Shown here: in pieces, positions 1 to 64,000 of the stretch
Position numbering within the stretch: the stretch's first letter is position 1
Layout: every line of letters begins with the position of its first letter
Source of the DNA: Cellulosilyticum sp.
Lineage (GTDB): Bacteria; Bacillota; Clostridia; Lachnospirales; Cellulosilyticaceae
Direction: 5' to 3'
NCBI GenBank assembly: GCA_015058045.1
Contig: SVDC01000013.1
Location: 1-64,000 of the forward strand
DNA: 64,000 bases
Made by a program: the position numbers and the translations under genes
The notes under the pieces: generated by a model
Seen by the model: only the letters and a program-made list of their open reading frames with translations
The model's database searches: none
What the model was told of the DNA's origin: nothing

Positions 1-66
1 GTGCTTGGCACTATCAACCCGCACTCAGGACTTTCACCTGTTAGATTGCGCCCATGCTGGGCGCAC
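1..66 (-). mobile_element. Group IIC intron, 5' end only (partial)
   Basis: Read on the minus strand, the segment starts GTGCGCCCAGCATGGGCG and continues with a GGTGAAAGTCC block. This closely resembles the 5' end (domain I) of bacterial group IIC introns such as the Oceanobacillus iheyensis intron. The element continues beyond the left edge, so the presence of a reverse transcriptase cannot be judged. It follows directly on the T-tract of an intrinsic terminator (69-106), which is the usual insertion preference of class C introns. A related intron copy is at 50851-51514. Confidence 0.8.
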
Positions 67-68
67 AT

Positions 69-106
69 AAAAAAAGAAGGTGTCGCGAAATGCGAGACCT
101 CCTTGA
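69..106 (-). terminator. Intrinsic terminator used as 5' exon of the intron
   Basis: On the minus strand a GGTCTCGC / GCGACACC stem with one mismatch closes on a small loop and is followed by seven T residues and then the intron start. It lies downstream of the PfkB kinase gene. A second imperfect hairpin (AGAAGCA/TGCTTCT, about 145-165) lies between this one and the kinase stop. Confidence 0.7.
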
Positions 107-243
107 AAATTAGGCATATTCTAGCTTATAAGGGAGAAAAAAGTGTTTCTGGAAGAAGCATTTAGTTGCTTCTGGAAGAAATTCTTTTTTCGGACGACTG
201 AGCGGATGTATTTTGCTACAGCCCCTTCTAATTTTATATTCTA

Positions 244-1197
244 TTAAAAACGTGTTTCTTCCCATGTTGCTGCTTTTAAGTATGCTTGTACATAATCTGC
301 ACTCATTTTTGGATGTATCGTTGCTTGATCTGAAATAGTGATATTAGACATAGAAATAGCATATTTTACAGTATCTACAATGTTCATACCTGTCATATAT
401 GCTGCTCCAATACCTGCAACAAAAGCATCTCCTGCTCCTGTTACATTTAAAATATCGATACAAGAAGCTTTAATAATTCCTTCTTCTTCACCATTATTAT
501 AGTAAACACCATCAGCATCTAAGCTGATAAAAATATTTTGTACGCCTAATCCTCTAAGGTAAGCACCTGCTCTTCTTGCATCTTCATGTGTTTTAATTTC
601 AAATCCACATAAAAGTTCTGCTTCATGGCGATTTGGTTTTACTGTATGGAAATGATGAAGTAAATGTTTTACACGCATTGCTTTTGCACCAGATACTGGG
701 TCTAATACAAATTTTGTTTTACCTTGATATTTTTCTAAAATATATTCAATGAATGGTGGGTTATCTGCTCCTAAGAACATATACTCAGCATTTTCAATAA
801 TACTTGCTCTTTTATCTAATTCTTCATGTGAAAATTCATTAGCAAGTTTTGTATCTACTACTGCTGAAACCATTTCACCATTTTCATCTAAAATCGCTAA
901 ATAAGTAGGTGTTGCCCCACCTTCTACGATTAGTGAATCACTCATATCAAGTCCTGTTTTAGCTGCTTGGCGTAAAATTTCTGCCCCTTGTTGGTCATCT
1001 CCTAAAATAGAAATGAATTTTGTTGGAATTCCCACACGTGACATATTTTCTGCGATGTTTCTACACACACCACCACAAGATGTTTTAATTTGTCCTGGGT
1101 TTGAATCATATGGGCGATAGTTTGGATATGAAAATCCAAAGATATCATAAATCGAAATCCCAAATACAAGGGCATAGGGTTGTTTATTATCAATCAT
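244..1197 (-). CDS. PfkB-family kinase, probable pseudouridine kinase
   Basis: The 317-residue protein is a ribokinase/PfkB-family kinase that would phosphorylate a sugar or nucleoside hydroxyl with ATP in the cytoplasm. The catalytic signature NVTGAGDAF is at about 251-259, with the base Asp257. The N-terminal substrate-lid motif CGGVCRNIAEN (41-51) is close to the GGVxRNIAEN motif typical of pseudouridine kinase (PsuK), so pseudouridine is the favoured substrate. The usual partner, psuG, is not in the window. Length is normal for the family, and the ATG start has upstream purine-rich sequence. The gene stands alone, transcribed towards the left edge. Substrate assignment is inference; family assignment is firm. 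Confidence 0.85.
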   Translation of the reverse strand: MIDNKQPYALVFGISIYDIFGFSYPNYRPYDSNPGQIKTSCGGVCRNIAENMSRVGIPTKFISILGDDQQGAEILRQAAKTGLDMSDSLIVEGGATPTYLAILDENGEMVSAVVDTKLANEFSHEELDKRASIIENAEYMFLGADNPPFIEYILEKYQGKTKFVLDPVSGAKAMRVKHLLHHFHTVKPNRHEAELLCGFEIKTHEDARRAGAYLRGLGVQNIFISLDADGVYYNNGEEEGIIKASCIDILNVTGAGDAFVAGIGAAYMTGMNIVDTVKYAISMSNITISDQATIHPKMSADYVQAYLKAATWEETRF

Positions 1198-1322
1198 AGC
1201 TCTCTATCCTTCTTTAGTCAGTTTTTAGTTAAATAATATATTAGCACAAATTTAAATCTCTGCCTACAATAAATCTACATAAGTATATATTTCCAAGTAT
1301 TTTGATTATACTTAATAAATCT

Positions 1323-1351
1323 TTGAAATATAGTATACTTTGTCATATAAT
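1323..1351 (+). promoter_or_regulatory. Predicted sigma-A promoter of the spe operon
   Basis: TTGAAA (1323-1328) and TATAAT (1346-1351) are separated by 17 bp and lie about 48 bp upstream of speD. No other good promoter was seen in this divergent intergenic region on the plus strand. Confidence 0.6.
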
Positions 1352-1398
1352 TACCTTACAGAATATATGTTTAAGTAAAAGGAGATAGGAGTCCTACG

Positions 1399-2244
1399 AT
1401 GAAAATTTCACACTCAAACGCCCTAAAACTGCATGGATTTAATAATTTAACCAAAACCCTCAGCTTTAATATGTATGATATTTGTTACACCAAAACTGCC
1501 GAAGACCGTAAGGCCTATATTGAATACATTGATGAACAATATAATGCCGAACGTCTTACTCAAATTCTTACGACAGTTACAGAAATGATTGGTGCCAAAG
1601 TATTAAATATCGCTAAACAAGACTACGACCCACAGGGTGCCAGTGTAACCATATTAATTTCAGAAGGCGCTATTCCTGAAATTAGGCACGATGCCAAGTC
1701 CGCTTCACCAGGCCCTATTCCCGAAATTATCCTTGGACATTTAGATAAAAGCCATATTACTGTACATACTTATCCTGAATATCATCCTTATGAAGGTATT
1801 AGTACCTTTAGAGCAGATATTGATGTCGCTACTTGCGGGGAAATCTCACCTCTTAAAACCTTAAATTATCTGATTCATTCTTTTGATGCAGATGTCATGA
1901 CCCTAGACTATCGTGTACGCGGCTTTGCAAGAGATATTGCTGGAAATAAACTCTTTATTGACCACCCTATTGACTCCATTCAAAACTTTATTCCTGAACA
2001 CATTAGACGTACTTATCATATGATTGATGTCAATGTGTATCAAGAAAATATCTTCCACACCAAATGTAAACTTAAAAAATTTGATCTTGATAATTATTTA
2101 TTTGGCTTTACCAAAGAAGACCTCCATCCAGGAGAAGCTAAAATTATTTCTAAAAAAGTTAAAAGAGAAATGGATGAAATCTTCTATGGTACAGAAGTGC
2201 AAGAAGCTATGTTTGATTTAGATGACTACGATGATCATCTATAA
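1399..2244 (+). CDS. speD: S-adenosylmethionine decarboxylase proenzyme (SpeD)
   Basis: This pyruvoyl-dependent enzyme decarboxylates S-adenosylmethionine to supply the aminopropyl donor for spermidine. At 281 residues it belongs to the long E. coli-type class rather than the short Bacillus type. The self-cleavage site is [13 protein letters not shown], with cleavage expected between Lys117 and Ser118, Ser118 becoming the pyruvoyl group. Cys146 in the TCGEISP motif matches the catalytic cysteine. The start is preceded by AGGAG-like sequence. It is first in an operon with speE (21 bp gap) and speB. Confidence 0.95.
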
Positions 2245-2265
2245 AATAAAGTATAGGAGGAAAAA

Positions 2266-3123
2266 ATGACGGACTTTTGGTTTACCGAAATGCATGCCGA
2301 AGATGCTAAGTTTTCTATTCATGTTACAGAGCATCTCTACTCAGAGAAATCTCCATACCAGCAAATTGATTTATACGATAGCAAAACCTTTGGCCGCTTT
2401 TTAACTTTAGATGGTTTTATGATGCTCACTGAAAAAGATGAATTTATTTATCATGATATGATTACCCATGTGCCTATGGCTGTTCATCCAGATATTAAGC
2501 ATGTCCTTATTATTGGTGGTGGAGATGGTGGAACAGCCAGGGAGGTTTTGCGCTATCCTACCATTGAACATGTGGACCTTGTAGAAATTGATGAACGCGT
2601 GGTTAGACTGTGTCAAGAATACCTACCACAAACTGCCTGTAAGTTAGATGCAGACCCTCGTCTTCATCTTTACTTTGAAGATGGACTTCTTTTTTCAAAA
2701 AAGGCTAAAGACCAAAGTTATGATTTAATCTTAGTAGATTCCACTGACCCCATTGGACCAGGAGAAGGACTTTTTACCTATGATTTTTATCAAAATTGTA
2801 AACGTATCTTAAGTGAGGATGGCATTTTAATCAATCAACATGAAAGCCCCTATTACAAAGGGGATGCCTACGAAATGCGTCGTTCTCACTCCAAAATTAA
2901 AGCCACCTTCCCTATTGCTGAAGTTTATCAATTTCATATGCCCACTTATCCTTCTGGCCATTGGCTCTTTGGATTTGCTTCTAAAAAATATGACCCGATT
3001 AAAGACCTACAAGCTGAACGTTGGAATGCCTTCGGGCTCTATACCCATTATTACAATACCAATTTACACAAAGGGGCTTTTATGCTCCCAACCTATGTAA
3101 AGGAAGGACTTGAAAATGCTTAA
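2266..3123 (+). CDS. speE: Spermidine synthase (SpeE)
   Basis: This polyamine aminopropyltransferase transfers the aminopropyl group of decarboxylated SAM to putrescine. The 285-residue protein has the Rossmann nucleotide motif GGGDGG (84-89), the VEIDE loop that binds the donor ribose (about 106-110), and the catalytic DSTDPIGPGEG segment (158-168). A perfect AGGAGG lies just upstream of the ATG. It is the second gene of the speD-speE-speB operon, and its end overlaps the start region of speB. Confidence 0.95.
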   Translation: MTDFWFTEMHAEDAKFSIHVTEHLYSEKSPYQQIDLYDSKTFGRFLTLDGFMMLTEKDEFIYHDMITHVPMAVHPDIKHVLIIGGGDGGTAREVLRYPTIEHVDLVEIDERVVRLCQEYLPQTACKLDADPRLHLYFEDGLLFSKKAKDQSYDLILVDSTDPIGPGEGLFTYDFYQNCKRILSEDGILINQHESPYYKGDAYEMRRSHSKIKATFPIAEVYQFHMPTYPSGHWLFGFASKKYDPIKDLQAERWNAFGLYTHYYNTNLHKGAFMLPTYVKEGLENA

Positions 3124-3973
3124 TACTTATTCAATGCAAACATTTATCGGATGTGATGCTTCTTTTGAGGAAGCTGATGTGATTTTATTTGGTGCACCTT
3201 TTGATGGCACCACTAGTTTTCGTCCAGGTACACGTTTTGCCCCTACTGCTATACGTCCAGATTCTTATGGACTTGAAACCTACTCTCCTTATTTAGACTT
3301 GGATTTAGAAGATTATGCTATTGGTGATATAGGGGATGTGGATTTACCTTTTGGTAACACTATCAAAGCTTTAGATATGCTAGAAGAAACGGCTCAAACT
3401 ATTTTAGAAGCTAATAAAAAGCCTTTAATGATTGGTGGGGAGCATCTTGTGAGTTTACCCGTTATTAAGGCTTTAGTTAAAAAATATCCTGATCTTTGTA
3501 TTTTGCACTTTGATGCCCATACAGATTTACGTGAAGACTACTTAGGGGAAGTCCTTTCTCATGCCTCTGTAATCAGACGTGCTTGGGACCTAGTAGGAGA
3601 TGGACGTATTTATCAATTTGGCATTCGCTCTGGCCTTAAAGCTGAGTTTGAATGGGCTGCATCTCATACTAGTTTGCAAAAGTTTAATACCAATGGGCTT
3701 CATGAAGTGATTCAAGCTTTAAAGGGTAAGCCTGTTTATTTAACCATTGATCTAGATGTATTAGACCCTTCTATTTTCCCTGGTACAGGTACACCAGAAC
3801 CAGGTGGTATTACCATGAAAGAACTTTTAGATGCCCTAATTCTTCTTAAAGAATTACCTTTAGTTGGCGCAGATATAGTAGAACTTTCTCCTCATTATGA
3901 TGCTAGTGGTACCTCTACAGCAGTGGCTTGTAAAGTCATTCGTGAAGTAGGTTTACTTCTTGCTCATCAATAA
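3116..3973 (+). CDS. speB: Agmatinase (SpeB)
   Basis: This ureohydrolase hydrolyses agmatine to putrescine and urea, feeding the spermidine synthase encoded just upstream. The binuclear manganese motifs are all present: GGEH (107-110), HFDAHTD (131-137) and DLDVLDP (212-218). I chose the ATG at 3116 because AGGAAGG (3101-3107) is then 8 nt away. A TTG at 3110 is in frame but too close to that site. Either start overlaps the speE stop, so the two are translationally coupled. No arginine decarboxylase (speA) is in the window, so agmatine must come from elsewhere. Confidence 0.93.
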   Translation: MLNTYSMQTFIGCDASFEEADVILFGAPFDGTTSFRPGTRFAPTAIRPDSYGLETYSPYLDLDLEDYAIGDIGDVDLPFGNTIKALDMLEETAQTILEANKKPLMIGGEHLVSLPVIKALVKKYPDLCILHFDAHTDLREDYLGEVLSHASVIRRAWDLVGDGRIYQFGIRSGLKAEFEWAASHTSLQKFNTNGLHEVIQALKGKPVYLTIDLDVLDPSIFPGTGTPEPGGITMKELLDALILLKELPLVGADIVELSPHYDASGTSTAVACKVIREVGLLLAHQ

Positions 3974-4011
3974 AATATATTACTTTAAAATATTACTTAT
4001 CTACTTATAAA

Positions 4012-4046
4012 GGCATTAAGCCACCACTTAAAGTGGTGGCTTAATC
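4012..4046. terminator. Bidirectional intrinsic terminator
   Basis: A perfect inverted repeat, AAGCCACCACTT / AAGTGGTGGCTT, lies between the convergent speB and DUF2974 genes. A stem of about 12 bp with flanking A/T runs suits termination from both sides. Confidence 0.8.
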
Positions 4047-4071
4047 TAACCTGCTAAAATCAACTATTTCT

Positions 4072-5217
4072 TTATGTGTTTTTCCCCTTAGCTGATTTTG
4101 TAACTTTTTCTTTAGTCCCCTTTAGTTCCCATATACTTCGAATGCTTTCTGTTACTAAAAGTCCCAATGTATCTACAATGGCTTTTTTTGTATCTTTTTC
4201 TAAGTTATCATAAGTCTTAATCATGGCAATAACAGACTTAAAACTATCATTTCTAATATCCGTTAGTGTTTTCTTTTCATTGGTAGATAAAATATCAAAT
4301 AAGGTATTGGTAAACTGCTCTCTTTGTTCTATAGATATCCCATTTAAAAAACGCTTAATGGTTTGATCGACAATCTGTCCTTGCGTATTGATACTTTTTA
4401 AATGAATAAAACTTGGTCCACAAACCTCCCAACTAAAGCCATTATGTTGCATAAATCCTTTTTGATTACTTTGAACCACCATATAATCCTCCTCATGCTC
4501 TAAAAGCATCCCAATAATAGAGGATTGAGGTACCAAAGTCACAATACGACTGGCTACACTTTGATATGCCTGTGTATCCACTAATGCTTCTTTAAAGCCT
4601 GGTCCATCATTATTAAAAATCCGTATAATACGTTTTTTTAAATTCTCTGAGGTATGAACAGCTGAAAAAACAGCTAAATTTCCACCTTTAGAATGTCCCC
4701 CTAAATAGAGTCTATAACCTCTATAACGAATCGCTACTTTATTAAAGTATTGAAGTGCTTCTCTTTGAGCAGGTACCATGTCCATAACGCTCATTTTAAA
4801 ATCTTCTTTCCATCCTACTAGCGTATCATCGGTTCCTCTATAAGCAATATATAGTGTGCGGTTGCCTATATCAATAGTCAGTGCCCCAAACTGCAATTCT
4901 TCTTCTAAATCTATTTGCTCCACATACATCTTGAGTTTCACATTTTTATAGCGATTAGATTCTGCCATTAATCTAAGCAGCGAGAAAAAATTCTCCTGCA
5001 TTAAATCACCTGTATTTCTAGTTTTATCTCGCCCTTCCTTAAAGTAAATCTCTGCTACTTTATAAAGAGGCATACCACGCCTTGTTTCTTCATTAATAAT
5101 ACCTGAAAAATTTAAATAGGCTAGTTTAGATAAAATGAGATTATCTACCTCATTAAAAGGCGACAATTCAAAACTTAAATCCCCACGCCATAAAATATAG
5201 TCTAAAATGTTAGCCAT
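4072..5217 (-). CDS. DUF2974 (Mbeg1-like) alpha/beta-hydrolase-fold protein
   Basis: The 381-residue soluble protein has a lipase-like core. YRGTD is at 126-130, and the nucleophile elbow GGHSKGGN (173-180, Ser176) follows a strand-loop pattern. Together these mark the Mbeg1-like/DUF2974 family of Firmicutes. No signal peptide is visible. A lipase or esterase activity is plausible from the GxSxG-type elbow, but the substrate is unknown. The gene is monocistronic, convergent with speB and separated from it by a strong terminator. Confidence 0.8.
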   Translation of the reverse strand: MANILDYILWRGDLSFELSPFNEVDNLILSKLAYLNFSGIINEETRRGMPLYKVAEIYFKEGRDKTRNTGDLMQENFFSLLRLMAESNRYKNVKLKMYVEQIDLEEELQFGALTIDIGNRTLYIAYRGTDDTLVGWKEDFKMSVMDMVPAQREALQYFNKVAIRYRGYRLYLGGHSKGGNLAVFSAVHTSENLKKRIIRIFNNDGPGFKEALVDTQAYQSVASRIVTLVPQSSIIGMLLEHEEDYMVVQSNQKGFMQHNGFSWEVCGPSFIHLKSINTQGQIVDQTIKRFLNGISIEQREQFTNTLFDILSTNEKKTLTDIRNDSFKSVIAMIKTYDNLEKDTKKAIVDTLGLLVTESIRSIWELKGTKEKVTKSAKGKNT

Positions 5218-5374
5218 TTTGCCACCTCTCTTATTTCTAACGCCTTATCATTTTAATCTTATGTAATTTATTTGTACCATTTTACTAAATACCTGATACT
5301 TTTGCTATTTTTATCTTCTATCTCATTTTATCGTACCATTCTTTATTACGCTTTAGTTAAGTAGTATTTATTTG

Positions 5375-6622
5375 TTACCCTACTTTATGATGAACATAAG
5401 CACGAATTGCTAATATTGTAAATACCAGTACTTCAATTATTTCAAAACCTATCATCGCATAAGGTGTCCAGATTGCAATATTTCCTCCTCCTAAAAACTC
5501 AAAATTAAAAGTAGCATAAAGAAAACTACTTGTCATACCTAATGCGCCTGAAGGTAACATACATCTTAACCATAATCCTATCTCTCCAGGAATGATCATA
5601 TACACAAGGATGGGTGCAATACACATCAATAATCCTATGGATAAAGAGGTTATGACATTTCTACTTTTTGAAGAAAGGAACAATATAAAACTCATTGTAG
5701 CAATAACAGATAATAATCCTGTAAGGACTACTGCAAATTGTAATTGACCCATATTCCAATTTGCCAGATTTGTAATAGAGTATTCCATTTGCATAGATGT
5801 TTTTATACATTCCCAACCAAATAAACTATTGGATAACATAAGATAAATTCCCATACAAACTATAAATAAAACGCTAGAGATCCCTAATACTGAAATCATC
5901 TTTATAGTGCCTAAGCGTGCTCTTCCATGCTTGGTACAACGTAAAATATCATCTGCTCCTGTTTGATAATCCGAAGAAAAAATAGGGGCTGAAATAATGG
6001 CACAAAAAATGAGAAGCAGTACTGCAAGAAGTAATTCATAATCCATTGCATCACTATTATATCCTGGATAGACTCTATACGGCTTTTCCACTTTCTGATA
6101 CATTGCTATGGCTTTATCTTGCGGCGCCTGAGCATCTATCTGCTCCATTTTCATCAATGAAATAAGGCGTTCATTACACGCATCATAATACACATCTATT
6201 TGCTCGGGCCTGATTGCCATAATAGATGCTGCCATTCCCGTATGACGGTCTGCAAATACTTCCTTTATACCATGTAATAATGGCTCAAATGGCAATATAC
6301 GTTCATTGTATATATCCTCTGGAAGTTCATAGTAATCTGTCACGCCATATTCCTTAAAACAGGATTGGCAAACTTCTACTGCTAATCTAACTTTTTCTGG
6401 TGTAACACTTCCAGTTGTATCACTTTGCAAGGTCTTTATATACCGAATCGCTTCTATTCCCTTTAATTCCACTCTATTTTTATTTTCATCCAAATAGCTT
6501 GTCTCTACGAAACTTACAGGCATATATGCCATTATAATAGATAAAAATAAAGATAATGCTACTAATATGTATGTTCTACGTGATTTTAATACCCTTTTTA
6601 TTTCTAACCTTAATAGTCTCAT
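5375..6622 (-). CDS. ABC-2-type transporter permease
   Basis: The 415-residue membrane protein has one N-terminal membrane segment (about 15-35), a long outside loop (about 40-190) and five further hydrophobic segments in the C-terminal half, the layout of ABC-2 exporter permeases. Its ATG overlaps the stop of the upstream ATPase gene (ATGA), so the two are translationally coupled. It is last in the sigma-factor operon 8829 to 5375. The exported substrate is not predictable. A bacteriocin, lipid or stress-related role would fit sigma-linked ABC-2 systems, but that is inference. Confidence 0.82.
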   Translation of the reverse strand: MRLLRLEIKRVLKSRRTYILVALSLFLSIIMAYMPVSFVETSYLDENKNRVELKGIEAIRYIKTLQSDTTGSVTPEKVRLAVEVCQSCFKEYGVTDYYELPEDIYNERILPFEPLLHGIKEVFADRHTGMAASIMAIRPEQIDVYYDACNERLISLMKMEQIDAQAPQDKAIAMYQKVEKPYRVYPGYNSDAMDYELLLAVLLLIFCAIISAPIFSSDYQTGADDILRCTKHGRARLGTIKMISVLGISSVLFIVCMGIYLMLSNSLFGWECIKTSMQMEYSITNLANWNMGQLQFAVVLTGLLSVIATMSFILFLSSKSRNVITSLSIGLLMCIAPILVYMIIPGEIGLWLRCMLPSGALGMTSSFLYATFNFEFLGGGNIAIWTPYAMIGFEIIEVLVFTILAIRAYVHHKVG

Positions 6623-7506
6623 TCTTCTTCCCCCCCTTGACCCGTCTCAGGGAATAACCATAAATATAAATCTTCTAAATGTGGGGTTTCCTGTATAGAA
6701 TGAGAAATTAATGGTGCATCTGCCAAATAGCGAATAGAAACATGATTTTCATCTTCATTTTTTAAATTGACAATCCTAAACTGCTTCTCATATTCACATA
6801 CCTTATTCATAGGAACAACACTACTCCATACTTTTCCCTCAATTCGTTTCACTAATTCTTTCGTTGTGCCAGTAGCAATGAGTTTCCCCTCTTTGATAAT
6901 AGCATTTTGTGTGGCGATATATTCTATATCCGAAACAATATGGGTAGATATCAGTACAATCCGATTCTGTGCAAACTCTGAAATTAAATTACGAAAACGA
7001 ACACGTTCTCCTGGATCTAACCCACTAGTTGGTTCATCTAAAATCAAAATTTCTGGTTCATTTAATAAGGCCTGTGCAATGCCTACTCGTCGTTTCATGC
7101 CACCAGATAACTTAGAAATTTTCTTATTCCTAACATGTGCTAATGTTAATTGTTCTAATAATGCATTTACTTTATCTTTTGTATCTCTTTTAGTAAGTCC
7201 TTTTAATGCTGCAATATATTCTAGATAATCCCTTACTGTAAATTCAGGATAAAAACCAAACTCCTGTGGTAAATAGCCCACTATATCCCTATAACTTTCT
7301 TTTAATAGATCTATTGGTAATCCATTATATAAAATCTGCCCAGATGTAGGTTCCATGATTCCTACAATCATTCGCATAAGTGTGGTTTTTCCTGCACCAT
7401 TGGCACCTAGAAGCCCCCAAACCCCTGGTGTGATATTTAAAGAAATATGACTTACTGCTTGTTTATCTTTATAGTTTTTCGATATATTCTCAATAACTAA
7501 TTCCAT
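6619..7506 (-). CDS. ABC transporter ATP-binding protein
   Basis: The 295-residue cytoplasmic ATPase has Walker A GANGAGKTT (about 34-42), signature LSGGMKRR, Walker B LILDEPTSGLD and a conserved switch histidine in ISTHI. A C-terminal extension of about 80 residues is typical of CcmA/NatA-like exporter ATPases. It sits between the 6-segment membrane protein and its partner permease, overlapping the latter by 4 nt. GGAGGAG lies upstream of the ATG. Confidence 0.92.
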   Translation of the reverse strand: MELVIENISKNYKDKQAVSHISLNITPGVWGLLGANGAGKTTLMRMIVGIMEPTSGQILYNGLPIDLLKESYRDIVGYLPQEFGFYPEFTVRDYLEYIAALKGLTKRDTKDKVNALLEQLTLAHVRNKKISKLSGGMKRRVGIAQALLNEPEILILDEPTSGLDPGERVRFRNLISEFAQNRIVLISTHIVSDIEYIATQNAIIKEGKLIATGTTKELVKRIEGKVWSSVVPMNKVCEYEKQFRIVNLKNEDENHVSIRYLADAPLISHSIQETPHLEDLYLWLFPETGQGGEEE

Positions 7507-7529
7507 AAAATGATTTTCTCCTCCATCTA

Positions 7530-8303
7530 TTAAAACTGTATTTCAACATAGGCTGACCGAGTCATAATATGTCGAAGTTGTATCACACATAAAAATAGTA
7601 ATCCCAAACACAATATTGCCCAACCTACTGAAAATGTCTGTAAATAAAATCTTGGGTACAATCGGTTAAGTAATACCAAAACAATTAATAGAAAATAGCT
7701 TAATACAATACTTCCTATCCAAAATCTCTCTATAGGCATATGCCCTAATAAATATAACAGTCCATAAGCAGCTATCAAATGTGGTAGTAATAAATAGAGT
7801 ACTGAACTTCCTATATGTAAAGGTGTCTTAAAGGCTATCAACAGTAAAATCGTATTTAAGATTACAAAATCGCCAATTCCAATAATAATAAGTTTTGCAA
7901 TTAATAATCTAATAGAGGAAAAACGAGTCGTTAATTCAACCTCATGCATGCCATATTGGACTGATTTATGGATAAAGGGTACTGCTGTTAACAAAATGAG
8001 TATAGACAGACAACATAAGAAAAAAGTTATATGTCTGGTATTTTGCATAAATAAAGTTTGCTCTGTAGTGACAAATACACTGCATATTAGTGCCAGTATA
8101 ACCCCTTGTATAAACCACACTTTCCATCCAATAAAACGTATTTGCAGTTTCAAAAATGCTCCAAACCTTATACGCTGTCTTTGTTTTCTTTCCTCTAAAA
8201 CTTGTTTCGCCTTTACATAAGTTTGCTGTATATGTATCTGGTTTAATGGTGTTTCTTTAAGTTGTAATGCTTCCTTTAACTGACTATCTAATAAATTTTT
8301 CAT
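7530..8303 (-). CDS. Unknown six-segment membrane protein, possible anti-sigma partner
   Basis: I do not recognise a named family. The 257-residue protein has about 60 hydrophilic, basic N-terminal residues followed by about six membrane segments (near 63-80, 90-108, 134-155, 163-187, 195-212 and 224-243). Its start overlaps the sigma-factor stop by 20 nt, and AGGAGG lies in front of the ATG. The position directly after an ECF sigma gene, with a cytosolic N-terminus, makes an anti-sigma role possible. It may equally be a transporter subunit. That role is inference from context only. Confidence 0.6.
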   Translation of the reverse strand: MKNLLDSQLKEALQLKETPLNQIHIQQTYVKAKQVLEERKQRQRIRFGAFLKLQIRFIGWKVWFIQGVILALICSVFVTTEQTLFMQNTRHITFFLCCLSILILLTAVPFIHKSVQYGMHEVELTTRFSSIRLLIAKLIIIGIGDFVILNTILLLIAFKTPLHIGSSVLYLLLPHLIAAYGLLYLLGHMPIERFWIGSIVLSYFLLIVLVLLNRLYPRFYLQTFSVGWAILCLGLLFLCVIQLRHIMTRSAYVEIQF

Positions 8304-8829
8304 TCTTTCCTCCTTTCAGCGCTTTCTTTAACTTTTTTAAAGCAGAACGCAATTGAGATTGTACCGTACGCAATGGCAAATCAACAATCTGTGCAATTTC
8401 TCTTAATGATAATTCTTGTGAATACCTTAAAATAATGATTTCTTGCTGGTGCTTGGCTAAACTACTTACCATTTGTCTTAATTGTAAATTTTCATGAACT
8501 GCTTCAAATCCCTCTTCAACATATTCAAATTGATCAACCATTCCCTCAATCGATACATCCGTAAGCCATTTTTTTCGTTGCATATCAATACAAGTATTTC
8601 TAGCAATTTGATATAAAAAAGCCTTAAATTTTCCTTTATGCCTATAGTGATCAAAGTATCGTATCGCTTTTAGAAAAACTTCCTGTGTCGCATCTTCTGC
8701 TAAACCTTGGTTTGGAGCATGCCAGATACAATAACGCAGGATTTCAGGGTAATATCTACTCATTAGTTCATCAGCTGCACTCTGATCTCCCTGCTCCATT
8801 CTTTTAATGAGCTCATCTTCTCGTATCAA
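8284..8829 (-). CDS. ECF-type RNA polymerase sigma factor
   Basis: The protein of about 181 residues has sigma-70 region 2 (YCIWHAPNQGLAEDATQEVFLKAI... RNTCIDMQRKK as separated blocks) and region 4 (EIIILRYSQELSLREIAQI), without regions 1 and 3, as in ECF factors. I place the start at TTG 8829 because AGGAG lies 8 nt upstream. An in-frame TTG at 8847 would include that ribosome site in the coding region. It heads an operon with a membrane protein and an ABC-2 exporter, so it probably controls this exporter. Confidence 0.9.
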   Translation of the reverse strand: MIREDELIKRMEQGDQSAADELMSRYYPEILRYCIWHAPNQGLAEDATQEVFLKAIRYFDHYRHKGKFKAFLYQIARNTCIDMQRKKWLTDVSIEGMVDQFEYVEEGFEAVHENLQLRQMVSSLAKHQQEIIILRYSQELSLREIAQIVDLPLRTVQSQLRSALKKLKKALKGGKNEKFIR

Positions 8830-9003
8830 GATATTTTCTCCTTTCAAGGGCGTCCCCTCTAAATATATAACGAATCACTTATCCATAAATGATTGAATTT
8901 TAATTATTATTTTTATTATGAATATTAAATCATATATTTTGATTCAAAAAAAGAAAGCCATACGCCTAAAACTGCGAATAACTTTCTTTTTACAATTGCT
9001 TGT

Positions 9004-9957
9004 CTAAGATTGAGGCTGGGTTGCACATAAAATAGGATGATATTCTGGCATATCAGGTTTAACATCTCTAAATGGAAAGGTTTCATGATTTGTATTGCAT
9101 TGCACTCGAAACAAACTATTAAGGGTGATGACCGTCTCAGCTCTCGTTAATTCCCTTTTACCTGATGGTAATTTTGTATCAGGATTCTTAATATAGGCAT
9201 TAATATGTTTAACAATCTCTTCAAATTCCTGATAACTTACTTTTCTATCAGGCTTAAATAAAGTCTTAGTCTCTGGACTCATTACCCCTAACCTTGTAAT
9301 ATAATTCACTGCATCTGTACTAAATCGCTCATCATATAAATCCTCATATTGGTTTTCTTCACTAGGTATAGAATTTTTAGTAATGAGCCTAGCTAACATA
9401 GTAGCAAGTTCTTCTCTAGTAACAGCTTGATTCGGTCTAAATGTATGATCTCCATAGCCACTTATATAAGGAAAATTAATATCCTCATCGCCAGCTGCTA
9501 CGTGTGCCATCATTGTTCCATTAGTTGTTTCTTGATTGATGGCAGCAGTAGAGATTGCACTAGACTTTTCCCCATCTATAGGAACGCAAAAACTAACCTT
9601 TACACAGGTTTTCTCCACACATTTGCCTTCTATAAACTCTATAGTCACATAGCAATGCTTTTTATCTTGCTTTTGCGCCTTATAGTTTGTGGTATAGTCA
9701 TTAATCACTCTAGGTTCTTCTTCATCTTTATAATATGCATAAACCGTTATCATATCTCTTAGTTCCTTTTCATCTGAACCTTTAGGAATATGCACCGTTT
9801 TAGGGAATACTCTGATTTTCCTTACTGTCTTGATTTCTTTATTTTTTTCCATATATATAGAGTCATTTTGTTTTATAGATGCTTGATAAGCCCATCCTGG
9901 TACCAATAGGATTGAAATACAAAATATGAGTATGATACTTCTAACCTTTGCTTTCAT
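9004..9957 (-). CDS. Secreted SLH-domain protein
   Basis: The 317-residue protein has a signal peptide (basic start, hydrophobic core about 8-24). A middle region (about 45-130) resembles a bacterial Ig-like fold (PKTVHIPKGS start). C-terminal S-layer-homology segments begin near 160 (FRPNQAVTREELATML) and continue with two weaker copies (FKPDRKVSYQEF; FPFRDVKPDMPEYHP). SLH modules bind pyruvylated cell-wall polymers and anchor proteins at the surface. The last module stops soon after its start, so the third SLH copy appears short. It is monocistronic. Confidence 0.8.
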   Translation of the reverse strand: MKAKVRSIILIFCISILLVPGWAYQASIKQNDSIYMEKNKEIKTVRKIRVFPKTVHIPKGSDEKELRDMITVYAYYKDEEEPRVINDYTTNYKAQKQDKKHCYVTIEFIEGKCVEKTCVKVSFCVPIDGEKSSAISTAAINQETTNGTMMAHVAAGDEDINFPYISGYGDHTFRPNQAVTREELATMLARLITKNSIPSEENQYEDLYDERFSTDAVNYITRLGVMSPETKTLFKPDRKVSYQEFEEIVKHINAYIKNPDTKLPSGKRELTRAETVITLNSLFRVQCNTNHETFPFRDVKPDMPEYHPILCATQPQS

Positions 9958-10052
9958 CCAGTAAAACTCCTTTTTCCAGTAAACTTTTCTTTATAGCTAG
10001 TATCTCTAGCTCTTCTAAAAACTATCCATTATTTAACTTGCTTTTCACCTAG

Positions 10053-10730
10053 TTACCCTTGTAAGATTTCAACCTTTAGAATAGAGGGCAGTTGCATCAT
10101 CTTGATTAGAAGCTCATTATCACTGATTTGGTCATCGGCTTTTACTTTTAAAAGGACTTCTGACTTTTCATCTGAAATCATTGTAATTTCTAATGCTACA
10201 GTTTCTACCTGAATAGTCTCTAAATAAGCCACTATGATTTCTTGGCAAGGAAGATACTCTCCCAGAAATATAATGCTTAGCGTTAAATTTCTTCTTCCTG
10301 AAAATCTTGAAATTCTCTTTAATCCCATAATATCAATTAATAGGCAGTAAACAATCAGCGTTACTAAAACAGCCTCTATATACATTCCTGTTCCAACTGA
10401 TATCCCAATGCAAGCTGCAAAAAATATAGAAGAAGCCGTTGTGAGTCCTCTAATATTCCCTTTTTCTTTCATAATCGTACCTGTTCCTAAAAAAGCAATC
10501 CCGCTAATAAACTGACCTGCTAAACGCATATGATCTGCTTGATTCATACGACATGAATAATCTAAAGCTGTTATTTGAATAATGACTGCACTTAAACCTA
10601 CTAAAATGTGAGTCCTAATCCCTATTGGCGTCCCATTCTTTTCACGATTATACCCGATAAGCCCTGTTAATAGCATACATAAAATAATCTTAAATATCGT
10701 TTCCCCGTAGCTGCTAATCCACCATTCCAT
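10053..10730 (-). CDS. MgtC/SapB family membrane protein
   Basis: The 225-residue protein has an N-terminal membrane domain of about five segments with the family motifs GYNREKNG (26-33), GIRTHILVG (37-45) and GTGTIMKEKGNIRGLTTA (about 81-98), followed by a soluble ACT-like C-terminus of about 80 residues. MgtC proteins are linked to magnesium limitation and ATP-synthase regulation in other bacteria. The role here is inferred. A leader of about 300 nt with several inverted repeats precedes it. Confidence 0.88.
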   Translation of the reverse strand: MEWWISSYGETIFKIILCMLLTGLIGYNREKNGTPIGIRTHILVGLSAVIIQITALDYSCRMNQADHMRLAGQFISGIAFLGTGTIMKEKGNIRGLTTASSIFFAACIGISVGTGMYIEAVLVTLIVYCLLIDIMGLKRISRFSGRRNLTLSIIFLGEYLPCQEIIVAYLETIQVETVALEITMISDEKSEVLLKVKADDQISDNELLIKMMQLPSILKVEILQG

Positions 10731-11038
10731 CTCTTTTCTCCCTTCATCTGCCTATTCAAACTCTCATACGTCTCTAATAGCCACTCTGTTTAGTTATCTT
10801 CTTAGAAAGACATACTATGTATTATGAAAATACCCCTAGCGACCTTGTCCTTATGTATAGGCTTTATCTGTTAACTAATTCATAGTATGAATTTCCCTTA
10901 ATTAGGGTGATAGCTTCATTGATTGTAAAGCTTACACCTATCTAAGTAACTACTGGTGCCTTGCCTATAGAGTTTTCTATCTTGCGGTGATGGTGTATAA
11001 TAAAGAACGATTATAAACTTCAAATGAAGGAGATTAAT
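10731..11038 (-). other. Long intergenic leader with inverted repeats upstream of mgtC-like gene
   Basis: There is no gene here. On the minus strand there is a hairpin GGTG..AGCTT / AAGCT..CACC (about 10905-10950), a palindrome AATTCAT-AGT-ATGAATT (about 10880-10896) and a related CATACTATG copy near 10808. The region could be a metal-sensing leader of the MgtC gene. I could not match it to the M-box or any other riboswitch consensus that I know. On the plus strand it also contains the promoter area of the DEAD-box gene. Confidence 0.35.
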
Positions 11039-12502
11039 ATGCAAACTAGTTTTGAAACACTTCAATTAAAAAGTGAATTGATAAAAGGCTTAAAAGCCCA
11101 AAACATTGTAAAACCTACTGCTGTACAAGCTTTAACTTATCCAGCTTTCTTAGAAGGTAAAGATTTAATTGTGGAATCTTATACAGGTAGTGGTAAAACT
11201 TTAGCCTTCTTACTCCCTTTGTTTACAAAAATCAAACAAGAGGAAAGAGCCAATCAAGCACTCATTCTAGCACCAACTCATGAGCTTGCTCACCAAATTC
11301 ATGAGCAAATTAAACGCCTTGCAACAAATAGTGAAATGCCTATTACTTCTACCATCTTAATGGGTGAAATGAGCATTGAAAAACAAATTGATAAGCTCAA
11401 AAATAAACCTCAAATTCTAGTAGGTTCACCTGGTCGTATTTTAGACTTAATCAGTAAAAAGAAAATTAATGTAACCACTTTAGAAACCGTTATTTTAGAT
11501 GAAGCAGATAACTTATTAGAATCCAACCAAGGCGCTACTGTGAAAAAATTATTACATCAAATTGGTCATGAGGTACAAGTGACATTATTCTCTGCAAGTA
11601 TGAGCGAAAAAGTATGTGCACTTGCAGCACCATTTTTACATGAACCTAAGTTACTTCAAACAGCTTCTAAAACAGAGCTTAATCCACTACTTTCACACCT
11701 TTACCTTAAAACAGAGGTACGTGATAAATTTGAAAACCTTAAAAAGTTACTCCAAACCACTAATACGCAAAAAGCGCTTGTTTTTGTAAGCCAACATACA
11801 GACACTAGCGTTTTAGTAGAAAAATTAAATTATCACGGCTTTACTGTGGCAACTATTTCAGGAAAGCTTTCTAAAGAAGAACGTAAAAATGCTTTAACTA
11901 AGTTTAAATCTGGTAAAGTGAAAATCTTACTTTCTTCTGACCTTTCAGCACGTGGTTTAGATGTTGCTCATATCGACCATATCTTCCACTATGACTTAGC
12001 TCTCACACCACAAGATTATCTTCACCGTGCAGGACGTAGTGCACGTAATGGAGAAAAAGGGACTTCTATTAGTTTAATTACACCAAAAGATTTAGGGATA
12101 ATTCGTGTATTAGAACGTACTTTCCAAATTCAATTAGAAGAAGTCTCTTTAGTAAAAGGACGTCTTAAAAACTTAACAACGAATAGTTTTATTGAACCTA
12201 TGACAACTATTGAAGTAGTTGAAGAAGTACCAGATTCTAAAAAACGTAATAAATATCCAAAAGGCTTTACTTCTGACAGTGGTAAAAAAACTAAGAAAAA
12301 AGCAGCTGAAAGTAATCAGCCAAAAGCGGTTAAGCAAGAAAAGTGTACTCCTAAAGCAAAAACTGTTCCTACTAAACTTGCTAAAAAGAAAAACTTTGCG
12401 ACTAAAAATCAAACTACCACTCCTTCTTTAGAAGATAGTTTCTTATCTGGCTCTTTAGCAGATGCACTTAAACTTATTGAAGAAGCAGGATGGGACGATT
12501 AA
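11039..12502 (+). CDS. DEAD-box ATP-dependent RNA helicase
   Basis: The protein of about 487 residues has all core helicase motifs: Q-motif region KPTAVQALTYPAF, motif I SYTGSGKT, PTHELAHQ, GSPGRILD, DEAD, SAS, ARGLD and HRAGRSARNG. A lysine-rich tail (about 400-465) probably binds RNA, as in CshA/DeaD-type helicases that act in cold growth, ribosome assembly or mRNA decay. The start is the ATG at 11039, since AAGGAG (11027-11032) lies inside the 15-nt extension to an upstream ATG at 11024. It is co-transcribed with a small ORF 15 nt downstream. Confidence 0.93.
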   Translation: MQTSFETLQLKSELIKGLKAQNIVKPTAVQALTYPAFLEGKDLIVESYTGSGKTLAFLLPLFTKIKQEERANQALILAPTHELAHQIHEQIKRLATNSEMPITSTILMGEMSIEKQIDKLKNKPQILVGSPGRILDLISKKKINVTTLETVILDEADNLLESNQGATVKKLLHQIGHEVQVTLFSASMSEKVCALAAPFLHEPKLLQTASKTELNPLLSHLYLKTEVRDKFENLKKLLQTTNTQKALVFVSQHTDTSVLVEKLNYHGFTVATISGKLSKEERKNALTKFKSGKVKILLSSDLSARGLDVAHIDHIFHYDLALTPQDYLHRAGRSARNGEKGTSISLITPKDLGIIRVLERTFQIQLEEVSLVKGRLKNLTTNSFIEPMTTIEVVEEVPDSKKRNKYPKGFTSDSGKKTKKKAAESNQPKAVKQEKCTPKAKTVPTKLAKKKNFATKNQTTTPSLEDSFLSGSLADALKLIEEAGWDD

Positions 12503-12517
12503 TTTAGGGGACTTTAT

Positions 12518-12781
12518 ATGACTAAAAGAAAACTTGATTTATCTCACACTTTATTACCATTGAAAAATGAACTTTATGACATTCTGTGCGAACTCACTCG
12601 CTTAAAGGAAGAAGATTCTCCTTTATTTGATTCAGCTGTGGAAGACTTTATTACAAAATATGGTGGGACAAAATATACTTCACTAGATGAACTGCTAGCA
12701 AGCTCTGCTGCTCAAGCAAGCTATAATCAATCTACTCCTATGCAATCTCTAGATGAACTTTTAAAAGATTTACTCCCATAA
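12518..12781 (+). CDS. Small hypothetical protein downstream of the RNA helicase
   Basis: The 87-residue acidic, mostly helical protein has no recognised family. It contains two similar short segments (TSLDELLASS and QSLDELLKDL) near 56-65 and 76-85. A GGGGA-like site precedes the ATG, and the gene lies 15 nt after the helicase stop and before a shared terminator, so both are probably one transcript. A link to helicase function is only positional. Confidence 0.7.
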   Translation: MTKRKLDLSHTLLPLKNELYDILCELTRLKEEDSPLFDSAVEDFITKYGGTKYTSLDELLASSAAQASYNQSTPMQSLDELLKDLLP

Positions 12782-12817
12782 ATAGAGCCTTGTAATGTAG
12801 AATGATTTTTCAATAAA

Positions 12818-12863
12818 GAAAGGACAAAAAACGTTAATCTATACGTTCTTTGTCCTTTTTTAT
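12818..12863. terminator. Bidirectional intrinsic terminator
   Basis: An AAAGGACAAA..AACGT / ACGTT..TTTGTCCTTT stem with a T-rich tail sits between the convergent helicase operon and znuB. Confidence 0.85.
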
Positions 12864-12902
12864 TTGCTCTATATTTTAAATCAAATTATTTATACTCGTG
12901 CC

Positions 12903-13706
12903 TTATGCACGTCTTAAAAACTTCTTAAGCACAAGTGACAGCACAAAGCATGCCACACCTGTAAGTACAATGGTACCACCTGGTTTAAGCCCTACATAGT
13001 AAGCCAAGAAAAGCCCTACAATCATAAAACATACGCCAAACAGTGCCGAGTATACAACCGTTTGTTTATAACTCTTTGCCCATTGCATAGCACATGCCAC
13101 TGGCACTACCATCATGGCTGATACAATTAGTGAACCTACAGTTCTTGCTGCAATCGCCACAGTAATGGCAATAAGCACTGTAAAAATACCATTGACTAAG
13201 CCTACTGGAATCCCTGCCAGCTGAGCTCCTTTTTCATTAAAACTCATAAAGAAAAGTTCTTTATAAAGTAAGATAAATGCTATTAAAACAACGATTCCAA
13301 TTCCAATGACTAAAAAAAGTTCAAAATCACTAATGGCCACAATACTTCCAAATAAGAAACTATTAAAATTAGCTGTATTTTTAACAAAGCCTGAAGCCAC
13401 CCCTGCAATTCCTATTCCTGTGGACATAATAATCGCAATGGCGATTTCTGCATGTTGGGGTACTTTTTTACGAATCACTTCTATTCCAAAAGCAGCAAGA
13501 ATACAGGTAATCATAGCGCCTAAAACCGGATTAATGCCCATTAATAACCCAAGCGTAACCCCTGCTAATGAACTGTGCGACAGCGCATCTCCCATCATGG
13601 ATAGGCGTTTTAATACCACCACAACACCAATGCAAGGAATAATAATCGCCAGGATAATCCCTACAATAAACGCCCTTCTCATAAATGCATATTGAAAAAT
13701 TTCCAT
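12903..13706 (-). CDS. znuB: Zinc ABC transporter permease (ZnuB/AdcB-like)
   Basis: The 267-residue integral membrane protein of the ABC-3 metal permease family has about eight membrane segments and the motif SLAGVTLG near 44-51. It forms the channel of the importer encoded by the neighbouring znuC and znuA. It starts 6 bp after the znuC stop, so the three genes form one operon (znuA-znuC-znuB). Manganese is the main alternative substrate. The histidine-rich binding protein and the Zur-like sites favour zinc. Confidence 0.9.
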   Translation of the reverse strand: MEIFQYAFMRRAFIVGIILAIIIPCIGVVVVLKRLSMMGDALSHSSLAGVTLGLLMGINPVLGAMITCILAAFGIEVIRKKVPQHAEIAIAIIMSTGIGIAGVASGFVKNTANFNSFLFGSIVAISDFELFLVIGIGIVVLIAFILLYKELFFMSFNEKGAQLAGIPVGLVNGIFTVLIAITVAIAARTVGSLIVSAMMVVPVACAMQWAKSYKQTVVYSALFGVCFMIVGLFLAYYVGLKPGGTIVLTGVACFVLSLVLKKFLRRA

Positions 13707-13712
13707 CTGTTT

Positions 13713-14381
13713 CTACGCCTCCACAATCTGTTTTTCCTCTAAGTAAAGTTGTCTGTTTATATATTGTAAGCTCTTGTGCATTTCATGGGTTACCATGATA
13801 ATGGTCATCTGCTTTTCTCTATTGAGCTTTTGAAGGAGTTCAAAAAATGCGGTAATGGCTTCTTGATCCACACCTGTCGTTGGCTCATCTAAAATAATCA
13901 GTTCTGGTTCACTTACCAGCACATGTGCTAACATAATACGCTGCTGTTGCCCTCCTGAGAGTTGATAAATCAGCTTTTTCTCGTATCCTGCCATACCTAC
14001 TGCTTCCATGGCAGCTTTTACCTTTTCATGGTGTCTTCTTGTTGGAAAGCGTAAAAAGCCAATTTGAGAAAATAAATTAGCTCTTACAATTTCCTCACAT
14101 GTTGCTGGAAATTGTTGATGTTTCTTTAAAACTTGTTGACTTAAGTACCCAATCTTTGGCCACTTATTAAACTGTCCTATAGATTCACCTAAGATTTCAA
14201 CTTCCCCTTGTTTTGGTGAAAGTAAGCCTAAGATTAATTTTAATAATGTACTTTTTCCTGCCCCATTGGCACCCATAATCCCTACAAAATCGCCTTTTCG
14301 CACGTTAAGATTAACATTTTCTAAGACATCTCTATCTTCATAGCTAAAACTAATTTCCTTTAAATTTAATACTGACTCCAT
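13713..14381 (-). CDS. znuC: Zinc ABC transporter ATPase (ZnuC/AdcC-like)
   Basis: The 222-residue ATPase has Walker A GANGAGKST, signature LSGGQQQR, Walker B LIILDEPTTGVD and VTHEMH. I choose the ATG at 14381 because AAGG lies about 9 nt upstream. The ATG at 14390 directly abuts that site. It is the middle gene of the znuACB operon, with 6 bp to znuB and about 15 bp from znuA. It powers uptake of divalent metal through ZnuB. Confidence 0.92.
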   Translation of the reverse strand: MESVLNLKEISFSYEDRDVLENVNLNVRKGDFVGIMGANGAGKSTLLKLILGLLSPKQGEVEILGESIGQFNKWPKIGYLSQQVLKKHQQFPATCEEIVRANLFSQIGFLRFPTRRHHEKVKAAMEAVGMAGYEKKLIYQLSGGQQQRIMLAHVLVSEPELIILDEPTTGVDQEAITAFFELLQKLNREKQMTIIMVTHEMHKSLQYINRQLYLEEKQIVEA

Positions 14382-14396
14382 ATCTTCCATCCTTAT

Positions 14397-15458
14397 CTAC
14401 TGTAAGGCTACTTTGAGTGCTTCTAAATTTTGAGCCATTACACTTAAATAATCTTCTCCTGCTCCTATCTGCTCCTCGGTTAACCCTTCAATTGGATTAA
14501 GTACCATTGTTTGTGCACCAATTTCTTTTGCAATGGCTTCTGCCACTTTAGGACTTACTAATTCTTCAAAGAAAATAACTTTGATTTCTTTCGTTTTGGC
14601 AAACTCGATAATCTCTGCCATACGTTCTGGATTTGGCTCTGAATCTGCATTTATACCTTCAATCCCCACTTGATTTAACTCATAATCCTGACATAAATAA
14701 GCAAAGGCTTCATGGGCTACAATAATATCTCTATTTTCAAACTGACTAAGTGTATCAGCAAACTGCTGATCTAATGCATCAAATTCTTTTGCATAGCGTT
14801 CATAGTTTGCTTCATAGTAAGCTTTATTTTCTGGATCTGCTTCTACAAAGGCATTTTTAATATTTTCCATTTCAACCTTAGCATTTCTAATACTGGTCCA
14901 TACATGAGGATCTGTGCCACCCTCATGATCATGATGTGCTTCATGATCGTGATCTGCTTCTTCGTGGGCTTCTTCATGATTATGATCTGCTTCGTCATGG
15001 GCTTCTTCATGATTATGATCTGCTTCGTCATGGGCTTCTTCATGATCGTGATCTGCTTCTTCATGACTATGTACATGACCTGTTAGTAAATCAATATTTT
15101 GAGTCGCTTCTACTACCAATAAATCCTCAGTTTCTAATGTAGCTAATACCTTATCTACCCATGTTTCTAACCCTGCTCCATTATAAACAAAGACATCTGC
15201 CTCTTCTAAAGAAGCCACATTTCTTGCAGATGGTTCGTAATCGTGAGGCTCTACCCCTGTAGGAACCAGATTGACTACATTAACCTTATCCCCTCCAACT
15301 TTTTTTGCAAAATCATATAAAGGATAAAAACTTGTATAAACTTGTAAAAGTTCTTCATTACCCTCTTGCTGAATTGCCTCAGTTGCTTTCTGTCCGCATC
15401 CTGTCATCAATGCCCCAATTGCAGCTAGCATTGCGATCATACTACCTATCTTTTTCAT
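14397..15458 (-). CDS. znuA: Zinc-binding lipoprotein of the ABC importer (ZnuA/AdcA-like)
   Basis: The 353-residue lipoprotein has a signal ending in ALMTGC (Cys21). It is a cluster A-I metal-binding protein with conserved GVEPHDYEPS and DPHVWTS motifs. A His/Glu/Asp-rich loop at about 127-177 is built from 11-residue repeats of the HNHEEAHDEAD type, encoded by a 33-bp tandem repeat (14951-15070). Such loops are typical of zinc rather than manganese binding proteins and may act as a zinc reservoir or sensor. Three operator-like palindromes precede the gene. Confidence 0.93.
   Translation of the reverse strand: MKKIGSMIAMLAAIGALMTGCGQKATEAIQQEGNEELLQVYTSFYPLYDFAKKVGGDKVNVVNLVPTGVEPHDYEPSARNVASLEEADVFVYNGAGLETWVDKVLATLETEDLLVVEATQNIDLLTGHVHSHEEADHDHEEAHDEADHNHEEAHDEADHNHEEAHEEADHDHEAHHDHEGGTDPHVWTSIRNAKVEMENIKNAFVEADPENKAYYEANYERYAKEFDALDQQFADTLSQFENRDIIVAHEAFAYLCQDYELNQVGIEGINADSEPNPERMAEIIEFAKTKEIKVIFFEELVSPKVAEAIAKEIGAQTMVLNPIEGLTEEQIGAGEDYLSVMAQNLEALKVALQ
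14951..15070. repeat. 33-bp tandem repeat encoding the histidine-rich loop of ZnuA
   Basis: Units start at 14951, 14984, 15017 and 15050 (last one partial), and differ at only a few positions. The unit length is a multiple of three, so changes in copy number would lengthen or shorten the loop without a frameshift. Confidence 0.9.
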
Positions 15459-15533
15459 TTCTTACGCCTCCTGTTATTTATTCCGCTCTATATGATTATT
15501 TCTCTTTAGTCTTTTTCTCATGTCTACTACAAA

Positions 15534-15580
15534 TGCAAACATTTTGTATTGCAAACGATTTGCATTGCAAATGATTTGCA
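15534..15580. promoter_or_regulatory. Three phased Zur-like operators upstream of znuACB
   Basis: Two near-perfect 15-bp palindromes, TGCAAACGATTTGCA (15550-15564) and TGCAAATGATTTGCA (15566-15580), and a weaker copy, TGCAAACATTTTGTA (15534-15548), have centres 16 bp apart. The second is identical to sites at 55540 and 55581 upstream of the exporter and Fur-family gene. A Fur-family repressor such as the one at 54219-54632 is the likely binder (inference). Confidence 0.75.
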
Positions 15581-15772
15581 TTTATTATAGATGTTAATTC
15601 TTTATTTGTCAATATTTCAAAAATAAACCTTACTTATAAATTAATCATATACGAAAGCCACTTATTATTTCTTAAGGAATAGGTTTTATTTCAAAGATAT
15701 TTATTATATAATATTTAAAAGTATGAATAATTATATAATTTTATAATCTTTTATTTATTCGTTTGCTTTATA

Positions 15773-15821
15773 GAGAAACTGAGCATAAACTTGAAAAATC
15801 CATTTTTCAAATGAGTTTCTC
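15773..15821. other. Nested inverted repeat in the icd leader
   Basis: The interval 15600-15909 has no gene and is very AT-rich. It contains GAGAAACT / AGTTTCTC enclosing TTGAAAAAT-cc-ATTTTTCAA. It could be a leader structure or an orphan terminator. No ligand-binding consensus was recognised. Confidence 0.45.
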
Positions 15822-15909
15822 TTCATGATTTCACATATCACAAGATTATAAATAAGCAAAGCTTCTAAATGTGGAATCTATACTTACTTTATAAACGGAG
15901 GTTAGATAC

Positions 15910-17118
15910 ATGGAAAAGATTAAAATGACGACACCTTTAGTTGAGATGGACGGAGATGAAATGACAAGAATTCTGTGGCAAATCATTAAAGATGAGCTAC
16001 TTACACCTTTTATTGATTTAAAAACAGAATACTATGACCTTGGTCTTGAATATAGAAATGAAACCAATGATCAAGTAACTGTTGACTCTGCCGAAGCTAC
16101 GAAAAAATATGGCGTTGCCGTTAAATGTGCTACCATTACACCTAATGCTGCACGTATGAGCGAATATACCTTAAAAGAGATGTGGAAAAGTCCAAATGGT
16201 ACTATTCGTGCTATTCTCGACGGTACTGTATTTAGAGCACCTATTGTTGTAAAAGGAATCGAACCAAATGTTAAAACTTGGAAGAAACCTATTACCATTG
16301 CAAGACATGCTTATGGTGATGTCTATAAAGCAACTGAAATGAAAATCCCAGGTGCTGGTAAAGCTGAACTTGTTTACACCAATGAAAAAGGTGAAGAAGT
16401 ACGTGAGCTGATTCACAATTTTACAGGTGCCGGTGTGATTCAAGGACAACACAATCTCTGCGATTCTATTGAAAGCTTTGCTAGAAGCTGTTTTAACTAT
16501 GCTTTAGATACCAAACAAGATTTATGGTTTGCTACTAAAGATACTATTTCTAAAAAATATGATCATACTTTTAAAGATATTTTCCAAGAAATTTATGATG
16601 CTGAATATGCTGAAAAATTCACTTCTGCTGGCATTGAATATTTCTATACTTTAATTGATGATGCTGTAGCACGTGTTATGAAATCTGAAGGTGGCTATAT
16701 CTGGGCTTGTAAAAACTATGATGGAGATGTTATGAGTGATATGATTTCATCTGCCTTTGGTTCACTTGCTATGATGACTTCTGTTCTTGTTTCTCCTGAA
16801 GGTTACTATGAATACGAAGCTGCTCATGGTACAGTTCAAAGACACTACTACAAACATCTTAAAGGGGAAGAAACCTCTACAAACTCTATTGCAACCATCT
16901 TTGCTTGGACAGGTGCACTTAGAAAACGTGGGGAACTTGATCACATTCCAGCCCTTTGTGAGTTTGCAGATAAACTTGAAAAAGCCAGCTTACAAACCAT
17001 TGAAGAAGGAAAAATGACAAAAGACTTAGCCCTTATTACAACCCTTCCAAATCCAGTGGTTTTAAATAGCCAAGACTTTATTAAAGCAATTCGCACAACC
17101 CTTGAAAAAATGTTATAA
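15910..17118 (+). CDS. icd: NADP-dependent isocitrate dehydrogenase
   Basis: The 402-residue enzyme oxidatively decarboxylates isocitrate to 2-oxoglutarate. The start [16 protein letters not shown] and the C-terminal [13 protein letters not shown] segment place it in the eukaryote-like dimeric subfamily rather than the E. coli type. This subfamily is common in some Clostridia. A strong AACGGAGG site precedes the ATG. It is monocistronic, with a terminator at 17177-17216. No other TCA-cycle gene is nearby. Confidence 0.94.
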
Positions 17119-17176
17119 TCATCTTGTCTGATTACGAAGCTTAGCTTTACATATTACCTGTTTGAATAACATGCAA

Positions 17177-17216
17177 AAAACGAGTGAAAGTTCATTAAGA
17201 TCTTCCACTCGTTTTT
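17177..17216 (+). terminator. Intrinsic terminator of icd
   Basis: An AAACGAGTG..AAG / CTT..CACTCGTTT stem is followed by a T-rich run. Confidence 0.75.
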
Positions 17217-17298
17217 TATTTGGCTTTGTTAGGGCCTTCTATTCCATCTATGTTTTTATTGAGCTATAGTTTCCAGCTATACCTTACTTAAATCATTT

Positions 17299-17727
17299 TT
17301 ACTCTGCATCATGTGCCGTAAACTCTCCTCTATTTAAGGCACTGCGTTCATTAGCAAGGTTGATAAGAAGCTCATTTAAAGTCCAATCAATGGTCTGTTC
17401 TGTTACAACTGCAATAATTGGTCTTTTAATACGGCATTTCTTTAAAGTATCTATAAAAAGATTCATACGTGCAGATGGAATCCCGTTAAAGATAATGGTT
17501 TTTTCTTTAATAGCCATATCCTCAGACTCTGTAAGGGTATTATCTAAAATTTCTCTTACTTTATTGTTCCCATGACTTGGTTTCAAAGTGATACAATCTT
17601 TAATCCCTATCATTCTTGCAACATTCATAATTTGTCTTGCTTCTTGCATCGTAAAATAATACATCATCATACAACTTCTTTCATGGTGTTGCACTTGACT
17701 CATTTCTTTCATATTTTCAAATGACAT
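17299..17727 (-). CDS. DUF3783 domain protein
   Basis: The 142-residue soluble protein has a C-terminal half (about 75-135) that matches the DUF3783 pattern: a strand EKTIIFNGIP, a helix, and an AVVTEQTIDWTLNELL segment. The function of the family is unknown. GGAG lies upstream of the ATG, and the gene stands alone between icd and the GGDEF-like gene. Confidence 0.7.
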   Translation of the reverse strand: MSFENMKEMSQVQHHERSCMMMYYFTMQEARQIMNVARMIGIKDCITLKPSHGNNKVREILDNTLTESEDMAIKEKTIIFNGIPSARMNLFIDTLKKCRIKRPIIAVVTEQTIDWTLNELLINLANERSALNRGEFTAHDAE

Positions 17728-17831
17728 TTCTTTTCTCCTTATCTATAACTCCCCTACTAAATCTAGTATAGCATATTCTTTCTTTTTTTAGCTATCCTCT
17801 GACTTAATCCTTATATCAAGATAAAAGCCAT

Positions 17832-20051
17832 TTAACGAACAGCGTGTACTCTATTATGTCCTCTAGCTTCTGCTAATTCTCTTTTAGTATAATCATTCAA
17901 CTTATTCTTTAGCTTTAAATCATAATTTACAATACAATTGCCACCTAATAACTTTGCTCTATATAAGGCATGATCAGCAAAACGAATGGCATCATCGAAG
18001 TTTAGGGTATACTCATTACACATATAAAGCCCTCCGCTTAAAGTAACCTTAATATCTTTTTCCTTCTTCGTCTCAAAAGTCATTTCTTCTAACTGCTTTC
18101 TAATCTCTTCTCCAATCTGCATAGCTTCTTGTCCTGTAAGATTATTGAAAATGGCAATAAACGCTTTTCCTCCATAACGCCCTACCTCATTTTCTGTCGG
18201 CATATGTGCTTGTATAATTTCACCTATAGAGCTTAAAATCTCATCCCCTAAGGTATAACCATATTTTTGATTCATCCTTTTAAAAGCATCTACCTCTAAC
18301 ATCATAATAGCCGTTTGTTGATGCTTTCTATGATTTTCCTTAAAAAGCTTTTCTCCATTTTTAAGTACCACTGTTCTTGAAAGAAGTCCTGTAAGCTTAT
18401 CATGTTCCGTTAAATACTGAATTTCTTGACATAAGCTTGTGTTTTTTAACGTGAATCCTAAATAAGATGCCACAATCTTAGCCATTTCAATATCCTTTGG
18501 ACTATAAGCCCCAGGTTCATAACTTCCAATCGCCACAACACCTACAACTTGATGCTCTACCTTTAAGGCCATAACAATCATAGACTTAAGCTGCATACCT
18601 GTCTTGGAATTAATGATTTTCTTTAAACTGTATTCCTCAAAATTCCCATTATTAATCACAAGGTCTAGTTGATATTGTGTACAATAATCTGCCAATCTAG
18701 CCGTATATCTGAGTAAATCATTATTTGAAGGTAACCACCCTTCTTGCAGATCATATAAATTATATTGTAACTTTCCATTCTCCATCATCCCAATACCCAT
18801 AACATCAATAGGCATAAGGTCTTTTAGCTCTTCTTTAATGGCTTCTTCTAGATTTTCTAAGGATAAATTAGAAGTAAGCTTACTGCCCAGTCTCGCAATT
18901 TTTTGTAACTGTCCATATGCTTCTTGATAAGCATTTTGCTCTATTGCAGTCTCTTCTATGCTTGATTCCTTATGGATTACTTCCTGGATAGGGACACTCA
19001 TTTGCTTTTGTTCTTTTTCTATAGATTGCAGCATTTGATCTGCTGCCTCCCACTGTGATGTCTTTTCATAAATGTCCTTTAATAGACTATACACTTCCAC
19101 TAAAAGATAAGATGCCTCCATCTCTTTTGCCTGCTCACTAGCCTTCATCAGTTGTTTCTTGGCTTCTTCTAATTGTTCTTCTTCTATTAAGTATTTTCCC
19201 CAATCTATGTACGTCTTAATAACTACTTCTTTATAAAGTACACTCATCTTCAGAGCCGTCTTAAAGTCTTTTTCTGCCTGCATCTGAAGCTTTCTTGCCC
19301 CATTTAGCTTGCCTCTTAATCTTAAAACTTCTCCTACTTCATATAATTGTGTCCCTTCCTCTTTAAAATCAGCTACTAGATTATACGCTTTATTGCCATA
19401 TTCTCTAGCTTTTTCTAATCGATTTTCCTCTAAGTAAAGCATTAAATAAAGTATATTAAGTTGTACTTCATCCTTTGGTGTCAGCCACTGAGCTCTATCT
19501 TGTATGTACTGTAAGGATTCTTTGGCACTTTTATAGTCTTTTATAGCAATATAAAACTTTACTATCCCTAATGTCATCTGAATTTGCAAGTTAGGCTCAT
19601 CTACTTCTTGACGCTTGCTTGCTATTTTCTGCCTATAAAGGTTCGCTTGCTCCCATTCACCTTTTAGCGTATAGGCACTTAAAAGTTGCCCCTTTACTTC
19701 AATCAGTCCTATTAATTCTTCCTGAGTTTTAAATATTTCAAGTGCTTCTTCTCCCATCTTAATGGCATCATTTAACATGCCACTTAATAGGGCATATTCT
19801 GTTTTTAAAAGTAGTAACTTCCCATAAACCAATGCCTTTTCCGGTAGTTTATCCTCTTGTAGTGTATCATTTTGCTTTTCAAAATTTTGCACTGCGCACT
19901 GTTGCATTGCATACTCTTGCATTGCTTCTTTTAAAATTGGCTCTACTACCTCTATTTTTTCCCCTAACTTTTGTCTGACTACTTTCATAAAAAAGTCTAT
20001 ATACTGGGGGTCGCTTTTAAGCTTAATCACTTCTTTTTCTAATTCGTTCAT
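17832..20051 (-). CDS. TPR-GAF-GGDEF-like protein with degenerate active site
   Basis: The 739-residue protein starts with about 350 residues of helical tetratricopeptide-like repeats, followed by a GAF-like sensor domain (about 385-540) and a C-terminal GGDEF-type domain (about 550-710; HDKLTGLLSR and ALYRAK are conserved). The catalytic GGDEF motif reads GGKAF (627-631), so metal and GTP chemistry for c-di-GMP synthesis is probably lost. It may act as a c-di-GMP or GTP-binding or protein-interaction module. It is monocistronic, with no membrane segment. Confidence 0.85.
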   Translation of the reverse strand: MNELEKEVIKLKSDPQYIDFFMKVVRQKLGEKIEVVEPILKEAMQEYAMQQCAVQNFEKQNDTLQEDKLPEKALVYGKLLLLKTEYALLSGMLNDAIKMGEEALEIFKTQEELIGLIEVKGQLLSAYTLKGEWEQANLYRQKIASKRQEVDEPNLQIQMTLGIVKFYIAIKDYKSAKESLQYIQDRAQWLTPKDEVQLNILYLMLYLEENRLEKAREYGNKAYNLVADFKEEGTQLYEVGEVLRLRGKLNGARKLQMQAEKDFKTALKMSVLYKEVVIKTYIDWGKYLIEEEQLEEAKKQLMKASEQAKEMEASYLLVEVYSLLKDIYEKTSQWEAADQMLQSIEKEQKQMSVPIQEVIHKESSIEETAIEQNAYQEAYGQLQKIARLGSKLTSNLSLENLEEAIKEELKDLMPIDVMGIGMMENGKLQYNLYDLQEGWLPSNNDLLRYTARLADYCTQYQLDLVINNGNFEEYSLKKIINSKTGMQLKSMIVMALKVEHQVVGVVAIGSYEPGAYSPKDIEMAKIVASYLGFTLKNTSLCQEIQYLTEHDKLTGLLSRTVVLKNGEKLFKENHRKHQQTAIMMLEVDAFKRMNQKYGYTLGDEILSSIGEIIQAHMPTENEVGRYGGKAFIAIFNNLTGQEAMQIGEEIRKQLEEMTFETKKEKDIKVTLSGGLYMCNEYTLNFDDAIRFADHALYRAKLLGGNCIVNYDLKLKNKLNDYTKRELAEARGHNRVHAVR

Positions 20052-20183
20052 TATAGGCCACCTCTAGACTTTTATTGTTTGATTTCCTTTCTTAAATTTT
20101 ACTCCAATTTTCTTGAAAAAGATATCATTTTCCCTACAAAAATGTCATCTTATGTATTTTAATTAGTACTTTTCGTATATAAA

Positions 20184-20212
20184 TAAGGACCTTGCTATAC
20201 GCAAGGCCCTTA
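20184..20212 (-). terminator. Intrinsic terminator of the candidate RNA gene
   Basis: AAGGGCCTTGC-gtata-GCAAGGTCCTT on the minus strand forms an 11-bp stem with one G-T pair, followed by an AT-rich tail. Confidence 0.65.
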
Positions 20213-20551
20213 TGGTTGCCAGAAATAAAATTCAGTTCCACTTTATGTGCTTATCTTAAATCTTTCATTTTTACTGCTTGCCATCAAAATAGTTGTCGTC
20301 GCTTACTTTGGGTAGCCCCAACTGGCATTCTGATGATTACAAGTGTTCAAAAACTACTCAGGCGATTCATGAAACTAAGAAGTTTCTATGACCAACAACT
20401 TTTGTGTGTCAGTTAAGGTAAGACTGAGTTAAGTTGAAACCTGCTTTTAAATTGGCAAACTTAACATGTCTAGCATGTTAAGATATTAGGTTTTGAGTAC
20501 TCTTACCAACTAATTTGCGTATTGCATTTCATTCTCCAAGGGTATCATCTC
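20195..20551 (-). ncRNA. Candidate structured non-coding RNA, family not identified
   Basis: The 750-bp gap between two divergent genes holds a non-coding stretch of about 350 nt that is less AT-rich than its surroundings. On the minus strand it has a TATAAT box (20558-20563), then hairpins CTTAACATG/CATGTTAAG, GGTAAGA/TCTTACC, TCATaGAAAC/GTTTCATGA and AGTTGT/ACAACT, and ends at a terminator (20184-20212). I could not match it to tmRNA, RNase P, SRP or 6S RNA. Transcription and family are inference. The upstream part of the gap (20565-20804) is AT-rich and empty apart from an 11-bp inverted repeat at 20559-20606. Confidence 0.5.
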
Positions 20552-20745
20552 CTAACAATTATACAAAAGTAATTATTGATTTTCATCTAATAACTCCTTT
20601 TGTATAATCATAGTATGACCCAATTTCACCTCATCATACTACCATTTTTTAGCAATTCCTTTTTTGTATGAATCATCTCTTAAATGAATACTTTATAAAA
20701 ATAATATAGTCTTACTTATCTCATTAAATTCTAATATTTTTTAAC

Positions 20746-20774
20746 TTGTATGCCTCTATAGAATCATTTAAAAT
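20746..20774 (+). promoter_or_regulatory. Predicted promoter of the AI-2E-family permease gene
   Basis: TTGTAT (20746-20751) and TAAAAT (20769-20774) have a 17-bp spacer and lie about 30 bp upstream of the start codon. Confidence 0.5.
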
Positions 20775-20804
20775 AAAGGATAACTAATACTGAAAGGAGC
20801 TACT

Positions 20805-21917
20805 ATGCAAAAACTTAAACAACCGTTTTGGCTCATTACCTATGGCCTAATTTTATTTTTCTTTTTATTACGTTTTAGCACATTCTCTAGTGTGGCTAGT
20901 CAATTTTTTGAACTCGTTAATCCCTTTTTATGGGGATTTGCACTGGCATATATCTTAAATATTCCTTATGAATTTTTCCTCAAAAAAATGTTTAAGAGTT
21001 CCAAAGAACATAAGCTCTATAAAATGCACAGGTCATTTTCTCTTGTTCTATCTTATGCTGTATTTTTCTTAGGGATTGCTTTTATTATCACATTATTTAT
21101 TCCTCAGCTTTTAGAAAGTATCAATCTCTTTGTAGCAAACTCAGGCGAGTACTATACAGGCTTACAAGCTTTCTTCCAAGATACGATTAATAAGCTTCAG
21201 CTCGATACAAAATTATGGAAAGAACTTGAAAACGCCATTATGTCACTGGCTAATTTACTTAAAAACTTATTACCATCCCTTGTAAATATTGTTTCTAGTG
21301 CTGCTTCAAGTGTCTTTGATTTAGTTTGTACACTCTTTATCTCTATTTACATTTTAGCAAGCAAAGACAAACTCTTGAATTTAATAGCACGTTCTACAAA
21401 GGCATTTGCTTCTAGTAAAATGCAAAAACGACTTTATCATATTGTAAATCTTACAAATCGTACCTTTAGAGGGTTTATTGTTGGTCAACTCTCTGATGCA
21501 CTTATTGTGGGGCTTATTACATTTATCGGTGCCTACGTACTGGATTTCCCATATCCTGTTTTACTGGGATTCTTAGCAGGTATAACTAATGTAATTCCCG
21601 TTATTGGGCCATTTATCGGTGCGGTACCATGTGTACTCATTATTCTTATGGTCAATCCACAAAAAGTACTTTGGTACATTATCTTCATCGTCGTACTTCA
21701 ACAAATTGATGGTAACTTTATTTGTCCATTAATCGTTGGAGATTCTACAGGTCTAGATGGACTTTGGATTCTCTTTGCTATTATTGTAGGTGGTGGATTC
21801 TTCGGAATTGTGGGCTGTCTTTTAGCCGTGCCAATCTTTGCTGTTTTATTTAACTTATACGAAGAACTTATAACGACTAAACTTAGCGAAAAAGTATCTA
21901 CTTCCTCCAAGAAGTAA
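20805..21917 (+). CDS. AI-2E family (YdbI/PerM-like) transporter
   Basis: The 370-residue membrane protein has about eight hydrophobic segments and the family motifs FWLITYGLILFFF at the start, GFIVGQLSDAL (about 222-232) and ITNVIPVIGPFIGAVP (about 262-277). Family members include autoinducer-2 exporters and Na+/H+ or solute exporters. The substrate here is unknown. AAAGGAG precedes the ATG. It is followed by an intrinsic terminator. Confidence 0.88.
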   Translation: MQKLKQPFWLITYGLILFFFLLRFSTFSSVASQFFELVNPFLWGFALAYILNIPYEFFLKKMFKSSKEHKLYKMHRSFSLVLSYAVFFLGIAFIITLFIPQLLESINLFVANSGEYYTGLQAFFQDTINKLQLDTKLWKELENAIMSLANLLKNLLPSLVNIVSSAASSVFDLVCTLFISIYILASKDKLLNLIARSTKAFASSKMQKRLYHIVNLTNRTFRGFIVGQLSDALIVGLITFIGAYVLDFPYPVLLGFLAGITNVIPVIGPFIGAVPCVLIILMVNPQKVLWYIIFIVVLQQIDGNFICPLIVGDSTGLDGLWILFAIIVGGGFFGIVGCLLAVPIFAVLFNLYEELITTKLSEKVSTSSKK

Positions 21918-21937
21918 ATGAATGATCACGCTATACA

Positions 21938-21973
21938 AAAAGGTGGACTTATTTAAAAGTCCACCTTTTTACT
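21938..21973 (+). terminator. Intrinsic terminator
   Basis: AAAAGGTGGACTT / AAGTCCACCTTTTT is a strong GC-rich stem with a T-tract after the AI-2E permease gene. It may serve both convergent genes. Confidence 0.85.
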
Positions 21974-22011
21974 ATTTTGATTGGTTCTTCTCTTCTATGT
22001 ATTATAACTGA

Positions 22012-22227
22012 TTAGCATTGTACATTAGGATCTTTGCAGCCTTCTACTAAGTCTTTCATCTTGCTAATCATTCTTCCACATTCTTCACACGTTCCAGATT
22101 TTTGATTACAAGTTTTGCATTGATTATTATTATATAGAGGTACATATTCCTCTTTTCCACATGTTTTACAACTAATCACTATTTCTCGTCTAGCCGTCAT
22201 TTTTTCTTTACAACGTTCACACAACAT
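22012..22227 (-). CDS. Small zinc-ribbon protein
   Basis: The protein of about 71 residues has four CxxC pairs (MLCERC, CKTC, CKTC, CEEC) and a C-terminal cysteine, so it probably binds two zinc ions. The N-terminus resembles that of McsA-type proteins, but the rest is too short. I prefer the ATG at 22227. A GTG at 22236 is also in frame, and neither has a strong ribosome site. Function unknown. Confidence 0.55.
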   Translation of the reverse strand: MLCERCKEKMTARREIVISCKTCGKEEYVPLYNNNQCKTCNQKSGTCEECGRMISKMKDLVEGCKDPNVQC

Positions 22228-22344
22228 CCGCAACACTTCACTTTCTGCATGGTTTTAATCTGCCTATTTATCCCTTTTTTCTATTATATCCACTATATCC
22301 CTAAATTACCAGAATAAAAATACAGTTTATTCCATTTTTTCAAC

Positions 22345-23484
22345 TTACGCTCTTAATTTCTTTTCTAATATAGGCAAACTAAGCTTCGTAATAAGCCCTT
22401 CCTTATACCAATGACCACTACAGCCACAATAATCTAATAAAACACATTGTGGAATATAGCCTAGCCGCTTTGCTTTAAATCCTCCTGATAACAAACTTAA
22501 TACACACGCTACGCCAATAACACCAATCTGTTTCTTTTCATCTATCTTTTGATGATTTAACTGAGATTCATGATAAAGAATACGTGTTTTTGCGCCATAA
22601 CGACTACTAAGTTTGCTAATTTGATTCACCTGACAATGAGGTGTACACCCCATACACTTAAAACTCCCATGACTAGATACTGCCTGACATCCTTTTTTCC
22701 CCTGCTGTACCATACACCCTGGCAAGAAAATCATCTTTTGAGTAGTTTTTGCAAAGTCCTTCTGATAGATTTCATTTAAAATCTGTGCCCCTATCATATT
22801 AAGATAATACATTTCTTTGGGCTGCATACAAAAAATGCGATCTTCCCTTTTTGCATAATGTAATGCTTGCTCCGTTCTAAAGGCTTCTACCTTCGCAACA
22901 TACTTCTTAAGTGTGCCTTCTACCTGTTTCTTAAAACGACTTGCAAGTTCCCATACTTTTTCTTTAAAACACTGATTAAAAACCTCACTTTGCTTTCCAC
23001 AAAAAAGTTGCCACTGCTTAAGTCTTATTGCCTCTTCATCATATTCACCTGTAGATGCCATCCAAAAAACAAGCTGTTCTAATGTACAAGATGTCTGTAC
23101 CTTGTCACTTCTTGGAAATAAATAACGACTCGTCAATTGCCCTTTCATTTTGCCCAGTAAGGGCTTCATATACTTTACTTTTTTACGGGTACTAGCTACC
23201 TTTTGAAGTAGCTTTCCGGAAATCCAGTTTAAATGATTGGCCTGATTTTCATAAGTTTGCCAAAACACACCTAATATGAGTAATTCAAGACCATATTCTA
23301 GCTTTGTTCGAACCTTTTCTAATTGTTGTTCTCTAATAAAGTCTTGAAATGCCTGGATTTCATCTTTCATTCCAATAAGCAAATCCTGCTCTACTGCTTT
23401 TGCTAAATGCCCAACCTCTTCATAATAGTGATTGGAATCTGCAAACTCTCCATAAAGACTATAGATTTTCTTTGACGCTTCCAT
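22345..23484 (-). CDS. DUF116-like cysteine-rich protein
   Basis: The 379-residue protein is helical in its N-terminal 200 residues and has a C-terminal domain rich in cysteine: LPGCM, GCQAVSS, CMGCTPHC, then IGVACVLSLLSGGFKAKRLG and CVLLDYCGCSGHW. This pattern matches DUF116 proteins, thought to bind a metal or iron-sulfur centre. The biochemical role is unknown. GGAGGAG lies upstream of the ATG. It is monocistronic. Confidence 0.7.
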   Translation of the reverse strand: MEASKKIYSLYGEFADSNHYYEEVGHLAKAVEQDLLIGMKDEIQAFQDFIREQQLEKVRTKLEYGLELLILGVFWQTYENQANHLNWISGKLLQKVASTRKKVKYMKPLLGKMKGQLTSRYLFPRSDKVQTSCTLEQLVFWMASTGEYDEEAIRLKQWQLFCGKQSEVFNQCFKEKVWELASRFKKQVEGTLKKYVAKVEAFRTEQALHYAKREDRIFCMQPKEMYYLNMIGAQILNEIYQKDFAKTTQKMIFLPGCMVQQGKKGCQAVSSHGSFKCMGCTPHCQVNQISKLSSRYGAKTRILYHESQLNHQKIDEKKQIGVIGVACVLSLLSGGFKAKRLGYIPQCVLLDYCGCSGHWYKEGLITKLSLPILEKKLRA

Positions 23485-23588
23485 GTCTCCTCCCTATTAG
23501 CTTATGACATCTATCCTTTACTTTCTATATGATTTTATCCCATAACTTCATTTCTTTTTTCTATTATATGCCTTGAAGTTTTAAAAAA

Positions 23589-23699
23589 CTAGAACGTCTA
23601 CTGGAACAATCAAAGAAGTTTTATCATGATATTTTAGCTCAGGAAGTTATTGAAGATTTAGGTGGCAATGTGACATTAAAAAGAATAAAGGAGCCGTAA
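23589..23699 (+). pseudogene. Fragment of a VOC/glyoxalase-family gene
   Basis: Without a start codon, the frame reads LERLLEQSKKFYHDILAQEV and then IEDLGGNVTLKRIKEP before a stop. This matches the N-terminal half-repeat of vicinal-oxygen-chelate (glyoxalase/bleomycin-resistance) proteins. The rest of the domain is missing. It is followed by a short terminator-like hairpin (GGAGC/GCTCC, 23691-23714). Confidence 0.55.
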
Positions 23700-23745
23700 A
23701 AAGCTCCTTTATAAATCCAATAATGATTAATTTATATATACTCGA

Positions 23746-24204
23746 TTATTGCTCTTGGTGAATATACATTCTGGTCATTTCAGGTTCACCATCTCCTTGA
23801 ACCATACATAAAAATTCCCATCCATATCTCTCATAAAAAGAAGTGTGATCTGTTACTAAATAAAGTGTATGAATATCTTTTGATTTAAAGTCTTGACAGA
23901 CAAATTCAAGGAGCTCTCCAGCAATCCCTTGATTACGATATTCTTTTTCTACATAAACAGCACATACATTAGGTGTTAAATCCTTTCTATCATGAAAATC
24001 ATTTTCTATGACACCTAATCCTGCTATGATTGTACCACCATTCATAATAACATACCATTGTGGTATACTATGCGTATTTTCTACACATTCTTTCATGCTT
24101 TCTATATAGGCCGCTTTAGGTATTTTCCATTTCTGATGAAACCATTCACTAGCTTGCTCAATTAAGCTTTCATTTTCTGCTAATTTTATAATACGATATC
24201 TCAC
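23746..24204 (-). CDS. GNAT-family N-acetyltransferase
   Basis: The 152-residue protein has the GNAT acetyl-CoA fold. Motif A reads CAVYVEKEYRNQGIAGELLE (about 83-102, with the Q/RxxGxG/A loop), followed by LYLVTDHTSFYERYGWEF. The start is GTG with GGAAGGG about 10 nt upstream. The acceptor substrate is not predictable. Confidence 0.85.
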   Translation of the reverse strand: MRYRIIKLAENESLIEQASEWFHQKWKIPKAAYIESMKECVENTHSIPQWYVIMNGGTIIAGLGVIENDFHDRKDLTPNVCAVYVEKEYRNQGIAGELLEFVCQDFKSKDIHTLYLVTDHTSFYERYGWEFLCMVQGDGEPEMTRMYIHQEQ

Positions 24205-24424
24205 TTGTTATTGGCCCTTCCTTTTTTCTTAAAATAAATACTCTTTTAAAAATTATACTTTATTTAACCATACTTAGCAATTCAAACAAGAAAATGAGTA
24301 AACGCAAATTTTAAAGCCCTTGTTAATTTTCTTTAGCTATTTTGATTTTTTCGTAAATATGATACATTACTAATAACAAAAAAATCTTTTATGGGAGGAT
24401 AATAAATTTTTAAAGGAGAAAAAA

Positions 24425-25294
24425 ATGAAGATACTTATTATTGGTGGAACAAGATTTTTTGGTATTCATACGATTAAGGCACTATTAAAGCAAGGACACC
24501 AAGTGACGATTGCAACAAGAGGAAATGCAACTGATGAATTTGGAGATTCAATTACTAGACTCATCCTTGAACGAACTAATGAGGAAAGTGTAAAAAATGT
24601 CTTGAGTGGAAAATATTTTGATGTAGTTATCGATAAGATTGCCTATTGTTCTAATGATATTAAGTATGTTCTGGATATCATAGAATGCAGGAAATACATT
24701 TATATGTCTAGCACATCCGTATATAACCCAAAACATTGGGATACAAGAGAAGAAGATTTTGATTTATGGGGAAAGAAATGTGTATGGTGTTCTCGAATGG
24801 ACTTTCCATATGAAGAAGTCAAAAGACAAGCGGAATATGCTCTTGCACAGTGTTATGGAGAAAAAAATAGTATTGCCGTAAGATATCCATTCGTCATCGG
24901 AAAGGATGATTATACAAATAGATTAGCCTTCTATGTTGATTATGTATGTCATCAAAAACCGATGTATATCGATAATATAGATTGCCAAATGAGTTTTATT
25001 CGTTCAGATGAAGCTGGAGATTTTATAGCTTTCCTTGCGGAAAGTCACTATGATGGCCCAATCAATGCTTCATCTAATGGGACAATATCTATTAGAGAAA
25101 TTCTTGATTATGTAGAACAAAAAACAGGGAAAAAGGCAATATTATCAGATAACGGTGATCGTGCACCTTATAACAGCGAACCAGAATATAGTATTAATAC
25201 GGATAAAGCCAGTAGCCTTGGATACCAGTTCTCAAATCTTAAAGATTGGATCTATGAATTATTAGATTTCTACATTGATATGAATAAAAAATAG
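24425..25294 (+). CDS. NAD-dependent epimerase/dehydratase-like SDR protein
   Basis: The 289-residue protein is an extended short-chain dehydrogenase-like protein. The N-terminal Rossmann motif is GGTRFFG (7-13), where atypical extended SDRs have GGTxFxG. The canonical YxxxK catalytic pair is not clear: YEEVKRQAE at about 129-137 gives Y and K four apart (Y129, K133). Substrate unknown. An AAAGGAG site precedes the ATG, and a terminator follows. Confidence 0.82.
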   Translation: MKILIIGGTRFFGIHTIKALLKQGHQVTIATRGNATDEFGDSITRLILERTNEESVKNVLSGKYFDVVIDKIAYCSNDIKYVLDIIECRKYIYMSSTSVYNPKHWDTREEDFDLWGKKCVWCSRMDFPYEEVKRQAEYALAQCYGEKNSIAVRYPFVIGKDDYTNRLAFYVDYVCHQKPMYIDNIDCQMSFIRSDEAGDFIAFLAESHYDGPINASSNGTISIREILDYVEQKTGKKAILSDNGDRAPYNSEPEYSINTDKASSLGYQFSNLKDWIYELLDFYIDMNKK

Positions 25295-25325
25295 GGCTTC
25301 CCATATAGGAAGCCCTATTTTTATG
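25292..25325 (+). terminator. Intrinsic terminator
   Basis: ATAGGGCTTCC-catata-GGAAGCCCTAT is followed by T residues, directly after the SDR stop. It is convergent with the BceB-like gene. Confidence 0.85.
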
Positions 25326-25369
25326 TTTGATGTATCATAACTTCATTTTATAATTCTCAAATCTTCAGG

Positions 25370-27346
25370 CTATTTCACAATCTTATAATATGCTTTATTG
25401 GTGAATAGGTAACTGACACAATAAAGTACTGTAAAAAATAACATGACACCTATGCTACAAGCTAATATTAAGCCTCTATTATATACGTGAATCGTTGTTA
25501 ATAAATCATCTACCATAGTCATTCCTACAAAGGTATGAATAATAGCGCCTACAAGTGGTAGGAAGAAAACCATTAGAATTTGTTTTTTTATAGTGCCTCT
25601 AACCTCTTCATCACTCATGCCCACTTGTTTTAAAATTTTAAAGTTCTTTTGATCTTCATAGCCTTCTGTTATTTGTTTATAATACATCATCAGTAGTAAA
25701 CAAACTGTAAAAATAAGACCAAAGAAAATACCTAAAAATAGTAGACCACCATACATAGAACGCGTATCTTTCTCCCAGTCTCCTATATATCCTGCTACTG
25801 TGCCACCTTCTTGCCTCATTGACCACTCGTCTAAAGCTTTGATAAAGGCATCTTGCTGTACCTGTTCTCCCTCTAGGTTAAAAGCCACAGTATAAAACCT
25901 ATTACCTGAGGCTGTGGCATTCATTACCTCTGCCCAAGTCTCTATTTGCTCCTTGTTAGATAAAACCATATAGTAATTAGATGTAGTTAAGTTTCTAGGT
26001 TCTTTATTCTCAAGGCAAAACTGCATTAACTCTTCTTTAACCGTATAAGCTTCTCCATTTAAATAAACGGTAGAATCCCCAAAATCTTTAGTCGGTGAAA
26101 AAATTAAAACTTCATCCTCACCTAGCTGTATGTTACTCCCCGTCATACGATTGTAATCCTCTAATGTAATGAGCCATAACCTATAGCTATTATCTAAAAA
26201 CCAATCACGATCTATATTTTCTACAAAGCTCTTATCTTCTTTAAGAACGGCTAACATCTGCATCTCAAGTGCGACTTGATCTTTTACCTCTACTTGATAG
26301 GTATGAGCTAATGCAGCTATTTGCTCATTTAAAGCTTCTTTTTGTTCAAAGGAATCTGCCTCAAATTCATAGACTACATCCATTGGGTAAGTAAAATGAA
26401 TGGCATTTGTTTCATCTTTAAATAAAGAAACCGTACAAATTAAAGTAATCATAATCATGGTACTAAAAATACAGATATTAGAAAGGCTCTGTGCATTGCG
26501 TTTCATACGATACAACATACCTGATATGGTTACAAAATTATGTTTTTGATAGTAAAGTTTAGGGATGCACTTCATCTTCTTTAAAACAATAATAGTACCT
26601 GCTTTAAAAAGTAATTGTGTCCCTAATGTAACTAAAAACACCGCTAAGAAAAAGTTTAAGAAAATCTTACTATTCACTTCATTTGTAATGGCACTTCCAT
26701 AACCACAGCCTAAAATAATAAGGCCTAAAAGCGTTTTAAGAAGAAGCCCCTTTTCTTGTCTTTCTCCTTTTTTACTGCTTTTCATGAGCTCAATCGGCTT
26801 GGCTCTACCAACTTGCCATAAGCTTCCGATAAAATTAAGCCCAAATACTACGCCAAAATAAATCAGCGTTACCATATAACTTTGTTTGGTTGCTACAAAT
26901 TCACAGTTTACATCTAGATGCGCCATATTAAGGAGCATCAGAAAAATCAGTCTTGAAAAGACCTGTGCCATTAAAATGCCTAGGCCTACGGTTACCACAT
27001 AGAGTATGAGTGTTTCAATGAACATCATAATCCCAATATCTTTTACATCCAAGCCTAAAATATTATAAAGCCCCAGTTCGTTCTTCCTTTGCTTAATTAA
27101 AAACTGATTAGTAGATACTAAAATAGGCAGTAAAATAATCCCTAACAAAATAACTCCTAGTAACATTAAACCTAATAGATAGATGGCATGAGGCATATTT
27201 TGCATCATAGGATTCTCAAAAATAGCATTAAAAATAAAAAACACGAAAACAGAGAAAGCCGTAATGAGTATATAAGGTATATAACTGGAACCATTTTTTC
27301 GAATCCCATCTAAAGCAAGTCTCGGTAATAATTTGACTTTATGCAT
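25370..27346 (-). CDS. BceB-like ABC transporter permease (FtsX/MacB family)
   Basis: The 658-residue membrane protein has about ten membrane segments, with a large extracellular domain of about 200 residues (about 305-515) between segments seven and eight. This is the hallmark of BceB-type permeases, which sense and detoxify cell-wall-active peptides such as bacitracin. Its start overlaps the stop of the ATPase gene by 8 nt. Together with the kinase and regulator upstream it forms a complete Bce module. Confidence 0.9.
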   Translation of the reverse strand: MHKVKLLPRLALDGIRKNGSSYIPYILITAFSVFVFFIFNAIFENPMMQNMPHAIYLLGLMLLGVILLGIILLPILVSTNQFLIKQRKNELGLYNILGLDVKDIGIMMFIETLILYVVTVGLGILMAQVFSRLIFLMLLNMAHLDVNCEFVATKQSYMVTLIYFGVVFGLNFIGSLWQVGRAKPIELMKSSKKGERQEKGLLLKTLLGLIILGCGYGSAITNEVNSKIFLNFFLAVFLVTLGTQLLFKAGTIIVLKKMKCIPKLYYQKHNFVTISGMLYRMKRNAQSLSNICIFSTMIMITLICTVSLFKDETNAIHFTYPMDVVYEFEADSFEQKEALNEQIAALAHTYQVEVKDQVALEMQMLAVLKEDKSFVENIDRDWFLDNSYRLWLITLEDYNRMTGSNIQLGEDEVLIFSPTKDFGDSTVYLNGEAYTVKEELMQFCLENKEPRNLTTSNYYMVLSNKEQIETWAEVMNATASGNRFYTVAFNLEGEQVQQDAFIKALDEWSMRQEGGTVAGYIGDWEKDTRSMYGGLLFLGIFFGLIFTVCLLLMMYYKQITEGYEDQKNFKILKQVGMSDEEVRGTIKKQILMVFFLPLVGAIIHTFVGMTMVDDLLTTIHVYNRGLILACSIGVMLFFTVLYCVSYLFTNKAYYKIVK

Positions 27347-28106
27347 ACTCCTCTCCTCCTACCTGTAACAAACTAAGGGTATCCATAATTCCGTGATACA
27401 TGGCTTCCTGAGTCATATTGCCCCTATAAATCTGATTGAAAATTTGTCCATCTTTAATAAAAAGTACCCTTTTGGCGTAGCTTGCTGCCTTACTACTATG
27501 GGTTACCATTAAAATGGTCTGTCCCTCTTCATTAATGGTTTTAAATAAATCCAGTAACTGCTTGGACGCTTTAGAATCTAGTGCCCCTGTAGGCTCATCT
27601 GCTAAAATAATTTTAGGCTCTGTAATAAGGGCTCTTGCCACCGCAGCACGTTGTTTCTGGCCACCTGATACTTCATAAGGAAATTTCTCCATCACTTTTT
27701 CTATCCCTAATCTCTTCACTAATGGCTCTAACCTTTTTACCATTACATCATAGCTTACCCCTTGCAAAACTAAAGGTAATAAAATATTATCCTTTAATGA
27801 AAAAGTATCTAACAAATTAAAATCCTGAAATACAAAGCCTAAATGGTCTCTTCGAAAAGCACACTTTTGGCGATTTTTAATATGGGCAAAAGGCTTACCT
27901 TCTAGTAAAATATCCCCCTTTGTAGGTTGGTCCAAAGTAGCTAGTAAATTAAGGAGTGTAGTTTTACCTGACCCTGACTCTCCCATAATCGCCACATACT
28001 CCCCCTCCTCCACGGAAAAGCTTACATCCTTTAGTGCTTCTACTTGATTGCCACCAAAACGTGTGGTATAAACTTTATTTAAATGACTTACTTCTAATAA
28101 TGACAT
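27339..28106 (-). CDS. BceA-like ABC transporter ATPase
   Basis: The 255-residue MacB/BceA-type ATPase has Walker A GESGSGKTT, signature VSGGQKQR and Walker B ILADEPTGALD. I choose the ATG at 28106, where GGAG lies 8 nt upstream. The in-frame ATG at 28121 has no ribosome site. It pairs with the large permease downstream in resistance to peptide antibiotics. Confidence 0.92.
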   Translation of the reverse strand: MSLLEVSHLNKVYTTRFGGNQVEALKDVSFSVEEGEYVAIMGESGSGKTTLLNLLATLDQPTKGDILLEGKPFAHIKNRQKCAFRRDHLGFVFQDFNLLDTFSLKDNILLPLVLQGVSYDVMVKRLEPLVKRLGIEKVMEKFPYEVSGGQKQRAAVARALITEPKIILADEPTGALDSKASKQLLDLFKTINEEGQTILMVTHSSKAASYAKRVLFIKDGQIFNQIYRGNMTQEAMYHGIMDTLSLLQVGGEEYA

Positions 28107-28145
28107 GTTTACAACTCCCATCTTTTTTCTTTGATAGCCTCATTA

Positions 28146-28195
28146 TAGAAAAAAAAGAAATGCCTTACTACCTACAGTAGCTTACATTTCTTCTT
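28146..28195 (-). terminator. Intrinsic terminator between bceRS-like and bceAB-like genes
   Basis: On the minus strand a GAAATG..CTAC / GTAG..CATTTC stem is followed by eight T residues. It suggests that the transporter genes have their own promoter, as in Bacillus, where BceR activates bceAB. Confidence 0.7.
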
Positions 28196-28203
28196 AGAAC
28201 CTT

Positions 28204-29232
28204 TCATTCTTGTAAGGTATCTTTCTCACTAATTGGAAAACCAATATAAAAGGATGTCCCTTCTCCTAATTTAGAGCTAACCTCCAATGTATGCCCTAGC
28301 TTACCTGTAATCTTTTTACATAAATAAAGCCCAATACCTGTTGATTTTTTATCCATACGTCCATTATAGCCTGTAAAGCCTCTTTGAAAAATACGTGGTA
28401 AATCTTCGCTTTGAATCCCTATTCCTGTATCAGAAATCATCAGGGTTTGTGCATCTTTCATTTGAATGGTAATACATCCACTTGGTGTATACTTAATACT
28501 ATTTGAGAGGATTTGCTCAATGACAAACTGTAACCATTTTTCATCTGTTATCACGCTATCCTCAAAATCTGCTAAATCAATAGAAAGCTTCTTTCCAATA
28601 AAACAAACGGCATATTTCTTCAGCGCTGAAGCAACAATGTCATGCAGTTTATACTGCTTTAATACTAAATCCTCTGATAGACTTTCTACTCTTAAATAAC
28701 CTAAAGCCATCTGGGCATACTGCTCAATTTTAAAGAGCTCTCTTTCTAGTAACAACTGCTCCTTTGAGTCATATACCTGAGCTTGTCTATTTTGTAAAAT
28801 CAGTTTAATAGCCGCAATAGGCGTTTTAATCTGATGTGTCCAGAGGGTATAGTAATCATTGGCTTCCTCCCTTTGCCTTGCCATCTGCTGACCTTGTCTT
28901 GTAAAAGCTTCGTAGTATACCTTAATAAGCTCTTGATATCCCATTTCCACTAAATCAAATGTCTCTGGTAAATCCTCTAACCCATATGCCCTATTATGAT
29001 AAACCCTAAGAAGCATCTCATATTTCTTGATATAGGTTTTTAAATCCCATAAAGCAGTAGCTATTCCTACAAATAAACCTAAAAAAGTACTATACCAAAT
29101 AGCCTCTAAATCTAAGTGCATTAACCAGGCTACCATCACATAATTTCCCATGATGAGTAGTGTTAAACTGATAACTAAAGCACGTTTCTTTAGCCATGCC
29201 TTTATATAGCCGATCTTAGTTTGCCTTTCCAT
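28204..29232 (-). CDS. BceS-like intramembrane-sensing histidine kinase
   Basis: The 342-residue kinase has two N-terminal membrane segments (about 15-32 and 36-54) with almost no outside loop, typical of BceS kinases that sense through the ABC permease. The phosphoacceptor motif is HQIKTP (about 132-137). The ATPase domain has N (EQILSNSIKYTP), G1 DTGIGI and G2 KSTGIGLYL. It lies 3 bp after the response regulator stop, so they are one operon. Confidence 0.92.
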   Translation of the reverse strand: MERQTKIGYIKAWLKKRALVISLTLLIMGNYVMVAWLMHLDLEAIWYSTFLGLFVGIATALWDLKTYIKKYEMLLRVYHNRAYGLEDLPETFDLVEMGYQELIKVYYEAFTRQGQQMARQREEANDYYTLWTHQIKTPIAAIKLILQNRQAQVYDSKEQLLLERELFKIEQYAQMALGYLRVESLSEDLVLKQYKLHDIVASALKKYAVCFIGKKLSIDLADFEDSVITDEKWLQFVIEQILSNSIKYTPSGCITIQMKDAQTLMISDTGIGIQSEDLPRIFQRGFTGYNGRMDKKSTGIGLYLCKKITGKLGHTLEVSSKLGEGTSFYIGFPISEKDTLQE

Positions 29233-29235
29233 ACT

Positions 29236-29913
29236 CTATCCCTCCAATAAGTAACCTAAGCCCTTTTTCGTAACAATAAGTTGTCCCAAACCGACTTCAT
29301 CTAGCTTCTTTCTTAACCTGGTCATATTAACGGTTAGCGTATTATCATCAATAAAGCACTCATTATCCCATAAACGCTTCATAAGCTCTTCCCTAGAAAC
29401 AATACGCTCCTTATTTTGAAAGAGCAGCTCTAAAATCCTAAATTCATTTTTGGTCAACTCCACTTTCTCGGTGCCTACTTGCAATGTGGTATTAAGTAAA
29501 TTAAGCATAATCCCCTTATGCTCTAAAAACCCCATCTGTGCTTTAAAATCATAAGTTCTTCTAAGAAGTGCTTGTACTTTAGCCACTAGAACCTGCACAT
29601 CAAAAGGCTTTGTGATAAAATCATCGCCACCCATATTCATTGCCATAACAATATTCATCTGATCACTCGCTGAAGAAAGAAAGACAATCGGTACCTTGGA
29701 GAACTTTCTAATTTCTGCACACCAATGATAACCATTAAAGAAAGGTAGTCCAATATCTAAAAGTACAAGATGCGGCTCAAAATGAATAAAATGTTCTTTT
29801 ACACTTGCAAAATCATTTGTTATTTCAACCTCATATTCCCACTTTTCCAAATATTCCTGGAGCTTCTGGCTAATAATTTGCTCATCTTCTACGATTTGAA
29901 TTCTATATTTCAT
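29236..29913 (-). CDS. BceR-like OmpR-family response regulator
   Basis: The 225-residue regulator has an N-terminal receiver domain (acidic pocket EDE at 10-12, phospho-Asp in LLDIGLPF near 54, Lys in TKPFD near 103) and a C-terminal winged helix (about 130-223). It is first in the two-gene regulator-kinase operon and would activate the bceAB-like genes downstream when the kinase is triggered by the transporter. Confidence 0.92.
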   Translation of the reverse strand: MKYRIQIVEDEQIISQKLQEYLEKWEYEVEITNDFASVKEHFIHFEPHLVLLDIGLPFFNGYHWCAEIRKFSKVPIVFLSSASDQMNIVMAMNMGGDDFITKPFDVQVLVAKVQALLRRTYDFKAQMGFLEHKGIMLNLLNTTLQVGTEKVELTKNEFRILELLFQNKERIVSREELMKRLWDNECFIDDNTLTVNMTRLRKKLDEVGLGQLIVTKKGLGYLLEG

Positions 29914-30152
29914 ATGTTTAACCTCATCTTAGTATCCTTTATTTTCCTTTTAAAATGCCTTATTTTCGGTATTCTCCCATAATATTAGTATATCTATTTC
30001 CTTCTCAACTGTCATCTTTTTTTCTTTCACATTTAATTATTCTAAATATATAAAATTTTTATTCTTTTGATAGAGATTTTTTTATGACTTGCATACTTCT
30101 ACAGTTTATGTTAACTTATTAGTAGAATATATGCTTCGGAGGTTACTTGTAT

Positions 30153-31436
30153 ATGAAAAAACTTAAATTAACCACCAAAACGCTCATTGCGCTTGTGAGT
30201 GGTATTATTTTTGGACTTTTACTGTCTTTAGTAGATTCTACTTTTATTAAACAGACATTACTCATTGATGGCATCCTCAAACTGATGGGGACAGGATTTT
30301 TAAATGCCATTAAGCTTTTAATTGGTCCCCTCGTATTTGTTTCTATCGTTTATGCGACTTCTTCTCTTAAAGAAATTCAAAAAATTGGACGTATTGGACT
30401 TAAGACTTTTTGTTTCTACATAGGTACAACAGGTTTAGCTATTACTTTAGCCCTTATTATGGCTAATATCATTAATCCTGGTAAAGGCGTAGATATCAGT
30501 CTTTTAACACAAGCTACAACTGGGGCAACTGTTACAACAAATTCAGTTAATATTATAGATACTTTACTTTCTATCATTCCAACCAATATCTTTGTTGCTT
30601 TTTCAGAAGGCAATGTATTAGGGATTATCTTCTTTGCTATTTTATTAGGAATCAGCATGACTTTAGTTGGAGAGAAAGCTCAGCCATTAGTGAATTTATT
30701 TGAAATCGGAAATGAAGTTTTACTTAAAGTCGTAAGTGTTGTCATGAAGTTTGCACCATTTGGGATTTTTGCCCTTCTTGCTTCAAACTTTGCAACCTTT
30801 GGTTATACAGCTTTAGTACCACTAGCTAAATATGTAATAGGTACGATTTTCACTTTAGGTTTACATCTTCTTCTTATTTATATGAGTATGCTGATTTTTA
30901 TTGGCAAACTGAATCCTATGATTTTCTTAAAGAAATTTATGCCAATCTTTAGCGTATGCTTCTCAACAGCTTCCTCTAGTGCTAGCTTACCAGTTTCTTT
31001 AAAAACATCAGAAGAACAATTTGGTGTAGACCCAAGTGTATGTTCCTTTACATTACCACTAGGTAGTACCATTAACATGGACGGAACAGCGATTATGCAA
31101 GGCTTTGCAGTAGTCTTTATTGCTCAGATGTATGGTATTTCTCTTGGTATGAATGACTACATTATGGTTATTATTACTGCCGTTTTAGCTTCTGTTGGTA
31201 CAGCTTCAGTACCTGGTGTAGGTGCAGTTATGCTTACTATGGTACTCGCTTCAGTTAATCTACCACTAGATGCTGTGGCATTAATTATCGGTGTGGACCA
31301 CATTATTGATATGTGCCGTACACCAGTTAACGTAGCAGGTGACCATATCTGTACTTTAATCGTTGCTAAAACTGAGAACGCATTAGATAAAACGATTTAT
31401 AATAATGTAGAAAATCTTACAGATCAAGCAGCTTAA
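30153..31436 (+). CDS. Dicarboxylate/amino acid:cation symporter (DAACS family)
   Basis: The protein of about 427 residues has eight membrane helices and two re-entrant hairpins. The family marks are the serine-rich hairpin STASSSASLPVSL (about 269-281) and the PLGSTINMDGTA motif (about 302-313) that binds sodium and substrate. It would import glutamate, aspartate or C4-dicarboxylates with Na+ or H+. CGGAGG lies 10 nt before the ATG at 30153. A TTG six bases upstream is too close. A terminator follows at 31478-31512. Confidence 0.92.
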   Translation: MKKLKLTTKTLIALVSGIIFGLLLSLVDSTFIKQTLLIDGILKLMGTGFLNAIKLLIGPLVFVSIVYATSSLKEIQKIGRIGLKTFCFYIGTTGLAITLALIMANIINPGKGVDISLLTQATTGATVTTNSVNIIDTLLSIIPTNIFVAFSEGNVLGIIFFAILLGISMTLVGEKAQPLVNLFEIGNEVLLKVVSVVMKFAPFGIFALLASNFATFGYTALVPLAKYVIGTIFTLGLHLLLIYMSMLIFIGKLNPMIFLKKFMPIFSVCFSTASSSASLPVSLKTSEEQFGVDPSVCSFTLPLGSTINMDGTAIMQGFAVVFIAQMYGISLGMNDYIMVIITAVLASVGTASVPGVGAVMLTMVLASVNLPLDAVALIIGVDHIIDMCRTPVNVAGDHICTLIVAKTENALDKTIYNNVENLTDQAA

Positions 31437-31477
31437 TGAGCCTTGTCAAATGGATTTATAAGCTTTGACCATAAAAA

Positions 31478-31512
31478 GTAGAAAAGACGATGCCATGTTT
31501 CCAGACATCGTC
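31478..31512. terminator. Intrinsic terminator between convergent genes
   Basis: AAAAGACGATG..CATCGTCTTTTTTT is a strong stem with a T-tract on the plus strand and an A-run on the other side. Confidence 0.85.
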
Positions 31513-31517
31513 TTTTT

Positions 31518-32504
31518 TTATTCCTCTATAATATGTAAACGGTACCAATCTTCATTATCTTTTAAAAACTCCTCTAAAGTCTGATACAAGAAAGTATCTC
31601 TATATCTTACCCAAATACGAGCTAAATCCCGATCCACATAAAAGGTTTGTAGATAGCGTCTATGCTTACCATAGCGTTCATCTTTTTTAATTCGATAAAC
31701 CTTTAGCTGATAACAACTTCTCTCATAATACTCCCTTGCATACTTATTGGGATAATTCTCTAACTCTGCTTCTAAACTTTCTTCTATAAATGCACTAGGC
31801 TCCATAAGATTTTCAATAAGATAGTCCATAATTTCTCTCTTACTTTTATAGTGCTCTACCTCTTCTAGATAATCTCTAAATTCATCAAAGAAACGCCAAA
31901 AAGCCTTTTCCTCATCATGCTCTTTTTCCATTAAAATTTGGCACCACCCCATGCTCATGGCACTTTCATATTTCTTTCCTAACCATTCTGAAAAATAACC
32001 CCAATGACTATTCTCATCTAAAGTATCTGAATAAGTCTTTCCTAAAGCATAAGCCCCATAAACAATATTTCTTAAAAAAGCATCTAATTCATAAATAGAT
32101 CGTCTTCTTAAATACATCATAGGTCGCATTTCCACATGTAAAATAACCGTTCTAAGATCCGTATTAATCCCTTGCTGATCTTCTAGGATAAGCTCTTTTT
32201 TTATGGCTCTATTAAAATTTCTCATAATCTGTCGTAGTCTAGCTTCCTTCTCATACTCTTCGACTTGTCCAATAAGCATAAAACTTTCTCTTTCTTCACA
32301 GACTTTTTGTAGTTCATTAAAATCTTCTGCATCTTCCTCACTTAAATATTTCTCTATTTCCTTTTTATCAAAATGCAGATTTCCTATGGTATCATCCGTA
32401 CTCAAGTAAAGTTCTAATAATTTTTTCAAGCTAATATTTAATCGATTAAACACTCTCGCCATATCTTCTATCCGAATATTAGTCTTCTTCTGGGCCTGTT
32501 TCAT
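31518..32504 (-). CDS. Hypothetical helical protein
   Basis: I do not recognise a family. The 328-residue protein is highly charged, rich in Glu, Lys, Tyr and Arg, with predicted helices throughout and no signal peptide, membrane segment or cysteine cluster. GGAGG lies about 10 nt before the ATG. It ends at the shared terminator with the symporter gene. Normal codon usage and length argue that it is real. Confidence 0.7.
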   Translation of the reverse strand: MKQAQKKTNIRIEDMARVFNRLNISLKKLLELYLSTDDTIGNLHFDKKEIEKYLSEEDAEDFNELQKVCEERESFMLIGQVEEYEKEARLRQIMRNFNRAIKKELILEDQQGINTDLRTVILHVEMRPMMYLRRRSIYELDAFLRNIVYGAYALGKTYSDTLDENSHWGYFSEWLGKKYESAMSMGWCQILMEKEHDEEKAFWRFFDEFRDYLEEVEHYKSKREIMDYLIENLMEPSAFIEESLEAELENYPNKYAREYYERSCYQLKVYRIKKDERYGKHRRYLQTFYVDRDLARIWVRYRDTFLYQTLEEFLKDNEDWYRLHIIEE

Positions 32505-32673
32505 GCAACCAAACCTCCCATTCTTTCCCTAGAACCTGTCTTATTTCCATAATATTATAAATTTTACATTATATCAATAGACAACTTAACTAGGATACAT
32601 GATACAAAATCCCTAATTTTTTATGCACTGTTTGATAAATAGGCTATAGTTCAAATAGTATCCCTCTTTCAGT

Positions 32674-33393
32674 TTAAGTATTAATATTTGCTTTTCGTGC
32701 TTGTGAACATAACTGTCTAACATTTACTTGATATAACTTTCCATCTTTAATAAAATTACTTCCACATTGACGAAACTCAAATTTTACTTTATTTTTAATA
32801 CATTGCTCACGAATATCTAATACCCACTCATAGTTTAGTGGTCTGGCATTACAATCAGACTCTCCTCCCACCATTACCAGTTCCACATCACTTAAATATT
32901 TTTCTATATCAATATGTTCGATTAACGGCTGGCATATAATATTTTTATGCTTTATAGGTAAAGTCTGAAAAATTGAAAGCCTAAAATCAGCCATTTCTTG
33001 ATTTTCTATGGTGCACCCCACTGTTACATGATCGTAACCCTCTCCCCAATCCTCAGGAATACACTCCATAAATCTTTCTATACGCTTTGTTAGGAAGATA
33101 AAATGCAAATCAGACCTTTCCTTAATCATTTGCCAACATGCCTCTCGCCACATATCCGCATCTGCTAAAAGAAAATCAGAAGAAAAGCATACGTAGATGA
33201 CTTCCCCTGAGGCTATCTTATATGTGCCTGCTTTTTCTCCTCTTTTGTATCTTTCAATAGGCAATGTATATTGATTCGTCTTTACGATGTCATTTGTATC
33301 CACTCCACGTTTAGTATCCCCTTTATGAATATAACAAAACTTACAACCCTCACTATGCTTATGACAGCCACGCCATGGATTCCATATTGCCAT
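32674..33393 (-). CDS. DUF5131 (phage Gp37/Gp68) family protein
   Basis: The 239-residue protein has the N-terminal signature WNPWRGCHKHSEGCKFCY (4-21), with three cysteines in a C-x6-C-x2-C pattern, and the C-terminal VMVGGES block (about 175-181). It belongs to the DUF5131/Gp37-Gp68 family found in phages and many bacterial genomes. It has been suggested to be radical-SAM-like, but no activity is established to my knowledge. A GAGGGG site precedes the ATG. It lies at the edge of the accessory region. Confidence 0.85.
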   Translation of the reverse strand: MAIWNPWRGCHKHSEGCKFCYIHKGDTKRGVDTNDIVKTNQYTLPIERYKRGEKAGTYKIASGEVIYVCFSSDFLLADADMWREACWQMIKERSDLHFIFLTKRIERFMECIPEDWGEGYDHVTVGCTIENQEMADFRLSIFQTLPIKHKNIICQPLIEHIDIEKYLSDVELVMVGGESDCNARPLNYEWVLDIREQCIKNKVKFEFRQCGSNFIKDGKLYQVNVRQLCSQARKANINT

Positions 33394-33892
33394 ATTTTAA
33401 CCCCTCGCTTTTCCATAGTTATTAGAACTACTTGTTCAGACAACTACATCTTCTATTTAAAATTTTCTATAGTGATCTTTAAAACGCCCCAATATAGTAT
33501 AGTCTATTTTATATTTTCCCAAAAATCAATTTTTTATTCCTAATAAAAATCTAGATATAAAAAGGTAGAGAATGATTATTCACTCTCTACCCTTTTCCAT
33601 TGCTCTATCTATAATTGTAACTCTCCCTATCATTTAAAAGTAACAGCTTCTGTATATTGGATATTAAACGTAAAAACTATCTTCATCTATCTGTCCATGA
33701 CTCTTATAATATACTCCCTATATTAATTTAATCTATTTTGGTATTCTCTCGACCAATCATTTGAAACCTTTTTCTCTACCAAAATATAGTATATGCTATT
33801 TATGAAATAAGAGGTAAGGTTAGTTTATACATCTTTCCTTATCTCAAATTTAGTCTTATGAAATAAATAATTATCTTTAAAATAATTATTTA
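33394..33892. other. Intergenic region with terminator hairpins
   Basis: No gene was found. A GGTAGAGA..TCTCTACC stem with A and T runs (33559-33598) and a 13-bp inverted repeat AATAAATAATTAT/ATAATTATTTATT (33854-33893, overlapping the stop region of the next gene) look like terminators. Otherwise the region is AT-rich. Confidence 0.6.
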
Positions 33893-35683
33893 TTAATTTC
33901 TTGTATAGGCACGCCTCATCAGATTATTAAATTGCTCAGTCCCTGCTTCTAATTCGATTACACTATTAGCATTTCTTTCATAATATTTGCCATCATATAC
34001 AAGTGGTTTATCTTCTGCACATATTTCAAATAAAATTAGTGCTTTATCATAATATGTTATTTGCTTCATATGACGTAAAATATATGATTTTACATCTTCA
34101 TCTATAGGTTCCTTTTCTACCTCCTGCCTAATCTTACCAAAATAATTATCTAGACTTCCCATTGAACTATCTGCTTCATCTTTCACACCTACAATATAAT
34201 ATGTATTAAACTTTCTAGGTTCTGCATCATATATTTTTCTATGTAAATTACTATCTTCTTGTTTATCAGCTATTCCCAATAAAATATATCCTTTTTTCCC
34301 AAATTCAGTATTTCCCATAGCTGTTAATGTCTTAACTATTTTACTTAAACACTGTTTATTATATTTCTTCTCCTGATTTAATCCACATAAGCCAATTTTA
34401 AACTCAAGCATTTGTTGTTCTATCATTGATTGTGTAAGCATCATTTCCAATCTACTAATCCACTCATTAGTAGCAGGTCCTTTAGTATATGCCGTCTTAA
34501 AGTACTTCTTAATAATTCCCGTAAGTGCATTTATTTTCTCTTGTCTTACACTACTTCCCCATTCACTACTACCCAAATTTTGTAATTCCCTATTTCCAAT
34601 CCCACGTAACGCTCTACTAAGTCCCTTATAATCTGTTATCATTTTATCACTGCATATTAAATTGTATATAGTTAAAAAAACAACTTGAAATGATCTTGAC
34701 TTAGCAGTTCCATCACCATCAAATAATAATTTAGAATACGTTTTTCCTGAAGTAGCACTAATTTTCTTTAACTCATCTACCACATCCATAAACTTCTTTT
34801 CGATGCTGTCACTACCTAAGCGTACTATTTTTCCATTCAATTTATCAACCAGTCTCTTTTCATCTTCTTTTCTTCCATATATTACATCTAATGTATGAGA
34901 AGTTGGGGATTCTTCTGGTCCAAGTAAAATATATACTAAAATATGAGCAATTAACTCTTCATCTCTAGACTCACGTATATTCTTTAATGTAATAATCCCT
35001 TCTTTAGTCCAATATATATTACGAATATCAATACCGTAATCAAGATTTTTATTCGATAGACTTATTTTTCTCATTTGTGATAATTCTAATACATCACTTT
35101 CAGAAAAATCTGTTCTTATCTTACAAGCAATATGTCGAACTAAATCAGAAAATTCTCCAATCACACCTGCTTGTCTTAATTCTTGCTTGGATAACTGTCT
35201 TCCATTTGCATTAATTCTTCTAAATATCTCTTCGACATGCATATCATCATAACTAGTAATCGAAAATGGTAATTGATAATTTGCAATACTAGTACATAAT
35301 TCCCTAGGTAATATAGGCTGCTTCTGTATTAACTTCCCACTGTCCATTAATTCTTTTGTGCGAGCCATAGTTTCTAAATCAAAATATCCATTATATTTTT
35401 CGTTTTCTAATTTAAATTCTCCTTCTATGAAAGAAAAAATAGCATCCAGTCTTTGCATACCATCAATTATTTCGTAGTGTTCACCCATAGTAGTTTTAGT
35501 CCTTACAAATAGAAATAATGGCACTGAATATTGTCTAGAAATAGAATCAATAAATTTCTCTTTCTCGTCATAAGTCCATACAAGCTTTCTTTGATACTTT
35601 CTATTGACCCTAAATTTTCCACTAACAAACCAATCATAAACAAGTTGAATTATCTCACCTTTAATTGATAAGTTATTTTCCAT
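33893..35683 (-). CDS. DUF262 protein with C-terminal Schlafen/AlbA_2-like domain
   Basis: The 596-residue protein has a DUF262 (ParB-like, GmrS-related) N-terminus with RKYQRKLVW (28-36) and DGMQRL (74-79), the arrangement used for nucleotide-dependent DNA restriction in GmrSD and BrxU. The last 180 residues resemble an AlbA_2/Schlafen domain: LEFK (426-429), MGNTEF followed by GYILLGIAD (465-473), and YYERNANS (567-574). No HNH nuclease (DUF1607) motif was seen. A defence role is likely from the family and from the island context. The exact mechanism is unknown. GGAGGAG precedes the ATG. Confidence 0.75.
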   Translation of the reverse strand: MENNLSIKGEIIQLVYDWFVSGKFRVNRKYQRKLVWTYDEKEKFIDSISRQYSVPLFLFVRTKTTMGEHYEIIDGMQRLDAIFSFIEGEFKLENEKYNGYFDLETMARTKELMDSGKLIQKQPILPRELCTSIANYQLPFSITSYDDMHVEEIFRRINANGRQLSKQELRQAGVIGEFSDLVRHIACKIRTDFSESDVLELSQMRKISLSNKNLDYGIDIRNIYWTKEGIITLKNIRESRDEELIAHILVYILLGPEESPTSHTLDVIYGRKEDEKRLVDKLNGKIVRLGSDSIEKKFMDVVDELKKISATSGKTYSKLLFDGDGTAKSRSFQVVFLTIYNLICSDKMITDYKGLSRALRGIGNRELQNLGSSEWGSSVRQEKINALTGIIKKYFKTAYTKGPATNEWISRLEMMLTQSMIEQQMLEFKIGLCGLNQEKKYNKQCLSKIVKTLTAMGNTEFGKKGYILLGIADKQEDSNLHRKIYDAEPRKFNTYYIVGVKDEADSSMGSLDNYFGKIRQEVEKEPIDEDVKSYILRHMKQITYYDKALILFEICAEDKPLVYDGKYYERNANSVIELEAGTEQFNNLMRRAYTRN

Positions 35684-35829
35684 TATCTTCTCCTCCTTAA
35701 CATAATCAATTATAATATTTAGAATTATTATACATCAATCTCGATTTAATTTAAATATCTGGTGTTAGTATAATTTAGCGGACACTTAAAGTACGACATA
35801 TTAAAATTTTCTTGAAAGTATGTATTCGC

Positions 35830-36114
35830 ATGGCCCTCAAAACAGGTAATAGGTATCCTAGAGAATTTAAACAACAAATCGTTGATCTTTATAATGCTGG
35901 TACACCAGTTGCAAAACTGGCTAGTGAATATGGCATAATTGAACAAACTATTTATAAATGGATTAAGCTTTATTCTCCTCTCATTGAAGAAGATGATGGC
36001 TCAAGCATTAGTATGAAGGACTATAAAGATCTTCAAAAGAAGCTTGCTCAACTAGAGCTAGAGAATGAAATATTAAAAAAGCTACAGCCATATTCGCCAG
36101 AAATCATTAGATAA
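35830..36114 (+). CDS. IS3-family transposase OrfA (helix-turn-helix)
   Basis: The product of about 94 residues has an N-terminal helix-turn-helix (YPREFKQQIVDLYNAG, LASEYGI, IYKWIK) and a C-terminal leucine-zipper-like segment (LQKKLAQLELENEILKKL). I use the ATG at 35830. OrfB remnants continue in the same frame after the TAA, unlike the usual -1 arrangement. The partner is inactive, so the element is probably immobile. Confidence 0.75.
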   Translation: MALKTGNRYPREFKQQIVDLYNAGTPVAKLASEYGIIEQTIYKWIKLYSPLIEEDDGSSISMKDYKDLQKKLAQLELENEILKKLQPYSPEIIR

Positions 36115-36126
36115 GATTCTTGCTTT

Positions 36127-36650
36127 TATCGTAAGATTCCAAATACCTGTCCTATAAAAACAATGTGTAAAGTATTAAAAATACAAGGTAGTACGTATTA
36201 TGAAAGATTACATCATCAGCCATATAATCGTGAACTTCAAAATCAACAGCTAGATGAGGAAATTAAAGAAATTTACTATACTAGTAAAAAACGTTATGGT
36301 GCACTAAAGATTTATAAAGTACTTCTTTCTAAAACAATCAAAGTAAGTTTAAAACGTGTTCAACATCGTATGGCTTTATTAGGTATACGTTCTATTGTTG
36401 TAAAAAAATATCGCCATCATTCTAGTAATCAAGCTGTGATAGAACAAAAAAATCTTTTAAAAAAGATTTTTCAACAACTTCTATTAATCAAAAATGGTGC
36501 ACTCATATTACCTATATTCATACATTAAGAGATGGCTGAACATATCTTGCTTCAGTCATGGACTTTTATAGTAAAAAGGTTATTAGTTGGCTTATGGTAC
36601 ATCAATGACAGCTGAACTAGCTTTAAAAGCTGTATATAATATCACCGTAT
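36127..36650 (+). pseudogene. Broken IS3-family transposase OrfB
   Basis: The N-terminal HTH_21-like part is intact (PIKTMCKVLKI, RYGALKIYKVL). A frameshift in the A-rich run near 36460 shifts the frame. In the new frame the integrase core start reads WCTHITYI, where the first catalytic Asp (usually WxTDITY) has become His. This is followed by a TGA in place of Trp (near 36536) and more stops. The second Asp region is recognisable (SVMDFYSKKVISW). The DDE domain is lost after that. Confidence 0.75.
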
Positions 36651-37002
36651 AACTGAGTTCGTCGGCTATTACATACTTCTATTAATACTGATTATATATT
36701 CACATTAGTTTTACCATAACTAGTCTGTCTTTCATGTCTATCTTTCTAATGCTTACCCACTCTTTAGAGTGCCAAACTACCACCACAACTGTTTTTTAGG
36801 GTTATTAGTCGTTGCCCACCTAGCAAGCTATTATTACCCTTACATTAATTGCAATAGAAGAAACTACTCAATGAATAATAGCTTTGTTGACTTAACTGCA
36901 TCGGCTCAAGTAAACCTTCGTTTTATACTGTTACGGCATCCAGATTAATTCTGGAACTTGTCTTGCTTTTCAGTGGGAAGTCCTATTCCCAGCTCTCACC
37001 TC

Positions 37003-37385
37003 CTATTTTTTACCCTCAAATAGCCATATCCCAATTTCTCAAGATCTTCTTTATAACGTAGAAGACATACTTTAAAATCTTGAATACCTCTAAACCCCCT
37101 ATTTATTACTCCTTTTTAAGTTCAGCCAATATTTTTTCATATCTATCACTTATTATAAAAGACTTTATAATATCAAATATAGAGTGCATAGAAACTATAT
37201 TTTCAAAGTTTATTCCCTCTAGTTGTATTTTTAACGGTTTTACTTAATATACCGCTAGCTTATGTGTTCCTATTAATTCTTTTAAAAACACTGTTCTGGG
37301 AAGTAAATTAATCACATACATTCTTGATACCCAACTAAAGAATATCTCTTCTAGTTGCACCTTTAATATATTCAATATATTCTAT
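37003..37385 (-). pseudogene. Degraded reading frames of unknown origin
   Basis: One minus-strand frame reads through about 90 codons with a single stop (segments such as LLPRTVFLKELIGTHKLAVY, then after the stop VKPLKIQLEGINFENIV, ending SDRYEKILAELKKE at 37106). An overlapping second frame ends KEDLEKLGYGYLRVKN at 37003. Composition is protein-like, but I do not recognise a family. Confidence 0.3.
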
Positions 37386-37619
37386 ATATTTGCTATTCCT
37401 CAATATTAATTTTAGGCATATTATTTACGAAGAATCTCAAAAAAATTAGAGATAAAGCTGAAAAATAATTCCATCTTTATCTCTAATTATATTTTATATA
37501 TAATTTACAAGCCGCTTTCTTATTATGTGTCTTTTTTTCATGTTTAATTTCCATTAATACGTTTCACTGCTGAAATATGTTCTACGTTTAATTTCTAATA
37601 CATAGCTTTGTTATTTGAC

Positions 37620-37793
37620 AAAGAGCTGTACAAATATAAATTTGCTCAGCCCTTAATCTTTCATTCTAAAATTATGTATATATTTAAAGAGGTCTACAAT
37701 TATAGCTCATCCACTACTATTACGTTATTAATTTCTTAACAATAGGTTTGCAATTATAAAATTACTCTATTTTACAAGAGTTTTACAATTATA
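37620..37793 (+). repeat. Four copies of a 19-bp repeat (left flank of the island block)
   Basis: Copies at 37620-37638, 37686-37704, 37741-37758 and 37775-37793 approach the consensus AAAGAGGTNTACAATTATA. Three further copies, in the same order but on the other strand, are at 51560-51680. Spacing is irregular (66, 55 and 34 bp), so this is not a CRISPR array. Confidence 0.6.
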
Positions 37794-37817
37794 TTTATAT
37801 AAAATACCCTCAGACTA

Positions 37818-40136
37818 TTAAATTACTTCAGACTTAATCCCTATAATTATTCCTCCTACTCCTACTAAATTCTTTGCTGGCATATATTTATTTAATACGC
37901 CTGGCATAAGACCTGTTATCCCCTTCGTTTCTAAATCCCGTCTCTCTAATATAGGTTCTCTATATCCTTTAATACTTGAACCAATTATTCCACCAGCTGT
38001 ACTAGTACTTTTAACCTGAATCTGATCAGTTTCGCTATTTTGCCTATTAACTTTATCTAATCCTTTACATGAGTATATATTGGTGGCCTTAAAGTCTATA
38101 TTCCTTCTTAAAACACTATTATATTGCATATATTCTTTAACAATTTTTCCACTTTCGCGTTTGGTTGTACAGTTGATAAAATTACACTCATCAATATAAA
38201 TAACAGTTCCTTTTGGTTTTTCATATCCTGAACAATAAATCAAAAATCCTTTATTTAAATCTGCTCCATCAAAAATGCATTTTTTCATGGTGCTATAATT
38301 TGTATCATGTTCTTTTCCTCTACAAAACTCCATACACCCTTGCTTATAATCTTCATCATTCAAATAAGTTGTATTAATAAACTCACAGTATTCAATCGTT
38401 ACACCTCCACAATAACTCGTTTTAATAAAATTATTTCGACATCTAACAAATTGGCAATATAACATATGTACTTTAGGACCCAAATCAGCAACTTTTGTAC
38501 AATCAATAAATACACAATCTCTTATCTGCTTAACTATATCGCAATAAAAATTCTTTATAGCTATTACTTCATCACAGTTTTCAAATTTGCATTCACTAAT
38601 ATTCCCATTTGTTTTTATACATTTTGTTGCCCCTACAAATGTACAATTGCTGATATACCCATTATCTACAGAAAAATATGTGTGTATATTTCTTTCATTT
38701 TTTTTCATCTTTTGTTTAAATAACTCAGTTTCTATAATAAAACATTCTTTAACCGTTATATTATTTCCATAAAGGTTTATAAGTTCTTTATCATATTTAT
38801 TTATTTCAGTACATTTAACATTAAAGTCCGATATATCATTTTGTTCTATAAAACAATTCTCTATTTTTGCCATTCCCCCATCTAGAATCCTGCCTGTAAT
38901 AAAACCAATATATCCATTTCGTATAATACAATTTTCAACCTTCAGTAACCTTGGGCTATATAAATACAAGAAGTTTGAACAATCAATTAACTCGCAATTT
39001 ATGATATTTACATTAAAATCATCTTTATCTTCTGATTTGATGAAATACTTTTCATTTGTATCTTTACAAATAATTTTACAATTTTTCATGGTTAAATTAG
39101 CATCTGACAATAAGATAATTTCATTTATACTATTTAATTCATTATAATAAATAATACAGTTATCAAATATCAAGTTTCCTTCACAATTAATACATGTATT
39201 TATATGTATATTTTTATTTTTAAATATCTTTTCTTCATTTTGTCCTATATGTAAACTATTTGATATGTACTCATCTAGTTTTTCTTCTGTTGTTACTAAT
39301 ACCTCTTGATCTTCTTCAATTTCTACACAAAACACTTCATCAATCACTTCATGCTCTTCCTGTGTATATTTATCTAAAAATCCTTGTTCACCTCTAAGAT
39401 TATAAATATCTTGTATACGTTTCTTTATACTTTTAATAGTTTTTCCCCCAACATCAAAGTATTCAATAAAATCTTTAAACTCATCTATTTCTTCAATCTG
39501 ATTAGAATGTAAAAATATATACTCCAAACAGCATGTAAGAACATTTTTTATAGAAATTCTATTTTCAATATCACATATTGCTTTTTCTAAATTCTCTATG
39601 GTGGTTTCTGTATCAATTACATTCAAAACACAATGTGCATATCTTTTTTGATTTTCTGACGTATAATCAAATTTTTCCATTAATTTAAAAAAGCATCCAC
39701 TTAATATTTGTCTTTCCCTCTCATTTAAATTAATAATAGTAAACGAACTATTGCTTCCTAAAATAAGACTATTTTCTAGCTGCTGTATTCTTTTAATTAA
39801 AACATTATCATGTTCTGCTAATCGCTTTATACTCTCAACATTCTTCAATATTAAGTCTGATAACTCTTCATCTGTTTTAGAAAGACGTACTAATATTTCT
39901 ATTAAAATTTGTTGTGCTTGAGCTAAACTACCAATTTGATTTGCCATTCTCTTTTCATTCTTTTTAGAAAATGTGATCATATTAAAAACACGTTGATACC
40001 ATTTCTCATTTTTTATCTCATAAAATTGATCTTCTGTAATATTTGAAAGTCTTTCAATAGTCTTTCTCAAGTCATACATATTACATTCTTCTGTTTCATA
40101 ATAATCATAATCTATAAGTACTTCTTCTCTAACCAC
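37818..40136 (-). CDS. Unknown protein with beta-helix-like repeats
   Basis: I recognise no named family. The first 300 of 772 residues are helical and charged. From about 300 to 690 there are many turns of the type 'xCxFxNC', e.g. VIIN, VENCIIRNG, IENCFIE, VKECFIIE, ISNCTFVG, ISECKFENC, IRDCVFIDC, IEYCEFINT, MKKCIFDG and IDECNFINC, typical of a right-handed parallel beta-helix. The last 60 residues are glycine-rich and hydrophobic (LVGVGGIIIGI). The start is GTG, overlapping the stop of the upstream gene by one base, so the two are translationally coupled. There is no signal peptide. Function unknown. Confidence 0.6.
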   Translation of the reverse strand: MVREEVLIDYDYYETEECNMYDLRKTIERLSNITEDQFYEIKNEKWYQRVFNMITFSKKNEKRMANQIGSLAQAQQILIEILVRLSKTDEELSDLILKNVESIKRLAEHDNVLIKRIQQLENSLILGSNSSFTIINLNERERQILSGCFFKLMEKFDYTSENQKRYAHCVLNVIDTETTIENLEKAICDIENRISIKNVLTCCLEYIFLHSNQIEEIDEFKDFIEYFDVGGKTIKSIKKRIQDIYNLRGEQGFLDKYTQEEHEVIDEVFCVEIEEDQEVLVTTEEKLDEYISNSLHIGQNEEKIFKNKNIHINTCINCEGNLIFDNCIIYYNELNSINEIILLSDANLTMKNCKIICKDTNEKYFIKSEDKDDFNVNIINCELIDCSNFLYLYSPRLLKVENCIIRNGYIGFITGRILDGGMAKIENCFIEQNDISDFNVKCTEINKYDKELINLYGNNITVKECFIIETELFKQKMKKNERNIHTYFSVDNGYISNCTFVGATKCIKTNGNISECKFENCDEVIAIKNFYCDIVKQIRDCVFIDCTKVADLGPKVHMLYCQFVRCRNNFIKTSYCGGVTIEYCEFINTTYLNDEDYKQGCMEFCRGKEHDTNYSTMKKCIFDGADLNKGFLIYCSGYEKPKGTVIYIDECNFINCTTKRESGKIVKEYMQYNSVLRRNIDFKATNIYSCKGLDKVNRQNSETDQIQVKSTSTAGGIIGSSIKGYREPILERRDLETKGITGLMPGVLNKYMPAKNLVGVGGIIIGIKSEVI

Positions 40137-41425
40137 TATCTATCCCATCCCATCTTATCAAATAGCTCAAATTCCTGTTCCACACTACTAGAAATATATT
40201 GTACTTTTTTGATATTCTTGTAAGCACAGTTTTGACTTTTAGAAATTCTTTCTAGATCTTCTTTCATATTATATGTCATTCCATATATATAACCCGATGA
40301 ATTTAATATTGTTTCATATACTCCTTTTCCATATATTTCATCTAATATGTTTTTACATGTCGCACTAATATAAATTCCTATCATCATTCCACCTAAAATC
40401 CCCATCTCTCCTGGTGGTAAAAAAATACTTATTCCTCCTATCGCAGCACCTATTACTGTACTGTTCATTGTATCTTCACTTATTTTTAAAAAAGCCTCTT
40501 TCTCACCCAACTCACCATTCTTATATCTAATATAGCTTGTTATAGTAGATACTGTTAAGCCAACTGCAGCTCCAACAATTGCTCCTTGTGTTACTTCCTT
40601 TATAATATTTTGACTAGTAACAGATGTTGTTGCTTCCCCTTTAAGTATTTTTGCTCGTAATCTTTCATTAGAATCTCTTACTTGAGAACCTGTATTTTTT
40701 TCTATTACTTTATTAGTTAATCCTGCCTCTTTTGCTGCTCCACTAGTTCCTTTTACACTAAATATAATATCCTCTTGCGTAGCTGTTTCCTTTAATATAG
40801 CTTCTTTTATATCTTTAATTGCTGTACTATCTTTTGTCATTACTCCAATAGATGACTTAATCGTTGTTCTATGAATTATTTTTCCATTAAATCTATTTAT
40901 TGTCATCCCATCTATACCTGCTGCATTCCCATCCAGGAGACTATTTTTTTGAATCAATGATTTTATTTGGCCATTCTTACGTCGTAACCAGTCAACTTCT
41001 TGAGCATATCCTGTTAACTTCTTATCAAAAATCTGTATCGAATTCTTTCTCCCATCTAAAATCCCCATTCTTTCCATTTCATCTGCCCTAGCTTGTAATA
41101 TCTTCAAATAATCCTTTGCATTCTCAGGTGTAGAAAATACCTTCATTTGCTTAAAAGCTTCTTCATCTAATCGTTTGAATACTTGAATATCTCTTACAAA
41201 CTGGTGTGTTCCTTCATAAGAAAGATTAGTTCCTATTATTTTATTTACACTTTTAGCTACTTTATCTAATTCATTGGAAGTAATTAATGTATATTGCCCC
41301 ATAATATTTACTAAATCAGCTGCTTCACCTATCCATTCAGGATGTTTTTCTATTTGTTTCCTAATATATGGGCAAATCTCATCATTACTATGACAACGTC
41401 TACACTTGTTACAATACCACTTCAT
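40136..41425 (-). CDS. Unknown protein with zinc ribbon and glycine-zipper membrane segments
   Basis: The protein of about 429 residues has no named family that I recognise. The N-terminus has a Cys/His cluster (WYCNKCRRCHSNDEICPY) likely to bind zinc. The middle is helical and basic. About 290-390 holds two glycine-rich hydrophobic segments (IVGAAVGLTVSTITSYI and VIGAAIGGISIFLPP) followed by GILGGMMIGIYISA. Such glycine zippers can form membrane pores. I choose the ATG at 41425, with GGAG 6 nt upstream; ATGs at 41437 and 41455 are in frame. Coupled to the beta-helix gene. Confidence 0.6.
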   Translation of the reverse strand: MKWYCNKCRRCHSNDEICPYIRKQIEKHPEWIGEAADLVNIMGQYTLITSNELDKVAKSVNKIIGTNLSYEGTHQFVRDIQVFKRLDEEAFKQMKVFSTPENAKDYLKILQARADEMERMGILDGRKNSIQIFDKKLTGYAQEVDWLRRKNGQIKSLIQKNSLLDGNAAGIDGMTINRFNGKIIHRTTIKSSIGVMTKDSTAIKDIKEAILKETATQEDIIFSVKGTSGAAKEAGLTNKVIEKNTGSQVRDSNERLRAKILKGEATTSVTSQNIIKEVTQGAIVGAAVGLTVSTITSYIRYKNGELGEKEAFLKISEDTMNSTVIGAAIGGISIFLPPGEMGILGGMMIGIYISATCKNILDEIYGKGVYETILNSSGYIYGMTYNMKEDLERISKSQNCAYKNIKKVQYISSSVEQEFELFDKMGWDR

Positions 41426-41455
41426 ACTCTTCTCCATATTCCTATCCATTAACAT

Positions 41456-42032
41456 ACAATATCTTATTTATAAAATAATTTTATACTAAATTTATTCTTT
41501 TTCAACTTATCTTTTATAAGAAAAGTACTATGTTCATATCCTATATTCCATAATAACATATCATCACCTAATTTTAATTTTACATATATATATTCTGTTA
41601 TAATTAGGAAATTCATGTTTGGTAATATATTCCTATAATCAAATACATTCATATACACCTAAAAGCACCTATACTATTTAAAAATTTTTATTATCTCTAA
41701 ATAGTATAGGTGCTTTTCTTTTTTTAACTGCATGATTATCATTTCTAACAAAGAAAACTTTTGTTTTCTACTCAGTCTTCTAAATGTTTTATAATATGTA
41801 TCCCGCTTAAACTTATCTCTTATAGGATGAATCTAATACTAGCCTACATATATCTATTTAAAAATATATGTAAGGGAACAAACGAATTGCCTATACCTCG
41901 AAGTAAAAATATTAATCCTAAAAGTCTTGCAGAAAAATTACTTAGTATATATGATGATATAAATACCACTCTTGACAATAACAAGGATATGACAAAAAAA
42001 CTAAACTCTATCTTCTTACAACAATAACTATC
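41456..42032. other. Intergenic region with strong inverted repeat and doubtful small ORFs
   Basis: A 17-bp perfect stem (AGCACCTATACTATTTA / TAAATAGTATAGGTGCT, 41666-41714) has a T-tract on the plus side and TTTT on the minus side, so it is probably a terminator. A minus-strand frame of up to 64 codons (41464-41658) and a plus-strand frame (from ATG 41827 to 42027, 66 codons) lack good ribosome sites. They are listed here rather than called as genes. Confidence 0.5.
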
Positions 42033-44828
42033 TCATTTCAGTTTCAATGTTTGTTGTACTACAACACTTGCCTCCTGCTCGGCCTCATTCTCATATCTAT
42101 CTTTATAAGTAATACTATTACTTATTAACCATTCAAAACTTCTATTCTGGTCAACAGCTTCATCTGGAATCAAGGCATATGCCCATGATTTCCCACCATA
42201 TTTGAGATTAAATTCTGTAGCTGCTCTACAATATTCCATAGCTGCTTGTGCTTTAAGTTGTACCACTTCATCCTTTACTTTATTTCTATCTTTAGTTTCC
42301 ACTATATAAATCATCTTTTCTGTCTCTACTACAAAATCAGGTTGATAATTATGTTTGCTTTCCCTATCCCAATATAGCTTGAATTGTTTCTGTGCCGGAC
42401 ACATCCATCTTAAAACTTTACTATCATCCTCTAATATAATAGTAAATGTTTTCTCTGTATTATTCTTGAACTTATACATTGAATGGCAACTTTTACTGAA
42501 TCCATTGAACACTTTTTTTACTACTTCTGAGGGTTTAATATATACCCTAAAATCATAGATACTATCCGATTCAAATTTTTCTCCACATGCCATTTCTATC
42601 TTAGAAAATGGTTTCATTTCACTTGCTTCAAATCGTATATCCTCTTTATAAAAATGCTCTTTCATCTGATTATAAATAATGTCTCCTAAATCTCTTTTTC
42701 TTTGTATAAGTACTTGTTGTATCTCTTCATTATTTAAATATGTTGATAAATGTTGTTGCAACTGACTTATTAACTTATATATTAAATCCGACGTTTGGCT
42801 ATAATCTACATCTGTTTTTTCTAAAATAATATACTTAATAATTTCACGCTCTGGTGTATCATATGCTTCTTCTGCTTTATTATTAGAGCGAAGATAATCC
42901 ACCTTTCCTTCTTTGCCTAATGATTTCATTTTAATATCTTCGCTAGATGGCCTGTAATTAATAGCACGAACATCTAAATCAAAGTCATAAAACCCTTGCT
43001 TAATTTCTAAAATTTGCTGTACAGTTGATTGTGGTATAGGAATTACTTTATCATTTACTAATTGACTTACTAGTTTTACCACAACTTCTGCACATTCAGT
43101 AGCTGCTTGTATATCATTTTTTAGATTTGGGAATAATTGAGAGGTCCTTTGTATAACTGCATTTCTAACCAATGCTTTACATTCTTCATTTTGAATCTCA
43201 TTAATATTCTTCACTTGCTTACTTAGCTCATTTATCGCTTCATGAGCCACCCTAGCCATATATGTTGCTATTTCTTCCTTAACTTGTTCTGTTTCTGCAA
43301 CATCATCTGATATATTTAAGCTAATTTGCTCAATAAATACTGGCTTTGCTATTTCTTCTTCTACGACTGGTGGTAATGTTATAATCTTTTTCTCTTCACC
43401 ATGTGTATTCTCATTAGGATCAATGTAGTAATATTTACGTACTAATGAATTAGGATCATTTGCAAGTTCTATTATATTTTGAAATTTGTCATGATGAATT
43501 ATAGTCAATCGGTCTAGTTTTTCTACTCCTGTGCGTTCACCATAGGGCAAACGCAACCCCCTACCTATAGTCTGTTCCGTTAAAGTCTCAGAAGCAGAGG
43601 CACGTAATGGAATAATTGTATATAAATTATTTACATCCCATCCTTCTTTAAGCATATTTACATGAATTACAATTTCTATTTTATTATTATATTCCTCTAA
43701 AGATAATAGTTGTTGAATATTTATGTCCTTCTCAATTCCACTTTGATTTGAATTTACTTCGATTACCTTATCTTTATAATACCCTCTAAAGAAATTATCT
43801 GACATAATGTATTCTTTGATTTGTGCTGAATGCTTAGTGTCTTTAGCAACAACTAGTATAAACGGTTTTATTAATCTCTTACCATTTTCTCTTGAATATT
43901 TTTCTAACTCTGCTTTAGTATCAATATGAACCCTTACACCATCTTCTAGTTTAATATGATCTAGTTCTTCATCATTATATTGACTAGAAATAAAATTCTC
44001 TCTAGTAGCAACATATGGTACTTTTATATACTTACCATCATCTAATGCATGTGCAAGTGAATACTCATATACTACATTTTTAAACTTAATTGCTCTACTA
44101 CCATTTTGTACTTGTGGTGTTGCTGTAACTTCTATTCCTAATATAGGATTAAGTTCATTAATTACAGCTAAAGCCCTGTCTGCTCTATAGTGATGACTTT
44201 CATCCATTAATAATACTAAATCATCAAGATTCTTTAGATACTCAAAATAAGATTCACCTAAAACTTCATTTAAACGCTTAATACGAGGAAGTTGCCCTTT
44301 CTTTCCCTTTGACTCAGCATTTAGTTTTGCAATATTAAACACATTAATCGTTACTTCATTATTTCCAAATGTATTATTTCTAAATTCTTCATAATTTTCT
44401 CCATGTATAATACGTGGTGCTGATGAAAAGGCATCCAATCCTTTAAATACATATTTAGGATTATTTATATCTGATAAATCAGCAACTAATTTATTATAAA
44501 TTGTTATATTAGGTGCCATTACAAAGAAATTCTTAATCCCCTTCTTATAGTACAAATATGCAATAAATGCTCCCATAAGTCTGGTTTTTCCTACACCTGT
44601 AGCTAATGAAAAACAAATATTACAAAACTCTCTTTCAAACTCTTCAAATGTGCTACTAATACTTCTTACTTTATCTATTTCCTGTTTTAAATAACTTTCT
44701 TTTTTATCCAAGTCTACGATTTTAGCAAGTTCTAGCTTATCACAAATAGCTTCAAAAATTTCTAAGCTCTTCTTCTGAGGGTCACGAAGCCTAAGTCTAT
44801 TTGATATATAATTAGCTTGCTTATTCAT
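42033..44828 (-). CDS. Type III restriction enzyme Res-like subunit (helicase-nuclease)
   Basis: The 931-residue superfamily 2 helicase has Walker A LATGVGKT (75-82) and a DESHH box (209-213), a conserved helicase C domain (EQTIGRGLRLPYG) and a C-terminal PD-(D/E)xK nuclease with PDFV (Asp831) and ETK (Glu844, Lys846). This is the layout of type III Res subunits, which translocate and cut DNA with Mod. AGAGGAG precedes the ATG. It starts 4 bp after the methylase stop and ends the three-gene set 49383-42033. Confidence 0.9.
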   Translation of the reverse strand: MNKQANYISNRLRLRDPQKKSLEIFEAICDKLELAKIVDLDKKESYLKQEIDKVRSISSTFEEFEREFCNICFSLATGVGKTRLMGAFIAYLYYKKGIKNFFVMAPNITIYNKLVADLSDINNPKYVFKGLDAFSSAPRIIHGENYEEFRNNTFGNNEVTINVFNIAKLNAESKGKKGQLPRIKRLNEVLGESYFEYLKNLDDLVLLMDESHHYRADRALAVINELNPILGIEVTATPQVQNGSRAIKFKNVVYEYSLAHALDDGKYIKVPYVATRENFISSQYNDEELDHIKLEDGVRVHIDTKAELEKYSRENGKRLIKPFILVVAKDTKHSAQIKEYIMSDNFFRGYYKDKVIEVNSNQSGIEKDINIQQLLSLEEYNNKIEIVIHVNMLKEGWDVNNLYTIIPLRASASETLTEQTIGRGLRLPYGERTGVEKLDRLTIIHHDKFQNIIELANDPNSLVRKYYYIDPNENTHGEEKKIITLPPVVEEEIAKPVFIEQISLNISDDVAETEQVKEEIATYMARVAHEAINELSKQVKNINEIQNEECKALVRNAVIQRTSQLFPNLKNDIQAATECAEVVVKLVSQLVNDKVIPIPQSTVQQILEIKQGFYDFDLDVRAINYRPSSEDIKMKSLGKEGKVDYLRSNNKAEEAYDTPEREIIKYIILEKTDVDYSQTSDLIYKLISQLQQHLSTYLNNEEIQQVLIQRKRDLGDIIYNQMKEHFYKEDIRFEASEMKPFSKIEMACGEKFESDSIYDFRVYIKPSEVVKKVFNGFSKSCHSMYKFKNNTEKTFTIILEDDSKVLRWMCPAQKQFKLYWDRESKHNYQPDFVVETEKMIYIVETKDRNKVKDEVVQLKAQAAMEYCRAATEFNLKYGGKSWAYALIPDEAVDQNRSFEWLISNSITYKDRYENEAEQEASVVVQQTLKLK

Positions 44829-44832
44829 TATT

Positions 44833-46515
44833 CTACTCCTCTTCGTTTATAGTAGTTGCTACTTCATCAACTACTGTATCATTAATTTTCATATTATAGC
44901 TTTCAACTCCGAAGTCATATTTATCTAGTATCGACTGTGGTATTTTTTCAATGTTAATATTGTCATAACGTTCTTCTAATCCTTGTTGATATGCTGGACA
45001 GCAAATCAATAAACTTTCATCACTCTTCATTTCGCTATGTAATAAATCAATATACTCTACTGTAATCATTTGATCCGTAGTAAAGATATAGTCATTCTCA
45101 TATGAATAACCTTGTTTCCAAAATACCTCCTCATCAGGATGATATGTAAATCCATGGTATTTCGCTACTGCAGCTGCAATAGCAGTAGCTGTATATATAT
45201 CTTTATTTATAATCCAATTTCCATACTTATCCTTCTTCAATAGTGATGGTGGAACCTCATAAAAATTATATCCACCACCGCCTCTCCAATTAACACTTTC
45301 TGATATTCCACTTGTGTCACCATCAATTACTCTAGATAATCTTGTCTGACAATGAGAATAACATTGTTCCCCCATCTCAATTCCTATCCATTTTCTTTTC
45401 ATTTTATGAGCAACAGCTGCTGTTGTCCCAGAACCCAAAAATGAATCTAGTACAATATCACCTTCATCACTAAAATATTTTAATATCATTTCAAGTAAAG
45501 CTTCAGGTTTCTTTCCACTTCTAAATTCTACACCTCCCTCTTGTCTACAATTTCCAAATTGAGCTGCAAAATCATAGAAGCCATTTATTGGTATTGTACG
45601 TGTCATATTATCTTCTTCCAATTTTTTAACTGGAATCCCTTGATAGTATTTTCCTTTAGTAGCTCCTATTTTTTTAGGCCCAGTAAAATATCTATACGGA
45701 TACCTATCATCTCCTATATCATATACTTTATATAATACTCCATATCCATCTTCTTCATATCTACCAGTTAAATAATCTCTAAAAAATCTACCTGATGAAT
45801 TACCATCTAAAATAGTCCCTGATGCCCAAATTTCTTTTAACCCATATTCAGACCCCTCTTTTTTTACTATCTTATATTGGTCTTTATTAAATATTTCTAC
45901 TTTTTTGCCTCCTAATAGAACTTCTTCACCTTGCCCAATTTCTTCTACATAATAGCAAAATTTGTCTAGTCCAACTTCTTGCACATCTAGATTAGGTTTA
46001 GCACCATGTTTTTTTCTATATACAAATATTTGTTCAATTTCCTTGTGAAAATCCATATCCACTTTCAATGTCTTTTCTGGATATCTTACCCTTATATACA
46101 AAGTAGTTAAATAATTTTGTCTACCAAATATTTCATCCAATAGTAATTTTAAGTAATGTCCTTCTGAATCATCTATATGGCAACAGAAAAAACCATCTTC
46201 TCTTAATAAGCCTTTTAATATTTCTAATCTTGGTTTCATCTGATTTAACCATATGCTATGTTCGAGGTTATCTTCATAATGTTCAAACATACTACCAGTA
46301 TTATATGGAGGGTCTATATATATACATTTTACTTTTCCTGCATACTCTTGTTCTAACGCTTTTAATGCTACTAAATTATCTCCATGAATCAAAATATTAT
46401 CATCAAGCTTGTTACCATATGATCTTTTTTCATCATACAATAAAATTCTAGGTTCCACCCTAACTGCCTGTTCCTTTCCTATCCATGTCAATTCAAGTTT
46501 CTGCTTTATACCCAT
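44833..46515 (-). CDS. Site-specific adenine DNA methyltransferase (type III Mod-like)
   Basis: The 560-residue beta-class amino-methyltransferase has motif IV DPPY (68-71) first and then motif I DSFLGSGTT (357-365), the order of type III Mod enzymes. The long segment between them (about 135-330) is the target-recognition region. It modifies adenine in host DNA to protect it from the neighbouring Res-like enzyme. AAGGGGA lies upstream of the ATG. The gap to the SNF2 gene is 18 bp and to res 4 bp, one operon. The recognition site cannot be predicted. Confidence 0.9.
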   Translation of the reverse strand: MGIKQKLELTWIGKEQAVRVEPRILLYDEKRSYGNKLDDNILIHGDNLVALKALEQEYAGKVKCIYIDPPYNTGSMFEHYEDNLEHSIWLNQMKPRLEILKGLLREDGFFCCHIDDSEGHYLKLLLDEIFGRQNYLTTLYIRVRYPEKTLKVDMDFHKEIEQIFVYRKKHGAKPNLDVQEVGLDKFCYYVEEIGQGEEVLLGGKKVEIFNKDQYKIVKKEGSEYGLKEIWASGTILDGNSSGRFFRDYLTGRYEEDGYGVLYKVYDIGDDRYPYRYFTGPKKIGATKGKYYQGIPVKKLEEDNMTRTIPINGFYDFAAQFGNCRQEGGVEFRSGKKPEALLEMILKYFSDEGDIVLDSFLGSGTTAAVAHKMKRKWIGIEMGEQCYSHCQTRLSRVIDGDTSGISESVNWRGGGGYNFYEVPPSLLKKDKYGNWIINKDIYTATAIAAAVAKYHGFTYHPDEEVFWKQGYSYENDYIFTTDQMITVEYIDLLHSEMKSDESLLICCPAYQQGLEERYDNINIEKIPQSILDKYDFGVESYNMKINDTVVDEVATTINEEE

Positions 46516-46533
46516 ATCTATTCCCCTTTATAA

Positions 46534-49383
46534 TTAAATAATTTCCCAACGTAATCTCATTAACTCTTCTACTTGTTGTCTTCCATATAAATGTTTTTCT
46601 ACACTTTTTTGTAATTCTACATTTTTCCTATCAATCTTTTCATGCTCATCACGTTCTGCCTTAATCTTTTCATAACGCTTCTTTTCCAAACTAGCAATCT
46701 GATTATTTAAAGTAACTGCTTCATCTAATGTTTTAGCTTGCTTTCGGTTCTTCTTGAGTTCCGAGATTTCTCTTTCTATTTGCTTTATTTCTTTCTCTAT
46801 TCCTTGTTTAAGATCCTCACTCCATGCCTCAATTTTTTCACATTCTTCATTATAGTAATTAAAATCGCTTTGTTCTAATTCATCCCTAATATTCTTTTTA
46901 TGCTCTTCTCTTAATTCAATAAGTTTATCACATATAGTAAATTCTTCTTTTACTTCATATTGTGTCACAGGCAATTCCATTAATCTCATACTTATTTCGT
47001 GATCTAATATAACACCATCATCTGTAACTGCTGAAAATATAAGCTGTTCACTATACTCAAATGAGTCATTAATAAATTTATCAATGACCAAATACCCTTT
47101 TTTTACATCTAATTGTTCTAAAAAGCTAACTTTATTTTCCGTACCTGAGTAATTAATTATTAGTTGTCCACACATTGAACTATTATTCAATCCTAATTTA
47201 ATTAAATTTTGAAGCATGCTATCTTCTAATCGTAAAAAATGATCGCCCATCTGTTCAGCTAATTTCCAATTTATATTATAAAACCCTTTAGCATAATCAT
47301 TGCCTTTATAATAAAATCTTCCTTTGATCCTATCTTCCTCTATTTCTCCTGCTAGTTCTGCTTGTACAATTCCATAAATCCATTTTTCATATTTCGATAA
47401 TGAAATATTAGTTTCTTCATTTCTAAATTTAAGTAGATTACTGACTTCCTCATCAAAATTCTCCAGTAATGCTTGTCTAGTATTTGTTAATCTAGCTTGT
47501 ATCTGTTCTTCTAACTCATCTTGTATTTTATCAAATGATCTTTTAATAGTTTCTGTATCTCTAGCATTTTGATAAATTTCTATAATCCTTCGTTCAAAAT
47601 CAATACCACTCTCAATGCTTCCTAGTACCTCATCTGATGAACCAAATACACCATCGAATAATTTAAACTTTTGATCTAATATTTCATATACTCTTTGCTC
47701 TGCTTGATTATTGATATTTAAGAAATTTATCACAACCACATCATTCTTCTGACCATAACGATGACATCTACCAATTCTTTGCTCTATTCTTTGAGGGTTC
47801 CATGGTAAATCATAATTTACTAATAGTGAGCAAAATTGTAGATTTATCCCCTCTGCTGCTGCTTCCGTTCCAATTAATATACTAGCTTCATCACGAAATG
47901 CTTCAACTATAGCTGACTTCATATCTGCTTGTTTTGAACCTGAAATTACATCCTCACCCCTATGCTTTTCCATCCAAGCATTATATATCTGCTTTGACCC
48001 ACTATCATTATTGGAACCATTTAAAAACACTATTCTATCTTTATACCCATTAAGTGTAAGAAGATTAAACAAATACTCTTGCGTCCTTTTTGATTCAGTA
48101 AAAATTACTGCTTTTCTCTTTGCACCTATTTCTTCTGCCTTAGCAAAACCCTTTTCTAATGCCTGAAGTAAATTCTGTCCCTTAGCATTAATAGTAATTT
48201 TTTCAGCAAGTCGTAAGTATTCTCTCAACTGCTCAAGTTCTTTTTTTATTTCATCTCTATCATCAACTTTAGTAAAATATTCATCTACTTCTTCTTCATC
48301 CCATTCTTCGATAAGCTCATTTAAGTGATCATAGTCCTCTAATTCTAAATCCACCTCTATTCCCTCTAACATTTCTTCTAATCTCATAATAAGTGATTTC
48401 AAAGTTCCAGCTATTGCAAATGATGATGATGCTAAGAGTTTCCACAAAACCATAGTCATTAATTTTCTTTGGCTATTAGGTAAGGCATATAATTTTTCAC
48501 TTTTTAGATATTCTGCTACTTTATTATATAGTAACTCCTCCTCTTTACTTGGTTCATATTTTTTCAGAATAGGAATACGTCTAGTATATGGTACATATTC
48601 AACTACTTGCTTACGCAATGTTCTTTTACAAAACGGACTTATTCTCTTTTTCAAATAATGATTTCTAATATCTTCGTTATCAACATTTACATACATTTCT
48701 TTAAAAGTTTTGACATCACCAAATACATGATTATCAATGATACTGACTAATCCATATAACTCCAATAGAGAATTTTGTAACGGGGTAGCAGTAAGTAATA
48801 GCTTCTTTCTACCCTTTAATGCATTTTTTAGAGTGTTCCCCAATACATTTGTTTTTTTGTAAACACTCCTAAGCTTATGTGCCTCATCAATTACTACTAA
48901 ATCCCATTTTGTATCAACTAAATCTCTTTGATTTTTAGCTGCAAATTGATAAGAACATATTACAATTTCACTTTCTCTATTAAATGGATTAATACTACCT
49001 TGTTTCTTTTCTAAATTATAATTTTTCCCATCCAATATAATGGACTTTAAATAAAATTTATCATCTAATTCGCCTCTCCACTGATTTCTAAGTGAAGCAG
49101 GAACAATTAATAGTATTTTTCTTTTTCTCTCTGCCCAATACTGTGCCATCACTATACCAGCTTCAATTGTTTTACCCAATCCTACTTCATCAGCAAGTAT
49201 TACTCCATTAGATAACGGTGAACGAAATGCAAATAGTGCTGCTTCTATTTGATGTGGATTTAAGTCAACCCTTGCTCCGCCTAATGAAGTAGCTAAGCTA
49301 TCAATGCTATTGCTAGGTCTTTTTAAAGTAAGCTGAGTAGCAAAATATTTGGAATGAAATGGTGTATATATATTCGTACCCAT
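46534..49383 (-). CDS. SNF2/RapA-type helicase of the modification-restriction operon
   Basis: The 949-residue protein is a Snf2-family ATPase with Walker A ADEVGLGKT (64-72), DEAH box (166-169), helicase C motif GTEAAAEGINLQF and QRIGRCHRYGQ, and a C-terminal coiled-coil-rich region of about 150 residues. SNF2 proteins of this type accompany methylases in several defence systems (e.g. DrmD in class 1 DISARM). Here it is first in an operon with a Mod-like and a Res-like gene. No strong ribosome site is visible before the ATG. Its role in target scanning or licensing is inference. Confidence 0.88.
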   Translation of the reverse strand: MGTNIYTPFHSKYFATQLTLKRPSNSIDSLATSLGGARVDLNPHQIEAALFAFRSPLSNGVILADEVGLGKTIEAGIVMAQYWAERKRKILLIVPASLRNQWRGELDDKFYLKSIILDGKNYNLEKKQGSINPFNRESEIVICSYQFAAKNQRDLVDTKWDLVVIDEAHKLRSVYKKTNVLGNTLKNALKGRKKLLLTATPLQNSLLELYGLVSIIDNHVFGDVKTFKEMYVNVDNEDIRNHYLKKRISPFCKRTLRKQVVEYVPYTRRIPILKKYEPSKEEELLYNKVAEYLKSEKLYALPNSQRKLMTMVLWKLLASSSFAIAGTLKSLIMRLEEMLEGIEVDLELEDYDHLNELIEEWDEEEVDEYFTKVDDRDEIKKELEQLREYLRLAEKITINAKGQNLLQALEKGFAKAEEIGAKRKAVIFTESKRTQEYLFNLLTLNGYKDRIVFLNGSNNDSGSKQIYNAWMEKHRGEDVISGSKQADMKSAIVEAFRDEASILIGTEAAAEGINLQFCSLLVNYDLPWNPQRIEQRIGRCHRYGQKNDVVVINFLNINNQAEQRVYEILDQKFKLFDGVFGSSDEVLGSIESGIDFERRIIEIYQNARDTETIKRSFDKIQDELEEQIQARLTNTRQALLENFDEEVSNLLKFRNEETNISLSKYEKWIYGIVQAELAGEIEEDRIKGRFYYKGNDYAKGFYNINWKLAEQMGDHFLRLEDSMLQNLIKLGLNNSSMCGQLIINYSGTENKVSFLEQLDVKKGYLVIDKFINDSFEYSEQLIFSAVTDDGVILDHEISMRLMELPVTQYEVKEEFTICDKLIELREEHKKNIRDELEQSDFNYYNEECEKIEAWSEDLKQGIEKEIKQIEREISELKKNRKQAKTLDEAVTLNNQIASLEKKRYEKIKAERDEHEKIDRKNVELQKSVEKHLYGRQQVEELMRLRWEII

Positions 49384-49481
49384 TATAATAAAATCACCAA
49401 CTTATTATTTAATTTTTACTTTTTTATATTTTAATCTATTTTTTAACTTAATTCAATTTATTATGTAATCAAAGTTTATTT

Positions 49482-49527
49482 CAAAAAAAGAGATGGCTAC
49501 AGTTAATACCATATACCATCTTCTTGT
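49482..49527 (-). terminator. Intrinsic terminator after the TIR/membrane gene pair
   Basis: On the minus strand an AGATGGTATA..AGCCATCT stem is followed by CTTTTTTT. It separates the TIR/membrane pair from the SNF2 operon. Confidence 0.75.
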
Positions 49528-49552
49528 TCGGATTCTCTTTATCAGCTATTTA

Positions 49553-50338
49553 TTAATTGTCTACTTCACTATTATTAGAACTTGCTATTACTCTATTTTT
49601 CAGTACTTCATTTCTATAAATAATGCCCATAAAAATAACATCTATTAGCATACTTAATATGTATATATTATTAGGTATACTCACTATAAAATGATCTACA
49701 ATTGTTATAAGAATATATATTGTTACTCCTAGTCTTATAGCCCATTTCCACAAACTTGACCCCATGTCAACTATACTCTCTACCAAAAAAACTATGTTAA
49801 CACAAAAACATAATCCTCCAATAGTACCTTGAAAAATCATTACAGTAAGTACATCTTGAGATTTAAATTCTAAATATAACTTAATCCCAATACATATACT
49901 ATATATTATAGGTATTATAACTCTATATGAATAATAGGTAATATTATTTAGACATGGATAATTATTCAAATATGATTTACCTTCTCGTGTTATCGAGTCC
50001 ATTTCGATAGTATTTATTTGATCTTCCAATTTATGAATATAATCATACTTCTTATCAATATTAATATTTATACCGTAATAACGTAAGGTATAAATAAGTA
50101 AAATAATCCATAAAACCACTTGAATTATAGAACTAGAAAACATGATATCACAATCATATGTAGACTTGCTCCAAGCTTGTAGAATCCCCATTAAACTGTC
50201 TTTGTCTATAGAAAATAAAAATAGAATCCCCATAAAAATCCATACTCTTATAAATAAGCTATTGCGATTTTTTTCCCAAGAGCGTACTATTTCACAAGTT
50301 TCTTTATAATGGTCATATAGTAATTCTAGCCTACCCAT
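49553..50338 (-). CDS. Multi-spanning membrane protein coupled to TIR gene
   Basis: The 261-residue protein has about six hydrophobic segments (near 28-45, 69-88, 131-149, 155-178, 186-206 and 220-242) and a cytosolic charged loop (about 92-128). No macro, SIR2 or SLOG domain was found. It starts one base after the stop of the ThsB-like TIR gene, so they form a coupled pair ended by a terminator. A membrane effector triggered by the TIR product is a reasonable hypothesis. The family is not recognised. Confidence 0.65.
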   Translation of the reverse strand: MGRLELLYDHYKETCEIVRSWEKNRNSLFIRVWIFMGILFLFSIDKDSLMGILQAWSKSTYDCDIMFSSSIIQVVLWIILLIYTLRYYGININIDKKYDYIHKLEDQINTIEMDSITREGKSYLNNYPCLNNITYYSYRVIIPIIYSICIGIKLYLEFKSQDVLTVMIFQGTIGGLCFCVNIVFLVESIVDMGSSLWKWAIRLGVTIYILITIVDHFIVSIPNNIYILSMLIDVIFMGIIYRNEVLKNRVIASSNNSEVDN

Positions 50339-50339
50339 A

Positions 50340-50774
50340 CTACTTTCCTACTAACTCATTTAGTTTTTCTAGAATATCTTCCAGATTAAATGAATACACC
50401 CATTTAGCTCCTACCCCATAAGCTTCACTTGGAGCAGCATTCTCTTGTTTTATTTTTACTACTACCAAGCCATTTCCTTTTTCTGTATTCTTCGCAATTT
50501 CGTAAGCTTGCCAATTATTATATCCAATCTCTTTACTATCTGGATGCTTATCATTTGAATGTTCTCCAATGATTGCAATCATATAGTTTGCTTGTCCAAT
50601 TTTTGTACTTAAAACTTGCTTTACAGTTGATACAGATTCTGTTTTAATCTCATTTGGTGTACAATCATTGATGCTAAAATCAATTTTTGGATTCTCATTC
50701 CATGCTTCAATTAAATTATAATAAAGTCTATCATGCTCATAGTCAAAAGACACACATACTTTTTTCTTTGCCAT
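50340..50774 (-). CDS. ThsB-like TIR-domain protein (DUF1863/MTH538 fold)
   Basis: The 144-residue single-domain protein has the MTH538 TIR-like pattern: VCVSFDYEHDRLYYNLI (7-23), a central YMIAIIGEHS strand, NWQAYEIAKNTEKGNGLVVVKI and the C-terminal GVGAKWVYSF. It resembles Thoeris ThsB proteins that make a nucleotide signal from NAD+ during phage infection. I choose the ATG at 50774, since AGGAGG lies 10 nt upstream. The longer frame to 50834 lacks a ribosome site. No classical ThsA is beside it; the next gene is a membrane protein. Confidence 0.85.
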   Translation of the reverse strand: MAKKKVCVSFDYEHDRLYYNLIEAWNENPKIDFSINDCTPNEIKTESVSTVKQVLSTKIGQANYMIAIIGEHSNDKHPDSKEIGYNNWQAYEIAKNTEKGNGLVVVKIKQENAAPSEAYGVGAKWVYSFNLEDILEKLNELVGK

Positions 50775-50850
50775 ATGCTCTACTCCTCCTAAAAAATTAT
50801 TTAAAGTAATATTATTGTTCTTATAATATAACAAATTTTCTATATTTTCA

Positions 50851-51514
50851 ATCCACCCGTCGCCTTAATCGGGTAGAAGGCGGTGACTAACCGCCGTCCT
50901 CCCACACCACCGTACGTGCCGTTCGGCATACGGCGGTTCGGTTATTCAAAGATGTGCCTATGCCTTGCATCACTTGCTCCTAACTCTAAGCGTTCTTATA
51001 TTTTACTCTCAGCTTCCAGCCTACCCTCCTATAAGCAACCTCTTTCGAGCAACTGCCATCATCAAGTATCAGAAAAGTAATGTCTGTCTTATCATAACCG
51101 TCAAGTCCTTTCCTCCATCTACTTTCATAGATTTCTACGGTACTACGACTTGAACTGACTTCTGTGTGTTCAATCCATACCTTACAATATGGGTTACTAA
51201 GAAGTGAAATTTCATCACTTTACAAAGCGTACCATACAGACCTCCCCAGTTAAGGTGCGTACTCTTTCCCTCCATCTATCTGCCACATTTACACAATATA
51301 CCTTCGGATAGTTATTGGGCTTCAGTTTGTTTAGCAACCTTACCCGATATATCATGCCTCATATGTGATTTCTGTTCGTCAGACCAGAGGTTTGCCATCC
51401 GACTTCCTTCAGATTCCACCTCACGATAGACACCTTGTCATTGGCTATGTGTTTCCCACTATCAGGGCACACTACGGACTTACACCGATTAGAGCACGCC
51501 CATGCTGGGCGAAC
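50851..51514 (-). mobile_element. ORF-less group IIC intron
   Basis: The minus-strand 5' end GTTCGCCCAGCATGGGCG, an internal GGAATCTGAAGGAAG block and the 3' domain V (50906-50939; ACCGCCGTATGCC, a loop, then GGCACGTACGGTGGT) match O. iheyensis-type IIC introns. The catalytic triad is CGC, as in class C. Domain VI follows, ending near 50851. The element is about 664 nt, the size of the ribozyme alone, and has no reverse transcriptase ORF. The first bases read GTTCG instead of GTGYG. It sits right after a terminator (51516-51560). Confidence 0.85.
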
Positions 51515-51515
51515 T

Positions 51516-51560
51516 AAAAAAAGCAATACCAACTTTTTAATTGTTGATATTGCTTTTTTT
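51516..51560 (-). terminator. Intrinsic terminator of the SpoIID-like gene, intron target
   Basis: A GCAATATCAAC / GTTGGTATTGC stem with a G-T pair is followed by seven T residues and then directly by the intron start at 51514. Confidence 0.8.
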
Positions 51561-51680
51561 AATTGCATACCTATTGTAAATCGTTACCGCTCATTCACTA
51601 TCTTCATAATCTAAATCTATATTTTAACCATCTATAATCGCAGACCTCTTTACTAAAAAATTATAATTGTACAGCTCTTT
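51560..51680 (-). repeat. Three copies of the 19-bp repeat (right flank)
   Basis: Minus-strand copies AAAGAGCTGTACAATTATA (51662-51680), AAAGAGGTCTGCGATTATA (51633-51651) and AATAGGTATGCAATTA (51560-51575) correspond in order to copies 1-3 of the left-flank set at 37620-37758. Confidence 0.6.
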
Positions 51681-51697
51681 GTCAATCAACAAGCTTG

Positions 51698-54088
51698 TTA
51701 CTCACCTTGCACTATTTCACATCCCTTATAATAATGCTCCAAAATCTCCTTATAGCTATAGCCACGCTTTGCCATACCTCTGGCTCCATCTTGACTTAAG
51801 CCTACGCCATGGCCATTCCCTCCTCCTATTAAGGTGATTTGGCTTAGATGCTCATTTTCATCTTGTTCCTGTTCTATGGTAAAGAATGCACTTGGCAGTA
51901 GAGACATTTGGTTGACCGTTGTTTCATTACTTCTTACCACGCTTAATCCTTGATTCTCATTGCTTGAAAAGAGGCTTCTAATAAGGTATTCAGTCTCAAC
52001 CGTTACCTTTCCTGCTTCAAATGTTAGAGCCAATGTCATAATATTGCCACCTTCACCACGCTCCATAACTTCTAAACTGCAAATACTTCCTAATTCTTCT
52101 GCAGAAGGCATGTCTTTCTTTTCTCCAGCATTAGAAGTATAACTTATCAGATTACTATAATTAGGGCTAAGCTGGTTTAGAGCTGGTTTAACTAACGCAT
52201 CTAACTGTTCTCCTGTTAAGTCTACTTGCCATCTAAACCAAGGCGAGTCTTCATCAAAAGCATCTAAATCCTTGGCCGATAAAATGATAAAGTTTTTAAA
52301 TCGTTCCTCATCTTGTAGACTAGCGCCAAGTTGTTCGCCTAAATATTGCTGCCTAGAAACTAAGTAACTGGGTGTATTACTAGGAAAACTACTGCCTGCC
52401 CATACTTCTCCGAAATTGGCTGTATAGCCACAGGAGGTAGCAAAGAATTTATTGCTAATTAGTTTTCCATCTACCTTAAGGACTAATCCTCTAGTCTGCG
52501 CTACAGCATTCTTTGCAATATCATCTGGGCTGATTCGATTATAAACCTGTGTGGCAGTGGTATCATCTACATGAGCACCATAAGCCATAAATCGTCCACT
52601 TTCTATGCAAGATTCCCCATATGTTCTTATGGCAACAGCCTGTGCTTTTAAGGCTTCTAGCCCATAGCTTGTTGGCATTTCACTAGGTAGTACGCCTGCT
52701 ACATAATGTTCTATATCTACTTCATTGACGATTTGATAGCCTTCTTCTATTTTGGTGACTTCTATAATCCCTAGGTAAGATGGATTTCCTTCTCCTTTTT
52801 CTATATTTGTAAGGGTTAATTGACTAGTCTCATCTCTTGGGACAAACCTTACCATATCGGCTTCTTCCTGCCACTTAAAGTTTTCTGCTTGCCATGTCGT
52901 TCCTACCTCAAATGTTGTTGCCTGACCTGCATAAACCATATCATAATCCTGGGTTACACTTAGTGTTACATCTTTTTGAACGTACTTGCCTGCTTCATTA
53001 CTAATCAGCACACGTATTTCTTTTAGCACACTTTCTCCAATAACCTGAACTCTAGTTACCTTGCCTGCTGTTTCTATGTAATTTACTTTTAGTCCATAAA
53101 CTAAATCATCCACACTTTGATATTGATTTTGCCCTGTTTGATCCTCAATACTTACGATATCGTACGATAGACTTCCTGCCTTCTCAAAGGTAATTTGTGT
53201 ATCAGAAATCCCTATAATGGTATCTACCTTTTGAGTTGTATTCGTCGTAAAATCTATAATTTTTTCTCCCTCTACGATTAAGCAGCCAATCTTGCCTACA
53301 TCATCTGGCCTTAAAACTTTATTCTGATAACTTAATGTTAAACCTGCCTGCTCAATAGTAGCCTGATTTCCTGACACCTCTATAATCTTACTATCTGATA
53401 ATTGGCATTGATCGCTTTCTATTTCCATAATCCCTAATAAGGACGCTCCTATATAAGCTACTTGAACTGTTTTATTTTTTAAAGGGTCTACTACAATCCC
53501 TTCAAAATTGAAATTCCCTGTATTGGTTGCAACTTGCCAAGCAGATAAGCGTTCATCATCTGTAGGCGTGGCTAAAATGGTTAGAGACTCATAATTTACT
53601 TCTAGTGCCTTTTCTCTTACAATTTGATGATAATAACCTAACACTTCATAAAGCTGCATTTGCGCCTTATCTGCAATCTCAATGGATGAAGCTCCTAATT
53701 CACTAAAGACCTCTTCTAATCGATCACTACTTAAAACATTAAACGCATTTTCTGGTTTTAAACTTGCAACCCCTAATGTCTCTAACTGTTTATAATATTT
53801 TTCATACCACAGTGTATCTTCTATAGGCTCTACTTCTATTTCCTTTCCTAAAGTAAGCCCTATAATTCTTGCTAAATTTGCTTCACTACAGGGAAAATCA
53901 TAATAAACTTTTTCTTTAACCTGCATCCCATTATTTTGGCTTCCAAACTGTGCTAATAGATCCTTTCCAATTAATAAATACCATATGGCAATTAAAACAA
54001 TAACTGCTATAACAGGCGTGGTACTTCTCTTATCCTGTGTATATCCATAACGTACTCTACTAGGCTTAATGGGTGTTCTTTTTAACAT
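51698..54088 (-). CDS. SpoIID/LytB domain protein
   Basis: The 796-residue protein has an N-terminal membrane anchor (about 24-42), a long unassigned region (about 60-440) and a C-terminal SpoIID domain with LPSEMPTSYGLEALKAQAVA, CGYTANFGEVW and GHGVGLSQDGA. SpoIID enzymes are peptidoglycan lytic transglycosylases needed for engulfment during sporulation, and homologues also act in vegetative cells. The long extra region suggests a distinct subtype rather than SpoIID itself. It is monocistronic, with a terminator after it. Confidence 0.88.
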   Translation of the reverse strand: MLKRTPIKPSRVRYGYTQDKRSTTPVIAVIVLIAIWYLLIGKDLLAQFGSQNNGMQVKEKVYYDFPCSEANLARIIGLTLGKEIEVEPIEDTLWYEKYYKQLETLGVASLKPENAFNVLSSDRLEEVFSELGASSIEIADKAQMQLYEVLGYYHQIVREKALEVNYESLTILATPTDDERLSAWQVATNTGNFNFEGIVVDPLKNKTVQVAYIGASLLGIMEIESDQCQLSDSKIIEVSGNQATIEQAGLTLSYQNKVLRPDDVGKIGCLIVEGEKIIDFTTNTTQKVDTIIGISDTQITFEKAGSLSYDIVSIEDQTGQNQYQSVDDLVYGLKVNYIETAGKVTRVQVIGESVLKEIRVLISNEAGKYVQKDVTLSVTQDYDMVYAGQATTFEVGTTWQAENFKWQEEADMVRFVPRDETSQLTLTNIEKGEGNPSYLGIIEVTKIEEGYQIVNEVDIEHYVAGVLPSEMPTSYGLEALKAQAVAIRTYGESCIESGRFMAYGAHVDDTTATQVYNRISPDDIAKNAVAQTRGLVLKVDGKLISNKFFATSCGYTANFGEVWAGSSFPSNTPSYLVSRQQYLGEQLGASLQDEERFKNFIILSAKDLDAFDEDSPWFRWQVDLTGEQLDALVKPALNQLSPNYSNLISYTSNAGEKKDMPSAEELGSICSLEVMERGEGGNIMTLALTFEAGKVTVETEYLIRSLFSSNENQGLSVVRSNETTVNQMSLLPSAFFTIEQEQDENEHLSQITLIGGGNGHGVGLSQDGARGMAKRGYSYKEILEHYYKGCEIVQGE

Positions 54089-54167
54089 TATCCCTTGTCC
54101 CCCTTTTCCACACTGTTTATCTTATATTGTATGCAATCTTGTCTTAAGACAGAACAATGTCAAAACA

Positions 54168-54213
54168 AAAGAAGCTAGAAATTCTTCTAGAATTTCTAGC
54201 TTCTTTTGCTCTA
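54168..54213. terminator. Perfect inverted repeat between fur-family gene and SpoIID-like gene
   Basis: GAAGCTAGAAATTCT / AGAATTTCTAGCTTC forms a 15-bp stem downstream of the Fur-family gene, on the same strand as both neighbours. On the plus strand it is followed by T runs; on the minus strand by TTTTG. Confidence 0.75.
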
Positions 54214-54218
54214 TTTTT

Positions 54219-54632
54219 TTATTGTTTATGGGCTGCACAATCAGCACATAAACCTTTAATTTGCAATGAGTGTTCCATCACTACAAAACCTGTTTCTTTA
54301 CTTACTGCACGACTAAATGCCTCTACAGGGCAAGCATCTATTTGAATCTGTTTATGACATTCTAAACACTCTAACTGATGGCTATGATGATGTCCTTTTA
54401 ATTGGAAATACATTTTTCCGCCTGGCTCACCTGTCTTAATCAATGCCCCTTTTTCACTTAGTGTGTTTAATGTACGATAAACCGTTGAATAGTTTAAAAT
54501 CTCTTTGTCTTCAACTAAATCATAAATATCTTCTGCCGTAATAGGTTCTTTAGCCTTTTTTAATATTTCAATCACTGCAACACGTTGCTTTGTTACTTTA
54601 ATCCCTAAATGAGCTAAAAAATCTTCTGCCAT
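54219..54632 (-). CDS. Fur-family regulator, probable zinc regulator (Zur)
   Basis: The 137-residue repressor has a winged helix (STVYRTLNTL recognition region about 49-58) and a dimerisation domain with two CxxC pairs (CLEC, CADC) and a HHHSH metal cluster (about 81-85). It lies 12 bp downstream of a metal exporter gene and ends at a strong hairpin. The palindromes at this operon and at znuACB support zinc as co-repressor. PerR or Fur cannot be excluded from sequence alone, so I give no gene symbol. Confidence 0.85.
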   Translation of the reverse strand: MAEDFLAHLGIKVTKQRVAVIEILKKAKEPITAEDIYDLVEDKEILNYSTVYRTLNTLSEKGALIKTGEPGGKMYFQLKGHHHSHQLECLECHKQIQIDACPVEAFSRAVSKETGFVVMEHSLQIKGLCADCAAHKQ

Positions 54633-54644
54633 TTTAACCCCTCT

Positions 54645-55523
54645 TTATCTTATGCATTGTAACAGCATGCCGCATACTGTTCCTGTTAAATAAAGTATAC
54701 CAAGAATTTTTAAATTGTCCATGGTATTTTTATTTGCTTTAAAAAGAATCACAAGTCCCATACCTGCTCCTGTGCAAAGACCAGCAATCAGTGAGCCTAA
54801 ACTTAAACTACCTGCCACAAACATTTCTGTTAAAATAATTGAAGATGCACAGTTTGGAATGAGTCCAATGAGTGCTGCTAAAGCAGGCTGAAATACGCTA
54901 CCATTTAAAAGAACAGACTGTAGTACACCTTCCCCTGCCCCTTCAATTAAAGCATTTAAAATAAGATTCACTATAAAAATAAATAAACTAATTCTTAATG
55001 TATGTTTTAAGGCGTTCATCCACAGACTGCTTCTCTTTTCATGGCCACTACAACCACACTTACAGCTTCCTGCACTGATTTCTTCCTTTGTCATTCTCAC
55101 TTCATGTATCGCTTTAGTTACTTTTTTACCTTTTGCAAAGTGCATAAAGGCTTCAATACTAAGCCCAATCACCATAGCGATTACAACCTTAAGTACAAGT
55201 ACAACACCTACCATTCCAATCATCTTAGGATGTGCTAGTAAAATAGGAATGGCTTCATCTGATGTTGAAATAAAAATGGCGATTAAAGTGCCTACGCCAA
55301 TCATCTTCTTACTATATAAATTAGCTCCTACTACAGAAAAACCACATTGTGGCACACATCCAATCAGTGCACCTACAATAGGGCCTCCCCATGTAGCCTT
55401 TTCTAGTTTTTTATAAAGCTTATTGTCTTCATGTTTTTCAAAATACCCAATGACAATATAAACTAAATACAAAAATGGTATCAATTTTAGGGTATCTAAT
55501 ACCGCATCTAATAAAAGATCCAT
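54645..55523 (-). CDS. Putative heavy-metal exporter (ArsP_2/DUF2899-like permease)
   Basis: The protein of about 292 residues has about eight to ten membrane segments in two related halves, each with a conserved loop: GCVPQCGFS (about 53-61) and GLIPNCASS (about 232-240). A cytosolic loop SCKCGCSGHE has extra metal-binding cysteines. I place the start at ATG 55523 with AAGGAAGG upstream. The longer frame would run through the palindromic operator at 55540. It is in an operon with a Fur-family regulator. Efflux of zinc or another soft metal is inferred. Confidence 0.8.
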   Translation of the reverse strand: MDLLLDAVLDTLKLIPFLYLVYIVIGYFEKHEDNKLYKKLEKATWGGPIVGALIGCVPQCGFSVVGANLYSKKMIGVGTLIAIFISTSDEAIPILLAHPKMIGMVGVVLVLKVVIAMVIGLSIEAFMHFAKGKKVTKAIHEVRMTKEEISAGSCKCGCSGHEKRSSLWMNALKHTLRISLFIFIVNLILNALIEGAGEGVLQSVLLNGSVFQPALAALIGLIPNCASSIILTEMFVAGSLSLGSLIAGLCTGAGMGLVILFKANKNTMDNLKILGILYLTGTVCGMLLQCIR

Positions 55524-55539
55524 ATCCAAATCCTTCCTT

Positions 55540-55595
55540 TGCAAATCATTTGCATTTCCATTCAATTATTATAATCCTTTTGCAAATCATTTGCA
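55540..55595. promoter_or_regulatory. Two Zur-like operators upstream of exporter-regulator operon
   Basis: Two copies of the palindrome TGCAAATCATTTGCA lie at 55540-55554 and 55581-55595, with centres 41 bp apart. They are identical to the reverse complement of the site at 15566-15580 upstream of znuACB. The first overlaps the ribosome-site region of the exporter gene. Confidence 0.75.
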
Positions 55596-55611
55596 ATAGT
55601 CATTGTAGTAT

Positions 55612-56091
55612 CTAACACAAATTATCCACTTCTTGTAATAACCTAATTTTTTCCTCTTTTATCTCTTTTTGATGATGCCCTTTAATCCCTTCTAAAAAGA
55701 AATGATTATATGCTCCTATACTTTTTAAAAGTTCACAACCTAACTGAGGATGTTTATAATAACATTTCACCATTTTTAGTTGATCGTATTTTTTAATTCT
55801 TCCTTGAGTCAATTTATCCAATAAAACAATGAGACTTTTTTCTATAGGATTTAGTGGATACTTAATTTTTCCAATATCATGAAGTAATCCCAAACGAATC
55901 ATCTCTCTATCTTGCAAGGTTCTCTCTCCTAAGATTTTAGCAACATCTATGCAATGTCTTTGTTCATATACTTTTAACCTAAAAAACAACTGTGCTTCTG
56001 CCAAAGAAAGATAGCCCTTTACCCAATTTTCCTCTTCCCCTGTTACCGTTGCTGTCACTGCTTTTATAAATTGCTTAACTCTATATAACAT
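55612..56091 (-). CDS. HD-domain protein
   Basis: The 159-residue protein has a metal-dependent phosphohydrolase HD domain: RHCIDVAKIL (His about 45), HDIG (71-74), KHPQLGCELL and a later GHH. Such domains hydrolyse nucleotides or cyclic dinucleotides. The substrate is unknown. AGGAG precedes the ATG. It stands alone between the exporter operon and the 6S-like RNA genes. Confidence 0.8.
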   Translation of the reverse strand: MLYRVKQFIKAVTATVTGEEENWVKGYLSLAEAQLFFRLKVYEQRHCIDVAKILGERTLQDREMIRLGLLHDIGKIKYPLNPIEKSLIVLLDKLTQGRIKKYDQLKMVKCYYKHPQLGCELLKSIGAYNHFFLEGIKGHHQKEIKEEKIRLLQEVDNLC

Positions 56092-56202
56092 ATAAGCTCC
56101 TTTAGTTTCATTTGCTATGTATAACCTTTTCTTTTATAGGCTTTATCATTTTATTCCCCAGGAAATAGTTTCATTATTCCTTATTTATTTCTTAAATCGA
56201 AA

Positions 56203-56233
56203 AAAGCATTAACCAGGTTGTGGTTAATGCTTT
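56203..56233 (-). terminator. Intrinsic terminator of the tandem 6S-like RNAs
   Basis: AAAGCATTAACC / GGTTAATGCTTT is a perfect 12-bp stem, followed on the minus strand by further T residues. Confidence 0.85.
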
Positions 56234-56244
56234 CTATATTGCCC

Positions 56245-56437
56245 AAAATGCCGTTCCTGCGATTTTGACGCCCTAGATTCCTCTAGGTGGGTATCTTTTC
56301 TTACTCATTCTGCCTTCCGCTGCCCTATGGTAAAAACCAGTGAGGGAATTAGCTTGCGGCCTGACATAGTTGTAAGGAAAATCAGATTCCCTTGCACAGT
56401 TTGTAGGTTCAAAATAACAGGTTGTCGTACACCCCAG
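56245..56437 (-). ncRNA. ssrS: 6S-RNA-like gene, copy 1 (terminator-proximal)
   Basis: A closing stem, CCTGTTATTTTGA at the 5' side and TCAAAATCGCAGG at the 3' side, encloses about 150 nt that fold into a long hairpin. Conserved blocks are GAACCTACAAACTG, GGGAATC/AATTCCC and ACCCACCTAGAGGAATCTAGGG in parts. Size and shape fit Firmicutes 6S RNA, which binds RNA polymerase in stationary phase. The family call rests on shape and partial memory of the consensus, not on a covariance search. About 65-70% identical to copy 2 by eye. Confidence 0.6.
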
Positions 56438-56485
56438 GTAATATTTATAAACAATCTAATGCTTAGATTACGTTCTTAATGAATG

Positions 56486-56695
56486 CCCAAATATGCCGGT
56501 CCTGCAATTTTGACGCCCTAGATTCCTCTAGGTGGGTATCTCACCTACTCCTTCAGCCTTCCACTGCCCTGTAGCTTATTACACTAAGCAAAAGCTCTTA
56601 AGGGAATTATCTTGTGGCCTGACATCACTAGTAATACTCTTGATTCCCGTGCATAATTTGTAGGTTCAAAATAACAGGTTATCGTACATCTCAGG
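56486..56695 (-). ncRNA. ssrS: 6S-RNA-like gene, copy 2 (promoter-proximal)
   Basis: It has the same closing stem (CCTGTTATTTTGA / TCAAAATTGCAGG) and the same internal blocks as copy 1. It is preceded by a promoter at 56722-56749 and followed by copy 1 and the terminator. Two different 6S RNAs are known in Bacillus and other Firmicutes, but direct tandem placement is less usual. Confidence 0.6.
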
Positions 56696-56721
56696 AATTC
56701 ACTCACTTTTTTGTTAAAATC

Positions 56722-56749
56722 ATTATAGCATTTTCTACATTTTTTGCAA
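56722..56749 (-). promoter_or_regulatory. Predicted promoter of the tandem 6S-like RNAs
   Basis: TTGCAA (56744-56749) and TATAAT (56722-56727) are 16 bp apart on the minus strand, placing transcription start near 56712. Confidence 0.55.
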
Positions 56750-56831
56750 GGGCTTAGGAAAAAAACATTTTCCAAATAATGCATGTTATTTTTGTAATAT
56801 ATTATTTATTCTTTTTTTAAATCTGAACTTT

Positions 56832-57446
56832 TTATTCACTTTTGCTTTTTACCCGTTTTAATCTAAAGAAATCTTCTCTTTCTTTTTCCTCTAGTGCCTC
56901 TTGAATATACTTCACCTGCTCTTTATAGCGGGGGATTTGAATATGCTGTAAGGCATTGGTACGCTTTTGTGTTTTTTGAATTTCTTTTGCCAATTTAAAA
57001 ATAGAATTATCAATTTCAGCTAATTCATAAATTAAATAACGCACTTCCCTAAATCCTACGGTAGCTGCATCTAGTGCAGGATTGGTGTTATAAAAGCCAT
57101 AAGATGGCTTAAGAGGTTGCTTTTCATATTTAATCATAGGCACATCTACCCCCATAACACTCTTAAGTAGTACCTCAAACTCTTCATCTTTAGGAATACT
57201 ATGGGCAATGTTCTCTACATTTTTAATACCCGATGTCACATTGGCATACTGCAATTGGTTATAAGCTTCATCAATTTTATCATAGATTCTAGACTGAATC
57301 TCTTTGGCACGATCTACAAGGCTCATCATTTCTTTAATCAGTACATTTCGCTTTTTATCCATGAGTTCAAAGCCCTTATTCGAAAGCTCCAATGAAGCCT
57401 TTGCCTTAATCAGGTTGGATTTAGTTGGGGCAATTAAAACTGCCAT
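56832..57446 (-). CDS. ntpD: V-type ATP synthase subunit D
   Basis: The 204-residue protein forms the central rotor stalk that links catalytic A3B3 to the membrane ring. The start MAVLIAPTKSNLIKAKASLE and the long N- and C-terminal helices are typical. It is the last gene of the operon, 1 bp after subunit B. Confidence 0.93.
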   Translation of the reverse strand: MAVLIAPTKSNLIKAKASLELSNKGFELMDKKRNVLIKEMMSLVDRAKEIQSRIYDKIDEAYNQLQYANVTSGIKNVENIAHSIPKDEEFEVLLKSVMGVDVPMIKYEKQPLKPSYGFYNTNPALDAATVGFREVRYLIYELAEIDNSIFKLAKEIQKTQKRTNALQHIQIPRYKEQVKYIQEALEEKEREDFFRLKRVKSKSE

Positions 57447-57447
57447 G

Positions 57448-58833
57448 TTATCCCCTTCTTTCTGATGGATAATATCGATCTAGAATTTCTGGCTCAATAC
57501 GGTCTAGCTCAGATTTTGGTAAGATGGATAAAATCTTCCAGCCTAGATCTAAGGTTTCTACCATGGTTCTATTTTCACTTGCACCTTGTGCTACAAATTC
57601 TTCCTCAAAGGCACGCCCAAACTTTAGATAAAGCTTATCTATATCTCCTAAATCATCTTCACCTATAATCTGTGCCAAAGAACGGATATCCTGCACTTTA
57701 GAATAAGAAGAGAAGATTTGGTTAGATAAGGCTGAGTGATCCCCTCTTGTATACTCTTCTCCAATACCATCCTTCATTAAACGTGAAAGTGACGGAAGGA
57801 CATCAATAGGTGGATAAATCCCTTTTTGATTCAGTTCACGGCTTAGTACAATCTGTCCCTCTGTAATAAAACCTGTAAGGTCAGGAATTGGATGCGTGAT
57901 ATCATCATTAGGCATAGTTAAGATTGGAATTAAGGTAATAGAACCTTCTGACCCCTCTAACATCCCCGCTCTCTCATAGATAGTAGACAAGTCACTATAT
58001 AAGTAACCTGGGTAACCTTTACGTGAAGGTACCTCCCCACGTGTAGAAGACATTTCACGAAGGGCTTCACTATAACTGGTCATATCTGTAATGACAACTA
58101 AAACATGCATATTTTCTTTAAAGGCTAAATATTCTGCTGCTGTTAGGGCACATCTTGGCGTAGAAATTCTTTCTGTAATCGGATCATCTGCTAGATTCAG
58201 GTACATAACCACATGATCCAGTACCCCTGCTGCTTCAAAACTTCTTGTAAAGTAAGCGGCATCATCATGACGTACACCCATGGCTCCAAAGACAACAGCA
58301 AAATTATCTGCATTTGCCCCTTTAATTTTAGCTTGCTTAACAATTTGTACGGCAAGCTCATTATGACTAATGCCATTTCCAGAGAAAATAGGGAGCTTTT
58401 GGCCACGAATTAATGTCATTAAACAGTCAATAGCTGAGACACCTGTTTGAATAAAGTTTCTAGGATAGCGACGTGCTACTGGATTAATAGGACGTCCGTT
58501 AACATTATATTTATCTTGTGAACTAATTTGATAGGTCCCATCCACTGGTTCTCCAATTCCATTAAAGCTACGTCCTAATATTTCCTTGGAAAGTGGCAGT
58601 TTTAAGGGCTCACCTGTAAACTTAACACTGGCATTTCCTGTTGAAATACCTGCTGTGCCTTCAAAGACTTGAACCACCACGGTTTTTCCATCAATCTTGA
58701 TAACTTTACCCTTTCTCAGTTCTCCTGTATCCATTTTAATATGTACCATTTCATCATAGGCAACACCCTCAATATTGGAAAGGACAATAAGGGGGCCTTG
58801 TACTTGATCGAGTTTTAAATATTCTTTTTTCAT
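57448..58833 (-). CDS. ntpB: V-type ATP synthase subunit B
   Basis: The 461-residue non-catalytic nucleotide-binding subunit of the A3B3 head has family motifs [19 protein letters not shown] (about 133-151) and [15 protein letters not shown], with no P-loop, as expected for B. It lies between A (22 bp) and D (1 bp) in the operon. Confidence 0.95.
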
Positions 58834-58855
58834 ATAAACCTTACCCTACCTCTCC

Positions 58856-60622
58856 CTATTGATATTTCTCTCTTAGCTCATCATATACCTTAACAATACG
58901 TTCTCTTAATGCATCTAATAACTCTAATTGATCATTTGGAATATCATATTTCATCTTAACCACATCTTCAAAAACTTGCTCTTTACGAATGGTAGAAAGT
59001 GGAATACCTATTTTTACGCATTTTAATGCATTTTCATATAAGTCATCAATGACATGAAGCATCTTATACTGCTTTTCTAAACTCACATACGTGTCATCCT
59101 TATGTAGCGCATTTTGTTGTAAGAAACCTTTTTTAATGGTTCTGGCAATTTCAAGTACAAGAATCTGGTCATTAGGCAGTACATCTTCTCCAACTAATTG
59201 CACAATTTCATTAAGCTTTTCTTCTTCCTGTAATAACCTTACCATTTTAGATCGAAGCTGTAGCATATCAGGTGCTACATTTTCACTATACCAATCCGCT
59301 AAAAGGGTGACATAGCCGCTATAACTCGTTAAATAATTAATCGATGGATAGTGCCTTGCATAAGCTAATTTTTTATCTAGTGCTAAAAAGGCACTCACAA
59401 AACGCTTTGTATTTTCTGTAACGGGCTCAGAGAAATCTCCTCCTGCTGGCGATACAGCACCAATAATCGTAACAGAAGCTTCATCTCCTGCAAGGGTTTC
59501 AACGCAACCTGCCCTTTCATAAAATTGTGCTAATCGTGATGGAAGATAAGCTGGATATCCTTCCTCAGCAGGCATTTCTTCAAGACGCCCAGAAATTTCA
59601 CGAAGGGCTTCTGCCCATCTAGAAGTAGAATCCGCCATAATGGCTACATCATAACCCATATCTCTAAAATACTCTGCCATGGTAATTCCTGTATAAATAC
59701 TGGCTTCACGTGCTGCTACTGGCATATTAGAAGTATTGGCAATTAAAATGGTACGCTCCATCAAAGGTCGATTTGTTCTCGGGTCAATTAAGGCTGGGAA
59801 TTCTTCTAGAACATTGGTCATCTCATTACCACGTTCTCCACATCCAATATACACAATAATATCCGCATCTGACCATTTAGCCAGTTGATGCTGTGTTACT
59901 GTTTTCCCTGTTCCAAATCCACCCGGAAGTCCTACTGTTCCACCTTTTGCAATGGGGAAGAAGGAATCGATGACACGTTGCCCTGTTACCAGTGGTTTAT
60001 AAATGGGAATACGCTTACTAATGGGTCTTGGACGACGTACTGGCCACTTTTGAACTAAAGTAAGATCATAAGTTTTCCCTGCCATATCTTCAATTTGCAC
60101 AATACAATCATTAATTTTATATTTGCCACTTGGTTTTACCGAAGTTACTGTTCCGCTTAAATGTGGTGGCACCATTATCTTATGTAAAACACTTTGTGTT
60201 TCTTGTACAGTCGCATAAAATGCCCCTGGTGATAAGTAATCTCCAATTTTAGCTGTTATATGCACTTCCCATTCCTGGTCTTCATCTATAGAGAGCAGTC
60301 CAATCCCTTCTGGAATAAAGTTCTTAGATAGAGATTGAATCTTCTTTAAAGGTCTTTGAATCCCATCAAACATATTACTGAGCATGCCTGGTCCCAAAGA
60401 TAAAGAAAGTGGTGCACCTGTTGAAGTAATATGTTCGCCTGCCCTTAATCCTTCTGTTTCTTCATAAACCTGAATCGTTGCCATATCCCCATCTAAGGAT
60501 ACAACCTCTCCTATCAGCTTCCTCTCCCCTACTGTGACCATTTCATTTACCTTAAAGTCCGCCATTCCACGCCCCTTAACAACTGGACCGTTAATGAGTT
60601 CCACTACGCCGTAATTAGTCAT
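58856..60622 (-). CDS. ntpA: V-type ATP synthase catalytic subunit A
   Basis: The 588-residue catalytic subunit has P-loop GGFGTGKT (234-241), CGERGNEM and [18 protein letters not shown]. The family usually reads GPFGxGKT; here Pro is replaced by Gly ([10 protein letters not shown]), a small variation. I place the start at ATG 60622 ([10 protein letters not shown]), overlapping the end of subunit E by 8 nt. The upstream extension is not part of the family. Confidence 0.95.
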
Positions 60623-61259
60623 TTCCCTCATCACCCACCTCTCCAATTGCCCTTGAGATTCTTTCAACAATTTGTTCTTTGGCTTCGTTTATGATTTCTA
60701 ACATACTCATATCCATACGTGTATGTTCTAATTGATCTACAATAATCATCCCCCCTAATATAGGTGTATCTGCTACTTCAAACTGAAGCTGACTTTCTTC
60801 TAATCCCAGGTTTATAAAGGCTTCTTTAATCCACTGCCTATTCTTTTCATCATCTTGCTGTGTCAAATAAATCTTCAGTGGATTTTTATTTTGTCCTAGC
60901 TCTCCCATTTGATCTATAACTTGCTGTAAATAAGTTAAATACTCTGGTAATTGTGTAAATAAAGTCACCTTATTAGATAAAGCTTGCATAAACCTTCTAA
61001 TCACGTCTTCTTTAACCTGCATCATTTCCCTTTTACTAGCAATTTTACCCTTACTAAGCCATTCAATGCTTTTGATTTCAGCACGCTTTCTAGCTTGCTC
61101 TATAATTTCTGCTGCTTCTTTATCTACTGCAAACTTACTTTCTGCAATACGCCTTTCATATTCTTTTTCTAGCTGTAAAAACTGTTCATCCATCTCTTCT
61201 TTAATATCTTGATTTAAAAGCTTTGAAAATACTGTAAGTTTTTGTTCGATTGTAACCAT
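60615..61259 (-). CDS. ntpE: V-type ATP synthase subunit E
   Basis: The protein of about 214 residues is part of the peripheral stalk: helical N-terminal half rich in Glu/Lys/Arg and a globular C-terminus with GGMIIVD. I prefer the ATG at 61259, since AGGAG lies 8 nt upstream; the longer frame begins GTG at 61268. It overlaps subunit A. Confidence 0.88.
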   Translation of the reverse strand: MVTIEQKLTVFSKLLNQDIKEEMDEQFLQLEKEYERRIAESKFAVDKEAAEIIEQARKRAEIKSIEWLSKGKIASKREMMQVKEDVIRRFMQALSNKVTLFTQLPEYLTYLQQVIDQMGELGQNKNPLKIYLTQQDDEKNRQWIKEAFINLGLEESQLQFEVADTPILGGMIIVDQLEHTRMDMSMLEIINEAKEQIVERISRAIGEVGDEGND

Positions 61260-61270
61260 GCTTCTCACTC

Positions 61271-61579
61271 CTATATACGGATTCCTACAGAGTCTCTAAT
61301 ATAACTTGTAATCACATCAGCCCCTCTTGTTGTTCCATGCCTATCTGGAATCTCAATTATTAATGGTTTCTTATTTTTCATCTTATACTCCATAATCACA
61401 TCTGGAGCCAAATCTGCTATTTTCTCTGTCAAAATAATAATCCCAACATCTGGATTCAAGGTTACCTTCTTTAGCGTCTCTAATACTTCTTCTCTTTCAT
61501 GAAGTAAAACCCCTTCTATCCCTGCAAGGCGCAGGCCTACCCATGTATCATGATTATCACTAATGAAAAAAGATTTCAT
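61271..61579 (-). CDS. ntpF: V-type ATP synthase subunit F
   Basis: The 102-residue Rossmann-like subunit of the central stalk has the typical F blocks GLRLAGIEGVLLH, DVGIIILTEKIAD and LIIEIPDRHGTTR. The usual order has C and F after E; here F comes before E. Confidence 0.9.
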   Translation of the reverse strand: MKSFFISDNHDTWVGLRLAGIEGVLLHEREEVLETLKKVTLNPDVGIIILTEKIADLAPDVIMEYKMKNKKPLIIEIPDRHGTTRGADVITSYIRDSVGIRI

Positions 61580-61647
61580 TCTCCCGCCCCCTTATGAGTC
61601 GCCATTTATATGAGGCGAATCAGCTCTTTATATGTCTTATGTAGTTA

Positions 61648-62076
61648 TTATACAAATAAGATTAAGATAGAAATAATCATACCATAAATCGCAATACCTT
61701 CAGCCATACCTACGAAAATCAAAGTTTTACCTAAAATAGTTGAATCCTCTGATACAGCCCCAATCGCTGAAGAACCTGTTGAACCTACAGCCACACCAGT
61801 ACCAATTGTTGCAAGCCCTGTACTAAGGGCAGCAGCTAAAAATTTTAATCCATCCCCTAATGTTAAGCCTCCTGTTGTTGCTTCTGCTACTTCTGCAGCT
61901 AAAACCACATCATTTGCACCTACAATCACAAAGCAAAGTACCATCGCACTAAAAAGACCTAGAGAAGTCAGCATATGAGATTTGATATTCCCCATCTTCT
62001 TATTTTTTAGTGCCCTTACTCCATAAAGTACTGTTCCTACTGCAATCATTGCAGCTAAAATGACTACTATTTGCAT
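61648..62076 (-). CDS. ntpK: V-type ATP synthase subunit K (c-ring proteolipid)
   Basis: The 142-residue membrane protein has two N-terminal hydrophobic segments (about 2-19 and 37-57), then one canonical proteolipid hairpin with GTGVAVGSTGSSAIGAVSED and GMAEGIAIYG. Glu in GMAEG is the ion-binding carboxylate. Enterococcal K has two such hairpins, so this version carries one ion site per subunit. Na+ or H+ specificity is not decided. Confidence 0.9.
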   Translation of the reverse strand: MQIVVILAAMIAVGTVLYGVRALKNKKMGNIKSHMLTSLGLFSAMVLCFVIVGANDVVLAAEVAEATTGGLTLGDGLKFLAAALSTGLATIGTGVAVGSTGSSAIGAVSEDSTILGKTLIFVGMAEGIAIYGMIISILILFV

Positions 62077-62121
62077 CTTAATCGTCTCTCCTTTAAAATC
62101 CTATATTTTTAATATCTTATG

Positions 62122-64000
62122 TTATTTATTTATTTTTAATGGTTCATAGGCTATGCCATCCCCACCAAAATACTTACTAAACATCTCGTAGTATTGAAGT
62201 CGTAAACCTTGAATAAATACAACAAGCCCTTCAAGTACCAAAATCAAAATATTCCCTAGCACTAGAATCACAAACTCCGGAATACCACTTGGTACCATTT
62301 CAGCCATTACTTTAAATGCCATAAAAAGTCCAGCATGGTTTAAAGCAAATGCACCTACACGAATAAAAGAGATGGAATTACTTAAAGTAGAAAGAATGGT
62401 TTCTACCCCCTCAAATCCACTTTCGATATAATAAGAACCCTTATCTCCTGTAATCAGTGGTCTGGTTCCTTCAATAAGATGGGTTAAAGGTTCCTTAAAG
62501 ACCATAATGACAAGCATTAAAATCATAATACTAGCCGTAAATCCTATACCAACTGGAATGATCTTCATAATCGCCAACACACTACAAATTAGTCCCATAA
62601 AAAAGATATAACCTGCAATACCATTTTTTCCAAAGAATGCCCCCTCAATATCATGCCGTCTTAAAGCATTTAAAATCCCTAATGCAAAAGAAATTGTGAG
62701 CACAACGACACCAAACGCTACTCCTGCTACCAAGATAGGCATAATATTATTGGTATTCAGCGGTCCTCCGTGAACCAATGCAATATTTTTGAGCCACTCT
62801 ATATCTTCTAAACCAAAAATACTACCATAGATGACCCCAAAAATCATTGATGTCCCACCTAAGCGCGTTAAAATGCCTGATGCCTCTGGCATTTTCTTTG
62901 CAATCAGCCTACCTGCTAAGAAATAGACAAATCCTTGTCCAATATCCCCAAACATAATACCAAACATAAGACAGAAGGTAATGGACAAGAAAGGTGTTGG
63001 ATCAATTTCATGGTAACTTGGCAAACCATATAGTTTGACAATCATCTCAAACGGCCTACTAAACCAATTATTTCTTAAAACAGTTGGTGGTATGACTTCT
63101 TGGCCCATATCACTCGGCTTACGTGCCATCATTACATATTTATCCGTTACCTTGGCTATTCTTTCTTCTAATTTTGCATAGTCTCTTGCACGAATCCAGG
63201 CATTTAAAATAAAAACACTATGTCCTGTTACCGTTTGTGACCTAAGCTCCAAAATTTTAAGCTCTAGCTGTAATCTGGTATAAATCTTATTGAAAAGGGC
63301 CAATAAATCTGCCTTTGATTCAAACAAATCTTTTTCTAAAATAGAAATTTGTTTTTTTAGAATCTCTACTTTCTTTTCATTAGAAATCTTGCAATTTGCT
63401 ATATCTCCCTCCAAATCTCTACCAAGCTCAATTTTATGCCAGTTTAAAGACTTTAATAATCGGTGTGTCTCTTCTTCTAATTCACCTAAATAAAAGAGCA
63501 TATAAATGTCTTCTTTTGAATCCTCTATCTCTCCTATTTGAAATATAAGTGCACTCATATTTTCATAGTTCTTCTTAATATGTAAGCTATTTTCTTTAGA
63601 CATAATGCCTACTTCATACTGAATATATTTTAGTTCCTTAAGCTGAGTAAAATTAATTCTCTTTCGTATATAGCCTAAAAGTTCTCCTATCTCCCTAGTA
63701 TTCCTTAACTGGATTTTCTTTTCTTTAATGGATTCGATACTAGGTGTCATTCTTTCTTGCAATAATTTAAGGTCATCTAGGGCGTGTTTCCTAGTGTAGC
63801 CTTTGATATCCTCCACTACAATGTTAAGCTGTAATTCTAGGCTCTCTGCGATTTTTTCAAGCTCCATAATAGCACTTTGACACTGACTTTCTATCTCTAC
63901 CTTATTATCTTCTACTACTCTAGCTGCTGAAGGTAACATTGCTTCATATTCATGCATGATATAATTGTTACCATAGCTTTCACCGTGTTCCGAGTCCACA
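62122..64000 (-). CDS. ntpI: V-type ATP synthase subunit I (partial, N-terminus off the right edge)
   Basis: At least 625 residues are present. The N-terminal part is coiled coil, and the C-terminal half has about seven membrane segments with the conserved FCLMFGIMFGDIGQG and SFIRVGAFALNHAGL motifs, the stator part of the ion channel. The true start lies beyond 64000; family members are about 650 residues. A GTG at 63999 is not a start. Confidence 0.93.
   Translation of the reverse strand, partial: VDSEHGESYGNNYIMHEYEAMLPSAARVVEDNKVEIESQCQSAIMELEKIAESLELQLNIVVEDIKGYTRKHALDDLKLLQERMTPSIESIKEKKIQLRNTREIGELLGYIRKRINFTQLKELKYIQYEVGIMSKENSLHIKKNYENMSALIFQIGEIEDSKEDIYMLFYLGELEEETHRLLKSLNWHKIELGRDLEGDIANCKISNEKKVEILKKQISILEKDLFESKADLLALFNKIYTRLQLELKILELRSQTVTGHSVFILNAWIRARDYAKLEERIAKVTDKYVMMARKPSDMGQEVIPPTVLRNNWFSRPFEMIVKLYGLPSYHEIDPTPFLSITFCLMFGIMFGDIGQGFVYFLAGRLIAKKMPEASGILTRLGGTSMIFGVIYGSIFGLEDIEWLKNIALVHGGPLNTNNIMPILVAGVAFGVVVLTISFALGILNALRRHDIEGAFFGKNGIAGYIFFMGLICSVLAIMKIIPVGIGFTASIMILMLVIMVFKEPLTHLIEGTRPLITGDKGSYYIESGFEGVETILSTLSNSISFIRVGAFALNHAGLFMAFKVMAEMVPSGIPEFVILVLGNILILVLEGLVVFIQGLRLQYYEMFSKYFGGDGIAYEPLKINK

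Follow-up and report, generated by a model that had tools for sequence, protein, structure and literature searches.

Forespore-specific RNAs are known from Bacillus, where their action is poorly understood. In Bacillus velezensis, Bvs196 is described as an independent, forespore-specific RNA of 294 nt, with a stable conserved fold, which depends on sigma-F and sigma-G, mainly sigma-G, and affects spore resistance (PMC9147052). The same account presents CsfG of Bacillus as a forespore-restricted RNA under sigma-F and sigma-G, and states that no mRNA targets of CsfG are known (PMC9147052). Another account describes conservation of CsfG among spore-formers (PMC12456014). Among clostridia, the structured RNA ModT, or raiA motif RNA, is reported to influence sporulation by way of a diguanylate cyclase and c-di-GMP (PMC11706538).

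Here, we describe an RNA encoded in a 64-kb stretch of Cellulosilyticum DNA (the window). It lies in the intergenic region between a TPR-GAF-GGDEF gene (17832–20051, minus strand) and an AI-2E-family permease gene (20805–21917, plus strand; domain names are those of Pfam). It is close to certain that the minus strand at 20181–20605 specifies a functional structured RNA. A first-pass annotation had proposed a structured RNA gene of unknown family, and this is borne out by the lack of any Rfam match, by conservation in seven genomes and by covariation. The length given there, about 350 nt, was too short because the 5′ hairpin had been left out; the predicted RNA runs from 20605 down to 20181, and the predicted transcripts in the seven genomes measure 228–428 nt. 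These genomes comprise six of the seven from the genus Cellulosilyticum (the window's own, G001, G003, G004, G005 and G006) and one from another genus, Sporanaerobium hydrogeniformans XHS1971 (G007). They include C. ruminicola JCM 14822 and the Cellulosilyticum sp. MAGs JAFOHG010000051.1, JARKVN010000127.1 and JAGAVZ010000255.1. The features of the locus are as follows.

20635–20639, minus strand: −35-like box GTATG, 17 bp ahead of the −10-like box; G[TAC]AT[AGT] in all seven genomes
20611–20617, minus strand: −10-like box CATACTA, resembling the forespore sigma-G/F type; [CT]ATA[CA]TA in all seven genomes
20181–20605, minus strand: structured RNA, with a predicted transcript of about 425 nt drawn from homologues, folds and conservation relative to the flanks
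20561–20605, minus strand: 5′ hairpin P0, in all seven folds; may be a few base pairs longer in some genomes
20485–20556, minus strand: near-invariant core, with P1 (GUUAGG/CCUAAU), P2 and P3 (UGC-loop-GCA), recognized by conservation
20510–20548, minus strand: putative mini-ORF (MIPLENEMQYAN) behind AGGAG
20460–20482, minus strand: hairpin P5, with nine base pairs in the window; present in the folds of the window, G003, G006 and G004
20435–20459, minus strand: 5′ arm of helix P6 (UUUGCC...), pairing with 20216–20240 in the consensus and single folds
20301–20321, minus strand: conserved motif UUGGGGCUACCCAAAGUNAGC, possibly a small pseudoknot (UUGGG/CCCAA plus GCU/AGC)
20216–20240, minus strand: 3′ arm of P6 (...GGCAA), mostly invariant
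20181–20213, minus strand: 3′ hairpin, putative intrinsic terminator, supported by covariation and by a T-rich tail in relatives

The seven folds share a common architecture, with P0 first and then the core, made up of P1, P2 and the small P3. After the core, most show the long-range helix P6, which encloses a variable region, followed by the terminator-like 3′ hairpin; in G005, the post-core region folds differently. The minus strand at 20160–20560 folds with −103.3 kcal/mol (z = −4.19), and none of 100 dinucleotide shuffles is equally good; the plus strand folds less well (z = −2.74, with 1 of 100 shuffles as good). The hairpins seen at first pass are present, including the one of nine base pairs (CTTAACATG/CATGTTAAG, 20460–20482) and the strong one at the 3′ end (20181–20213). 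P5 is not seen in the folds of G001, G005 and G007. With 0–1 mismatch, the 21-nt motif UUGGGGCUACCCAAAGUNAGC occurs once per genome in five genomes, always within the RNA; at three mismatches, there is one match in each of three other family genomes. The terminator recognized in the first-pass annotation agrees with the 3′ hairpin at 20181–20213 and with the T-rich tails found at the matching place in relatives. An automatic terminator scan of the window's genome did not call this hairpin, because the T-tract is weak there.

Relatives had been named as a check, and comparison with them shows both conservation of the homologous regions and compensatory changes in the 5′ hairpin. In the seven-sequence alignment of P0 and core, two-sided changes occur at 8 of 33 pairs, and 91.7% of cells pair. 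Shuffled controls average 3.0 such pairs, with 0 of 500 reaching 8, and slid structures give 1–3. All eight pairs sit in P0, where they make up 8 of the 15 consensus pairs. P1 and P2 hardly vary, so covariation does not prove pairing in these core helices; similarly, P6 is mostly invariant and therefore yields little covariation evidence. Further downstream, four sequences (the window, G003, G006 and G004) show two-sided changes at 8 of 45 pairs, namely two of the nine in P5, one in P6 and five of the 14 in the 3′ hairpin, where G004 is poorly aligned; 12 of 180 cells are unpaired. RNAalifold energies lie far below those of column shuffles, at −101.0 versus −34.8 ± 4.1 for three sequences and −52.1 versus −4.3 ± 2.3 for four, and widely so for five as well, with the 3′ part of G004 badly placed in the four- and five-row alignments. 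One caveat is that the covariation sample is small, consisting of seven sequences from one family.

The core (71–73 nt) has a mean column identity of 87% and 47 invariant columns across the seven genomes. Among the three closest genomes (the window's, G003 and G006), RNA identity is 75–78% with gaps counted, compared to 0.53–0.55 for the GGDEF gene, 0.34–0.60 for the spacer to that gene and 0.38–0.58 for the promoter-side spacer. The noncoding block is thus better preserved than the rest of the locus. For the permease gene, the value is 0.70 in the window–G006 pair, which was compared at full length. In principle, the locus might specify no functional RNA at all, its conservation being that of a DNA element or due to chance among close relatives; the confinement to one family and the inverted repeats among the boxes and hairpin arms would suit such an explanation. 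It is nevertheless very improbable, given the structure-preserving changes, the conservation of the RNA above its flanks and an architecture that is consistent over two genera.

The RNA is narrowly distributed. A DNA search of 59 related genomes, own included, gave matches in nine. Besides the own genome, the six listed above were accepted; the matches in G053 and G016 (L008 and L009) and L010, a match of the sequence to itself, were set aside because they are AT-rich, palindromic or self matches. R1, a covariance model of the 72-nt core, recovers the same seven genomes among 295 of the order, each with one copy, at E < 1e-17. Five further matches (E 0.015–0.05; 12 in total at E ≤ 0.05) miss a large part of the core when aligned and look like chance. 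A laxer search of 24 family genomes again gave the same seven as strong matches, all others having E values of 0.03 or more. Among 398 genomes of the phylum, R1 finds the RNA in the own genome alone; one other match (E 8.5e-4, 28.8 bits) overlies the start of an open reading frame and was set aside. No credible copy was seen in the remaining 288 of the 295 order genomes or in the rest of the 398 phylum genomes. An exact scan for the core pattern in named genomes returned ten loci, five in Cellulosilyticum or Sporanaerobium and five in unrelated organisms. Three of the latter five (all but L052 and L060) were scored with R1 and gave 19.3 bits, 17.6 bits and no match, and these unrelated loci were rejected. 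The match L025 was likewise discarded, as a ribosome-binding site and TTG codon inside an open reading frame. In viral contigs, the core pattern had 0 matches and the GGDEF protein none. The only genus member without the RNA, G002, is 84% complete and also lacks a match to the neighbouring DUF3783 protein, so the locus may be missing from that assembly.

The first-pass annotation saw no coding potential, and indeed no long open frame common to the seven transcripts was found, nor was a long ORF or pseudogene seen at the locus. On the RNA strand, stop-free stretches in the seven transcripts reach at most 61 codons, a length seen in one genome; the longest in the window has 23. The opposite strand of the window has a 77-codon stop-free stretch, but the frame of that number stays open for only 20–41 codons in each of the six relatives. 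The mini-ORF has 9–12 codons after the ATG in all seven, with a shifted stop in the window and variable residues past PLE. Within the core, the AGGAG-ATG/TTG word might serve as the ribosome-binding site of a 9–12-residue peptide, which is poorly conserved after its first few residues. A dual-function RNA, in which AGGAG and the ATG/TTG start direct translation of a 6–12 residue peptide, would explain why AGGAG, ATG and TTG are invariant, with a stop within 13 codons in 7/7, and words like AGGAG-ATG/TTG do stand at apparent translation starts elsewhere. Yet AGGAG is partly paired in P1, the residues past PLE vary, the stop is shifted in the window, and core conservation runs past the stop to the end of the core. 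We regard dual function as improbable.

The RNA matches none of the families in Rfam 15. As the first-pass annotation had advised, all Rfam covariance models were run; the gathering-score scan of the 64-kb window with Rfam 15 gave nothing at the RNA locus. At E ≤ 10 for 20052–20804 and E ≤ 5 for the six relatives, only microRNA, snoRNA and leader models matched, all below gathering score and regarded as noise. The RNA region has no covariance-model match to tmRNA, RNase P, SRP or 6S RNA, in agreement with what had been supposed from the sequence. 6S RNA (RF00013) is an independent structured RNA in the window, as is predicted for the present RNA, but its matches lie elsewhere, at 56236–56700 on the minus strand, where two stand in tandem (60.3 and 57.2 bits, 36 nt apart). 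Also on the minus strand, three Rfam models for group II intron RNA match at 50868–51430. The raiA motif, which had been put forward as a candidate, is excluded: RF03072 has no match in the window or the own genome and 0 in the 59 related genomes, and the same search, as a positive control, finds it in 8 of 60 class genomes. When R1 was run with filters off against the eight raiA loci, the best score was 15.8 bits, outside the raiA match. Five raiA sequences look unlike the RNA by eye, and there was no match in either direction by sequence or model. Both are structured clostridial RNAs; ModT is linked to a diguanylate cyclase, and in Cellulosilyticum a GGDEF gene neighbours the present RNA. 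Literature searches listed no paper linking Cellulosilyticum or lentocellum with an RNA topic, most subscription journals being outside their scope; for forespore-specific noncoding RNA in Clostridium, the sole match concerned initiation of sporulation in C. difficile.

Where is the RNA transcribed from? The first-pass annotation pointed to a TATAAT box. This sequence is present (minus strand, 20563–20558), but it is rejected as a promoter: it forms part of the 3′ arm of P0 and the linker, a promoter can be read from it on the plus strand as well, and other sequence replaces it in the six relatives. Upstream of P0, all seven loci carry G[TAC]AT[AGT]-N17-[CT]ATA[CA]TA, with the first base of the −10-like box 12 nt ahead of the aligned P0 start. 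Pairwise identity is 0.73 in the −35-like box and 0.86 in the −10-like box, compared to 0.44 in the spacer; for the four most diverged loci, the values are 0.80, 0.83 and 0.42. The sigma-G consensus is GHATR-N17/18-CATNHTA, and the boxes fit it, with deviations in G003 and G007 (T for C) and in G006 (T at the fifth place of the first box). In the window, a widened pattern has 10 hits versus 6–19 in 10 shuffled windows, and the textbook pattern has 2 versus 0–5. The pattern alone is thus not rare, and what counts is that it is conserved at a single position.

SASP genes are a class of sigma-G targets, and all 24 family genomes have them (55 matches). Of 31 loci taken for a test of upstream regions, 29 were examined, two that were cut by contig ends being dropped. 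The textbook sigma-G pattern, fixed beforehand, occurs in 11 of the 29 (shuffles: mean 0.20, maximum 2). The widened pattern, which was chosen after seeing L074, in a scan made after the upstream regions had been viewed, occurs in 13 and is absent from 16 (shuffles: mean 1.06, maximum 4). Nine of the 29 regions have GAATA-N17-CATATTA, several of these being orthologues and so not independent, and GTATA-N18-CATA[CT]T[TCA] stands in four that belong to another SASP type. In the nine, the boxes lie about 115–175 nt before the SASP match, which implies a long conserved leader for that SASP type. Since some SASP genes of the family share the box arrangement, transcription of the RNA in the forespore, by sigma-G or sigma-F, is predicted, and we consider a forespore sigma factor probable. 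Promiscuous recognition by SigF and SigG is described for Clostridioides difficile (PMC7438776), and we therefore make no firm choice between the two.

Alternatively, the RNA may be a vegetative or stationary-phase housekeeping RNA, in the manner of raiA or 6S, whose promoter only resembles the forespore type. The boxes are indeed short and frequent by chance, and ModT, a structured clostridial RNA, is reported to be expressed in exponential growth (PMC11706538). This alternative is unlikely: no conserved sigma-A −35/−10 pair was seen by eye, and three observations point towards a forespore sigma factor, namely the constant 17-bp spacing, the constant distance to P0 and the resemblance to SASP promoters. 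The promoter region (20613–20641, plus strand) is partly palindromic, as it is by eye in G004, and not clearly in the other relatives. A sigma-G-like box pair can consequently be read in the rightward direction too, facing the AI-2E permease gene; this gene has a weak match, below cut-off, to the YtvI sporulation family.

It is also possible that the RNA is a cis-acting leader of the TPR-GAF-GGDEF gene, that is, a riboswitch or attenuator whose 3′ terminator would respond to a ligand bound by the core. In 6/6 Cellulosilyticum loci, the RNA lies directly upstream of the GGDEF gene, on the same strand, and a DUF3783 gene follows too; the order of a conserved 5′ domain and then a terminator recalls a riboswitch. 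In Sporanaerobium, however, the RNA does not adjoin the GGDEF/DUF3783 operon, and the homologue of DUF3783 lies on a different contig. Adjacency, which a riboswitch would keep in all lineages, is thus limited to Cellulosilyticum, and it is improbable that the RNA serves that gene as a riboswitch. Furthermore, the terminator-to-gene distance is 129, 128 and 242 nt in the window, G003 and G006, a separate TAAAAT-type element can be made out by eye in this gap in relatives, and known riboswitches have no match. Taken together, we find a leader function quite unlikely. The TPR-GAF-GGDEF protein (17832–20051, minus strand) shows 27–47% identity among six Cellulosilyticum genomes, which is low for a kept neighbour.

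Overall, we favour, with moderate confidence, a stand-alone forespore RNA that is transcribed leftwards and acts in trans through its core. We infer that transcription would start from the forespore-type promoter at 20611–20639 (sigma-G, possibly sigma-F), and it is predicted to end at the hairpin at 20181–20213. P0 probably protects the 5′ end, the near-invariant 72-nt core is likely the working part, and P6 would enclose a lineage-variable region with the second conserved motif. The RNA would accumulate in the developing spore, where the core may act in trans; its target is conjectural and might be the ribosome, an RNA-binding protein or short sites of complementarity in mRNAs. When the first 20 bases of the core were searched in 24 genomes with up to three mismatches, no other site was better than two mismatches, so this segment has no extended antisense target there. 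The outcome may be an adjustment of spore properties or outgrowth, as is thought for CsfG and Bvs196 in Bacillus. SASP genes occur in all 24 family genomes and the RNA in seven, and hence the RNA is not needed for sporulation in general. More tentatively, and with considerable doubt, it might represent a new Lachnospirales family of forespore-transcribed RNA that is packed into the spore; its core would bind a conserved partner, either the ribosome or an RNA-binding protein, and thereby govern dormancy or the earliest translation as the spore germinates.

If the forespore assignment is right, this kind of RNA would extend to another class, in cellulose-degrading gut clostridia, and would add a family absent from Rfam 15; the 72-nt core offers a handle for a direct search for its partner. 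Like Bvs196, the present RNA is predicted to have a promoter of the sigma-F/sigma-G class. It differs in its host, Lachnospirales rather than Bacillus, and its forespore expression is a prediction; the two are likened by description. CsfG, also compared by description, is said to be conserved among spore-formers, whereas the present RNA is confined to one family as far as searched. On these analogies, the best reading is of a lineage-specific forespore RNA that may work like CsfG and Bvs196 and is probably a separate family. We conclude that the RNA forms a new family within a general kind that is already known.

Follow-up and report, generated by a model that had tools for sequence, protein, structure and literature searches.

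Two adjacent genes of Cellulosilyticum sp., here called gene A and gene B, appear to represent a rare variant within a modular two-gene anti-phage class that would include Bunzi, PDC-M09 and PDC-M40, as judged from comparisons of their sequences and domains. The genes lie in a 64,000-nucleotide stretch of DNA (contig SVDC01000013.1, positions 1 to 64,000), the whole of which is referred to as the window, and their features are listed in Table 1. An earlier note on this DNA had considered a defence function plausible, and a defence role of the pair is now well supported by context. The assignment is based on the recurrence of the pair, on domain homologies, on the swapping of partners with BnzB and PDC genes, on the WYL regulators found beside related pairs elsewhere, and on the genomic island in which the two genes are located.

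Table 1. Positions of the gene pair and its features in the window
Feature	Position	Strand	Description or basis
Accessory island, ~19 kb	32505..51697	.	Flanking genes 139 bp apart in sister G006; Pfam/PADLOC contents
Gene B	37818..40136	-	772 aa, GTG start; L025 homologue shares MV(R)EEV start
B glycine-rich hydrophobic C-terminal tail	37821..38045	-	Low model confidence
B right-handed parallel beta-helix, residues about 285-697	38046..39284	-	AF2, Foldseek, VIA
B N-terminal helical domain, about 260 aa	39357..40136	-	Profile matches, pairwise BLAST, AF2 helices 10-255
A/B overlap, TAGTG	40134..40138	-	Sequence read
Gene A	40136..41425	-	429 aa; CCHC zinc-knuckle-like N-terminus, alpha/beta middle, C-terminal glycine zipper
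A hydrophobic glycine-zipper segments, residues 271-365	40331..40615	-	Hydropathy; hhalign to PDC-M09B-like proteins
A putative zinc site, C5-x2-C8-x3-H12-x5-C18	41372..41413	-	Four residues kept in L025
Terminator-like hairpin, 20-pair stem, short T run	41666..41712	-	Separates R-M genes from A

Coupling and recurrence of the gene pair

The junction between the two genes reads GGATGGGATAGATAGTGGTTAGAG, and the stop codon TAG of gene A and the start codon GTG of gene B have one G in common, which agrees with the one-base overlap and GTG start coupling described in the earlier note. In a scan of 84,980 species genomes both genes were found again in a Bacillota MAG (L025), where A is 52% identical to the window protein and B about 39% identical over nearly its full length, with a 5-nt gap between the genes. 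A tblastn search of B against phage records gave a further homologue of B (28% identity over 91%) on a 4.8 kb contig from human faeces, which was deposited, unverified, as 'Bacteriophage sp.' (MT838879.1; L003). This homologue is part of a pair with a 4-nt overlap, and a resolvase-type ORF is located beside it. The fact that both genes are kept as full-length ORFs elsewhere argues that A and B are not chance ORFs. The composition of the pair varies: A + B recurs in L025, and in L003 the B homologue is paired with a true PDC-M09B.

The pair is otherwise rare. L003 was the only match of B among the phage records, A had none there, and the viral contigs scanned contained no relative of the pair. 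By tblastn, neither of the two window proteins, nor L025 A or L003 B, had a relative among the plasmids searched. Beyond L025, gene A was absent from the 145 relatives searched, and 391 genomes of the order and 298 of the phylum contained weak partial matches to it at most. Matches in G165 (a flagellar hook gene), in G014, in G260 and probably in G846 were regarded as spurious, either on reading of the locus or because the match was weak and partial. The earlier note had taken homologues mainly in core or phage-tail loci, or a clear match to a surface protein, as an argument against its reading; the homologues described here do not lie in core, phage-tail or surface loci, and no structural genes could be recognised on L003.

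The coupled two-gene layout, the patchy distribution and the mobile setting, with an IS3-like remnant in the window and the resolvase-type ORF beside the L003 pair, are also what could be expected of a toxin–antidote or addiction module, or of an interbacterial toxin with its regulator, which would be maintained without selection for phage defence. However, no secretion signal or polymorphic-toxin module was recognised, and the exchange of partners with BnzB and PDC families, together with the WYL regulators in common, speaks for defence, which makes this explanation quite unlikely.

Genomic setting

In the genome of a sister species (G006) the counterparts of the genes at 31518-32504 and 51698-54088 lie 139 bp apart, and hence the region from 32.5 to 51.7 kb is most readily explained as an insertion. 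Besides B, A and the IS3-like remnant, which was recognised by sequence, the island contains DUF5131 and DUF262-Schlafen genes, type III Res and Mod genes, a DrmD-like helicase gene, a 261-aa gene without assignment, and a ThsB-type TIR gene. The pair is therefore located, as had been proposed, in a defence island next to restriction and TIR genes, and the ~19 kb insertion is absent from the sister species.

The two genes lie directly downstream of the type III R-M and DrmD-like set and on the same strand, so they could be considered as its accessory genes. This seems very improbable, however, because the R-M genes are separated from A by some 600 bp that contain the 20-pair terminator-like hairpin, and because the pairs in L025 and L003 were not found to have an R-M gene next to them. 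Two terminator-like sites were found in the region, compared with 0.6 expected. Within the island, A and B make up a separate transcription unit.

Gene A has a zinc-knuckle-like front and a glycine-zipper domain

The longest ORF of gene A extends from 40136 to 41455 on the minus strand, and the start at 41425 was preferred to that at 41455 because a GGAG Shine–Dalgarno sequence lies 6 nt 5′ of the ATG at 41425 and because L025 A starts at the same place (MKWYCEKC). The earlier note had described a Cys/His ribbon in this protein; the C-C-H-C cluster is indeed present, with C5, C8, H12 and C18 identical in the window and L025 proteins, while C11 differs between them. Also conserved between the two proteins are a DG-x-T-x-NRF-x-GK-x-I-x-R-TTIK stretch and a glutamate upstream of it. 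The AF2 model of A, which was built from a 2-sequence alignment, had a pLDDT of 38 and no confident fold, and was too poor to use.

The best Pfam matches of A are glycine-zipper models, which stay below the cut-off (E 0.0047). The hydrophobic glycine-zipper segments, at about residues 274-361, are nevertheless real, as they are conserved between the window protein and its relative, and A probably inserts in the membrane, as far as can be judged from these segments. The C-terminal part of L025 A matches PDC-M09B (PDLC04409, E 7.1e-5). When the profile of the window and L025 proteins was aligned by hhalign with eight PDC-M09B-like proteins, residues 283-362 were matched with prob 90, E 1.7e-6 and a score of 54.8, while the scores of the controls were at most 30.2 for 60 block shuffles, 25 for reversed profiles and 22 for an unrelated glycine-rich M09A profile. 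By these profile comparisons the C-terminal domain of A is homologous to PDC-M09B, and it is joined to a different front end: no homology was detected between the N-terminal two thirds of A and the N-terminus of PDC-M09B (hhalign prob 0.3), and PADLOC gave no full-length PDC-M09B match for window A. Searches of Pfam, NCBIfam, PADLOC, PHROGs and PDB produced no persuasive match for A or B. The description of both as unrecognised families is thus correct as regards database matches, but the pair is less isolated than the earlier note had supposed, since the C-terminal part of A falls in the PDC-M09B group.

The main rival explanation within defence is that A is a membrane-anchored nuclease, in which a degenerate restriction-endonuclease-like middle region would be held by the zipper anchors and would cut incoming DNA at the membrane. 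A protein from locus L033, which contains the PDC-M09B C-terminal domain (prob 94.6), has an HNH-type front when inspected by eye, although Pfam makes no such call. PDC-M09B proteins have a D...QxK motif, and the conserved DG...TTIK stretch of A together with the upstream E could be considered as a possible D...(T)xK core. On the other hand, A has T in this motif in place of E/Q, no homology of its front to that of PDC-M09B was detected, and AF2 gave no confident fold, so that we regard a nuclease activity of A as unlikely.

Gene B joins a helical domain to a right-handed beta-helix

The motif (IVLM)xx(C/N)xFxx(C/N) occurs four times in residues 301-720 of B, while 2000 shuffles averaged 0.16 and never exceeded 2. 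The AF2 model of B, built from three sequences and with a mean pLDDT of 65, places strands at residues 287-690; in this beta-helix the pLDDT is mostly 60-93 to about residue 625 and is below 50 from about residue 659. The strand region superposes on solved right-handed beta-helices with Z of 21-24.5 (VIA), and the best superposition is on AlgG (4ozy; Z 24.5, 2.6 Å over 280 residues). The Foldseek lists for B were dominated by the beta-helix portion. The motif count and the superposition both bear out the beta-helix that the earlier note had read from the repeated turns. The glycine-rich hydrophobic tail, which it had also pointed out, is shared by the window and L025 proteins and is missing from the L003 protein.

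Residues 285-697 of B have the same fold as AlgG, PL6 lyases, tailspikes and other right-handed beta-helix proteins, but the identity to these proteins is 6-13%, they differ from B in their N-terminal domain and their setting, and no enzymatic signature is shown for B. As polysaccharide enzymes and tailspikes come nearest to this fold among solved structures, B could be a surface or phage-tail protein, such as an adhesin, a polysaccharide lyase or a tailspike-like protein, with A as its membrane partner. We consider this a distant prospect, because neither a signal peptide nor a cell-wall or tail domain was recognised, the 29 cysteines in 420 residues suggest that B is cytosolic, the N-terminal domain of B occurs on proteins without a beta-helix, the neighbours of the pair are defence genes, and phage structural genes were seen in no locus read.

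Two assignments of the N-terminal helical domain were considered and found no support. TerB (PF05099) had no Pfam match, and hhalign against two TerB-like proteins gave prob 0.3; a further TerB comparison set consisted mostly of glycine-rich proteins and adds little weight. The alignment to M09A had prob 1 and no profile support.

Partner genes of the B N-terminal domain

The N-terminal domain of B is also present in G001, G116, G303 and G507. The C-terminal part of these proteins is a different one or is missing, with DUF5050, a BnzA-like part or another sequence in place of the beta-helix in relatives; the G303 protein additionally matches BnzA (E 3.3e-8). The gene that carries the domain is directly preceded by BnzB in G001 (E 8e-27) and G303 (E 1.2e-40), by PDC-M40B in G507 (E 1e-52) and by PDC-M09B in L003 (E 1.2e-125). 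A PADLOC defence-model gene is located immediately upstream in four of the five loci with this domain outside the A + B type, while G116 is the exception, with a small one-TM protein upstream, a serpin gene downstream and no defence-model gene. Both BnzB (9/166 genomes of the order) and PDC-M09B (3/166) are uncommon, which argues that their adjacency to the B N-terminal domain is not background. BnzB, M40B and A were also considered as one effector family, but hhalign showed that they belong to different gene-1 families. Hence, the constant element across these loci is the N-terminal domain of B and not the upstream protein. Relatives of the L003 PDC-M09B gene were found on Klebsiella, Leptolyngbya, Lactococcus and Niallia plasmids; in each of the plasmid loci read they are preceded by a PDC-M09A-sized gene, and all four of the partners scanned were PDC-M09A.

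Comparison with known systems

To our knowledge, PDC-M09 and PDC-M40 are unnamed PADLOC candidates with no stated relation to Bunzi, and a published description of PDC-M09 was not found among the open-access papers searched. The PDCs derive from a 'guilt-by-embedding' screen (PMC12988326), while Bunzi, which consists of BnzA and BnzB, protects against phages and has been validated experimentally (Millman et al. 2022, as cited in PMC10952713). Features that define each of the three systems were looked for in A and B and not found, and the pair is for this reason not a member of any of them.

PDC-M09 is a coupled gene pair too, the C-terminal glycine zipper of its M09B is homologous to that of A, and a full PDC-M09B is paired with the B homologue in L003. 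It differs from the window pair in that A has another N-terminus (CCHC and an unrelated middle region), that the partner is B, with its helical domain and beta-helix, and not the glycine-rich M09A, for which B has no match in PADLOC, and that the order of the genes is reversed. Two points link the pair to Bunzi: in two genomes the gene immediately after BnzB encodes the B N-terminal domain, in one of them together with a BnzA-like domain, and Bunzi-type loci share a WYL-regulator family with the L025 pair. Neither A nor window B had a PADLOC match to BnzB or BnzA, respectively, hhalign of A against BnzB gave prob 0.1, and BnzB was not found in the window genome. In PDC-M40, M40B is an HNH-like and transmembrane protein, which in G507 is directly followed by a protein with the B N-terminal domain. 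The C-terminal part of this B-type protein is different, and A had no PADLOC match to M40B and an hhalign prob of 0.3 against it. Since A shares its C-terminal domain with PDC-M09B, and B its N-terminal domain with proteins encoded next to BnzB, PDC-M40B and PDC-M09B, the pair probably works in a similar way.

Proposed roles of A and B

We give an even chance to the explanation that we prefer, in which A and B form an abortive-infection-type pair directed against phages or other mobile elements, with B as sensor and regulator and A as membrane effector. In this scheme, the N-terminal helical domain of B would be the constant module which couples it to the effector, while the beta-helix would be a variable recognition or scaffold module that senses infection. 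A beta-helix as candidate recognition module would be unusual in a two-gene defence system. Once B perceives infection, the glycine-zipper domain of A would insert and assemble in the cell membrane, and the N-terminal part of A could serve as a gate, a sensor or a second toxic activity. Translation of A and B together would keep their stoichiometry, and in this way A could be held in check. From the domain types we infer which protein would be the sensor and which the effector. The membrane action of A, as suggested by its hydrophobic segments, as well as the direction of control, the trigger, the permeabilisation of the membrane and the phage phenotype of the pair, are presumed within the same scheme.

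Shared WYL regulators

Some observations count against the defence assignment: PDC-M09 and PDC-M40 are themselves candidates, G116 has no defence-model gene, and no WYL gene lies near the pair in the window, all three WYL genes of the genome being on other contigs. WYL regulators are known at defence loci (PMC9122601), and CBASS and BREX are under WYL-regulator control (PMC9122588, PMC9122589). In our comparison, members of one WYL-regulator family are located beside the pairs in L025, G001 and G303, as well as beside a multi-gene PDC-M09-type locus in G380. A broader explanation, which we hold tentatively and at somewhat less than even chances, is that the N-terminal domain of B is an undescribed adaptor, which would join interchangeable sensors (beta-helix, DUF5050 or BnzA-like) to equally interchangeable effectors (BnzB, PDC-M40B, PDC-M09B or A). 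In that case Bunzi would belong with several PADLOC candidates to a single WYL-regulated modular class, and A + B would be a new subtype of it. If this is true, the shared N-terminal domain and the WYL family would make Bunzi, PDC-M09, PDC-M40 and A + B testable as one class. The identity among these WYL regulators is 38-71%, and the value of 71% was obtained for those of L025 and G303.

Genes accompanying the pair in the window

The DUF5131 protein matches PADLOC PDC-M30B/M41B, and the DUF262-Schlafen fusion has partial matches to PADLOC NsnA and PD-T4-2_A. Between the IS3-like ORFs and gene B, the beta-helix gene of the pair, lies a stretch of about 1.3 kb without long ORFs, which together with these ORFs looks like decayed DNA. 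The SNF2 helicase matched the NCBIfam model DISARM_DrmD_b with an E-value of 7.4e-209, yet remained under the cut-off of this model, and its position ahead of type III Res and Mod is an unusual arrangement for a restriction-modification set. No Thoeris ThsA was recognized with the ThsB-type TIR gene of the window, and the adjoining 261-aa protein, which had no match in any library searched, could be a partner of the TIR protein. The PDC-M43B-like gene is not in the island, and it is also found in the sister genome G006.

Selected features of the window
Feature	Position
Protein with partial PADLOC PDC-M43B match (E 2.2e-11)	28204-29232
DUF5131 protein, left edge of island	32674-33393
DUF262 (GmrSD_N)-Schlafen AlbA_2 fusion protein	33893-35683
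IS3-like transposase ORFs, apparently truncated	35812-36528
Three-gene R-M set: DrmD-like SNF2 helicase, then type III Res and Mod	42033-49383
261-aa-protein gene abutting ThsB-type TIR gene	49553-50834

Gene content of other loci

In the Bacillota locus L025, which carries A and B homologues, a small HEAT-like gene (approximately 541-825) separates the WYL regulator from A and overlaps the start of A. This gene has no counterpart in the window, and its product is possibly a third component. In locus L033 (2017-8749), a WYL regulator heads a row that continues with a fragment resembling M09A, an HNH-like protein with a glycine zipper, one PDC-M09B-like and one TerB-like protein, and then an M09A protein. 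Two glycine-zipper effectors are present in this single locus. In locus L015, at 4939-7082, the gene of a protein with the B N-domain, the helical module of B, but without a C-terminal module overlaps a serpin gene, and an ORF judged RAMP-like by its sequence is located at 719-2890. In two Klebsiella plasmids (L004 and L006) the PDC-M09 pairs adjoin terABCDE tellurite-resistance genes.
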